DNA of 38,016 bases from positions 1 through 38,016 of the forward strand of contig JAFMLG010000013.1 in assembly GCA_017852335.1 (NCBI GenBank), given 5' to 3'. This document shows, one piece after another, positions 1 through 38,016 of the stretch. The translations under genes and the position numbers were made by a program. A model generated the notes under the pieces. It searched no databases. It saw only the letters and a list, made by a program, of their open reading frames with translations, and was not told the origin of the DNA. This DNA comes from Actinomycetota bacterium. Its GTDB lineage: Bacteria > Actinomycetota > Nitriliruptoria > Nitriliruptorales > Nitriliruptoraceae. Each line of letters starts with the position of its first letter. Position 1 is the first letter of the stretch.

Positions 1-2
1 GC

Positions 3-107
3 GCGGCGGCCGCCTGCGCGCCGGTGCCGCCGGACGCGGCGGCGTTCGTCGCGGCGCTGGACCCCGACGGGCCCGAGGCCGCGGCCGCGCGCGCGACCGC
101 CGGCTGA
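3..107 (+). CDS. C-terminal fragment of an unknown protein
   Basis: An open frame enters from the left edge and ends at TGA 105-107. It gives about 34 residues, rich in Ala and Pro (…CAPVPPDAAAFVAALDPDG…), with G or C at nearly all third positions, as expected for a real gene here. Too little is present to name a family. It is followed directly by a convergent small membrane-protein gene. Confidence 0.45.
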   Translation, partial: AAAACAPVPPDAAAFVAALDPDGPEAAAARATAG

Positions 108-116
108 CCGCGCGGC

Positions 117-383
117 TCAGCCGCGCCGGGCCCGCCGCCGGGCCGCCAGGACGTCCCCGGCCACGGCGACGAGGGGGACGAGGACCGCGCCGAGTCCCGC
201 CGTCGCCGCGAGGTCCCAGCCGCGGACGAGCGCGGCACCGGCGCCGACGAGGACGCCGAACGGGAGGAGCCGCAGCAGCCGGAGCGGCGTCGGCCGGCCG
301 GACCCGCCCCCGAGCACGGTCGCCCCGGTCGCCCCGAGGGCGACGAGGACGAGCCCGAGCCCGGTGGTCACGAGGTCGTCCAC
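117..383 (-). CDS. Small hydrophobic membrane protein, unknown function
   Basis: I chose the GTG at 381-383 as start because a GGGGGAGCGG ribosome-binding site lies just upstream. The product is about 88 residues. Two to three hydrophobic segments can be seen: residues about 4-25 (LVTTGLGLVLVALGATGAT), 40-53 (LPFGVLVGAGAAL) and 60-78 (AATAGLGAVLVPLVAVAGD). It ends in a basic tail (AARRRARRG), which would be expected to stay cytoplasmic. I do not recognise a family. The same frame stays open far upstream to about 1568, but that part is antisense to the glycosyltransferase gene and is not coding. The gene diverges from the glycosyltransferase with an 84-base gap. Confidence 0.55.
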   Translation of the reverse strand: MDDLVTTGLGLVLVALGATGATVLGGGSGRPTPLRLLRLLPFGVLVGAGAALVRGWDLAATAGLGAVLVPLVAVAGDVLAARRRARRG

Positions 384-467
384 GGCCCCGCTCCCCCCGT
401 GCCGGCGGTGCGGGCAGGCTACGCCGCTCGGATGGCGGGGCGGCCCCCGACCTGCGACCATGCCGGC

Positions 468-1673
468 GTGCGCACCATGCTGCTGTCGTGGGAGTACCCG
501 CCGCGGATCGTCGGCGGGCTCGGCCGGCACGTCTCGGCCCTGACCGCGGCGCTCGACCGCGCCGGCCACGGCGTCGAGGTCGTCGCCCGAGAGCACCCCT
601 CCGCCCCCGCCGCCGAGGCGGCGGGCCGCGTCCACGTCACGCGGGTCGACGCCTCCCCGCCGGTCGTCCCGTTCGAGGACCTGCTGCCGTGGGTGATGGC
701 GTTCAACACGGGCCTGGTCGCCGCCGGGGCGCGGGTCGCGGCGGCACGACCGGTCGACGTCGTGCACGTCCACGACTGGCTGGTGGCGGCCGCGGGGGCC
801 GAGCTCGCGGAGCTGCTCGACGTGCCCCTCGTCGCGACGGTCCACGCCACCGAGTGGGGTCGGCACCGCGGTCACCTCCCGCCCGGCGTCAGCCCGACCA
901 TCCACGCGGTCGAGGGCTGGCTGACGGAGCGGGCCGACGCGGTCATCACCTGCTCGGCGTACATGCGCGACCAGGTCCGGGACCTCTTCGGCCGGCCGGA
1001 CGCCGCGATCGACGTCGTCCCCAACGGCGTCGACGTCGCGTGGTTCGCGCTCGACCCCGCGGAGGTCCGGGCGTTCCGTCGGACGCTGGCCGGGGACGGC
1101 ACCCGGCTGGTCCTGTTCGCGGGCCGGCTCGAGTACGAGAAGGGTGTGCAGACGGTGCTCCACGCGCTCGAGCGCGTCACCGACCGCGCCGGCGCCGTGC
1201 GGTTCCTGATCGCCGGGGTCGGGACGTACACCGACGAGCTCCGGGCGCTGGTCGACCGGCTCGGTCTCGGTCACCGGGTGCGGTTCACCGGCTTCCTCGA
1301 CGAGCGGGCCCTGCGGCTGCACTACGCCGCGGCCGACGTCGCGGTCGCGCCGTCGCTGTACGAGCCGTTCGGCCTGGTCGCGGCCGAGGCGATGGCCTGC
1401 GGCACGCCGGTCGTCGCCAGCGACACGGGCGGACTGCGCGAGATCCTCGCCGGCGGGCACGGACTGACGTTCGCCCCGGAGGACGCCGAGGGCCTGGCCG
1501 ACCGCATCGTCGAGGTGCTGACCGACGACGCCCTCGCGGCCGACCTCGTCGCGCGCGGGCTGCGGCACATCCGGGCCCGGTTCGACTGGGACGACGTCGC
1601 GACCCGGACCGCCGCCGTGTACGCCCGGACGGTCGCGGGCCGCGCCGACGGCGCCGCCGGGGCGGTCGCGTGA
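468..1673 (+). CDS. GT4 glycosyltransferase, Rv3032-like alpha-1,4-glucan glucosyltransferase
   Basis: A retaining GT-B glycosyltransferase of family GT4. The N-terminal donor-domain signature SWEYPPRIVGGLGRHV is at residues about 7-22. VHVHDWL, ATEWGRHRGH and AVITCSAYM follow, then the hinge region FAGRLEYEKGV (about residue 225) and the C-terminal YEPFGLVAAEAMACGTP (about 296-312) with the E-x7-E motif that contacts the nucleotide-sugar. The order and wording of these motifs match my memory of mycobacterial Rv3032, which elongates alpha-1,4-glucan (glycogen or methylglucose lipopolysaccharide). I start it at GTG 468; ATG 477 is also possible, and the longer frame from 399 adds a tail that does not look like the family. 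The next gene overlaps its stop codon. Substrate specificity is inferred. Confidence 0.85.
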   Translation: MRTMLLSWEYPPRIVGGLGRHVSALTAALDRAGHGVEVVAREHPSAPAAEAAGRVHVTRVDASPPVVPFEDLLPWVMAFNTGLVAAGARVAAARPVDVVHVHDWLVAAAGAELAELLDVPLVATVHATEWGRHRGHLPPGVSPTIHAVEGWLTERADAVITCSAYMRDQVRDLFGRPDAAIDVVPNGVDVAWFALDPAEVRAFRRTLAGDGTRLVLFAGRLEYEKGVQTVLHALERVTDRAGAVRFLIAGVGTYTDELRALVDRLGLGHRVRFTGFLDERALRLHYAAADVAVAPSLYEPFGLVAAEAMACGTPVVASDTGGLREILAGGHGLTFAPEDAEGLADRIVEVLTDDALAADLVARGLRHIRARFDWDDVATRTAAVYARTVAGRADGAAGAVA

Positions 1674-2155
1674 GCCGGGCGCGGCGCCTCCGCGCGGCCG
1701 CCGCGGCCGCGGCGGTCCTGCTCCTCGGCGGCTGCGCCGGACCGTCCGGGACCGGGACGCCGGACCTCCGGGTCGGGACGGCGCGCGCCTCGGTCCCCGC
1801 GGCCGGCGTGTCGCAGCTGGTGCTGACGATCGAGAACGTCGGGGACGGCGACGACCGGCTGGTCGCCGCGACGACCGAGCGCGCGCTCGCCGTCGAGCTG
1901 CACGAGACCGTGGTCGACGACGAGGGCCGGGCGGTGATGACGCTGCGCGACGACGGCGTCCCGCTCCCGGCCGGGACGACCGTGCGGTTCCGGCCCGGCG
2001 GGCTGCACCTGATGCTCGTCGTCCCGGACGCCGACGTGGTACGCGGCGGTACCCTCCCGGTCACGCTGGCCTTCGACCGCTCCCCGGCCGTCACCCTCGA
2101 GGTCGCCGTGGTCCCGACGGTCGAGCTGCTCGAGGACGCCCCCGCGGGGTCGTAG
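1670..2155 (+). CDS. PCu(A)C periplasmic copper chaperone, lipoprotein
   Basis: Translation starts at GTG 1670, overlapping the previous stop as GTGA. The 161-residue product has an Arg-rich n-region, an Ala-rich hydrophobic core and a lipobox LLGGC with Cys22, so it should be anchored on the outer face of the membrane. The metal site of the PCu(A)C (DUF461) family is visible as His78, Met90, then His113-x-Met115, the H-x(n)-M…H-x-M pattern known to bind Cu(I). The family passes copper to the CuA site of cytochrome c oxidase, often together with Sco proteins. A Sco-like gene and ctaG follow directly, which supports a job in oxidase assembly. Confidence 0.85.
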   Translation: MSRARRLRAAAAAAAVLLLGGCAGPSGTGTPDLRVGTARASVPAAGVSQLVLTIENVGDGDDRLVAATTERALAVELHETVVDDEGRAVMTLRDDGVPLPAGTTVRFRPGGLHLMLVVPDADVVRGGTLPVTLAFDRSPAVTLEVAVVPTVELLEDAPAGS

Positions 2156-2184
2156 GCGACCCGTCCCCGCGACGGAGGACCGGG

Positions 2185-2850
2185 ATGCCCGCCGTCCGAC
2201 GCGCGACCGCCGCCCGACGCGCCGCCGGCGCGGTGCTGGCGGGCGCGGCCGTCCTCCTCGCCTCCTGCACCCCCTCGACGTCCACCGCGCTGGCGCCACG
2301 GGGCCTCGAGGCCGCGGCCGACGGCTGGCACGGCCTCCCGCTCGAGCCCGGCACGACGCTGCCGACCTCACCGCTGCGCACCACCGACGGTCGCACGGTC
2401 CGTCTGTCCGAGGAGTTCGCGGGCACGCCGGCGCTGCTGTTCTTCGGCTACACGTCCTGCCCCGACATCTGCCCCATCCACCTCGCGACGATCGCGAGCG
2501 CGATGACGACGACGCGGACGCGGTACGACCAGGTCCGCGTCGTGTTCGTCGCGATCGACCCCGCGCGCGACACGCCGGAGCGGATCGACGAGTTCCTCGC
2601 CGCGTTCGACCGACGGATGCTCGGCCTGCGCGGCGACCTCGACGAGGTCGGTGCGGCGCTGGCCGAGCTGGACCTGCCCGGCCCGGTCGTCGAGGGTCCC
2701 GACCCGCGGGGCGAGGGCGACCTGATCGGCCATCCGGCCCAGGTCATCGGGTTCGACGCGACCGGGGCGGCTCGGCGCGTCTGGCCGTTCGGGGCCCGCC
2801 GCGCCGACTGGATCGCGGACCTGCCGCGCATCGTGGCGGAGTGGTCGTGA
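2185..2850 (+). CDS. Sco1/SenC family copper chaperone lipoprotein
   Basis: The ATG at 2185 is preceded by GGAGGACCGG. The 221-residue product has a lipoprotein signal with lipobox LLASC (Cys28), then a thioredoxin-like fold. FFGYTSCPDICPIHL carries the Cu-binding CxxxC at Cys92 and Cys96. VAIDPARDTPERI is the conserved strand-loop after it. GHPAQVIG supplies the third ligand candidate His183. Sco proteins insert copper into, or reduce the cysteines of, the CuA centre of cytochrome oxidase subunit II. It lies between the PCu(A)C and CtaG genes, and its TGA overlaps the ctaG start. Confidence 0.9.
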   Translation: MPAVRRATAARRAAGAVLAGAAVLLASCTPSTSTALAPRGLEAAADGWHGLPLEPGTTLPTSPLRTTDGRTVRLSEEFAGTPALLFFGYTSCPDICPIHLATIASAMTTTRTRYDQVRVVFVAIDPARDTPERIDEFLAAFDRRMLGLRGDLDEVGAALAELDLPGPVVEGPDPRGEGDLIGHPAQVIGFDATGAARRVWPFGARRADWIADLPRIVAEWS

Positions 2851-3698
2851 ACATCGCGTGGTGGTGCTCGGGCACGCCCGGTCTGGTCTGGACCTGGCGG
2901 TACACGCCGTTCCTCGGGGTCTGGGTCCTGGCCGGCGCGCTGCTCGGCGGCTGGCGGCTGGCGCACCGTCGGGCCGGTCGGCCGATCGACCCCCCCGCGG
3001 CCCGCCGGTGGACCGCCGGCGTGCTCGCGATCGCGGTCGTGTCGGAGTGGCCGCTGGGGGCGCTCGGCGCGGGGTACCTCGCCTCGGTCGCGGTCCTGCG
3101 CTGGGTCGTGCTGACGTTCGTCGCGGCCCCGCTGCTCCTGGCGGGCGTCCCGACGTGGCTGCTGGACCGGTGGCTGCCCCGGTCGTCGCGGCGGTGGGCG
3201 GTCGTCCGCGCCGTCACGCGGTGGCCGGTCGCGCTGCTGGTGTTCAACGCGGTGATGATCGGGACCCACCTGCCACCGGTGCTCGAGGCGCTGAAGGTGA
3301 CGCAGCTGGGATCGTTCGCGAGCGACCTCGCCCACCTCGGGGCGGCGCTGCTGTGGTGGTGGCCCGCGATGCGGCGCGAGCCGGACCGCGGGGCGCTGCA
3401 GGAGCCGGCCCGGGCGTTCTACCTCTTCGCGTCGAGCGTGCTGATGTTCGTGCCGTCGTCGTTCCTCGTGTTCTCGTCGCTGCCGCTGTACGGCCTGTTC
3501 GAGCTGGCGCCGCCCCTCTGGCTGGGGTTCGACGCGCAGTGGGACCAGCAGCTCGGCGGCATCCTGATGAACGTCGTCGGCGGGCTCGCGCTCTGGGTCA
3601 CCATCGCGATCGGGTTCCTGCGCTGGGCGGGCGCGCAGGAGCGGGCCGACGCGGCCGCACGGCGCGACCGGCTCGGGCACGGCGCCCCGCCGGCCTGA
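2847..3698 (+). CDS. ctaG: Cytochrome c oxidase assembly protein CtaG (caa3 type)
   Basis: A 283-residue polytopic membrane protein of the caa3_CtaG family, needed for maturation of the CuB centre in caa3-type oxidases. It opens with a conserved WRYTPFLGVW segment near the first membrane helix. It later shows MIGTHLPPVLEAL, HLGAALLWWWPAM and the long hydrophobic stretch LFASSVLMFVPSSFLVFSS, followed by DAQWDQQLGGILMNVVGG, typical of the C-terminal half of the family. Six to seven helices are likely. I prefer GTG 2847, which overlaps the Sco stop as GTGA and sits six bases after GGCGGA, over the in-frame GTG at 2841. Confidence 0.85.
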   Translation: MNIAWWCSGTPGLVWTWRYTPFLGVWVLAGALLGGWRLAHRRAGRPIDPPAARRWTAGVLAIAVVSEWPLGALGAGYLASVAVLRWVVLTFVAAPLLLAGVPTWLLDRWLPRSSRRWAVVRAVTRWPVALLVFNAVMIGTHLPPVLEALKVTQLGSFASDLAHLGAALLWWWPAMRREPDRGALQEPARAFYLFASSVLMFVPSSFLVFSSLPLYGLFELAPPLWLGFDAQWDQQLGGILMNVVGGLALWVTIAIGFLRWAGAQERADAAARRDRLGHGAPPA

Positions 3699-3710
3699 CC
3701 CGGGGACCGC

Positions 3711-4595
3711 TCAGCCGACCGGGTCCCCCGGGAGCGGCAGCCCCCGCGCGAGCCGGTCGGCCGCCTCGTCGGCGTCCATCCCGGCCGGGAGCCGCGACCG
3801 CACGGGCCGTGCCGGGGCGCCGACCGCGACGCTGAACGGCGGCAGGTCGGTGGTCACGACGGCCCCCGCTCCGATGACGCTGCCCCGACCGACGTCGACG
3901 CCGCGCAGCAGCGTCGCGCCGCGGCCCACCCAGACGTCGGCCCCGACCCGGACCGGGGCCGTCACGATCCCCTGCGCGCGGATCGGGACGTCCAGCCGGT
4001 CGGTCCGGTGGTCCATGTCGACGACGTGGACGTCGTCGGCGAACAGCGCCCCCTCCCCGATCGCCACGTCGAGGTGCGCGTTCACGGTGACCCGGGTCCC
4101 GAGCACGACCTTCGGTCCGAGCGTCAGCCGGCCCCCGTGCGCCCGGAGCGCGACGTCGTCGCCGAGCCACGTCCACGGGCCGACGACCAGCCGCCCACGG
4201 CCCCGCGGCGCGACCAGCTCGACGCGCCGACCGAGGAACGCCGCTCCGAGGAACCGGACGTCCTGCCGCCGGCGGGCCGCACCGGCCCGCGCGGCGACCA
4301 GCCGGACGGCGTGCCGGGTGTGGGCGGCCGTCAGCAGCCGGTGCGTCCGGACCGTCGCCAGGGCCGCGGCGGGCCCGCGCCGCGGGAACCGCGTCGGGGG
4401 CGGCGGCCGGCGGACGACCCCGGCCAGCGCCCGACCGCCGTCGAGCTCGCGGGCGAGCAGCGCCGCCCGGAGCACGGCCCGCCGGGCCCGCTCGGACCGC
4501 AGGACCGCGTCGCGCCGGGCCGCGGCCCAGACGGCCAGCCCGGCCTCGATCTCGTCGGGGTCGGCCGCGAGCCGCCGCAGCGTCCCCGCGTCCAC
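3711..4595 (-). CDS. Hexapeptide-repeat acyltransferase (left-handed beta-helix)
   Basis: A 294-residue protein. Its first ~110 residues are Arg/Ala-rich and probably helical. The rest (about 115-265) is built of hexapeptide repeats such as LGDDVALRAHGGRLTLGP, VAIGEGALFADDVHVVD and VRVGADVWVGRGATLLRGV, ending with the classic cap VIGAGAVVTTDLPPFSVAVGAPARPV. HVVDMDHRTD resembles the catalytic-His loop of serine/galactoside-type O-acetyltransferases. The long N-terminal helical part is unlike simple LacA/NodL enzymes (about 200 residues). It starts at a GTG directly after the stop codon of the methyltransferase, so the two are translationally coupled. Acceptor and donor are unknown; a sugar or lipid-linked glycan is possible. 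Confidence 0.8.
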   Translation of the reverse strand: MDAGTLRRLAADPDEIEAGLAVWAAARRDAVLRSERARRAVLRAALLARELDGGRALAGVVRRPPPPTRFPRRGPAAALATVRTHRLLTAAHTRHAVRLVAARAGAARRRQDVRFLGAAFLGRRVELVAPRGRGRLVVGPWTWLGDDVALRAHGGRLTLGPKVVLGTRVTVNAHLDVAIGEGALFADDVHVVDMDHRTDRLDVPIRAQGIVTAPVRVGADVWVGRGATLLRGVDVGRGSVIGAGAVVTTDLPPFSVAVGAPARPVRSRLPAGMDADEAADRLARGLPLPGDPVG

Positions 4596-5561
4596 TCAGC
4601 CCTCGAGCGGGCGGCGGGCGTGGAGGATCAGGTTGTAGAACAGGTCGTCGGGCACGACGCCCTCGAGCAGCTCGTCGAGACGGCTGAGGCCCCGCCACGC
4701 GCCGTACGCCGCGTACGCCCAGCGCGGTCCGAGGACCCCCGGCCGGACCGAGCCCTCGACGGTCCGGACCGCCCACCCGACCCAGTTCGCGAGCAGCTCC
4801 TCGGTCACGACCCGGACCGGCGTGAACCCCGCCACCCGCGCGAGGTGCGCGACGCCCTCGGGGTCGAAGGTGTGCAGGTCGACCTCGTGCTCGAGCGCGG
4901 CGACCGCGGCGTCCGCCGCGCTGCCCCCGGCCGCCTCGACGCCGGGACGGCGGAGGTGGGACAGCGCCGGGATGGCGGTCAGGGCCCGGAAGCCGCGGGC
5001 GGTGGCCCGCTTCACGACGCCGGCGATGCGGTCGCCCCGCCGCGTCGGCTCGCCGGCGATCACGAGCGTCCCACCCGGTGCGAGGACCCGGTACGCCTCG
5101 CGGAGCGCCGCGCCCGGGTCCGGGAGGTGGTGCAGGAAGGCGTGACCGAGGACGAGGTCGAAGGCGCCGTCCTCGTACGGCAGGTCCTCGACGTCCCCGG
5201 CGGTCGCCGTCAGCGTCACGCCGTTGGTCGCGGCGTTCGCCCGGCAGACGTCGAGCATGCCGGGGCTGATGTCCGTGACGTGGAGCTCCGCGCCCTCTAG
5301 GCAGCCGGCCAGCGCGAGGTTGATCGTGAGGAAGCCGGTGCCGGCGCCGAGCTCGAGGACGCGGGCGAACCGCTCGTCCGGACCGACGACCTTCCGCAGC
5401 CGGTCGCGGGCGTAGTCGATGCAGCGCTGGTCGTACGAGATGTTGAACTTGCCCTCGTAGGTCGCGGCCTCCCAGTCGTGGTAGACGCGCTGCTTGTCCT
5501 TCATGTCGAGGTCGCCCGGGTCGACCGTGCCCGCGCCGCCGACGGCGCCGTCCGTCGCCAT
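4596..5561 (-). CDS. Class I SAM-dependent methyltransferase
   Basis: A 321-residue methyltransferase. SAM motif I is VLELGAGTGF (residues 68-77), followed by an acidic motif (HVTDISPGM), GDVEDLPYEDGAFDLVLGHAFLHHL (motifs II/III) and RVLAPGGTLVIAGEP. The segment around Met20 (MKDKQRVYHDWEAATYEG) and the C-terminal LFYNLILHARRP look like a group of actinobacterial methyltransferases whose substrate I do not know. I start at ATG 5561, one base after the upstream stop; Met20 is an alternative start. It lies between an enoyl-CoA hydratase gene and a hexapeptide acyltransferase gene in one leftward unit, which may point to modification of a lipid or glycolipid, but that is inference. Confidence 0.8.
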   Translation of the reverse strand: MATDGAVGGAGTVDPGDLDMKDKQRVYHDWEAATYEGKFNISYDQRCIDYARDRLRKVVGPDERFARVLELGAGTGFLTINLALAGCLEGAELHVTDISPGMLDVCRANAATNGVTLTATAGDVEDLPYEDGAFDLVLGHAFLHHLPDPGAALREAYRVLAPGGTLVIAGEPTRRGDRIAGVVKRATARGFRALTAIPALSHLRRPGVEAAGGSAADAAVAALEHEVDLHTFDPEGVAHLARVAGFTPVRVVTEELLANWVGWAVRTVEGSVRPGVLGPRWAYAAYGAWRGLSRLDELLEGVVPDDLFYNLILHARRPLEG

Positions 5562-5562
5562 C

Positions 5563-6345
5563 TCAGCGCCCCTCGAACGTCGCGACGCCGGGCCCGTCGG
5601 AGAGGAAGGACGCGATCCCGGTCGCGGCGTCGGCCGTCGCGAACGCGGCGCGGAACAGCTCGCGCTCGCGGCGGAGCCCCTCGGCCAGCGGCAGGGCGAG
5701 CCCCTCGTCGATCGCCCGCTTCGCGAGCGCCTGCGACGCCGGTCCGGTCGCGAACCGGGCGGCGGCGGCCGTGGCCTCGGCCACGAGGTCGTCGGCCGGG
5801 TGGACGGCGTCGACCAGCCCGATGCGCTCGGCCTCGACCATGTCGACCATGCGGCCCGACAGCACGAGGTCCTTCGCGCGGGACGGGCCGACCAGGCGCG
5901 GCAGCCGCTGCGTCCCCCCGCCGCCGGGCAGCACGCCGAGCAGCACCTCCGGGAACCCCATCTTCGCGTTGTCCCCCGCGTACCGGAGGTCGCAGGCCAG
6001 CGCCAGCTCGCATCCGCCGCCGAGCGCGTACCCGGAGACCGCCGCGATCGTCACGACCGGCAGGGCGGCCAGCGCGTCGAGCGCGGCGTGGATGCGGTCG
6101 GCGGCGGCCCGGGCGGCGGCCGCGTCCCAGGCCGGCATCTCGGCGACGTCGGCCCCGGCGGCCAGCGCACGGGGCGCCCCCCGGACCACGAGGGCCCGGA
6201 CGCGCCGGTCGTCCGCCGCGTCGGCGACCAGCGCCCCGATGCGGTCCCACATCGCGAGGTCGATCGCGTTCAGGGGCGGCCGGTCGAGGACGAGGGTCCC
6301 GACGCGGGTCGCGGCGTCGACCTCGAGGCGGACGCGGTCGTCCAC
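5563..6345 (-). CDS. Enoyl-CoA hydratase/isomerase (crotonase family)
   Basis: A 260-residue protein of normal crotonase length. The oxyanion-hole segments are AAGADVAEM (about 62-70) and GYALGGGCELALACD (105-119). Both catalytic glutamates of true hydratases appear, Glu113 and Glu133, twenty residues apart as in rat mitochondrial hydratase. KMGFPEVLLGVLPGGGGTQRL and a C-terminal half with AERIGLVDAV complete the fold. It would hydrate trans-2-enoyl-CoA to 3-hydroxyacyl-CoA. The start is GTG 6345, preceded by GAGGAG. It is first in a leftward unit with the methyltransferase and acyltransferase, and diverges from the nucleoside hydrolase gene. Confidence 0.88.
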   Translation of the reverse strand: MDDRVRLEVDAATRVGTLVLDRPPLNAIDLAMWDRIGALVADAADDRRVRALVVRGAPRALAAGADVAEMPAWDAAAARAAADRIHAALDALAALPVVTIAAVSGYALGGGCELALACDLRYAGDNAKMGFPEVLLGVLPGGGGTQRLPRLVGPSRAKDLVLSGRMVDMVEAERIGLVDAVHPADDLVAEATAAAARFATGPASQALAKRAIDEGLALPLAEGLRRERELFRAAFATADAATGIASFLSDGPGVATFEGR

Positions 6346-6480
6346 GGCGGCTCCTCGGCGGGGGTCCGGACGCCGGCGGCCCCGCGGCGGTCCGGCGAGG
6401 CTAACGCCGCCGGGACCGGGCGACCGCCGGGGCTACGGTGCGGCGCGGCGCGGCGGTCGGACCGCCCGGACGGAGCGGCG
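6346..6480. promoter_or_regulatory. Divergent promoter region between enoyl-CoA hydratase and nucleoside hydrolase
   Basis: This 135-base gap separates two diverging units, so it should hold promoters both ways. TANNNT-type -10 candidates are TACGGT at 6434-6439 on the plus strand and TAGCCT on the minus strand (complement of 6398-6403). No convincing -35 box is seen for either. The assignment rests on position and a short motif only. Confidence 0.3.
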
Positions 6481-7467
6481 ATGGACGCGACCGGCACGAC
6501 CCCGACGGCCGGGCCCGACGGGCGCCGCACGGTGCTGATCGACTGCGACCCCGGGCACGACGACGCCATCGCGCTGCTCCTCGCCCTGGCCCGGCCCGAG
6601 TGGCACGTCGAGACGGTCTCGATCGTGGCGGGGAACACGACGCTGCCGAACGCCGTCCGGGCGGCGCTCCAGGTCCTGACCGTCGCCGACCGGACGGAGG
6701 TCCCGGTCCACGCCGGCCGGGACCGTCCGCTCGAACGGGCGCTGCGGACCGCGGCCCACGTCCACGGCGAGTCCGGCCTCGAGGGCCCGGTGCTGCCCGA
6801 ACCGGCGGTGGCGCCGCGTCCGGAGCACGCCGTCGACCTGCTGGTCCGCCGCCTCGGTCGCGCGCGCGACGAGGGCCGTCCGATCGAGGTCGCCGCGACC
6901 GGACCGCTGACCAACCTCGGGGCGGCGCTCCGCCGCGACCCGACGATCGCCCGCGGCGTGTCGCGGCTGGTCGTGATGGGCGGGGCGATCACCGAGGGCA
7001 ACGTCACCCCGGCGGCCGAGTTCAACATCTGGGTCGACCCGGAGGCCGCGGCCGAGGTGTTCGACGCGGACCTCGACGTGACGATGGTCGGGCTCGACGT
7101 GACGCACCGCGCGATCCTCCCCACCGCGCGCTTCGAGGAGCTGCGCGACCTCGGGACGCCGGTCGGCACGCTGGCCGCCGAGCTCTGCGACTTCTTCCTC
7201 CGGTTCCACTCGCGCACCTACGGCTTCGACGGCGTCCCGATCCACGACGCCTGCGCGGTCGCGGCGCTGCTCGACCCGACGCTCGTCGAGACGCGCCACC
7301 TCCGCGTCGACGTCGAGACGTCGAGCCGCCACTGCGACGGACGGACCGTCGTCGACCTGTGGTCCGTCACCGGCCGCGAGCCCAACGTGCACGTCGGCGT
7401 CGACGTCGACCGCGAGCGGTTCCTCGACCTGCTCGTCTCGAGCATCGCCTCCTACCCCGGCGCCTGA
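6481..7467 (+). CDS. Inosine/uridine-preferring nucleoside hydrolase
   Basis: A 328-residue IUNH-family ribohydrolase that splits nucleosides into ribose and free base. The Ca-binding signature DCDPGHDDA is at residues 21-29. VAGNTTLPNAVRAAL and EVAATGPLTNLGAAL follow, then VVMGGAITEGNVTPAAEFNIWVDPEA, which supplies further ribose and calcium contacts. The last ligand segment is PIHDACAV (His255, Asp256). The ATG at 6481 has GGAGCGG upstream. It would release free pyrimidine or purine bases, a plausible feed for the nucleobase catabolic genes on the other strand, although it is not in their operon. The exact nucleoside preference is not readable. Confidence 0.9.
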   Translation: MDATGTTPTAGPDGRRTVLIDCDPGHDDAIALLLALARPEWHVETVSIVAGNTTLPNAVRAALQVLTVADRTEVPVHAGRDRPLERALRTAAHVHGESGLEGPVLPEPAVAPRPEHAVDLLVRRLGRARDEGRPIEVAATGPLTNLGAALRRDPTIARGVSRLVVMGGAITEGNVTPAAEFNIWVDPEAAAEVFDADLDVTMVGLDVTHRAILPTARFEELRDLGTPVGTLAAELCDFFLRFHSRTYGFDGVPIHDACAVAALLDPTLVETRHLRVDVETSSRHCDGRTVVDLWSVTGREPNVHVGVDVDRERFLDLLVSSIASYPGA

Positions 7468-7481
7468 CCTCCGGAGCGACG

Positions 7482-8990
7482 ATGTCCCCCCACACCGACG
7501 AGGCCCCCGCCACGCCCGCCCGCGGCGGCGGCGCCAGCGGGATCCCCCAGACGGACCTGCGACCGCTCGACGTCGCGCTGCCGCGGCTCGACGACGACCC
7601 GCTCCGCTTCCCCGGCTACCCCGAGAAGCTCGCGGCCGTCCGCGCCAACGGCGACGTCCACGCGGTCGACGTGGGGCTGCTCGACCTCGGCGGCCTCGAC
7701 GTCGTCGTGGCCCGCGGACGCTTCGACGTCCTCGCCGGGTCGATGGGCCGGACGCACGGCACCTACATCGCGACCGCGCTCGCGCGCGCCCGCGAGCTGC
7801 GGCTGCCGTTCGTCGCGCTGACCTCGTCCGGCGGCGCGCGGATGCAGGAGGGGATGCTCTCCCTGGTGCAGATGAGCCGGGCCGCGGAGGGGATCCGTGC
7901 CCTCCGGGAGGCCGGCGTCCCGGCGCTCACCCATCTCGGCGATCCGACCACCGGCGGCGTGTTCGCCTCCTACGGCTCGCTCGCCGACGTGCTGCTCGCC
8001 GACCCGTCGGCGACGGTCGGGTTCGCCGGACCGCGCGTCGTCGAGGCGGCCACGGGCGAGGTCGTCGGGACCGACAGCCACACCGGCGCGGCCGCCCATG
8101 CGGCCGGCCTCGTGGACGGCCTCGCCGCGCCGCACGAGGCGCGCGCACGCCTCGCGGCCTGGGTCGCCCTCGTCCACCCGGCCGTGCGGAACGGCGCGCT
8201 ACCCGACGCGTCGCCGACCGACCACGCGCCGGTCGCGATGTCGGCGAGGGAGGCCGTCGAGCGCACCCGCGCCGAGGACCGGCCGACCGCCCGGGACCTG
8301 CTGCGCGACGCGTTCGACGCGCACGAGGAGCTGTCCGGCGACCGGGCCGGCGGCGTCGACGCCGTGGCGGTCGCCGCGGTCGCCCGGCTCGGTGGCCGCA
8401 GCGTCATGGTCGTCGGCTTCGACCGCTCCGCGGTCGGCATCCACGGCCGGCGCGGCATGCCGGGCCCGGCCGGGTTCCGCGTGGTCCGCCGCGGGCTCGA
8501 GCTCGCGCGCCGGTGGGGGCTGCCGGTCGTCTCGCTGGTCGACACGCGCGGCGCCGATCCGAGCCCGGCGTCCGAGCGCGGCGGCGTCGCGCAGGCGATC
8601 GCCGAGACGTTCGTGGCCCTGCTCGCCGTGCCGACGCCGACGATCGGCGTGATCGTCGGCGAGGGCGGCTCCGGGGGCGCGCTGGCGCTGGCCAGCTCCG
8701 ACCGTCTGCTCATGCAGGAGGACACGTTCCTGACCGTGATCTCCCCCGAGGGGGCGGCGACGATCCTGCATCGGGACCCGGCCCGCGCGTCCGAGGTGAT
8801 CGGTCACCTGCGGCCGACGGCGACCGAGCTGACGGCGCAGGGGGTCGTCGACGGGATCCTGCCCGGTCCGACCACCGCCGGACCGGAGCGGGCGGCGCGG
8901 GCCCTGCGCGAGCGGCTCGCCCTCGAGCTGCGCGCGCTCGACGTGGACCCGGACCGCCCCGCCCGCCGGCGCCGCCGCTACGGCGCGTAG
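7482..8990 (+). CDS. Fused AccD-AccA-type acetyl-CoA carboxylase carboxyltransferase
   Basis: A 502-residue protein joining both carboxyltransferase halves. The N-terminal crotonase domain (about 40-260) carries the AccD-like FDVLAGSMG, FVALTSSGGARMQEG and HLGDPTTGGVFASYGSLADV. The C-terminal domain (about 290-480) carries AccA-like HGRRGMPGPAGFRVVRRGLELA, LVDTRGADPSPASERGGVAQAI, GEGGSGGALALASSDRLLMQED and VISPEGAATILHRD. It would move a carboxyl group from carboxybiotin to acyl-CoA. The four-cysteine zinc ribbon of bacterial AccD is missing, and I find no cysteine in the whole protein. No biotin carboxylase or carrier gene is nearby, so those partners must be elsewhere. ATG 7482 follows GGAG; its end overlaps the convergent coxE-like gene by 13 bases. 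Confidence 0.85.
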   Translation: MSPHTDEAPATPARGGGASGIPQTDLRPLDVALPRLDDDPLRFPGYPEKLAAVRANGDVHAVDVGLLDLGGLDVVVARGRFDVLAGSMGRTHGTYIATALARARELRLPFVALTSSGGARMQEGMLSLVQMSRAAEGIRALREAGVPALTHLGDPTTGGVFASYGSLADVLLADPSATVGFAGPRVVEAATGEVVGTDSHTGAAAHAAGLVDGLAAPHEARARLAAWVALVHPAVRNGALPDASPTDHAPVAMSAREAVERTRAEDRPTARDLLRDAFDAHEELSGDRAGGVDAVAVAAVARLGGRSVMVVGFDRSAVGIHGRRGMPGPAGFRVVRRGLELARRWGLPVVSLVDTRGADPSPASERGGVAQAIAETFVALLAVPTPTIGVIVGEGGSGGALALASSDRLLMQEDTFLTVISPEGAATILHRDPARASEVIGHLRPTATELTAQGVVDGILPGPTTAGPERAARALRERLALELRALDVDPDRPARRRRRYGA

Positions 8991-10138
8991 GCCCGACGCG
9001 GAGCCGGCGCGACGGCCCTGCCGACGGCGCGTGCCAGCTCCTCGACGCTCGCGAGGTCGTGGCCGGGGAGCAGCACGTCCACGTGCGCGAGCGCTGCGGC
9101 GAGCCCGCGCTGCGTGGGTGCGAACGCGTCGTCGCCCGCGAGCGGCGTGACCCAGATCAGCCGGTGGCAGCGTCGGCGCAGCGCCCCGGCCGCGCGACCC
9201 AGCAGCGCCGGGTCGCCGCGCTCGAGCCCGTCGGAGCAGACGACGACGACCGCGCCGCGCAGCACGCCGCGGGGTCCGTGCTCGCGGACGAGCGCGTCGA
9301 GGCTGGCCCCGATCCGGGTCCCGCCGTCCCAGTCGACGACCGCCGACGCGGCCGCGACCAGCGCCGCGTCCGGGTCGCGGCGGTCGAGCAGCCGCGTCAG
9401 CCGCGTCAGCCGCGAGCCGAACGCGAAGACCTCGACCGCGGCTCGGTCGCGTCCGCCGGCGGTCCGCCGGGCGGCCAGGGCGAAGCCGAGGAGCGCGCGG
9501 GCTGCGGGGGCCATCGAGCCGGAGACGTCGAGGACCACCACCAGCGGACGCCGCCGTAGGTCGGGTGCGCGCAGCACGGGGTCGATGACCTCCCCGAGCC
9601 CGGCGACGGCGCGGTCGAGGCTGCGACCGAGGTCGAGCTCCCCCCGCCGCGAGGGCCGGCGGCGGCGCGACCGACGCCGGGGGGTGGTGACGCGGAGCTC
9701 CGCGAGCGCCCGCTGGACGGCCGCGCGCTCCCCCGGTCCGAGCGCGTCGAAGCGCCGGGTCCGCAGCCGCTCCCGCGCGGAGGCGTGCCGCCCGGCGACG
9801 AGACTCGCGTCCGGCGCCGCGGGCGCGCCCGGGCGGTCGACCGCGGCGTCGAGACCACCGGCGTCCGGCCGGGACGGGACCGCGACCGGGGGCAGCGGCC
9901 GCGGTGGCGGGCCGGCGAGATCGCCGAGGCGGTCGAACGCGGCCAGCCCGGCCGGGTCGCTCACGAGGGTGACGCGTCCGACGCGGCGGCGGAGGGGGGC
10001 GTCGGTGGCGGCGTCGAGCAGGCGGAGCCCGCGCACGCAGGCCAGGACCTGGCCCGCGGTCACGACCACGCCGTCGGCGCGGAGCCGGCGCGCCACCGCC
10101 AGCGTCCAGGCGGTCGCGGGATCGGTCGGCTCAGCCAC
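8978..10138 (-). CDS. coxE: VWA-domain protein, CoxE-like molybdoenzyme maturation factor
   Basis: A 386-residue protein. A conserved N-terminal region (FDALGPGERAAVQRALAEL about 130-148) is followed by a basic patch RRRSRRRRPSRRGELDLGRSLDRAV. Then comes a von Willebrand A domain with the MIDAS DxSxS at Asp204-Ser206-Ser208 in LVVVLDVSGSMA, and DWDGGTRIGASLDALV further on. CoxE works with the AAA+ ATPase CoxD in loading sulfur and copper into the active site of CO dehydrogenase, and homologues serve related molybdenum hydroxylases. Its GTG start overlaps the CoxD-like gene by eight bases. It contains a short repeat coding RLTRLTRLL at about 9385-9410. It is the last gene of the leftward hyu operon. 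Confidence 0.8.
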   Translation of the reverse strand: MAEPTDPATAWTLAVARRLRADGVVVTAGQVLACVRGLRLLDAATDAPLRRRVGRVTLVSDPAGLAAFDRLGDLAGPPPRPLPPVAVPSRPDAGGLDAAVDRPGAPAAPDASLVAGRHASARERLRTRRFDALGPGERAAVQRALAELRVTTPRRRSRRRRPSRRGELDLGRSLDRAVAGLGEVIDPVLRAPDLRRRPLVVVLDVSGSMAPAARALLGFALAARRTAGGRDRAAVEVFAFGSRLTRLTRLLDRRDPDAALVAAASAVVDWDGGTRIGASLDALVREHGPRGVLRGAVVVVCSDGLERGDPALLGRAAGALRRRCHRLIWVTPLAGDDAFAPTQRGLAAALAHVDVLLPGHDLASVEELARAVGRAVAPAPRRAYAP

Positions 10139-11129
10139 CGAGGTGGGGTCCCAGCGCCGCGCGGACCCGCTCGAGGTCCTCGTGGTCCTTGACGACCACG
10201 CCCAGCGCCTCGGCGAGCAGCCCGAGCCGCCGGTCGCGCGCTCCGGGGTCGGTGTTCGCGCCGGTGCCGGTGCCGGTGCCGGCGCCCGCGCCCGCGCCGG
10301 CGCTCGCGCCGGTGCTCGCGCCGCCGTCGAGCGAGGCGAGCACGCGCGCCCAGTCGACCGTCTCCGCCGGTCCCGGTGGCTTGTAGAGGTCGAGGGCGCG
10401 CAGGCGGGCGACGACCTCGGTGACGAGCCCGACCACGTCCGCCGGGACGTCGGGGGCGCGCAGCGCGACGATGCGGGCCTCGCGCTCCGCGTCGGGCAGG
10501 TCGATCCAGTGGTAGAGGCATCGGCGCTTGAGCGCGTCGGAGAGCTCGCGGCTGCGGTTCGAGGTCAGCACCACCACCGGCGGCTCGTCGGCGCGGACGG
10601 TGCCGAGCTCGGGGATGCTGACCTGGAAGTCGGAGAGGACCTCGAGCAGGAACGCCTCGAACTCCTCGTCGGCGCGGTCGACCTCGTCGATCAGCAGGAC
10701 CACCGCGCGCCCGCCGCGCAGCGCGCGCAGCAGCGGACGCTCGAGGAGGAACCGCTCGGCGTACAGCGACGCCTCGTCGGGGTCGTCGCCCGACGCCTCG
10801 GTGACCCGGAGGTGCAGCAGCTGCCGCGCGTGGTCCCAGGCGTAGAGGGCCTGCGAGCGGTCGATGCCCTCGTGGCACTGCAGCCGCACGAGCTCCGCGC
10901 CGAGGACCGACGCGAGCGCCTTCGCCGCCTCCGTCTTCCCGACCCCGGCGTCCCCCTCGAGCAGGAGCGGCCGTCCGAGGTGCAGCGCGAGGTGCAGCGC
11001 CGTCGCGAGGCCGTCGTCGGCGAGGTAGGCGCGGTCGGCGAGCGCGGCCGCGAGGGCCGCGGGGTCCCGCGGCGCGCCGCCCGCTCCGTTCGCGCCGGAG
11101 CCGGTCGCGCCCGCCCCGGCTCCGCTCAC
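10131..11129 (-). CDS. coxD: MoxR-type AAA+ ATPase, CoxD-like
   Basis: A 332-residue MoxR-family ATPase. Walker A is GDAGVGKT (59-66), Walker B is VVLLIDEVDRAD with Asp148 and Glu149, sensor 1 is VVLTSNRSREL, and the arginine-finger region is LKRRCLYHWIDLPDAERE. ELVRLQCHEGID and ALYAWDHARQLLHLR are characteristic of the CoxD subgroup, which remodels molybdenum hydroxylases together with CoxE. The N-terminus is Gly/Ala-rich, and residues about 265-290 are a low-complexity A/T-G/S linker encoded by a hexamer repeat, which is not usual for the family. Its GTG start overlaps the CoA-transferase stop by four bases, and coxE follows. Confidence 0.85.
   Translation of the reverse strand: MSGAGAGATGSGANGAGGAPRDPAALAAALADRAYLADDGLATALHLALHLGRPLLLEGDAGVGKTEAAKALASVLGAELVRLQCHEGIDRSQALYAWDHARQLLHLRVTEASGDDPDEASLYAERFLLERPLLRALRGGRAVVLLIDEVDRADEEFEAFLLEVLSDFQVSIPELGTVRADEPPVVVLTSNRSRELSDALKRRCLYHWIDLPDAEREARIVALRAPDVPADVVGLVTEVVARLRALDLYKPPGPAETVDWARVLASLDGGASTGASAGAGAGAGTGTGTGANTDPGARDRRLGLLAEALGVVVKDHEDLERVRAALGPHLGG
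10261..10320. repeat. Ten tandem degenerate hexamers inside coxD
   Basis: Exactly ten units of six bases follow each other, with the pattern C-(C/T)-(G/C)-G-(T/C)-G: three CCGGTG, then mixed CCGGCG, CCCGCG, CTCGCG and CCGGTG. Read on the minus strand they encode alternating (Ala/Thr)-(Gly/Ser) dipeptides, forming a flexible linker in the CoxD-like ATPase. Six is a multiple of three, so gain or loss of units would keep the frame. Confidence 0.8.
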
Positions 11130-12301
11130 CCCGCCTCCGGTCCCCCACCGGCACCGAGGAGGTCCTGGTGCTCACCGAGCAGCGGCGGGGGCGTCACGGT
11201 AGGCCGCCCCGAGCGGCCCCACACGACGGGCGGGCCGGGCAGCCGCATCGCGCCCAGCCGCGGGTGCACCACCTCGTCGACGAGGCCCAGGTGGTGCACC
11301 TGCTCCCAGCCGTAGACCTGGTCGAGGGTCCGGATGCGACCGGCCGGCACCCCGGCGGCCTCGAGGCGCTCCATCCACGTCCCGACGTCGTCCGCGGCGA
11401 GGGCGGCGGTGATGCGGGCCTCGAGCGCGTCGACGCGTTCGCGGCGGTCGCGGTTCGTCGCGAGGCCGGGCTCCTCGGGGTCGATCCCGACCAGCGGGGC
11501 GAAGCGGCGCCACAGCCCCTCGGATCCGACCGCGATCGTGATCCAGCCGTCGCGGCACCGGAAGCTGCCGTAGGGGGTGATGGTGGGATGGCGGTTCCCC
11601 GACGGCTCGGGGACCTCGCCGGCCATCGTCCACCGGGTGCCCTGGAAGGTGTGCACCGCGACCGCGGCGGCGAGCAGCGAGGTCGTCACGCGCTGGCCGC
11701 GGCCGGAGGTCTCACGCTCGCGCAGCGCGGCGACGACGCCGTAGGCGCCGAACATCCCCGAGAGGATGTCGGTGATCGGCACCCCCATCCGCGTCGGCGG
11801 GCCACCGACGGGACCGGTCAGCGACATCAGGCCCGCCTCGCCCTGCAGGATCTGGTCGAAGCCGGACCGCTCGCCGTCGGGTCCGCCCTCGCCGAAGCCG
11901 GTGATCGAGAGCACCACCAGCCGCGGGTAGCGCTGCGCGAGCGCATCCTCGCCGAGCCCGAGCCGGTCCATGACGCCGGGCCGGAAGTTCTCGACGAGGA
12001 CGTCGGCGTCGGCCACGAGGTCGTGCAGGCGGGCGACGTCACCCTCGTCCTTCAGGTCGAGCGTCACCGACCGCTTGTTCCGGTTGACCGAGAGGAAGTA
12101 TGTGGAGACCGACGCACCGTCGGCCTCGAGGAACGGCGGACCCCATCCGCGCGAGTCGTCACCGCCCTGCGGATGCTCGACCTTGACCACGTCCGCACCG
12201 GCGTCCGCCAGCATCAGGGTCGCGTAGGGACCCGCCAGCGCGCGGGAGAGGTCGACGACCCGGACCCCTGCGAGTGGACCGCCGCCCGGAGCGGCGCTCA
12301 T
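11126..12301 (-). CDS. Family III CoA-transferase (CaiB/BaiF)
   Basis: A 391-residue class III CoA-transferase. GVRVVDLSRALAGPYATLMLADAGADVVKVEHPQGGDD marks the N-terminal Rossmann part, ending with SVNRNKRSVTLDLKDEGD. The expected catalytic Asp is Asp178 in GVPITDILSG, the position that forms the aspartyl-CoA thioester in formyl-CoA transferase. HPTITPYGSFRCRDGWITIAVG and AGVPAGRIRTLDQV are typical of the C-terminal half. It moves CoA between carboxylic acids. ATG 12301 overlaps the hyuB stop as ATGA. In this operon it could activate an acid left over after ring cleavage, such as malonate, but the substrate is not readable. Confidence 0.88.
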   Translation of the reverse strand: MSAAPGGGPLAGVRVVDLSRALAGPYATLMLADAGADVVKVEHPQGGDDSRGWGPPFLEADGASVSTYFLSVNRNKRSVTLDLKDEGDVARLHDLVADADVLVENFRPGVMDRLGLGEDALAQRYPRLVVLSITGFGEGGPDGERSGFDQILQGEAGLMSLTGPVGGPPTRMGVPITDILSGMFGAYGVVAALRERETSGRGQRVTTSLLAAAVAVHTFQGTRWTMAGEVPEPSGNRHPTITPYGSFRCRDGWITIAVGSEGLWRRFAPLVGIDPEEPGLATNRDRRERVDALEARITAALAADDVGTWMERLEAAGVPAGRIRTLDQVYGWEQVHHLGLVDEVVHPRLGAMRLPGPPVVWGRSGRPTVTPPPLLGEHQDLLGAGGGPEAG

Positions 12302-14181
12302 GCCGCCGACGCCGGCCACCCGGGGACCTCGTCGACGTCCGGCCGGTCGCGGCCCTCGGGGTCGAGCGTCGCGTAGCCGGGGCCGCGATCGAAGAACGCG
12401 AGGGGGCCGCGCTCCGCACGCAGGCGAGTCCGCTCCGCCCGCGTCGCGTCGGCGTCCGCGACCGCGTCCTCGTCGCCGCCGGTCAGGACCACGCCGTAGT
12501 CGGAGAGCGCGCCGTCCCGCGACACCTTCCCCCACCGCACGTCCCGCGCGACGAGGTCCGGGTCGCGGTCCAGCGGGTCGCCCCACCCGCCGCCGCCCGT
12601 CGTGCGGATGCGCACGACCTGCCCGGCGCGGATCGGCTCGTCGTCGACGAGGCCCTCGAGGTCGCGCTCCTCCGGACCACCCGGGTCGACGGTGACCCGG
12701 AACGGTCGCCCGGCCCGCCCGCCCTTGACCCCCCAGCAGGCGAGGATCGAGCGGTCGGCGATGGACATGAACGAGGCGTCCTCGAGCATCCGGATGTGCT
12801 TCTCGTACCCGAGGCCGCCGCGGAACGTGCCGGGACCGCCCGAGTCCCGCGCCAGCGCGAGGCGTTCGACGAGGAACGGGAACCGCGACTCGGTGAACTC
12901 GGTCGGCAGGTTGCGGGAGTCCGGGACGACGTGGATGGTGTCCTCCCCGTCGCCCCAGGGCCGACCGCCGGAGCCACCGCCGAGCACCTCGCGCATGAGG
13001 TAGCTCGAGCCGTCCGCGCGCCTCCCGTACACGCCGGTGTAGCGGATCGTCTCCTGGTCGGCGGGCATGTCCCCGCCGACCGCCTTGGCGAGGACCCCGG
13101 CGAAGACGCCGAGCAGGCGGAGGATGACGAAGGTCCGAGCGTTCGTCGGGGCCGGGAACTCCGGGGTCAGCAGCGTGCCCTTCGGCGGGAACCGCATCTC
13201 GATCAGGTCGACGATGCCCTCGTTGACGTCGAGCTCGGCCATGCGCTCGGGTGACCCGGCGAGGTTGCGCAGGATCGGGCCGAGCCACTTCTTCAGGAAG
13301 TTCCCGCCGGCCGCGTCGCCGACGTGGTTGATCGGGCCCTTCGCCTGGGGGCCGGTCCCCGTGAAGTCGAGGACGAGCCGGTCCGGCTCGCGCGTCAGCG
13401 TGATCCTCTGGCGGTGGAGCATCGGCTCGTCCACGCCGTCGTGCTCCGCGTAGTCCTCCCAGACCCAGGTGCCCTCGGGGATGCGGGAGAGGACCTCGCG
13501 GCGGAACGTCTCGGCCGTGCTCGCGATGATCGCGTCGAACGCCGCCTCGACCGTGGCCCGCCCGTACCGCGCGAAGAGGTCCGCGAGCCGGGCCGCACCC
13601 ATCCGGCAGGCCGAGGCCTCGGCGTCGAGGTCCCCCGCCAGCGAGTCGGGCATCCGGGAGTTGCGCGTCATGATGGTCAGTGCCGCGCGGTTGGGCTCGC
13701 CGCGGTCCCAGAGCTTGATCGGAGGGACCATCAGGCCCTCCTCGAACACGCTGCGCGCGCCGGACGGCATCGATCCCGGCACGGCGCCGCCGATGTCGTC
13801 GTGGTGCCCGAAGGCCTGGACGTACGCGACGACCTCGCCCTCGTGGTGGACGGGGACGGTGACGCAGAGGTCCGGGAGGTGACCGATCCCGCCCTCCGAC
13901 AGGTAGACGTCGTTGTGGAAGTAGACGTCGCCGGGGTTCATCGTCGCGGGCGGGAAGTCCCGGACGATCGGGTGCACCAGCGCCGAGTAGGACCGCCCGG
14001 TCAGCTTGCGCAGCGCCCGGTCGTGCAGGCCCGCCCGGTAGTCGTGCGCGTCGCGGATCATCGGGGAGCGCGACGTGCGCGCGATGGCGTCCTCGACCTC
14101 CTTCTCGATCGAGGCCAGCGTCCCCTGCACGATCTCGACGACGATGGGGTCGACGGCGGCACCGCCGGTGAGCGTGGTCAT
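12298..14181 (-). CDS. hyuB: Hydantoinase B / oxoprolinase family subunit
   Basis: A 627-residue HyuB-type protein, the partner of HyuA in ATP-dependent cyclic amide hydrolases (N-methylhydantoinase, 5-oxoprolinase, caprolactamase) and related carboxylases. Conserved stretches are DPIVVEIVQGTLASIEKEVEDAI at the N-terminus, MNPGDVYFHNDVYLSEGGIGHLPD, FGHHDDIGGAVPGSMPSGA, LVLDFTGTGPQAKGPINHV and FRGGLGYEKHIRMLEDA, then the C-terminal TTGGGGWGDPLDRDP found in nearly all members. The ATG at 14181 follows a GGAGGAG site and overlaps the preceding stop as ATGA. Normally hyuB follows hyuA directly; here a deaminase-like gene sits between them. Confidence 0.9.
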   Translation of the reverse strand: MTTLTGGAAVDPIVVEIVQGTLASIEKEVEDAIARTSRSPMIRDAHDYRAGLHDRALRKLTGRSYSALVHPIVRDFPPATMNPGDVYFHNDVYLSEGGIGHLPDLCVTVPVHHEGEVVAYVQAFGHHDDIGGAVPGSMPSGARSVFEEGLMVPPIKLWDRGEPNRAALTIMTRNSRMPDSLAGDLDAEASACRMGAARLADLFARYGRATVEAAFDAIIASTAETFRREVLSRIPEGTWVWEDYAEHDGVDEPMLHRQRITLTREPDRLVLDFTGTGPQAKGPINHVGDAAGGNFLKKWLGPILRNLAGSPERMAELDVNEGIVDLIEMRFPPKGTLLTPEFPAPTNARTFVILRLLGVFAGVLAKAVGGDMPADQETIRYTGVYGRRADGSSYLMREVLGGGSGGRPWGDGEDTIHVVPDSRNLPTEFTESRFPFLVERLALARDSGGPGTFRGGLGYEKHIRMLEDASFMSIADRSILACWGVKGGRAGRPFRVTVDPGGPEERDLEGLVDDEPIRAGQVVRIRTTGGGGWGDPLDRDPDLVARDVRWGKVSRDGALSDYGVVLTGGDEDAVADADATRAERTRLRAERGPLAFFDRGPGYATLDPEGRDRPDVDEVPGWPASAA

Positions 14182-15461
14182 GCGGACTCCTCCGGGCGCG
14201 GTGGCACGTCGAGGACGGTCGTGGTGGTGGTCGTCGCGACGACGCGGCCGCGGGAGACGACGAGGCCAGGCGCCGCGTGGTGGGCGAGGACGTCGACGGG
14301 ACGCTCGAAGGGGTGGAGGAGCAGGTCGGCCCGGCCGCCCTCGACGATCGCCCCGGGGTCCATCCCGAGCACGTCGGCCGCCCGGGTCGAGATGAGGTCG
14401 AAGAGGCGGAGCTGCCGGGCGTCCGAGAGCCATCCGAGGGCGTGCGCGGCGAGGAACGCCACCTCGAGCATCGAGTGGCGACCGAACGGGTAGTACGCGT
14501 CCTCGACGTCGTCCTGGCCGAGCGCGACCGGGACCCCGAGCCGGTCGAACAGCTCGACCGGCAGCCGCAGCGGGCCGGTCTGGGGGTCGGCGACGAAGCC
14601 GAGGCCCGCGTCGCGCGCGAGCGCGGCGAGGCGGCGCTGGGACGGCTCCGCCCACGTGCCGACGGCCCGCGCGTGGCAGGCGACGCCACGGCCGACGAGT
14701 CCGTGGTCGAGCATGGCGAGCGCCAGCATCTCGACGGTCCGCAGGGCCGGGTCCCCCGCGTCGTCGACCAGCATCGCGACCCTCCGTCCGGTCGCGGCCG
14801 CCAGGCCGCAGGCCCAGTCGACGTGGCGCTGCGCGTCCCGGTCGGAGTGCTCGATCCAGGGGATCCCTCCGACGACGTCCGCCCCGAGCCGCAGCGCCTC
14901 CTCGACGAGCTCCGCCGCGCCGGGGTCGCGCACGACCCCGTCCTGCGGGAAGGCGACGATCCGGACGTCGAGGACGTCCCCGAAGCCACGCAGGGCGTCG
15001 AGGACGCCGTGGAGCCCCTCGAGCCCGCCCGTGGTGTCGACGTCGACGAAGGCCTGGAAGCGCAGCACGCCGTGGGCGACGCTCGACTCGAGGACGCGCC
15101 GGACGTTGGGGGCGATCCAGGAGCGGTGGTAGTCGCGCTTGACGGCGCGCGCGACGTCGATCGCCGCCGCGGCACCGCCCATCGCGTCGGCCGTGTACAG
15201 CTCGAGCGCCTCGGGCCCGAGCCGGGGCAGCGAGTGGACCTTGTCGAGGTGGAGGTGGCCGTCGACGAACGCCGGCGTCAGGAGCCGACCGTCGGCCTCG
15301 ACGGTCCGGATCCCGGCCGCCGCGCTCGCCGTGCCGTCACCCCGACCGATCGGCGTCGTCCCCGCCGGAGCGATCCGGGCGATCGTGCCGTCCCTGACCT
15401 CGACGTCGACGACGCGCCCGTCGAGCAGCCGGGCCGCGCGCAGGTCGAGGTCGTGGGTCAC
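14178..15461 (-). CDS. Cytosine deaminase-like amidohydrolase
   Basis: A 427-residue metal-dependent hydrolase of the cytosine deaminase (CodA) type. TPAFVDGHLHLDKVHSLPRLG holds the first metal ligands His69 and His71. IPWIEHSDRDAQRHVDWACGLA and GVACHARAVGTWAEP give further His. The CodA-like strand LGQDDVEDAYYPFGRHSMLEVAFLAAHALG carries the metal-binding Asp and the family's PFG loop. Relatives deaminate cytosine to uracil, creatinine to N-methylhydantoin, or other amino-N-heterocycles. Its GTG start overlaps the hyuA stop and its stop overlaps the hyuB start, so all three are translated together. Making a cyclic ureide for HyuA/HyuB is therefore a natural reading; creatinine or cytosine are both candidates. 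Confidence 0.82.
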   Translation of the reverse strand: MTHDLDLRAARLLDGRVVDVEVRDGTIARIAPAGTTPIGRGDGTASAAAGIRTVEADGRLLTPAFVDGHLHLDKVHSLPRLGPEALELYTADAMGGAAAAIDVARAVKRDYHRSWIAPNVRRVLESSVAHGVLRFQAFVDVDTTGGLEGLHGVLDALRGFGDVLDVRIVAFPQDGVVRDPGAAELVEEALRLGADVVGGIPWIEHSDRDAQRHVDWACGLAAATGRRVAMLVDDAGDPALRTVEMLALAMLDHGLVGRGVACHARAVGTWAEPSQRRLAALARDAGLGFVADPQTGPLRLPVELFDRLGVPVALGQDDVEDAYYPFGRHSMLEVAFLAAHALGWLSDARQLRLFDLISTRAADVLGMDPGAIVEGGRADLLLHPFERPVDVLAHHAAPGLVVSRGRVVATTTTTTVLDVPPRPEESA

Positions 15462-17545
15462 GCGTCGACCCTCCGGACGAGCAGGTTGCCGTAGGGGTCG
15501 ACGGTGGCTGCGAAGCCGGGGTGGACGGGCACGGTCGAGCCGAACTCCTGGACGACCGCCGGACCGACGACGACCGCGCCGGGGGCGAGGCGCTCGCGCG
15601 CGTGGATGGCGGCGTCGACGGGGCCGCCGTCGAACACGACCGGCCGCGTCCCCGTCCGCGACGCCACCGGGTCGGTGTCGCCGGGTGGCAGCTGCGCGAT
15701 GCTCGGTCGGCGGATCGGTCCGATGCCCGTGACCCGGAGGTTGACCCACTCGACGGGGTGCTGGTGCCCGCCTCGGGAGGCGGCGTCGCGGTAGCAGTAG
15801 CCGTACAGGCGCTCGTGCTCGTCATGGAACGCCGCGACCACGGCGGCGCGGAAGCGCTCGTCGACCGGTCCCTCGGGGGCGTCGACCCGGACCTCGAAGG
15901 CCTGCCCGTCGTACCGGAGGTCGGCCGAGCGCAGGAGCCGGTGGTCGGCGGCGGCGAAGCCCTCGGCGTCGAGCGTCGCGTGGGCCCGCCGCTCGAGGTC
16001 GGCGTACACGCCGGCGACGCGGTCGAGGTCGAGGCGGTCGTCGCGGGCGACCATGGTCTGGACGTCGTCGTTGCGGACGTCGACGCTGAGCAGCCCGAGG
16101 GCGGAGAGGTTGCCGGGGTTCGGCGCGATCAGCACGGCCTCGAGCCCGAGGATGTCGATGAGCCGGCAGACCAGCAGGGGGCCAGAGCCACCGAAGGCCG
16201 CCATCACGAAGCCGCGGACGTCGAGCCCCCGCTTGACGGTGACCTGGCGGATCGCGTTCGCCTGGTTCCAGGCGCTGACCTCGAGGATCCCCCGGGCCGT
16301 CTCGTCGTCGCCGAGGCCGAGCCGGGCCGCGAGCCCGCGGACGCCGGCCCGCGCCGCCTCGACGTCGAGCGCGATCTCGCCGCCGAGGAGATGGGGAGGG
16401 ATCCGGCCGAGGTGGAGGTGCGCGTCGGTGACCGTCACGTCGGTCCCGCCCCTGCCGTAGCAGAGGGGGCCCGGGTCGGCTCCGGCGGAGCGCGGGCCGA
16501 CCTTGAGCGTCCCCTCGGGGCTGACCCAGGCGATCGAGCCGCCGCCGGCACCCACGGTCACGACGTCGATCATGGGGATGCGGGACGGGAACCGTCCGAC
16601 GGTCCCCTCGGTGGTCAGCGTCGGACGACCACCGATCACGACCGACACGTCGGTGGACGTCCCCCCGCCGTCGAGCGTGAGGATGCGGTCGTAGCCGGCC
16701 GCCCCGGCGACCATCGCGGCACCGAGCGCGCCGGCGGCGGGTCCCGAGAGCACGGTCGTGATGGGCTGGTTCACGACCTCGCCGGCGGAGAGGACGCCGC
16801 CGTTCGACTTCATGACGTAGAACGGGATGCCGCTGCCCTCGGTCGCGCGCTCGAGGCGGTCGGCGATGCCCGTGATGTAGCGACGCATCCGCGGCTTCAC
16901 CGCCGCGTCGACCAGCGTGGTCATCGTCCGCTCGTACTCGCGGTACTCGCGCAGCACCTCGCTCGAGATGCTGACCTCGGCCGTCGGGTGCTCGCGGCGG
17001 AGGATCTCGAGCATCCGGCGCTCGTGCGCGTCGTCCGCGTAGCTGTGCAGGAGGCAGACGCCGATCGTGTCGATGCCACGGTCGCGGAACCAGCGGGCGA
17101 CGGCGACCGCGCCCTCCTCGTCGAACGGCCGGACCTCGCTGCCGTCGACGGCGAGGCGGCCGCCGACCTCGCGGACCAGGTCGACCGGGACGATGCGGTC
17201 CGGCTTGATCCAGAAGTAGCTGTTGCCGTACCCGTCCGGGACCGACTGCCGCGCGATCTCGAGGATGAAGCGGTAACCCTCGGTCGTGATCAGCCCGAGC
17301 CGCTCGATCCGGTCCTCGAGCAGCGCGTTGGTGGCGACGGTCGTGCCGTGGCAGACGGCCGCGACCTCGTCGCCGCCGCGCCCGAGCATCCCGAGCACCT
17401 TCGCGATCCCGTCGAGGAACCCCACCGAGGGGTCGGACGGCGTCGACGGTGTCTTCGTCGTCGCGAGCGTCCCGTCGACCTCGTCGAAGGCGACGACGTC
17501 GGTGAACGTCCCGCCCGTGTCGATGCCGATCCGCAGCCGTCGCAT
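15458..17545 (-). CDS. hyuA: Hydantoinase A / oxoprolinase family ATP-binding subunit
   Basis: A 695-residue HyuA protein. The actin-like phosphate-binding motif IGIDTGGTFTDVV starts at residue 6. VCHGTTVATNALLEDRI, TEGYRFILEIARQ, REYREYERTMTTLVDAAVKPRM and FYVMKSNGGVLSAGEV follow, and the second phosphate motif is LTLDGGGTSTDVSVV. DVVTVGAGGGSIAW, GPRSAGADPGPLCYGRGG and RGFVMAAFGGSGPLLVCRL are standard family signatures. With HyuB it hydrolyses a cyclic amide using ATP to phosphorylate the ring carbonyl. ATG 17545 is preceded by GGAGGGAG. The first full-length gene of its operon, it lies behind a leader with a small ORF and a long hairpin. Confidence 0.92.
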   Translation of the reverse strand: MRRLRIGIDTGGTFTDVVAFDEVDGTLATTKTPSTPSDPSVGFLDGIAKVLGMLGRGGDEVAAVCHGTTVATNALLEDRIERLGLITTEGYRFILEIARQSVPDGYGNSYFWIKPDRIVPVDLVREVGGRLAVDGSEVRPFDEEGAVAVARWFRDRGIDTIGVCLLHSYADDAHERRMLEILRREHPTAEVSISSEVLREYREYERTMTTLVDAAVKPRMRRYITGIADRLERATEGSGIPFYVMKSNGGVLSAGEVVNQPITTVLSGPAAGALGAAMVAGAAGYDRILTLDGGGTSTDVSVVIGGRPTLTTEGTVGRFPSRIPMIDVVTVGAGGGSIAWVSPEGTLKVGPRSAGADPGPLCYGRGGTDVTVTDAHLHLGRIPPHLLGGEIALDVEAARAGVRGLAARLGLGDDETARGILEVSAWNQANAIRQVTVKRGLDVRGFVMAAFGGSGPLLVCRLIDILGLEAVLIAPNPGNLSALGLLSVDVRNDDVQTMVARDDRLDLDRVAGVYADLERRAHATLDAEGFAAADHRLLRSADLRYDGQAFEVRVDAPEGPVDERFRAAVVAAFHDEHERLYGYCYRDAASRGGHQHPVEWVNLRVTGIGPIRRPSIAQLPPGDTDPVASRTGTRPVVFDGGPVDAAIHARERLAPGAVVVGPAVVQEFGSTVPVHPGFAATVDPYGNLLVRRVDA

Positions 17546-17573
17546 TGCGACTCCCTCCGTGCTCCTCCGACGG

Positions 17574-17616
17574 CCCGCGGTGGGCGATCGGGGATGACCC
17601 GACCGCCCACCGCGGG
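17574..17616. promoter_or_regulatory. Long hairpin in the hyuA leader
   Basis: A perfect 13-base inverted repeat (17574-17586 with 17604-17616) encloses one A·C mismatch and a second perfect 5-base stem (17588-17592 with 17598-17602), leaving a 5-base loop GATGA. The result is a nearly perfect 19-pair stem. It lies 28 bases upstream of the hyuA start and seven bases after the stop of a 20-codon ORF. No T-run follows on either strand, so it could be an actinobacterial-style terminator, an attenuator or a protein-binding operator. Confidence 0.75.
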
Positions 17617-17622
17617 GATCCG

Positions 17623-17685
17623 TCAGGGCAGGACCACCTCGACGGCATCCGCCGCCGGCGCTGCGACGTTCCCGACGCCGTCCAT
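17623..17685 (-). CDS. Putative 20-residue leader peptide upstream of hyuA
   Basis: ATG 17685 is preceded by GGGAGGGG at good spacing and opens a 20-codon frame, MDGVGNVAAPAADAVEVVLP, ended by TGA 17623-17625. The peptide is acidic and rich in Ala and Val, without a run of one amino acid that would suggest classical attenuation. The frame ends just before the large hairpin, which is the layout expected of a leader peptide controlling hyuA. It may equally be a chance ORF; its third codon positions are nearly all G or C, like real genes here, but it is too short for that to weigh much. Confidence 0.35.
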   Translation of the reverse strand: MDGVGNVAAPAADAVEVVLP

Positions 17686-17846
17686 GCCCCTCCCACGTCG
17701 ACCGGTGTCCCGGCCGGCCCCGACCGTCCGGGGCCCTCCCACGATCACCCTACGTCGGCGAGCGCGGGCGGGGAACTGTGAGATCACGACGAATCCGGCC
17801 CCGGTTTGTCAGGTTCCGCCAACTCCCGAGCCTGGCCGGGACCGGC
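17686..17846 (-). promoter_or_regulatory. Likely promoter/operator region of the hyu operon
   Basis: Non-coding stretch between the AhpD-like gene and the small ORF, visibly less GC-rich than its surroundings at 17772-17815. A TANNNT -10 candidate, TAGGGT, is on the minus strand (complement of 17747-17752). A short dyad GTGA-GA-TCAC lies at 17778-17787, where a regulator could bind upstream of that box. No clear -35 hexamer is seen at standard spacing. Confidence 0.35.
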
Positions 17847-18431
17847 TCAGGACTCGTGCTTGCCGACCTCCCAGCCCTCGAGGTGCTGGCGGGCGAAGGC
17901 CAGCGGCGACGACTCGAGCGTCGTGGCCATCGTGTCGTTCCACCGGTTGAGGTAGCCGAACACGCAGATCGCCGCGACGATCTCGACCACCTGCGCGTCG
18001 TCGAAGTGACGCCGGAGCTCGGCGAACTCGGCGTCGGTCACCTCGTTGGGGCTGCGTCCTGCGCCCCTCGCGACGACCAGCGCGGCTCGCTCCGCCGCAT
18101 CGAAGAGGTCGCTCGTCTCGAAGCCCCAGAGGGCCTCGATCTTCTCGATCGGGACGCCGCGGCGCTCGGCGACGTGCGAGGTGTGCGCCTGGCAGTAGGC
18201 GCAGGCCGCGGCGTTGCTCGCCATCAGCACGACGAGCTGCTTGAGGCCGGCGTCGACCCGCCCCGGTCCCATGACGGTCGCGTTGAGGGCGGCGAAGGCC
18301 TCGGCGATGTCGGGCCGATGCGCCATCGTGAGGGTGGAGTTCGGGAGGACGCCGAGGTGCTCCTCGACGCGCTGGAACAGCGGCTCGAGCGCAGGAAGGG
18401 CGGAGCGGTCGAGTGCGGGCAGTCGTGGCAT
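17847..18431 (-). CDS. Carboxymuconolactone decarboxylase family protein (AhpD-like)
   Basis: A 194-residue all-helical protein of the CMD/AhpD group. The redox motif is CAYCQAHTSHV with Cys77, Cys80 and His83 or His86, so this member is of the thiol peroxidase-related kind, not a true lactone decarboxylase. GVLPNSTLTMAHRPDIAEAF at the N-terminal side and RSPNEVTDAEFAELRRHFDDAQVVEIVAAICVFGYLNRWNDT after it are typical of the family. ATG 18431 is preceded by AAGGAG. It lies 47 bases after the amidase gene at the end of the molybdenum hydroxylase operon. Such genes often accompany oxidative catabolic operons, probably against peroxide, but the exact role is unknown. Confidence 0.85.
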   Translation of the reverse strand: MPRLPALDRSALPALEPLFQRVEEHLGVLPNSTLTMAHRPDIAEAFAALNATVMGPGRVDAGLKQLVVLMASNAAACAYCQAHTSHVAERRGVPIEKIEALWGFETSDLFDAAERAALVVARGAGRSPNEVTDAEFAELRRHFDDAQVVEIVAAICVFGYLNRWNDTMATTLESSPLAFARQHLEGWEVGKHES

Positions 18432-18478
18432 GTCGGACTCCTTCGTCGTCGGTGGTGCGGTGGGGAGGTGCGGTCGCT

Positions 18479-19783
18479 TCAGTCCCCTGCCAGCGCCCGG
18501 AGCAGCGGCGCGAGCCGGGCGGCCGCGGCCAGCACCCGCGCGTCGGACCCGACCGGACCGACGAGCTGGACGCCGAGCGGGAGGCCCGCGGGGCCCCGGA
18601 GCCCGGGGACGGCCACGGCGGGACCGCCGAGCAGCGTCCACGTCCGGCAGAACACCGGGTCCCCGGTGACCGTCCGCTCGGGTGCCTCGCCGACGACGGA
18701 GGGCGTGAGCAGCGCGTCGTACCCCGCCAGGGCGGCGGCGACGGCCTCCCTCCCCCGCTCGGCCAGCGCCAGCGCTTCGGCCGCACCCTCGGCGTCCGGA
18801 CCCTCGGCGAGGTACGCGCGCAGCCCCGGGCTCAGGAGGTCCGCGTGCCGGGTCCGCTCGAGGGCGAGGTTCCCCCAGGCCTCGTGGCGCATGAGGACCT
18901 GCTGGGCCGCGATCAGGTCACCGAACCACGTCGGGAGCTCGACCTCGGCGATCTCGACGTCGCCGCCGTCCGAGAGCGCAGCGACCGCCGCGTCGACGAC
19001 CGCGCGGGCGTCGTCGTCCATCCGGGCCGGTGACGCGCCGGGCCACCACCCGATCCGCGGACGCCCCTGAGGGCGCTCGGCGGGCGACGGCATCGGCTCG
19101 TCGGCCATGACGGCCAGGACGAGGGCGGCGTCCTCCGCGTCCTGCGCCATCACGCCGAGCGTGTCGAGGTGCTCGGAGCAGAGCTTCACCCCGTCGAACG
19201 GGACGCGGCCGAACGTCGGCTTCGCCCCGACGATGCCGCAGAACGAGGCCGGCCGGACCACGGAGCCGGCGGTCTGGGTGCCGAGCGCGATCGGGAGCAG
19301 CCCGGCCGCGACCGCGGCGGCGGAGCCGCTCGAGGAGCCGCCGGGGGTGCGGGTCGGGTCGTGCGGGTTGCGGGTCGGACCGGGGGTGAACAGCGCGAAC
19401 TCGGTGGTGACCGTCTTCCCGACGATCAGCGCGCCGGCGACCCGCAGCCGGTCCACGACGATCGCGTCGCGCTCCGGGCGGTGGCCGGCGTGGATCGGCG
19501 AGCCGTACGCCGTCGGCGCGTCCGCGGTGTCGATGATGTCCTTCAGCCCGACGGGGAGACCGTGGAGGGGGCCCCGCGCGGAGGGCGGGACCGCGTCGAG
19601 CTCGCGCGCCCGCTCGAGGACCGCCGCGGGATCGAGGTGGGCGAAGGCCCGCAGGTCCGGCTCGACGTCCGCGATGCGCGCGAGCGTGGTCTGCGCGGTC
19701 GCGAGGACGCTCCCGCGCCCCCCGCGGTGCGCCGCGACGAGCTCGCGGGCCCGGACGGGTCCCGACGGATCCGGGTCGCTCAC
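18479..19783 (-). CDS. Amidase-signature family hydrolase
   Basis: A 434-residue amidase. The Ser-cisSer-Lys triad can be placed as Lys81 in GLPVGLKDIIDT, a cis-Ser at about 151 in TPGGSSSGSAAAVAAG, and the nucleophile Ser174 in GTQTAGSVVRPASFCGIVG. The C-terminal LLTPSVVGEAPE and GLPLGVQLVGP are also standard. It hydrolyses an amide or ureide C-N bond. Known relatives include ureidomalonase of the oxidative pyrimidine pathway and the allophanate hydrolases; the extra C-terminal domain of full allophanate hydrolases (about 600 residues) is absent. Its GTG overlaps the coxG stop. Next to a molybdenum hydroxylase and a barbiturase-type gene, a ureidomalonate or malonamate hydrolase is the most attractive role, by inference. 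Confidence 0.87.
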   Translation of the reverse strand: MSDPDPSGPVRARELVAAHRGGRGSVLATAQTTLARIADVEPDLRAFAHLDPAAVLERARELDAVPPSARGPLHGLPVGLKDIIDTADAPTAYGSPIHAGHRPERDAIVVDRLRVAGALIVGKTVTTEFALFTPGPTRNPHDPTRTPGGSSSGSAAAVAAGLLPIALGTQTAGSVVRPASFCGIVGAKPTFGRVPFDGVKLCSEHLDTLGVMAQDAEDAALVLAVMADEPMPSPAERPQGRPRIGWWPGASPARMDDDARAVVDAAVAALSDGGDVEIAEVELPTWFGDLIAAQQVLMRHEAWGNLALERTRHADLLSPGLRAYLAEGPDAEGAAEALALAERGREAVAAALAGYDALLTPSVVGEAPERTVTGDPVFCRTWTLLGGPAVAVPGLRGPAGLPLGVQLVGPVGSDARVLAAAARLAPLLRALAGD

Positions 19784-20430
19784 GTGAGCAGCGACCCGAG
19801 GACGACGCCGACGACGACGAGCGCGCCGCCGAGCACGGCGGCCAGCGCGAGGTCGGAGGGACGCCGGGCGACACCGGACGTCGGGATGCCCGGACCCGGT
19901 CCGGCCGTGCCGGGCGTGACCCCGGAGGCGGGGGCGGAGGCGGCGACGGGGGCGGTGGCCGGACCCGTCGCCGCGGCCGCTGCGGGCGTCCGCTCGCCGC
20001 GGACGTCCGCCTCGACGGCGGCGAAGAACTGGCCGGCCATCCGCTTCGCGACGCCGGCGATCATGCGCTGCCCGACCCCGCCGATCATCCCGCCGACGAC
20101 CGCCTCGGCCTCGTAGCGGACCCGCGTCCCGCCCTCGACCTCGTCGAGTTGGACGACGGCGTCCGCGCTGACGGTCCCGGCGGTCCCGGAGCCTCCGGCG
20201 CGGAGGCGGTAGCGCTCGGGCTCGACGCGGTCCGAGAGCTCGACGGTCCCGAGGTAGGTGCCCTTGATGCTCGCGACGCCCGCCGTGATGGTCGCCCGGT
20301 ACGAGTCCGGTCCCGTCGCCTCGAGGCGCTCGCAGCCCGGCAGGGTCCGGGCCAGGACGGCCGGGTCCATGAGCGCCTCCCAGAGCCGCCGACGCGGGAC
20401 GCCGACGGTGACGCTGCCCTCGATCCTCAT
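19780..20430 (-). CDS. coxG: CoxG-like SRPBCC protein with C-terminal membrane anchor
   Basis: A 216-residue protein. Residues 1 to about 150 form a CoxG (START/SRPBCC) domain with MRIEGSVTVGVPRRRLWEALMDPAVLARTLPGCERLE at the front and GGMIGGVGQRMIAGVAKRMAGQFFAAVE at its last helix. An Ala/Pro/Gly-rich linker of about 40 residues follows, then a hydrophobic segment LALAAVLGGALVVVGVVLGSLL at the very end. In CO-oxidising bacteria CoxG helps recruit the molybdenum hydroxylase to the membrane, so the tail is a likely anchor. ATG 20430 follows GAGGAG, eleven bases after the coxL-like stop. Its place in the operon ties the enzyme to the membrane and perhaps to the quinone pool. Confidence 0.85.
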   Translation of the reverse strand: MRIEGSVTVGVPRRRLWEALMDPAVLARTLPGCERLEATGPDSYRATITAGVASIKGTYLGTVELSDRVEPERYRLRAGGSGTAGTVSADAVVQLDEVEGGTRVRYEAEAVVGGMIGGVGQRMIAGVAKRMAGQFFAAVEADVRGERTPAAAAATGPATAPVAASAPASGVTPGTAGPGPGIPTSGVARRPSDLALAAVLGGALVVVGVVLGSLLT

Positions 20431-20440
20431 GCTCGGCTCC

Positions 20441-22819
20441 TCAGCGGTGGTCGGCCGCGACGCGCAGGGCGTGCAGCCGGGACGGGGACAGCGGCATCGC
20501 GTCGATGCCGACGCCGACGGCGTCCTCGATGGCGGACGCGAGCGCGGCCGAGCCGGGGATGACGCCCGCCTCGCCCGCACCCTTGATCCCGAGCGGGTTC
20601 AGCGGTGATGGGGTCTCGAGGTGGTCGACGGCGACGGCCGGGACCTCCGAGGCGTACGGCATCAGGAAGTCCATGAACGACGCGTTGAGCAGCTGGCCGT
20701 GCTCGTCGTACGCCATCTCCTCGTACAGGGCACCGCCGACGCCCTGGGCGACCCCGCCCATGATCTGCCCCTCCACGATCATCGGGTTGATGAGCGTGCC
20801 GCAGTCGTGCACGACGGAGTAGCGCAGGATCCTCACGTCCGACGTCTCGGGGTCGACCTCGACCTCGACCGCGTGCATGCCGTTCGCGAACGTCGAGCGC
20901 AGCGGCGAGTAGAAGTCGGTCCCCTCGAGCCCGGGCGACTCCCCCGCCGCGACCGGCGGTCGGTCCGTCGTCCCCGGCGAGGCGAACTGCGTCGCGATCC
21001 GCGCGGACGCGTCGAACGCGTAGCGGAGCGGGTTCGACATGGTTGCGAGGACGCCGAGCGGGATCGACGTGGCCGGGCTGCCGACGACCCGGACGTGGCC
21101 GTCCACCAGCTCGAGGTCCTCGACGTCGACCTCGAGCGCCTCGGACGCGATGCGCAGCGCCTTCTCCCGGACCTTCAGGGCGGCGAGGTGGATCGCGTTC
21201 CCGCTCATGACGGCCGCCCGCGAGGCGAACGTCCCGACGGCGTAGGCGAAGCGGCGCGTGTCGCCGGTGACGACCTCGACGTCCTCGAACGGGACGCCGA
21301 GCGCGTCGGCGACGACCTGCGCGAACGCCGTCCGGTGACCCTGCCCCTGGGTCGAGAGGCCGGTCGCGACCTTCACCTTCCCGGTCGTCTCGACCTGCAC
21401 GTGGCCGCCCTCGTAGGGACCGACGCCGGTCCCCTCGACGTACGCCGCCATCCCGATCCCGAGGAGCCGCCCCGCTGCCTCGGCCGCGGCGCGGCGCGCG
21501 GGGAAGCCGTCCCAGTCGGCCAGCTCGCGCAGCTTCGCGAGCGAGGCCGGGAAGTCACCGGAGTCGTAGGCGTAGGGCCGGCCGTCCTGGAAGGTCAGCC
21601 CGAAGTCGTACGGCATCTCGTCGGGCCGGATCAGGTTGCGCTCGCGGACGAGGGTGCGGTCGAGCCCGAGGTGGCGGGCGATGCGGTCCATCGTCCGCTC
21701 CATCGCGAAGCAGCCCTGCGGACGCCCGGCGCCGCGGTAGGGGCTGACCGGGACGGTGTTGGTGTAGAGGCTGTCGAACCGGACCCGGTAGTCGGTGATC
21801 CGGTAGGGCCCCAGCAGCTGGGTCGACGTGATGATCGGGACGATCAGCCCGTAGGGGATGTAGGCCCCGTGGTCGTGCAGCAGGCGGACGTCGAGCCCGA
21901 GGATGCGGCCATCGTCGTCGAACCCGACGTCGATGAACTGGACCTGCCCCCGCTCGTGGTTCGCGGAGATGAAGTGCTCCCGGCGGTCCTCGGTGAACTT
22001 GACCTCGTGGCCGAGGAGCCGCGCGGCCCAGGGGACCAGCAGCTCCTCCGGCCACGGGTGCACGATCTTGACCCCGAAGCCGCCCCCGATGTCGGGCGCG
22101 ACGCACTCGACCTGAGCCAGGGGCAGCTCGAGGTACGAGGCCACGACCGCGCGCACGCTGGTCGGCGTCTGCGTCGAGGAGTGCACCCGCAGGCGCTGGT
22201 CGTCGGCGTCCCAGCGGGCGTGCACGCCGCGGGTCTCCATCGGCGTCGAGGCCGAGCGGTCGATGTCGAGGCGGAACGTCAGGCGGTTCGGCGCCGCCGC
22301 GATCCGGCCCGGCGCGTCGCCGATCTCCTGGGTCAGGGTGGCGGCGAGGTTGCCGGGGATGTCGTCGTGGACGAGGAGCTGCCCGGACGCGGCGCGCTCG
22401 TGGCCGACGACCGCCGGCAGCGGCTCGTACGCGACGTGGATGCGGTTCGCCGCGTCCTCGGCGAGGTAGCGGTCCCGCGCGACCACCATCGCGACCGCCT
22501 CGCCGACGTGGTTGACCTCGCCCGCCGCGAGCACGTGCTGCGTGCGGGCCGCGGTCAGGGCAGGGTGGGGGATGAGCACCGGCAGCCGCTCGCGCAGGCG
22601 CGGCGGGAGGTCCTCGTAGGTGTAGACGGCGACGACCCCGTCGACGTCGAGGGCGCCCGTGACGTCGATGTCGAGGACGCGGGCGTGCGCGTGGGGACTG
22701 CGGACGATCGCGACCTCGTACGCGCCCTGCCCCAGATCGTCGAGGTACCGGCCCTCCCCGCGGAGCAGCCGCGGGTCCTCGGTCCGCAGGACCGGCGCGC
22801 CGAGCATCCGGGTCGTCAT
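20441..22819 (-). CDS. coxL: Molybdenum hydroxylase large subunit (CoxL/xanthine dehydrogenase type)
   Basis: A 792-residue molybdopterin-binding subunit. It begins with GAPVLRTEDPRLLRGEGRYLDD, as in CoxL proteins. PDIGGGFGVKIVHPWPEELLVPWAARLL and VSPYRGAGRPQG (residues 359-369) bind the cofactor, as do GLSTQGQGHRTAFAQVVADALG and the catalytic base Glu750 in GIKGAGEAGVIPG. The active-site loop reads PYRGAGR, not the AYXCSFR that carries the Cu-Mo cluster of form I CO dehydrogenase. So it should be a hydroxylase of an N-heterocycle or similar compound, in the broad form II group. ATG 22819 overlaps the coxS stop as ATGA. With the neighbouring barbiturase-type gene, a uracil/thymine dehydrogenase is a good hypothesis. 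Confidence 0.9.
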   Translation of the reverse strand: MTTRMLGAPVLRTEDPRLLRGEGRYLDDLGQGAYEVAIVRSPHAHARVLDIDVTGALDVDGVVAVYTYEDLPPRLRERLPVLIPHPALTAARTQHVLAAGEVNHVGEAVAMVVARDRYLAEDAANRIHVAYEPLPAVVGHERAASGQLLVHDDIPGNLAATLTQEIGDAPGRIAAAPNRLTFRLDIDRSASTPMETRGVHARWDADDQRLRVHSSTQTPTSVRAVVASYLELPLAQVECVAPDIGGGFGVKIVHPWPEELLVPWAARLLGHEVKFTEDRREHFISANHERGQVQFIDVGFDDDGRILGLDVRLLHDHGAYIPYGLIVPIITSTQLLGPYRITDYRVRFDSLYTNTVPVSPYRGAGRPQGCFAMERTMDRIARHLGLDRTLVRERNLIRPDEMPYDFGLTFQDGRPYAYDSGDFPASLAKLRELADWDGFPARRAAAEAAGRLLGIGMAAYVEGTGVGPYEGGHVQVETTGKVKVATGLSTQGQGHRTAFAQVVADALGVPFEDVEVVTGDTRRFAYAVGTFASRAAVMSGNAIHLAALKVREKALRIASEALEVDVEDLELVDGHVRVVGSPATSIPLGVLATMSNPLRYAFDASARIATQFASPGTTDRPPVAAGESPGLEGTDFYSPLRSTFANGMHAVEVEVDPETSDVRILRYSVVHDCGTLINPMIVEGQIMGGVAQGVGGALYEEMAYDEHGQLLNASFMDFLMPYASEVPAVAVDHLETPSPLNPLGIKGAGEAGVIPGSAALASAIEDAVGVGIDAMPLSPSRLHALRVAADHR

Positions 22820-23361
22820 GCTGCGCCCTCCGGTCGGTGGCGCTCGCGCGGGTCGACGCCGGTCCCCGCGAGCTCCTCGGCCGCGCCGGCGACCGCCGCG
22901 AGGATCCCGGCGTAGCCGGTGCAGCGGCAGAGGTTCCCGCTCATCGCGTCGCGGATCGTCGCCGCGTCGGGCGCGGGCTCCTCTGCGAGGAACGCGCAGG
23001 CGGTCATGATGAAGCCGGGCGTGCAGAACCCGCACTGCAGCCCGTGGTGCTCCTGGAAGGCGCGCTGGACCGGGTGGAGCGTCCCGTCCTCGGCGGCGAG
23101 CCCCTCGACCGTCGTGACGGCGCGGCCGCTGACGCTGACCGCGAGCGTGAGGCAGGAGCGGACCGGCATGCCGTCGAGCAGGACGGTGCAGGCGCCGCAG
23201 ACCCCGTGCTCGCACCCGACGTGGGTCCCGGTCAGCTCGAGGTCGTGGCGCAGCAGGTCGCTCAGGAGCCTGCGCGCGGGGACCCGGGCGCGCCGGACCT
23301 GCCCGTTGACCGTGAGCTCGACGTCGTGGAGCGCCTCGGGTGCCGGCGTCGTGCGGTCCAT
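22816..23361 (-). CDS. coxS: Molybdenum hydroxylase [2Fe-2S] subunit (CoxS type)
   Basis: A 181-residue iron-sulfur subunit with two clusters. The plant-ferredoxin-like cluster uses Cys50, Cys55, Cys58 and Cys70 (CEHGVCGACTVLLDGMPVRSC). The second, all-helical cluster domain uses Cys110, Cys113, Cys145 and Cys147 (CGFCTPGFIMTACAFL and GNLCRCTGY). It passes electrons from the molybdenum site in the large subunit to FAD in the medium subunit. ATG 23361 follows GGAGGGG. The gene order M-S-L is the usual one for cox-type operons. Confidence 0.93.
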   Translation of the reverse strand: MDRTTPAPEALHDVELTVNGQVRRARVPARRLLSDLLRHDLELTGTHVGCEHGVCGACTVLLDGMPVRSCLTLAVSVSGRAVTTVEGLAAEDGTLHPVQRAFQEHHGLQCGFCTPGFIMTACAFLAEEPAPDAATIRDAMSGNLCRCTGYAGILAAVAGAAEELAGTGVDPRERHRPEGAA

Positions 23362-23380
23362 GGCCCCTCCTGCCGTCACG

Positions 23381-24262
23381 TCAGCGGACGCCGGCGCCGG
23401 CGCGCGCCAGCGCGTCCGCGGCCGCGGCGCGCACCGCGCGTCCCGCGAGCACCCCCGCGAGATGGCGGCGGTAGGCGGCGTCGGCGTGCACGTCGTCCTG
23501 CGGCTCGACGAAACCCGCGACCGCGGCAGCGACGTCCACGACATCGAGATCCGCGGCGTCGCGCCCCGCGACCGCCGGCGAGAGGTCGAGCACGGCGGTA
23601 CCGGTCCCGACCCCGATGAAGGTCGCCCGCGCCCCGACGATGCGCCCACCGTCGACCGCGACCTCCGTCGCGACCCCGGCGAGGGCGTAGTCGCCGTGCC
23701 GGCGCGAGAGCTCGACGAACGCCGAGCCCGTCCCCGGCGCGGCGACCGGGACGCGCAGCTCGAGCGCGAGCTCGTCGGGGGCGACGTCGGACTCGAGCGG
23801 ACCGCGGACCAGGTCGGCGGCCTCGATGGAGCGACGACCGCGGACGCTCGCGACCTCGAGCGTCCCGCCGAGCAGCGCGACGACCGCGGGCATCTCGGCC
23901 GCGGGGTCGGCGTGGACGACGGACCCGACCGTGGTCCCGCGGTTGCGGATCACCGGGTGCGCGACGAGGTCGAGCGCGCGGCGCAGCAGCGGCTGGACCG
24001 CCGCGACCGCGTCGTCGCGACGCAGCCGCTCGTGCGTCACGCCGGCACCGATGCGGACGTGTCCGTCGGCGACCTCGAGCACGTCGAGCCCGGGGATGCG
24101 GCCGATGTCGATCAGCGCCGCCGGCTCCGCCAGCCGCATGTTGAGCAGCGGCACCAGGCTCTGCCCGCCCGCCAGGACCTTGGCACCGTCCAGCGCGGCC
24201 AGCAGCGTCAGCGCCTCCTCGACGGAGCGTGGCGCGTGGTAGGCGAACGGCGGTGGCTTCAT
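23381..24262 (-). CDS. coxM: Molybdenum hydroxylase FAD-binding subunit (CoxM type)
   Basis: A 293-residue FAD subunit. FAYHAPRSVEEALTLLAAL is the conserved start. FAD-binding motif 1 is KVLAGGQSLVPLLNMRLAEP with AGGQS at 31-35. Motif 2 is NRGTTVGSVVHADPAAEMPAV at about 107-127; the family's usual TIGG is TVGS here. SAFVELSRRHGDYALAGVA belongs to the C-terminal domain. It takes electrons from the iron-sulfur subunit and gives them to an acceptor such as quinone or NAD. Its ATG overlaps the NmrA-like stop codon by four bases, and coxS follows after 19 bases. Confidence 0.92.
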   Translation of the reverse strand: MKPPPFAYHAPRSVEEALTLLAALDGAKVLAGGQSLVPLLNMRLAEPAALIDIGRIPGLDVLEVADGHVRIGAGVTHERLRRDDAVAAVQPLLRRALDLVAHPVIRNRGTTVGSVVHADPAAEMPAVVALLGGTLEVASVRGRRSIEAADLVRGPLESDVAPDELALELRVPVAAPGTGSAFVELSRRHGDYALAGVATEVAVDGGRIVGARATFIGVGTGTAVLDLSPAVAGRDAADLDVVDVAAAVAGFVEPQDDVHADAAYRRHLAGVLAGRAVRAAAADALARAGAGVR

Positions 24263-25206
24263 GTCGGGTCGACCCCCCCAGCACCCTCGGGACGCTGACC
24301 CTCGACGCTACCCGAGCGCCCCTCCCGGCCCCCCTCCGGACCGGCGAGGACGCGCGCGACGACCGCCGGCATCGCCGTCGGCTCGCGTCCGAGGAGCGCG
24401 CGCAGCACGGTCGCGTCCCCGGGCGAGCCGTGCCGGTCGTAGTGCCGGACCATCGCGAGGAGACGGCGGCGCCGCTCCTCCCCCGCCGGCCCGGCGGGAG
24501 CGGCACCCGCGACCCATTCCTCGGGGTCCAGGCGCTCGGCCGTCACGCCGCGACCGAGCGCGGTCGCGGCGGCGGCGGCCACGTCGCGGGCCGAGACCTC
24601 GGCGGGGCCGCTCAGCTCGAAGGTCGCGTGGACGCCGAGCCCGTCGAGGAGGCAGCGGGACGCGACCTCCGCGACGTCGGCGAGGTCGACGAGGGCGCTC
24701 CGGGCGTCGACGTCGTAGGGCACGGCCAGCCGTCCGGCCCGCAGGGAGCCCGGGTCGCCGAGCAGGTTCTGCACGTAGGCGTTGGGCTGCAGCAGCGTCC
24801 ACGCGACGGCGGAGGCGAGCAGGACCTCCTCGGCCCGGGCCTTGTCCGCGTGGTGGGGCATCGCGGTCAGCTGCGGGTGGACGACCGAGTGCAGCACCGC
24901 ACGCCGGACCCCGGCGACCGCGCAGGCCGCGACCGCGGCCTCGGCCATCGCGACGTCGTCGGGGGACATGTTCGGCGCGATCAGGTGGACGGCGTCGGCG
25001 CCCTCGAGCGCCCGCGCGAGCAGCGCCGCGTCGCGCTGGTCGCCGACGACCGCGTCGACCCCCTCCGGCAGCCGCGCCGCGTGGTCGGGCGTGCGCACCA
25101 CGCCCGTCGCGGCGGCGCCGCGCGCGCGCACCGCGGCGAGGACGGCGCGGCCGGTCTTGCCGCCGGCACCGGTGACGACGACGCGGACGCGGGCGGGGAC
25201 CGTCAC
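24259..25206 (-). CDS. NmrA-like NAD(P)-binding protein
   Basis: A 315-residue atypical short-chain dehydrogenase. The N-terminal TGAGGKTG (residues 12-19, TGxxGxxG pattern) binds NAD(P). DAVVGDQRDAALLARALEGADAVHLIAP, VLHSVVHPQ and WTLLQPNAYVQNLL are typical of the NmrA/azoreductase-like group, whose members act as redox sensors or quinone/isoflavone-type reductases. The usual Tyr-x3-Lys catalytic pair of classical SDRs is not seen. It is locked into the operon by 4-base overlaps on both sides, between the DUF1116 gene and coxM. A step in the same pathway or a regulatory role are both open. Confidence 0.8.
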   Translation of the reverse strand: MTVPARVRVVVTGAGGKTGRAVLAAVRARGAAATGVVRTPDHAARLPEGVDAVVGDQRDAALLARALEGADAVHLIAPNMSPDDVAMAEAAVAACAVAGVRRAVLHSVVHPQLTAMPHHADKARAEEVLLASAVAWTLLQPNAYVQNLLGDPGSLRAGRLAVPYDVDARSALVDLADVAEVASRCLLDGLGVHATFELSGPAEVSARDVAAAAATALGRGVTAERLDPEEWVAGAAPAGPAGEERRRRLLAMVRHYDRHGSPGDATVLRALLGREPTAMPAVVARVLAGPEGGREGRSGSVEGQRPEGAGGVDPT

Positions 25207-26648
25207 GCCACCGCGCCGTCCGGCTCCGGTGCGAGCTCGGCGAGCGCGAGCACCGCGTCCCGGAACGCCGAGATCGGCGGGGTCACGAGCCCGGCGCCGA
25301 CCTGCCCGGTCCCGGCGACGCGGCCGGCGATGCCGGTGTTGACGACGGGCACGGTCCCGGTCCGGGCCACGAGCGTCGCGTCGATGCCGACGGGCGTGCC
25401 GCGCGACTCGAGGACCGGGATGCGCAGGTGCGGGTGCTCGGCCAGCGTGATGCCGTACATGCTGCGGGTCGCGGCCAGCGCGTCCGCGGCGCGGCCGCCG
25501 ATGAACCCGACGATCGCCGGCGCCGCGGCCATCGCGAACCCCCCGAGCCCCGCGGTCTCCATGATGGTCGAGTCGCCGATGTCGGGGTTCGCGTCCTCCG
25601 GCCCGTACCCGCTGAACAGCAGCCCCTGCGGCACCTGCGCCGGACCGGTGAACCAGCGGTCGCCGGTCCCGGACAGCTGGATGCCGAACTCGGTGCCGTT
25701 GCGCGCCATCGCGACGACGACGCTCGACCCCGGGAGGTCGCGGGCGGGGTCGGTCGCCGACTTGGCGGCCGGCATGCCGAGGTTGAGGAAGAAGTGCTCG
25801 TTGCCGTTGATGAACCGCACGACGTCGGCGACGGTCGAGCCGTCGAGCCCGGCCTCCAGGAGCGGCGGGACGAGCGCCCGCACGACGAGCGCCGAGCCGG
25901 CGCGGTTGCGGTTGTGCAGCTCGTCGCCCATCTGCAGCGCCTGCACCTCGATGGCGCGGAGGTCGAGCGAGCCGAGCCGTCCGACGGCGGCGGCCATCGC
26001 GGGCGCGAGGACCGCGGCCATCCACCGCAGCCGCTCGAGCACCTCGGGTCCGAACGCCCCGTAGCGCAGCACCTTGCCGAGGCCCTCGTTCAGGGTCGCG
26101 TGCGCGCGGTTGCCGAACGCCGCGTTCTCGACCACGAGCACCGGCATCGACGGGCTCACGACCCCGGCCATCGGGCCGACCGTCCGGTGGTGGTGGCAGG
26201 AGTCGAGCTCGATGGCGCCGCGCTCCGCGAGCGCCTCCGCCTCCTCCGGCGTGCTCGCCAGGCCCTCGAGGAGCATCGCGCCGATCAGCGCGCCGCGGAG
26301 GGGTCCCGAGGCCGCCTCCCAGGCGATGGGAGGGCCGGCGTGGAGGAACTGGCCGCGCTCGAGGCCGAGCGCCTCGGCCGCGGTCGAGACCCCGACCCAG
26401 TGCGGCTCGGCCGCGACGATCCGCTCGACCGCCGTCCGGTTCGCCTCGGCGCGCCGGGGGTCGGCGGCGATGCGCGCCAGCGCCGGACCGGTCCCCTCGA
26501 CGGGCGGGCGCCACTCGACGTCGAGGACGTCGACGCCCTGGTCGCGGAGGCTCGTCGAGAGCAGGTCGATGCCGGCGGCCGCGACGCGGGGCCGTCCGGC
26601 GAGCAGCGCGTCCGCCGCGCCGTGCGACGGCGTCGGGGATGCGGTCAT
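25203..26648 (-). CDS. DUF1116 / YlbE-like subunit of a carbamoyltransferase
   Basis: A 481-residue DUF1116 protein, homologous to E. coli YlbE (AllG). Signature stretches are GAMLLEGLASTPEEAEALAERGAIELDSCHHH, ALQMGDELHNRNRAGSALVVRAL, FINGNEHFFLNLGMPAAKSATDPA and GPEDANPDIGDSTIMETAGLGGFAMAAAP. In E. coli, FdrA, YlbE and YlbF together were reported to be the long-missing oxamate carbamoyltransferase of allantoin catabolism, turning oxalurate and phosphate into oxamate and carbamoyl phosphate. The same three plus carbamate kinase sit together here. ATG 26648 follows GGAGGTG and overlaps the fdrA stop. The actual ureide used here is unknown, since no allantoin genes are present. Confidence 0.87.
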   Translation of the reverse strand: MTASPTPSHGAADALLAGRPRVAAAGIDLLSTSLRDQGVDVLDVEWRPPVEGTGPALARIAADPRRAEANRTAVERIVAAEPHWVGVSTAAEALGLERGQFLHAGPPIAWEAASGPLRGALIGAMLLEGLASTPEEAEALAERGAIELDSCHHHRTVGPMAGVVSPSMPVLVVENAAFGNRAHATLNEGLGKVLRYGAFGPEVLERLRWMAAVLAPAMAAAVGRLGSLDLRAIEVQALQMGDELHNRNRAGSALVVRALVPPLLEAGLDGSTVADVVRFINGNEHFFLNLGMPAAKSATDPARDLPGSSVVVAMARNGTEFGIQLSGTGDRWFTGPAQVPQGLLFSGYGPEDANPDIGDSTIMETAGLGGFAMAAAPAIVGFIGGRAADALAATRSMYGITLAEHPHLRIPVLESRGTPVGIDATLVARTGTVPVVNTGIAGRVAGTGQVGAGLVTPPISAFRDAVLALAELAPEPDGAVA

Positions 26649-28117
26649 CGGGCACCTCCTGCGAGTGCGACGGCGAGGCGGGCCGCCTCCGCGTTCGAGA
26701 CGGTGACGTGGGCGCCCGCGGCCGCGAGGGCGGTGGCCTGCCGCTCGAGTCCCTGCGGGTCCCCGCGGCCGCCGCAGAGCGAGACGACGACGTCGAGCTC
26801 GCGGCCGGCGGTCGCGGCGTCGTCCCGGACCCTCGCGACGAGGGGGGCGAGCTCGGCGGCGGGGTCGGGGTGCGCGGCGTGCCCGAGCACGACGTCGAGG
26901 AGCAGGACCCGCGCGGTCGGAGCCTCGGCGAGGATGCGGTCGGCGCGGAGCCGCCCGTCGATCATCGGGTGCGGGCGACCGCGGGTGAACTCGTCCTCCC
27001 CGAGGTCGAGGAGGAGGTGTCCCGCGACGGGCGTGGCGCCGCCGACCCGCAGCGGGGCGGGGACGACGACGTTGGCGTGCACGTCTCCGAGCGCGGCGCG
27101 GGCGATCAGCACGGCCTCGGCGCAGAGCGTCCCGCCGGCGAACAGGCCGACGAGGCGACCGGGGGCGGAGGGGACGGGGCGCTCACCCCAGGACGGCCAC
27201 GGGTCGGGCACGCTCCCGCCGGCGGCGGCGCCGACGTCCGCGGCGACGGCCGTGAGGTCCGGCCGGCCCTCGCCGAGCAGCGCGGTCACGAGCGGGGTCC
27301 GCAGCGTGGCCACCACCTCCTCGACGCGGCGGGCTACCTCCGGGTCGGGCGGCTTCGAGAGCAGCACGATGCGCTCGGTCGCGGGGTCCTCGTCGAGCAT
27401 CCGCAGGGCCCGAAGCGTCGAGCGGCCGCCGACCGCGGCCGAGAGGTCGCGCCCGCCGACGCCGAGCACGTGCGAGACGCCGACGCCGGCGAGGTCGAGG
27501 AGGCAGGCCAGCTGCTGCGCGCCGGTGCCGCTGGCGGCGACGACGCCGACCGGTCCGGGGCGGACGACGTTCGCGAACCCGAGCCCGACCCCGCCGACGA
27601 TCGCGGTGCCGGCGTCGGGACCCATCACGAGCACCCCGCGCTCGTCGGCGCGGCGCTTCAGCGCGACCTCCTGCGCGACCGTCACGTTGTCGCTGAACAC
27701 CATGACGTGGACGCCCGCCTCGACGGCGTCGAGCGCCTCGACGAAGGCGTGGTCACCGGGGGTCGAGATCAGCGCGAGGTCGGCTCCGCGGGCGACGGCG
27801 TCGCCGACGGTCCGCGGTGCGGCCTCGCCGGCGTCGGCCGAGGACGCCGCCGGGCGCGCGGCCAGCGCCGCGGCGAGCGCCGCCAGCGCGGCGTCGAGCG
27901 CGGCCGCGTCGTGGGCCCGGACGGCCACGACCAGGTCGTCGGGACCGGCGGACGGGACGGCGAAGCCCAGGTCGCCGAGCAGCGCGACGTTCAGCTCGGT
28001 CGCCATCGCCACGAGGCCGGCCTCGACGCCCTCGACCGCCGTCACGGCTGCGCTGACCTGCATGAGCGCGACGGAGTCGGCGTAGTGGCCGCGGCGGACC
28101 TCGACGTGGTCGGTCAT
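26645..28117 (-). CDS. fdrA: FdrA-like carbamoyltransferase subunit
   Basis: A 490-residue FdrA protein, related in fold to the alpha subunit of succinyl-CoA synthetase. It opens with VEVRRGHYADSVALMQVS. Its first nucleotide-binding-like domain contains GVHVMVFSDNVTVAQEVALKRRADERGVLVMGPDAGTAI, then GPVGVVAASGTGAQQLACLLDLAGVGVSHVLGVGGRDL and LLSKPPDPEV. The C-terminal domain carries LVGLFAGGTLCAEAVLIA and HLLLDLGEDEFTRGRPHPMIDGRLRADRI. With DUF1116 and DUF2877 it should catalyse phosphorolysis of a carbamoylated amide. I choose ATG 28117 (GGAG six bases upstream, ATGA overlap with the upstream gene); an in-frame ATG at 28129 is the alternative. Confidence 0.88.
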   Translation of the reverse strand: MTDHVEVRRGHYADSVALMQVSAAVTAVEGVEAGLVAMATELNVALLGDLGFAVPSAGPDDLVVAVRAHDAAALDAALAALAAALAARPAASSADAGEAAPRTVGDAVARGADLALISTPGDHAFVEALDAVEAGVHVMVFSDNVTVAQEVALKRRADERGVLVMGPDAGTAIVGGVGLGFANVVRPGPVGVVAASGTGAQQLACLLDLAGVGVSHVLGVGGRDLSAAVGGRSTLRALRMLDEDPATERIVLLSKPPDPEVARRVEEVVATLRTPLVTALLGEGRPDLTAVAADVGAAAGGSVPDPWPSWGERPVPSAPGRLVGLFAGGTLCAEAVLIARAALGDVHANVVVPAPLRVGGATPVAGHLLLDLGEDEFTRGRPHPMIDGRLRADRILAEAPTARVLLLDVVLGHAAHPDPAAELAPLVARVRDDAATAGRELDVVVSLCGGRGDPQGLERQATALAAAGAHVTVSNAEAARLAVALAGGAR

Positions 28118-29124
28118 CGCGGGCTCCATGGGTCGGTGGCGACGAGCGCCGGTGCGTCGGACGGTCGGAGGATGGAGGACCGGAGGGCGGCGGGCGGGGG
28201 GACGGCGGGCTCGAGCGTGACCGCGGCGTCCGTCCCCGCGCCGGCCGCGAGGCGGAGGGCGAGGAGCATGCCCTCGGCGAGGTCGCGCCCGCTGCTGGCA
28301 CCGAGGGCGAGCAGATCGGCGAGCGCGGCCCGGGTCCCGCTCGGGTCCCGGCGGTCCGCCGGGGCCAGCAGGGCGAGCAGCAGGCGCGCGGCCGGCGAGA
28401 CCATCGCGCCCCCGACCGCGTCGCGCAGGAGCGAGGCCGAGAGCAGCGTCGTCCGGTCGGCCGCGATGTCGAGCACGGCGGACCGGACCGCGCCCAGCAC
28501 CGGGCCCGACCGCGTGTCGACGCCCGCGCGCCCGAGCACCGCGGCCGTCGCGAGGAGGCCGGCGAGGACGTCGTCCCCGGACGGGGTCAGGCCCGGTCCG
28601 ATCCCGACGAGCTCCCGGCCCGCGCCCGCGGCGGCCACGGGGTCCCGCCGGTCGAGGGCGTCGCGGAGCGCCCCGACGCGCGCGTCGACCGCGTCGGCGA
28701 CGGCGTCGGCGACGCGACGCGCGACCGCGTCGGTCACGAGGAGTCCCTCGAGCCGCCGGGCGGCAGCGGAGGGGTCCGCGCCCGCCGGGGGCCTCGGCCG
28801 CGGGTCGAACCATCGCGACGGGACGAGCCGGAGCGGACCGATGCGGACGACGCCCCCGCCGACGCCCGCGGACGCGTCCCGCGCGAGCCCCACGAGGCCG
28901 GCCCGGTCCCGCTCGACGGGGAGCACGAGCGCGGCCGGGGGTACCGCGGCGTCGCGTGTCACGACGGCGATCGTCCGGCTCGGATCCTGCGGGTCGGCGA
29001 GGTACAGGGCGGCGGGGAAGGCGGCGAGGACCTCGAGCGTCCGGTCGGGGCCGTCGACGTGGTCGGCGAGCAGGACGCTGACCGCGACGGGGACGCGCGT
29101 CGCGGCGCCGGGCGCGACGCTCAC
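28114..29124 (-). CDS. DUF2877 / YlbF-like subunit of a carbamoyltransferase
   Basis: A 336-residue DUF2877 protein, homologous to E. coli YlbF (AllH). The family signature LVGIGPGLTPSGDDVLAGLL is clearly present at about residues 167-186, and a conserved stretch TTLLSASLLRDAVGGAMVSPAARLLLALL follows. RIAVVTRDAAVPPAALVLP-like strands make up the N-terminal part. It is the third partner of the FdrA and DUF1116 subunits. Start GTG 29124 overlaps the carbamate kinase stop as GTGA, and the stop overlaps the fdrA start. The frame stays open upstream into the kinase gene, but that part is antisense-free shadow reading and not family-like. Confidence 0.83.
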   Translation of the reverse strand: MSVAPGAATRVPVAVSVLLADHVDGPDRTLEVLAAFPAALYLADPQDPSRTIAVVTRDAAVPPAALVLPVERDRAGLVGLARDASAGVGGGVVRIGPLRLVPSRWFDPRPRPPAGADPSAAARRLEGLLVTDAVARRVADAVADAVDARVGALRDALDRRDPVAAAGAGRELVGIGPGLTPSGDDVLAGLLATAAVLGRAGVDTRSGPVLGAVRSAVLDIAADRTTLLSASLLRDAVGGAMVSPAARLLLALLAPADRRDPSGTRAALADLLALGASSGRDLAEGMLLALRLAAGAGTDAAVTLEPAVPPPAALRSSILRPSDAPALVATDPWSPR

Positions 29125-30116
29125 GGCCGGTCCCCGACGACCCGCGTGCCGACCCGGCCCTCGAGCGCGGGACCGACCTCGTCGAGCGAGGCGATCACGG
29201 CCGAGTCCCCTCCGGCCTCCACGAACCGGCAGGCGGCCTCGACCTTGGGTCCCATCGAGCCGACACCGAAGGCGCCCGACGCGGCGAGCGCGCGGAGCTC
29301 GGCGACCGGGACCTCGCCGAGCCACCGCTCCTCGGGGGTGCCGTACCCGACGGCGACCCCGCGGACGTCGGTGAGGATCACGAAGCGGTCGGCACCGAGC
29401 TCGGTGGCGAGCAGGGCACCGGCGAGGTCCTTGTCGATGACCGCCTCGACGCCGCGGAGGCGGCCGTCATCCCCGCGCACGGTGGGGACGCCACCACCGC
29501 CGTTCGCGACCACGACCGCGCCGCCGTCGAGGAGGTCCCGGATGACCTCGAGCTCGAGCGACGCCAGCGGTGTCGGCGAGGGCACGGTCCGCCGCCACCC
29601 CGCCGCGGTCGCTGCGAAGGTCTGCCCGGTCCTCCGGCGACGCTCGACCTCGGCCTCGTCGGTGATCCTCGGGCCGACCGGCTTGGTCGGGGCCGAGAAG
29701 GCCGGGTCGTCGGCCGCGACGAGGACGCGGCTGACCAGCGGGACGACGGTCCGGGGCGCTCCGTGGCCCGCGAGCTCGTCGCCGAGCGCGTTGGCGAGCG
29801 TGAAGCCGATCGTGGCCTGGGTCTGCGCCACGCACCAGTCGAGCGGGACCGGCGGGACGACGTCGCGGGCGAGCTCGTTCTTCAGCAGCAGGTTCCCGAC
29901 CTGCGGGCCGTTCCCGTGGGTCAGGACGACCTGGCGAACGCCGCCGGCGATGACCCCGGCCAGCCCTGCCATCGCCGCCGCGATCGACGCGGTCTGCTCG
30001 TCGGCGGTCCCGGTCCGCCCGGCGGGGACGATGGCGTTCCCGCCGAGCGCGACGACCACGCGCTCGGACCCGAGGGACCCCCCGGACCCCCCGGAGCGAC
30101 GTGTCCTCGCCGCCAC
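29121..30116 (-). CDS. arcC: Carbamate kinase
   Basis: A 331-residue amino-acid-kinase-fold enzyme. VVVALGGNAIVPAGRTGTADEQ (from about residue 20), VVLTHGNGPQVGNLLLKNEL, PLDWCVAQTQATIGF, VVANGGGGVPTV, VEAVIDKDLAGALLATELGADRFVILTDV and FGVGSMGPKVEAACRFVEAGG are textbook carbamate kinase motifs. It makes ATP from carbamoyl phosphate and ADP, releasing carbamate, which decays to ammonia and CO2. It is the first gene of the leftward operon, directly before the three carbamoyltransferase subunits, so catabolic ATP formation is the likely direction. GTG 30116 follows GGGAGGTG. The N-terminal 17 residues (ARTRRSGGSGGS) are an extra, low-complexity extension. Confidence 0.93.
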   Translation of the reverse strand: MAARTRRSGGSGGSLGSERVVVALGGNAIVPAGRTGTADEQTASIAAAMAGLAGVIAGGVRQVVLTHGNGPQVGNLLLKNELARDVVPPVPLDWCVAQTQATIGFTLANALGDELAGHGAPRTVVPLVSRVLVAADDPAFSAPTKPVGPRITDEAEVERRRRTGQTFAATAAGWRRTVPSPTPLASLELEVIRDLLDGGAVVVANGGGGVPTVRGDDGRLRGVEAVIDKDLAGALLATELGADRFVILTDVRGVAVGYGTPEERWLGEVPVAELRALAASGAFGVGSMGPKVEAACRFVEAGGDSAVIASLDEVGPALEGRVGTRVVGDRP

Positions 30117-30161
30117 GTGCGGCACCTCCCGACCGACGGCGCTGCGTCCGGCGGCCACCGC

Positions 30162-30167
30162 ACGGTA
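30162..30167 (-). promoter_or_regulatory. Candidate -10 box for the carbamate kinase-to-amidase operon
   Basis: TACCGT on the minus strand fits the TANNNT pattern and lies 45 bases upstream of the carbamate kinase GTG, in the 234-base gap before the permease gene. No -35 box is obvious. Nothing else in this gap looks coding. Confidence 0.25.
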
Positions 30168-30277
30168 CGGGCGCGTCGGGGCCGGCTCCTCGGCAGGGTG
30201 CGACGAGCCCCGGTCCGGCCGCTCGTCAGGTCCTGCCCATCCGCCGAGGCGTCGGTCGCGACCGGCCCCGGACGCGA

Positions 30278-30305
30278 GCGGGGCCACCCCGAGGGGTGGC
30301 CCCGC
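30278..30305. terminator. Hairpin terminator after the permease gene
   Basis: GCGGGGCCACCCC (30278-30290) pairs perfectly with GGGGTGGCCCCGC (30293-30305). The formal loop is two bases, so the innermost pair probably opens. It starts 45 bases beyond the permease stop codon on the minus strand. There is no T-run, as is common for actinobacterial terminators. It should separate the permease transcript from the carbamate kinase operon. Confidence 0.65.
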
Positions 30306-30350
30306 CGCGTGCGGAGTCCGTGGCCCGGCCGATGCGGCCGGGCCCGACCG

Positions 30351-31778
30351 TCACTGGCCGGCGGCGAAGGGCGGCACGACGCCCTTCTCGACGGAGCCGA
30401 TGCCGCGCTCCTCGTCGGTGCCGGGGATCAGGTTGTCGAGCAGGATGCCGAGCACCGCGGCGGTCGCGATGCCGGAGGAGAAGATCGAGCGGACGACGGT
30501 CGTCGCCCAGTCGATCCCGAAGAACGAGAAGTCCGGGTTGCTCCCGAAGTACTGCGGGAACACGAACCCGCTGAAGAGCACGAACCCGGCGATCATCAGG
30601 TTGCGCTGCGAGTCCATGTCGGCCCGGCGGAGGTTCGAGAGCCCGACCGCGGCGATGAGCCCGAACAGGGACAGGTACACGCCGCCCACGATGGGCGTCG
30701 GGATCGTGGTGATGACCCCGCCGACCTTCGTGATGATGCCGAGGACGACGAGCAGACCGGCGCCGAGCAGGACGACGCGGCGGCTCGCGACCTTCGTCAG
30801 ACCGACGAGTCCGATGTTCTCGGAGTAGGAGGTCGAGGCGAACCCGCCCACGACCGCCGTGGCCGCGCAGCCGAGGCCCTCGGCACCGATCCCGCGGTTG
30901 ATCTCCTCGGCCGAGGGGTCGTGACCCCGGGCCATGCGGGAGACCGCGTGGTAGTCACCGAAGGACTCGATGATCGAGGCCAGGTAGGCGGCCACGAACG
31001 CGATGATGAAGGTGAAGTCGAACAGGGGGGTACCCCACGGGAAGACGATCCCGCCGCCCCCGACCTCGACACCCCGGACCCACGGCGTCGCCGCGGCGCC
31101 GTCGAAGCTGACGGCGGCGGCACCGGTGAAGACGCCGGCCACGGTCATGATCCACGCGAACGCGTACGCGGTGATCACGGCGAGCAGGACCGGGAAGAGC
31201 GAGAACATCCGGACCTTCGGCGCCAGGATCAGCGAGTACACGAAGATCAGCGCGAGCGTGAGCAGCGCCAGCGGCCAGTGGAACGAGGCTGTGTCCGCCG
31301 CCGCACCGAACAGCGAGAGACCGATCATCGCGATGACCGGCCCGATCGTGATCGGGGAGATGAAGCGACGGATCAGGCCCATCAGGCCGCCGAAGCCGAT
31401 GATGACCTCGATGACGGCGCCGGCGATGATCATCCCGGCGATGTAGCGCATGGCCTCGGCGCCCTGGTACTGCCCAGCGATCGCGAAGAACGCACCCAGG
31501 AACGCGAACGAGACGCCCTGCACGATGGGCAGGCGCGAGCCGAACGTGACCTGGATCGCCGTCGCGATGCCGGAGGCGATGAAGACCGAGCTGATGAGGA
31601 TCGCGATGTCGGGGCCCTGGAACCCGAGCGCCGGGCCGACCAGGAACGGCACGAGGATCGTCGCGCCGAACATCGTCAGCACGTGCTGGGCCCCGAGGCC
31701 GAGGGCCTTCGGGAACGGCTTCGGGACGTCATCGATCCCGTAGTTCAGACCGAGACCGCCCGCGGTGGTGGAGCTCAT
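30351..31778 (-). CDS. NCS2 (NAT) family nucleobase permease, uracil/xanthine type
   Basis: A 475-residue membrane transporter of the nucleobase-ascorbate family, expected to have 14 helices in two inverted repeats. The conserved substrate-site pair Gln31-His32 appears in LGAQHVLTMFGATILVPFL, and the NAT signature SENIGLVGLTKVASR is at about 319-333. ALGFQGPDIAILISSVFIASGIAT and IIESFGDYHAVSRMARG are also standard. It imports a base such as uracil or xanthine with protons. ATG 31778 is preceded by GAGAGGGGAAG. It is alone in its transcript, between hairpins on both sides, and next to the barbiturase-type gene. That makes it the probable uptake system for the pathway's substrate; the exact base cannot be read from sequence. 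Confidence 0.9.
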   Translation of the reverse strand: MSSTTAGGLGLNYGIDDVPKPFPKALGLGAQHVLTMFGATILVPFLVGPALGFQGPDIAILISSVFIASGIATAIQVTFGSRLPIVQGVSFAFLGAFFAIAGQYQGAEAMRYIAGMIIAGAVIEVIIGFGGLMGLIRRFISPITIGPVIAMIGLSLFGAAADTASFHWPLALLTLALIFVYSLILAPKVRMFSLFPVLLAVITAYAFAWIMTVAGVFTGAAAVSFDGAAATPWVRGVEVGGGGIVFPWGTPLFDFTFIIAFVAAYLASIIESFGDYHAVSRMARGHDPSAEEINRGIGAEGLGCAATAVVGGFASTSYSENIGLVGLTKVASRRVVLLGAGLLVVLGIITKVGGVITTIPTPIVGGVYLSLFGLIAAVGLSNLRRADMDSQRNLMIAGFVLFSGFVFPQYFGSNPDFSFFGIDWATTVVRSIFSSGIATAAVLGILLDNLIPGTDEERGIGSVEKGVVPPFAAGQ

Positions 31779-31842
31779 GCTTCCCCTCTCCGGATGCAGT
31801 CCGCCGACGACGCGCGCCGGCGGGGGGTGGATCCCCTCTCCC

Positions 31843-31867
31843 ACCGTCCGGGTCGGGCCCGGACGGT
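31843..31867. promoter_or_regulatory. Hairpin in the permease leader
   Basis: ACCGTCCGGG (31843-31852) and CCCGGACGGT (31858-31867) form a perfect 10-base stem with a 5-base loop. It lies 64 bases upstream of the permease ATG and just downstream of a TANNNT candidate TACGCT (complement of 31899-31904), so it would be in the 5' untranslated RNA. A GAGAGGGGA sequence appears twice in this leader, once near the hairpin and once as the ribosome-binding site. No known riboswitch class was recognised. Confidence 0.45.
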
Positions 31868-32001
31868 CGCCGACCGCTGGGGGCGACCGGCGGAGGGCAG
31901 CGTACGTGCCGGAGCGCCGGAGGAGGAGAGCTACGACCGGAGTAGTTCCGAGGGAGGGGGGAGGAACGGCCCAGGTCCCCCGCTCGTGACCCGTCCCGTC
32001 G

Positions 32002-32025
32002 CCGTGCCGGTCGAAGCCGGCACGG
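32002..32025. terminator. Hairpin terminator after the barbiturase-family gene
   Basis: CCGTGCCGG (32002-32010) pairs with CCGGCACGG (32017-32025) around six bases. On the minus strand the loop reads CTTCGA, containing a stable TTCG-type tetraloop. It begins 29 bases beyond the stop codon of the barbiturase-family gene, the place for a terminator. No T-run follows. Confidence 0.6.
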
Positions 32026-32054
32026 TCCCTGTGCGGTCCCGGCTCGGCCCCGGC

Positions 32055-33158
32055 TCAGTCGACCCGGACGATCGCCGCGACGGGTCCGCCGCCGAGCGGT
32101 CCCTGGTGCAGCGCGGCGACCGAGACGAACACGGCGCTGTCGCCGACCGTCGCCGCCGTGACCCCGCCGACCGCGCCCTTGATCTGCCGGTGGTGGTGGA
32201 CGTCGGAGTCGTCGAGCGGGAGCTGCCGGCGTCCGCGCAGCTTCCCGCGCGGGTCGGCCTCGCACTTGAGGAAGACGTTCACGAGCCGCCCGCCGAGGTC
32301 GGTGTGGTGCGGCCGCTCCGGCAGGTCGAGCCCCGCCGAGCGGATCGCATCCCAGATGCCGTCCTGGTCGATGGCGTCGCGCATGGCGGCGTGTCCGACG
32401 CGGTAGTGGCTGCGGCTGCCGGCGGCGTTGCCGACCAGAACGATCTGCGCCCGGTCGAGCTCGACCCCCGACGAGCAGGAGGCGACGGTCGAGAACAGCG
32501 AGTGGTCGCGACCGATCGCCTCGGCGGCCGGGACGCCGGGGATCTCGCCGAGCGCGAGGGCGATGCCCAGCGCCGTCGTCCCGTTCGAGATGTCCATCGA
32601 GTACAGCGTGTCCTCGGTGTACACCGTCATCCCCCGGCGGTGCGCGTCGGCGATCGTGTCCTGCACCAGGAGCGGGGTCTTCGTCTGCACGTAGTGGACG
32701 TCGGCCACGTCGGTGATGCCGGCGGCGGCCATCGCGCGCCGCACGCCCTCGGCGACCTTCTCGACCATCGCGGGTCGGCCGATGTCCTCGGGGAGGAGCA
32801 CGTCGGACATCGCGATGCCGACGCTGAGTCGCTTCTCGTCCGTGTCCGCGCCCTTCGTGTCGGGGACGCGGGCGAAGATCGTCGCGTGGGGGGTGATGAC
32901 CCCGTCGCAGCCGCCGGACCAGGCCATCGGGATCGCCTTCACGTCGGCCTCGGATCGCGAGCCGTGCTCCATGAGCACCCCGCGGAAGGCCTGGTCGGCG
33001 AGGATGCGGGTGTAGTCGTTGACCCCGCCGTTGCCCTCGGTCTTGCCGATGACCGCGACGACCTCGTCCGCGGTGAACACGCCGTCGCGGATCAGTCGCT
33101 CGAGACCGGACGCGTCCGTGACGCTGGTGATCTCGACCTTGCGGACCTCGAACGGCAT
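32055..33158 (-). CDS. Barbiturase / cyanuric acid amidohydrolase family enzyme
   Basis: A 367-residue member of the small ring-opening amidohydrolase family (AtzD/TrzD, barbiturase), built of three similar domains each giving a Lys-Ser pair to the active site. Candidates here are Lys39 ([16 protein letters not shown]) with Ser81 ([13 protein letters not shown]), Lys160 ([10 protein letters not shown]) with Ser230 ([10 protein letters not shown]), and Lys298 with Ser341 ([21 protein letters not shown]). The spacing agrees with what is known for AtzD. Barbiturase opens barbiturate to ureidomalonate; the sister enzyme opens cyanuric acid. No biuret hydrolase is nearby, while a nucleobase permease and a molybdenum hydroxylase are, so barbiturase is favoured. 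ATG 33158 follows GGGAGGT. It diverges from the PucR-type regulator. Confidence 0.88.
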
Positions 33159-33308
33159 CGCCGACCTCCCTGGGCTGTCGCGTCGACGCTACCGCCCACC
33201 CCGCCCCCGACGTATGGCGACCCTGCACGACGGCACCGGCGCGCGAGTAGCGTGAGTTGCCAGTCCCGCGGGAGGCGGACCGCGCCGGGGACTCGGGGGG
33301 TGCACGGG
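33159..33308. promoter_or_regulatory. Divergent promoter region, barbiturase-family gene and pucR
   Basis: A 150-base gap between the two diverging genes. An identical hexamer TAGCGT, fitting the TANNNT -10 pattern, occurs once on each strand: on the minus strand at the complement of 33186-33191, 27 bases before the barbiturase-family ATG, and on the plus strand at 33248-33253, 55 bases before the regulator ATG. The 56 bases between them could hold the operator of the PucR-type regulator. No -35 boxes were recognised. Confidence 0.4.
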
Positions 33309-34967
33309 ATGGGCGCGAGCGGGAGCCGAACCGGTCGGAGCGGCCGCGGTCGCGGCCGAGGGCGGAGCGGGGGCGGCGACCGTTCCTGGACGGTCGAGGA
33401 CGTCCTCGGCGCACCGTCGCTCTCGGGGGCCCGGATCCTCGCCGGTGCGGCCGGACTGACCCGCGTCGTCGAGCGCCTCAACGTCATGGAGGTGCCGGAC
33501 GTCGTCCCGTGGACCGCGCCGAACGAGCTGCTGCTCACCACCGGCTACCCGCTCCGGGACGACCCCGACCAGCTCGTCCCGCTGATCGCCGAGCTCGACC
33601 GCGTGGGCCTGGCCGGGCTCGGGGTGAAGGTCGGCCGGTTCCTGGCCGAGGTCCCCGCCGCCGCCGTGGCGCGCGCCGAGACGCTCGGCTTCCCCCTGAT
33701 CGAGCTGCCGACCGAGCTCCGGATCGACGACGTGCTGCACGACGTGCTCGGGCGGATGCTCGACCGCGCACGGTCGGACCAGCGCAGCGGTGAGCAGCTG
33801 CACCGCTCGTTCCTCGACGTCGTCCTCGCGGGGGGCGGGCTGCCCGACATCGCCGGAGCGCTCGCCGCGCACCTCGGAACCCCGGTCGCCGTCGTCGACC
33901 TCGTGGGAACGGTCCTCGCCGGGATCGACCTGCAGTCGCTCGGCCTCGACCCCGCGGAACGGCTGCCGGTGCCGCCGGGCGGTCACGGCGTCCTCGTCGG
34001 TGGGCTGCACCTCTCCGCCGCGTCGGTCGTCGCGGGACGGCGGTGGCACGGCTGGGTCGTCGCGATCGGACGCGGGCCGATCGCCGAGGAGGACGGGGCG
34101 GCGCTCGAGCACGCGGCGACGATGGTCGCGCTGACGCTGACGCAGGCCGAGGAGCTGCGCGCGGTAGAGGACCGCTACCGGACCGGGCTGATGCACGACC
34201 TGCTCGCCGGCGGCGACGACCCGTCCGAGCTGCGCCGACGGGCGACCGACTTCGGCTGGGACGTCGACCGCGAGCTGATCGTGCTCGTCGCGCGCCGGGA
34301 GGCGGAGGGATCGCCCGACGGGACCGAGGAGGTCCGCGACCTCGACGTCGGCGCCCGGCGGCTGTTCACCGAGCGTGACCCGGGCGCGGCCGTGGTCGCG
34401 TTCGGGCGCGAGGTCGTGGCCCTCACCGCGCCGTTCCGGGGTCCGACGGGCCGCGCCGACGCCGTCGCCTTCGCGGGTCGCGTGTCCGCCGCCCTCGCCC
34501 GCGCGGTCGGCGGTCCGGTCTCGATCGGGCTGGCGCGACCGGTGCCGGACGCGTCCCGTCTCCCGGAGGCGTACGAGCAGGCCCGCCGTGCGGTCGCGAT
34601 CGGACGTCGGGTGCACGGGCCGATGGCCGTCGCCCACTTCGACGAGCTCGGCGTCCACCGGGTCCTGGCCTCGGTGCCCGAGCCGGAGCTCCGGTCCTTC
34701 GCGCAGGAGGTCCTCGGCCCGCTGGCCGCTCCCGACGCCGGGATGCTCGACCTCCGCAGGACGCTGCGCGAGCTGCTGCAGACCGGCGGGAACGTCGCCG
34801 AGGCGGCCCGCCGGCTCCACTTCCACTACAACACGCTGCGCTACCGCATCGAGAAGCTGCGGGCGCTGCTGGGACCGTTCACCGAGGATGCGCGGCTGCG
34901 CCTCGACGTCGAGGTCGCCCTGCTCATCCTCGAGCACGACGACGCCACGGCGGAGCGGCGCGGCTGA
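33309..34967 (+). CDS. pucR: PucR-family transcriptional regulator
   Basis: A 552-residue regulator of the PucR (CdaR/PurC) type. After a Gly/Arg-rich tail of about 25 residues, the N-terminal PucR domain (about 27-150) reads TVEDVLGAPSLSGARILAGAAGLTRVVERLNVMEVPDVVPWTAP. LLLTTGYPLRDDP and LGFPLIELPTELRIDDVLHDVLGRM follow. A middle GGDEF-like region covers about 290-440 (VSIGLARPVPDASRLPEAYEQARRAV). The C-terminal helix-turn-helix is LRELLQTGGNVAEAARRLHFHYNTLRYRIEKL. In Bacillus, PucR controls purine catabolism; homologues often sit beside nucleobase or ureide degradation genes. It probably controls the neighbouring barbiturase-family gene and perhaps the whole island. ATG 33309 has a GGGGGG site upstream. 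Confidence 0.9.
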   Translation: MGASGSRTGRSGRGRGRGRSGGGDRSWTVEDVLGAPSLSGARILAGAAGLTRVVERLNVMEVPDVVPWTAPNELLLTTGYPLRDDPDQLVPLIAELDRVGLAGLGVKVGRFLAEVPAAAVARAETLGFPLIELPTELRIDDVLHDVLGRMLDRARSDQRSGEQLHRSFLDVVLAGGGLPDIAGALAAHLGTPVAVVDLVGTVLAGIDLQSLGLDPAERLPVPPGGHGVLVGGLHLSAASVVAGRRWHGWVVAIGRGPIAEEDGAALEHAATMVALTLTQAEELRAVEDRYRTGLMHDLLAGGDDPSELRRRATDFGWDVDRELIVLVARREAEGSPDGTEEVRDLDVGARRLFTERDPGAAVVAFGREVVALTAPFRGPTGRADAVAFAGRVSAALARAVGGPVSIGLARPVPDASRLPEAYEQARRAVAIGRRVHGPMAVAHFDELGVHRVLASVPEPELRSFAQEVLGPLAAPDAGMLDLRRTLRELLQTGGNVAEAARRLHFHYNTLRYRIEKLRALLGPFTEDARLRLDVEVALLILEHDDATAERRG

Positions 34968-34984
34968 CCGCTCGGCCGGACGGT

Positions 34985-35018
34985 GACCGGACGCCTCCCG
35001 TCCGACGTCGGACCGGTC
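34985..35018. terminator. Bidirectional terminator candidate between pucR and pntB
   Basis: The 49-base gap between these two convergent genes holds a perfect 14-base palindrome, GTCCGACGTCGGAC (35000-35013). Outer arms GACCGG (34985-34990) and CCGGTC (35013-35018), and GGACGG with CCGTCC, allow alternative longer hairpins. Position between convergent stops suggests termination of both transcripts; there is no T-run. Confidence 0.45.
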
Positions 35019-36432
35019 AGCGACGTGCGAGGTGCAGGTGCGCGGCGAGGTCGTCGAGGACCTGCTTCGCGTCCCCGAACAGCATCACGGTGTTGTCCCG
35101 CTCGAACAGCTCGTTCTTGATGCCCGCGTACCCCGGCGAGAGGCTGCGCTTGATGACGAAGACGCGGCGCGCCGACGCGACGTCGAGGATCGGCATGCCG
35201 GCGATCGGCGAGCTCGGCTGCGTGTTCGCGGCCGGGTTCACGACGTCGTTCGCGCCGACGACGATGACGACGTCGGTCTGCGGGAAGTCCTGGTTGATGC
35301 GGTCCATCTCGACGAGCAGCTCGTAGGGGACCTCGGCCTCGGCGAGCACGACGTTCATGTGCCCCGGCATCCGCCCCGCGACCGGGTGGATCGCGAACCG
35401 GACCTCGACGCCGAGGGCGATGAGCGCCTTCGCGACCTCGTGCGCCGCGTTCTGGGCCCGGCCGGCGGCCAGCCCGTACCCGGGGACGATGATGACCCGC
35501 TCCGCCGCCTCGAGGACCATCGCGGCCTCCTCGGCGTCCGAGCTGCGGACGTTGACGTACTCGCTGGTGTCGGCCTCGACGTCGCCGCCGAACCCGCCGA
35601 CCATCACGTTCAGGAGCGAGCGGTTCATCGCGACGCACATGATCTGCGTCAGGATCAGCCCGGCCGCCCCGACGACGGTGCCGGCGATGATCAGCAGCGG
35701 GTCGTCCAGCGCGAACCCCGCCGCCGCGGCCGCGAGGCCCGAGAGCGAGTTCAGCAGGCTGATGACGACGGGCATGTCGGCCCCGCCGATCGGCAGGACC
35801 AGCACGACCCCGATCAGCAGGCTGGCCGCGACCAGCACGAGCATCCCGACCACCGGCAGGGTCGCGTCGTGCGCGACGACGGCCTCCCACCCGGCGGCGA
35901 CGCCGAGGCCGAGCAGCACCGCCATCGCGAGCGACCGACCCGGCAGCCGGGCCGGCCCCTCGACGGTGCCGCGCAGCTTCAGCTCGGCGAGGACGCTGCC
36001 GCTCAGCGTCACGCCGCCGATCAGGACCGTCAGGACCGCCGTCGCGGCCGCGGTGACGCCGAGGGCCTCGACGGCGCTGGTGGCCGTGGGGTCCTCGACG
36101 ACGGCGGCCCAGAACAGCGAGACGGCCACGAGGGCCGAGGCCGCCCCGCCGAAGCCGTTGAACCGGGCGACGATCTCGGGCATCGCCGTGGCCTTCGCCC
36201 GCAGCACGGTCGCGACGCCGACGCCGGCCCCGACCGCGACCCCGCCGAGGATCCACCGCCAGTCGACGCGGCCCAGCTCGAACAGGGTCAGGACGACGGC
36301 GACGAGCATCCCGGCCGCCATCAGCTGGTTGCCGCTGCGGGCCGACCGGACGCGGGAAAGGCGCTTCAGACCGACGACGAACAGTGCGATCGAGCCGAGC
36401 GCGGCGAGGGCGGTGACGTCGGCGGTCCTCAC
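35017..36432 (-). CDS. pntB: Proton-translocating NAD(P) transhydrogenase subunit beta
   Basis: A 471-residue PntB. The N-terminal two thirds are membrane helices (ALAALGSIALFVVGL, AVAVGAGVGVATVL region, LPIGGADMPVVISLLNSLSGLAAAAAGFAL). The C-terminal NADP(H)-binding domain III has VIIVPGYGLAAGRAQNAAHEVAKAL, FAIHPVAGRMPGHMNVVLAEA, DRINQDFPQTDVVIVVGANDVVNPAA and FVIKRSLSPGYAGIKNELF. The complex uses the proton gradient to drive NADH plus NADP+ to NAD+ plus NADPH. GTG 36432 overlaps the pntAB stop as GTGA. It ends facing pucR. Confidence 0.95.
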   Translation of the reverse strand: MRTADVTALAALGSIALFVVGLKRLSRVRSARSGNQLMAAGMLVAVVLTLFELGRVDWRWILGGVAVGAGVGVATVLRAKATAMPEIVARFNGFGGAASALVAVSLFWAAVVEDPTATSAVEALGVTAAATAVLTVLIGGVTLSGSVLAELKLRGTVEGPARLPGRSLAMAVLLGLGVAAGWEAVVAHDATLPVVGMLVLVAASLLIGVVLVLPIGGADMPVVISLLNSLSGLAAAAAGFALDDPLLIIAGTVVGAAGLILTQIMCVAMNRSLLNVMVGGFGGDVEADTSEYVNVRSSDAEEAAMVLEAAERVIIVPGYGLAAGRAQNAAHEVAKALIALGVEVRFAIHPVAGRMPGHMNVVLAEAEVPYELLVEMDRINQDFPQTDVVIVVGANDVVNPAANTQPSSPIAGMPILDVASARRVFVIKRSLSPGYAGIKNELFERDNTVMLFGDAKQVLDDLAAHLHLARR

Positions 36433-36713
36433 CGGCGCCTCCGGAACGTCGCGAGCATCCGGTCGGTCACGAGGAACCCGCCGACGACGTTGATCGTCGC
36501 GAGCGCGATCGCGAGGAAGCCGAGGATCGTGCTGACCCTCGGCTCGGCCACGGTGGCCAGCGTCAGCGCACCGATGACCGTGATGCCGGACATCGCGTTC
36601 GCCCCCGACATCAGCGGCGTGTGCAGCGTCGGCGGCACCTTGTTGATCAGCTCGAAGCCGAGGAACCCCGCGAGCACGAAGACGTACAGGCTCACGAGCA
36701 GCGGACCCATCAC
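36429..36713 (-). CDS. pntAB: NAD(P) transhydrogenase subunit alpha part 2
   Basis: A 94-residue membrane subunit with about three helices: LLVSLYVFVLAGFLGFELINKV, ANAMSGITVIGALTLAT and ILGFLAIALATINVVGGFLVTDRM. PPTLHTPLMSGANAMSGI is the conserved family stretch. In E. coli this part is fused to the NAD-binding domain; the separate form is known from Rhodospirillum and many actinobacteria. I use GTG 36713, which overlaps the pntAA stop and is seven bases from GGAGG; the next codon is ATG 36710, also possible. Confidence 0.93.
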   Translation of the reverse strand: MMGPLLVSLYVFVLAGFLGFELINKVPPTLHTPLMSGANAMSGITVIGALTLATVAEPRVSTILGFLAIALATINVVGGFLVTDRMLATFRRRR

Positions 36714-37876
36714 GACGCCACCTCCGGCAGCCCGAGCGCCCCGCGCGCCCGCGGGCTGACGACCTCGCCGTCCCGGGTCAGCAGGGCCCCGGCCACGACC
36801 TCGTCCCCGTCGTCGACGCGGACCGCCCCGTCGGCGACCAGCAGCCCGACGAGGGCCGCGACGTTGCGGGCGTACAGCGTGCTCGCCTCGCCGGCCATCG
36901 ACTGCACCAGTCCCTGCCCGGGGATGACGGTGACGCCGGCGTGCACGACCTCGCGGTCGGGCTCCGTCAGCTCGCAGTTCCCGCCGTCGGCGCTGGCCAG
37001 GTCGACCACGACCGCGCCGTGCGGCATCGCCTCGACCATCGGGCGGGTGATCAGGAGCGGGGCCGGCCGGAGCGGGATCTGGGCGGTGGTGATGGCGACG
37101 TGGGCCCGGGCCAGCCGCTCGGTCAGGACCTCGCGCTGCCGGACGAGGAGCTCCTCGCCCTGCTCCTTCGCGTACCCACCGGCGTCGGCCTGGTCGACGG
37201 CCTGCGGGAGGTCGATGAAGCGTCCGCCGAGCGACGCGACCTCCTCCCGCGCCGCCTCGCGGACGTCCGAGACGTGCACGACGGCGCCGAGGCGGCGGGC
37301 GGTCGCGATTGCCTGGAGCCCGGCGACCCCGGCGCCGAGCACGACGACCTCGGCCGGACGCAGCGTGCCGGCCGCGCTCATCAGGAGGGGGAAGTACTTG
37401 TCGACGCGGGCGGCGGCGACGAGGACCGACCGGTACCCGGCGAGGTTCGCCTGGCTCGAGAGCGCGTCCATCGCCTGGGCGCGGGAGATGCGCGGGACCA
37501 GCTCCATCGCCAGCGCGGTCACCCCCGCCGCAGCGAGCGCGCGGACCGCGTCGGCGTTGCGGTGGGGGGCGAGCAGCCCGACCAGCGTCGCGCCGCGCGG
37601 GAGGGCGGCGGCCTCGTCCGGCGTCGGCGGACCGACCCGGAGGACCAGCGCGGCGGACGGGTCCGGACCGAGGTCGTCGGCCCCGTCGACCAGGACGGCC
37701 CCGGCCGCGGCGTAGGCGTCGTCGGCGTACCCGGCGGCGGCGCCCGCGCCCCGCTGGACCCGGACCTCGAGCCCGAGCCGCTGCAGCGCCCCGACCGAGT
37801 CCGGCGTCGCGGCGACGCGGCGCTCGTCGGCGTGCTCGCGGGCGACGAGCGCGACCGGACGGGCGGCGTCGCTCAT
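36710..37876 (-). CDS. pntAA: NAD(P) transhydrogenase subunit alpha part 1 (NAD-binding domain I)
   Basis: A 388-residue soluble domain I related to alanine dehydrogenase. ALVAREHADERRVAATPDSV is the N-terminal motif. MDALSSQANLAGYRSVLVAA (from about residue 136) carries the loop that contacts NAD, and VVVLGAGVAGLQAIATARRLGA with GAGVAG at 181-186 is the Rossmann motif. VAITTAQIPLRPAPLLITRPMVEAMPHGAVVVDLA completes the site. ATG 37876 follows GAGGGGG. It is followed without a gap by pntAB and pntB. A short gap of 51 bases separates it from another leftward gene at the window edge. Confidence 0.95.
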   Translation of the reverse strand: MSDAARPVALVAREHADERRVAATPDSVGALQRLGLEVRVQRGAGAAAGYADDAYAAAGAVLVDGADDLGPDPSAALVLRVGPPTPDEAAALPRGATLVGLLAPHRNADAVRALAAAGVTALAMELVPRISRAQAMDALSSQANLAGYRSVLVAAARVDKYFPLLMSAAGTLRPAEVVVLGAGVAGLQAIATARRLGAVVHVSDVREAAREEVASLGGRFIDLPQAVDQADAGGYAKEQGEELLVRQREVLTERLARAHVAITTAQIPLRPAPLLITRPMVEAMPHGAVVVDLASADGGNCELTEPDREVVHAGVTVIPGQGLVQSMAGEASTLYARNVAALVGLLVADGAVRVDDGDEVVAGALLTRDGEVVSPRARGALGLPEVAS

Positions 37877-37927
37877 GCGGGACCCCCTCGCCGGTCGGCG
37901 CCGGGACGCCCCGGCGGTGCCGCCAGC

Positions 37928-38016
37928 CTAGGAGCCGGCGTCCCCGCCGCCGGGGCGCCTGGGGTCCCGGACCGGGAGGACCTCCGCCAGGGCCGACGGC
38001 AGCTCGGGCGGCGTCG
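37928..38016 (-). CDS. C-terminal fragment of an unknown protein at the right edge
   Basis: A leftward frame enters from the right edge and ends at TAG 37928-37930. The 28 visible residues, TPPELPSALAEVLPVRDPRR… then PGGGDAGS, use G or C at nearly all third positions. Its orientation and spacing fit a gene just upstream of pntAA. Too short to identify. Confidence 0.45.
   Translation of the reverse strand, partial: TPPELPSALAEVLPVRDPRRPGGGDAGS

Follow-up and report, generated by a model that had tools for sequence, protein, structure and literature searches.

Barbiturase-linked AllFGH complexes of actinobacteria as candidate ureidomalonate carbamoyltransferases

The AllFGH complex of E. coli is the only one characterised and acts on oxamate and oxalurate (PMC11326118). 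The window analysed here, a stretch of 38,016 nucleotides from a Nitriliruptoraceae-like actinomycetote, encodes AllF (FdrA), AllG and AllH together, with a carbamate kinase (CK) and a barbiturase-family gene, which raises the question of what the complex acts on. A preliminary description of this DNA had proposed ureidomalonate, the product of barbiturase, as its substrate.

Through a Pfam profile scan, we found that AllG, FdrA, AllH and CK all lie on the minus strand in the order CK-AllH-FdrA-AllG (Table 1). The 4-base overlaps described earlier between these genes were confirmed in the sequence: GTGA at the CK/AllH junction (29121-29124), and ATGA at the AllH/FdrA (28114-28117) and FdrA/AllG (26645-26648) junctions. 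The NCS2 permease and AtzD-family genes are directly upstream of CK in the same direction, while the genes downstream of AllG encode a Mo hydroxylase with three subunits, CoxG and an amidase. Together, these genes form one operon-like array; the permease and CK are separated by a gap of ~230 bases with a strong hairpin inside (about 30279-30304), so that the array may be transcribed as two units. FdrA scored below the strict NCBIfam cut-off (380 versus 433 bits) and, judged by its sequence, is a diverged FdrA. CK was under the strict TIGR00746 cut-off and over that of PRK12352 (276 versus 266 bits). The AccA/AccD-like gene was found beside barbiturase, CK and CoA-transferase genes in other genomes too (loci L199, L215).

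Table 1. Coordinates of the genes in the window and the matches on which their assignments rest.
Feature	Position	Strand	Evidence
PucR-family regulator, divergent from barbiturase	33318..34967	+	PF07905, HTH_30
Barbiturase (AtzD/TrzD family, PF09663)	32055..33158	-	PF09663 463 bits; PDB 5hwe 512 bits; Bar signature
NCS2 nucleobase (xanthine/uracil) permease	30351..31844	-	PF00860 278 bits
Carbamate kinase (AllK/ArcC-like)	29121..30116	-	TIGR00746 341 bits (cut-off 358); PRK12352 276 bits, above cut-off
AllH (DUF2877) subunit	28114..29124	-	PF11392 71 bits; GTGA overlap with CK
FdrA/AllF subunit	26645..28117	-	PF00549; NF004760 380 bits; PDB 3dmy FdrA 220 bits; ATGA overlaps
AllG (DUF1116) subunit	25203..26648	-	PF06545 316 bits; 46% identity to E. 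coli AllG
NAD(P)-binding epimerase/reductase-like protein	24259..25200	-	Weak NCBIfam matches; neighbour in several relatives
Mo hydroxylase FAD subunit	23381..24262	-	PF00941
Mo hydroxylase 2Fe-2S subunit, start approximate	22816..23349	-	PF01799
Mo hydroxylase molybdopterin subunit, candidate uracil C6-hydroxylase	20441..22816	-	Best PDB match quinoline 2-oxidoreductase 1t3q; NCBIfam label CODH_aero_grp5
CoxG-like accessory protein	19780..20448	-	PF06240
Amidase-signature enzyme, malonamidase E2-like	18479..19783	-	PDB malonamidase E2 242 bits; Lys62/Ser131/Ser155/Arg158 equivalents
HyuA-type (hydantoinase/oxoprolinase) subunit	15458..17545	-	PF01968; conserved in relatives
Cytosine-deaminase-like amidohydrolase	14178..15461	-	PF07969; PDB cytosine deaminase 117 bits
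HyuB-type subunit	12298..14181	-	PF02538
Class III CoA-transferase, candidate malonate activator	11126..12301	-	PF02515
CoxE-like VWA protein and MoxR-type ATPase (Mo-enzyme maturation)	8978..11129	-	PF05762; MadB_ATPase
AccA/AccD-like carboxyltransferase	7464..8990	+	PF03255/PF01039
Pyrimidine-type nucleoside hydrolase	6370..7467	+	PF01156; RihA 338 bits

Membership of the AtzD family would also be compatible with s-triazine/biuret breakdown, in which the enzyme would be a cyanuric acid hydrolase and AllFGH would act on biuret or carboxybiuret; in comammox Nitrospira, allFGHK lies beside biuret/triuret genes (PMC12625717). The best PDB match of the window protein was 5hwe, 'Barbiturase' (69% identity), at 512 bits versus 293 bits for the top cyanuric acid hydrolase. 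The Ser-Lys dyads and all published Bar specificity positions were matched (AtzD numbers Asn195, His321, Lys325, Val345, Ser/Ala346), the signature listed in PMC3758960 being present as Asn192, His323, Lys327, Val347 and Ala348. Score and signature residues thus ruled out cyanuric acid hydrolase, and the sequence indicates that the gene is a true barbiturase of group VI of the AtzD/TrzD family, barbiturate hydrolysis being inferred. It had been described earlier as a barbiturase-family gene close to the module; the family assignment stood, and instead of being merely nearby the gene proved to be a member of a conserved array. In addition, none of the genes scanned in the window was recognised as a biuret hydrolase, and the amidase resembles malonamidase; we regard the s-triazine route as very improbable. 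Barbiturase was also found in plasmid records, with no annotation across that stretch.

A second possibility is an ordinary oxamate carbamoyltransferase using oxalurate that is either external or formed when HyuAB opens a cyclic ureide, for example parabanate, with the proximity of barbiturase reflecting only shared nitrogen regulation. The activity of the E. coli complex is in line with this, as are the HyuAB genes conserved nearby and the allFGHK genes of comammox and AOA, which occur without upstream allantoin genes (PMC12625717). The preliminary description had reported no allantoin genes in the window, and we likewise found none among the window genes scanned. It had also stated that such genes elsewhere in the genome, together with activity on oxalurate only, would refute its proposal; we looked for them in the whole genome (97% complete), where AllD and AllC had no match and allantoinase had only a match below the cut-off. 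A genomic supply of oxalurate (AllD and the upstream allantoin genes) was not found at the cut-offs used. Arginine deiminase, an alternative source of carbamoyl phosphate for CK, had no match in the genome.

The comparison of gene neighbourhoods, which the preliminary description had named as a possible refutation, favoured its proposal: barbiturase and one AllG clade are almost always together, and AllD occurs only with a different AllG clade. In a phylum sample of 397 genomes, AllG was present in all 21 barbiturase-clade genomes, compared with 48 of the 397 genomes as a whole; a Fisher test at genus level gave p about 6e-14, relatedness not corrected. It was also present in 48 of 50 further barbiturase genomes, mostly chosen because AllG was not in the barbiturase flank. 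CK lay within 500 bp of barbiturase at 57 of 80 barbiturase loci, the array was conserved across the window's class, and barbiturase, AllH, FdrA and AllG were directly adjacent, in that order, in Acidimicrobiia. The barbiturase-linked AllG proteins formed one supported clade, separate from the AllD-linked E. coli clade. AllD exceeded the cut-off in only two genomes, those with E. coli-type AllG, and was not found at the cut-off in barbiturase genomes. This separate clade and the missing AllD, together with the malonamidase-like amidase of the operon and a loss of the complex and CK that is accompanied by a new amidase at the barbiturase locus, make oxalurate an unlikely substrate.

Some observations count against ureidomalonate as the substrate. 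A full-length CK match was missing in four genomes with barbiturase and AllG (G402, G407, G415, G422), one metagenome-assembled genome (G399) had CK and barbiturase without AllG, and another genome (G442) had AllH without AllG and CK. A sister AllFG clade was found with HyuAB and Mo hydroxylase and without barbiturase, indicating that AllFGH can serve other ureides, and HyuAB is conserved in the array yet has no part in the proposed scheme.

The operon amidase matched malonamidase E2 in the PDB at 242 bits versus 147 bits for the next match, and equivalents of the Lys-cisSer-Ser triad (Lys62-Ser131-Ser155) and of Arg158 were kept. In malonamidase E2, Arg158 is reported to bind a carboxylate. 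The resemblance, with triad and Arg158, fits malonamate, the predicted product of the complex, amidase activity being inferred. The window amidase has the motif GTQTxGS[VI][VI]RP, and the amidases of non-barbiturase AllFG clusters have GTDTAGSIRIP. The malonamidase type was seen only in loci of the window's class, which also counts against the proposal; in other barbiturase lineages, a nitrilase-family enzyme may take its place.

In the oxidative pyrimidine pathway of Rhodococcus, barbiturase is followed by a hydrolytic ureidomalonase yielding malonate and urea (Soong 2001/2002, as summarised in PMC3758960). We found that AllG, AllH and full CK were absent in nine Rhodococcus-family barbiturase genomes, in eight of which a different amidase stands beside barbiturase. 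Another genome of this family (G461) had AllG, AllH and CK and lacked the Rhodococcus-type amidase, close homologues of which occurred, among the surveyed loci, only at L200-L206, L208, L212-L214 and L216, and not beside the window barbiturase. If the pathway is correct, the Rhodococcus amidase is a candidate gene for ureidomalonase. It is also conceivable that the window amidase itself hydrolyses ureidomalonate, with AllFGH and CK serving another carbamoyl compound, for example a HyuAB product. The amidase-signature enzyme right beside barbiturase in Rhodococcus relatives suggests that the fold is plausibly able to do this step, and the opening of hydantoins by HyuAB-type enzymes yields N-carbamoyl compounds. 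However, identity between the window amidase and its Rhodococcus counterpart is only about 28%, and the malonamidase signature of the former is missing in the latter. The adjacency of barbiturase, AllH, FdrA and AllG in Acidimicrobiia argues in the same direction, and HyuAB persists in Rhodococcus relatives that lack AllFGH, so it can do without the complex. We consider direct hydrolysis by the window amidase improbable.

Form I CoxL of aerobic CO dehydrogenase has the active-site loop AYxCSFR. In our alignment, the molybdopterin subunit of the window instead has SPYRGAGR, and the CO dehydrogenase reading suggested by its label was rejected on this loop. The Mo enzyme is a candidate uracil C6-hydroxylase, its substrate being inferred.

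From what was observed, namely which genes are present, their order and co-occurrence, the clade structure and the active-site signatures, the best explanation is likely pyrimidine breakdown by ureidomalonate phosphorolysis, with CK then making ATP; every reaction in this organism is inferred, above all the substrates of the complex and the Mo enzyme. The Mo enzyme would convert uracil, taken up or derived from cytosine or nucleosides, to barbiturate by hydroxylation at C6, and barbiturase would open the ring to ureidomalonate. FdrA/AllG/AllH would act in the catabolic direction as a ureidomalonate carbamoyltransferase, converting ureidomalonate and Pi to malonamate and carbamoyl phosphate. 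CK would transfer the phosphate to ADP, giving ATP and carbamate (CO2 and NH3), the malonamidase-like amidase would release NH3 from malonamate, and the CoA-transferase and AccAD-like protein would bring the malonate into central metabolism. The earlier ureidomalonate interpretation is supported, but genomically and not biochemically, because catalytic activity on ureidomalonate is untested and remains inferred. It gains weight from the malonamidase-like amidase and from the Rhodococcus relatives that lack AllG, AllH and CK and, in eight of nine, have another amidase.

More broadly, we think it likely that a dedicated AllFGH subfamily, with activity inferred, is a ureidomalonate (3-oxo-3-ureidopropanoate) carbamoyltransferase, that phosphorolysis with ATP gain is what usually happens to ureidomalonate in barbiturase-bearing actinobacteria, and that the hydrolytic route is a replacement in the Rhodococcus lineage. 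In many soil and sediment actinobacteria, genes homologous to those that split an allantoin product in E. coli are tied to barbiturase and probably split its product, so that uracil breakdown yields ATP. This role seems not to have been described or tested by others; no paper naming barbiturase together with carbamate kinase was found among those searched, and we know of no EC number for ureidomalonate carbamoyltransferase activity. If true, a carbamoyltransferase type first identified in 2024 would gain a second natural substrate, oxidative pyrimidine breakdown would become an energy-yielding route, and a pathway that has been known since the 1950s mostly from work on its enzymes would be accounted for at the level of genes. 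The 'oxamate carbamoyltransferase' annotations of AllFGH and the CO-dehydrogenase label of the Mo enzyme would then probably be wrong in many actinobacterial genomes.

Among known systems, E. coli has the three subunits found here and a carbamate kinase in a single operon (AllFGH and AllK; PMC11326118, PMC9843812), and the proposed chemistry, phosphorolysis of an acyl urea, is the same. Besides the 46% identity of the AllG proteins, 96 AllG and 90 FdrA positions were invariant in both the barbiturase-linked and the AllD-linked (E. coli-type) groups. Residues of AllG and FdrA specific to one group were also listed, but with only three AllD-linked AllG, one AllD-linked FdrA and no ligand-bound structure we draw no conclusion from them; one that stood out in AllG, Asn246 versus Gln188, was discarded, as E. 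faecalis 3clq has Asn as well. The E. coli complex goes with AllCDE, whereas that of the window goes with barbiturase, Mo hydroxylase and a malonamidase-like amidase, and its proposed substrate has one CH2 more. Rhodococcus shares the ring-opening enzyme, the barbiturase of one genome of its family being 100% identical to 5hwe, and has a related Mo hydroxylase near it, as in the window; after ring opening, hydrolysis in Rhodococcus contrasts with the phosphorolysis by AllFGH and CK predicted here. Malonamidase E2 (PDB 1ock) is 44% identical to the window amidase over the aligned part; the latter is encoded in a pyrimidine operon, and its activity is inferred. The comammox/AOA clusters, like the window, have AllFGHK without upstream allantoin genes, and are linked to triuret/biuret hydrolases, whereas the window complex is linked to barbiturase (PMC12625717).

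The window derives from a 1.7 Mb genome (82 contigs, 97% complete) and has 76% GC. The preliminary description had noted a carbamate kinase (CK)–AllH–FdrA–AllG run with 4-base overlaps, in one operon with a molybdenum (Mo) hydroxylase and an amidase and close to a barbiturase-family gene; gene identification confirmed both the run and its neighbours (table). In a barbiturase scan of named genomes, the nearest loci to this array were from Nitriliruptoraceae MAGs. The permease–CK gap of about 230 bases holds a strong GC hairpin without a T run, which may be an attenuator or a transcript boundary. Three genomes of the same genus (G052, G206 and G394; 1.1-1.7 Mb) have neither barbiturase nor AllG, so gain or loss within the genus may have involved the locus as a whole.

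Features of the window array and of surveyed loci (L, coordinates within each locus)
Source	Position	Strand	Feature
Window		-	CK, AllH, FdrA, AllG; three 4-base overlaps
Window	upstream of CK	same as CK	NCS2 permease, AtzD-family gene
Window	downstream of AllG	-	FAD/2Fe-2S/molybdopterin hydroxylase, CoxG, amidase
Window	20441-22816		Mo subunit of hydroxylase
Window	downstream part of array		HyuA, cytosine-deaminase-like amidohydrolase, HyuB
Window	downstream end of array		class III CoA-transferase, CoxDE-type maturation genes
Window	divergent from barbiturase		PucR regulator
Window		+	pyrimidine-type nucleoside hydrolase, AccA/AccD-like protein
Window	30279-30304		GC hairpin
L071	9394-11778		Mo hydroxylase after barbiturase-AllH-FdrA-AllG
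L154	16160-18553		as L071
L199	16692-17591		nitrilase-superfamily amidase after CoxG
L194	807-1730		as L199
L194	2333-3358		BKACE-family gene near the amidase
L080	9712-19998		AllFG, HyuAB, Mo hydroxylase; no barbiturase
L083	168-14281		as L080, with GSIRIP-type amidase
L084	2661-16751		as L083, with acyl-CoA ligase
L212	11040-12518	+	amidase-signature protein adjoining barbiturase (also L213, L214, L216, L200-L206, L208)
L217	3974-5098	-	374-aa protein beside barbiturase, no Pfam match

Against the PDB chain named Barbiturase, the AtzD-family protein scored 512 bits; no cyanuric acid hydrolase gave it more than 293. Alignment showed the barbiturase residue at every distinguishing position listed by Peat et al. 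(PMC3758960): Asn192, His323, Lys327, Val347 and Ala348. The first is Asn in that paper and in the aligned barbiturase 5hwe, whereas PMC4051656 gives glutamine for barbiturases. The Mo subunit matched the CO dehydrogenase model CODH_aero_grp5 (NCBIfam, 1372 bits); its active-site loop is YRGAGR and its closest solved relative is quinoline 2-oxidoreductase, and the CO dehydrogenase label is probably misleading.

Among 397 genomes of the phylum, AllG was present in 48 and AtzD-family genes in 26. A barbiturase-type gene was found in 21 genomes of six families, and AllG in all 21. Among the genomes listed from the window's class, 18 had both and none had only one. The association gave Fisher p values of 5e-22 with genomes as units and 6e-14 with genera, without tree correction; these are inflated by relatedness, and sampling covered one phylum. 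The named-genome scan with the barbiturase alignment returned 80 loci, all titled Actinomycetota or member groups, with CK within 500 bp of barbiturase in 57 and AllG within the fetched flank in 29. AllG exceeded 310 bits in 48 of 50 barbiturase genomes, mostly picked for its absence from the flank; 13 carried it on the same-numbered contig, 12 of them at a distance of 9-54 kb. Full-length CK was missing from four genomes with AllG and barbiturase. In Modestobacter muralis (G442, L195), which has a barbiturase array and AllH, AllG and CK were not found, which may point to incomplete assembly or to a pathway in decay. The Acidimicrobiia order is barbiturase-AllH-FdrA-AllG, followed in some by a Mo hydroxylase about 29% identical to the window's, indicating that a different subfamily occupies the same slot; that of L071 scored best on XdhA/4-hydroxybenzoyl-CoA reductase models.

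The absence of allantoin genes, noted for the window, extends to its genome (97% complete) at the cut-offs used: AllD and AllC had no match, and no allantoinase exceeded the cut-off. Arginine deiminase had no match there either. AllD exceeded its own cut-off in just 2 of 397 genomes (G381 and G389), both with AllG and without an AtzD-family match. In a tree of 73 AllG sequences, the 41 main copies of the barbiturase genomes all fell into one clade (100/99), and AllD-linked copies, including that of E. coli, a separate one (100/100). The neighbourhood survey that had been proposed as a test places the first of these AllG clades almost always with barbiturase, and AllD only with the other. Between the two groups, 96 AllG and 90 FdrA positions are invariant. 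The L080, L083 and L084 clusters probably represent another cyclic ureide pathway using AllFGH (FdrA, AllG and AllH).

Cleavage of ureidomalonate in the manner of oxalurate cleavage by E. coli AllFGH would leave malonamate as the amide product. The best solved relative of the operon amidase is malonamidase E2 (242 bits; next family 147). It retains Lys62, Ser131, Ser155 and Arg158 within GTQTxGS[VI][VI]RP. In four further barbiturase arrays the complete amidases show the same pattern, whereas amidases from AllFG clusters without barbiturase have GTDTAGSIRIP instead. In malonamidase E2, Arg158 is the residue that binds the substrate carboxylate. In Embleya and a Pseudonocardiales MAG, a nitrilase-family amidase follows CoxG, at the position taken by the malonamidase-like enzyme in arrays of the window's class, possibly as a non-homologous replacement.

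One genome's barbiturase is identical (100%) to 5hwe, and its family served as the comparison group, which we take to be Rhodococcus and relatives. Nine of its ten barbiturase-type genomes (G604 and G614 share a genus with G551) lack AllG, AllH and full-length CK. In eight of the nine, a different amidase, without the malonamidase signature and absent from every AllG-linked locus surveyed, adjoins barbiturase; the ninth (G499) has the L217 protein. The tenth (G461) has AllG, AllH and CK and lacks that amidase. G534 and G521 each keep the Mo hydroxylase (60%) close to barbiturase, and L212 has a uracil phosphoribosyltransferase gene divergent from its barbiturase gene. In the published oxidative route, ureidomalonase follows barbiturase, yielding malonate and urea (PMC3758960, citing Soong). 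The amidase-signature protein is a candidate for this hydrolytic ureidomalonase. The swap of one gene set for the other at the same pathway position is the strongest argument, short of an assay, that AllFGH and CK perform the ureidomalonate step.

Genes, order, co-occurrence, clades and conserved residues were observed directly; every reaction is inferred. The Mo enzyme would convert uracil to barbiturate, which would be opened to ureidomalonate; AllFGH would split this with phosphate into malonamate and carbamoyl phosphate, the latter giving ATP via CK. Malonamate would yield malonate and NH3, and the CoA-transferase may form the CoA ester of malonate. HyuAB, retained in the Rhodococcus relatives too, has no place in this scheme. 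A literature search, with most subscription papers outside reach, found no paper combining barbiturase with carbamate kinase, or ureidomalonate with carbamoyl phosphate.

The earlier proposal of ureidomalonate as the AllFGH substrate is thus supported by co-occurrence, AllG clades, the malonamidase-like amidase and the Rhodococcus swap. The E. coli activity was measured in the reverse direction (PMC11326118). A sister AllFG clade lies with HyuAB and a Mo hydroxylase but no barbiturase, so in some other bacteria the complex probably acts on different acyl-urea substrates. These results support a variant of a known carbamoyltransferase type with a new substrate, its activity being inferred, and probably a new branch of oxidative pyrimidine catabolism.
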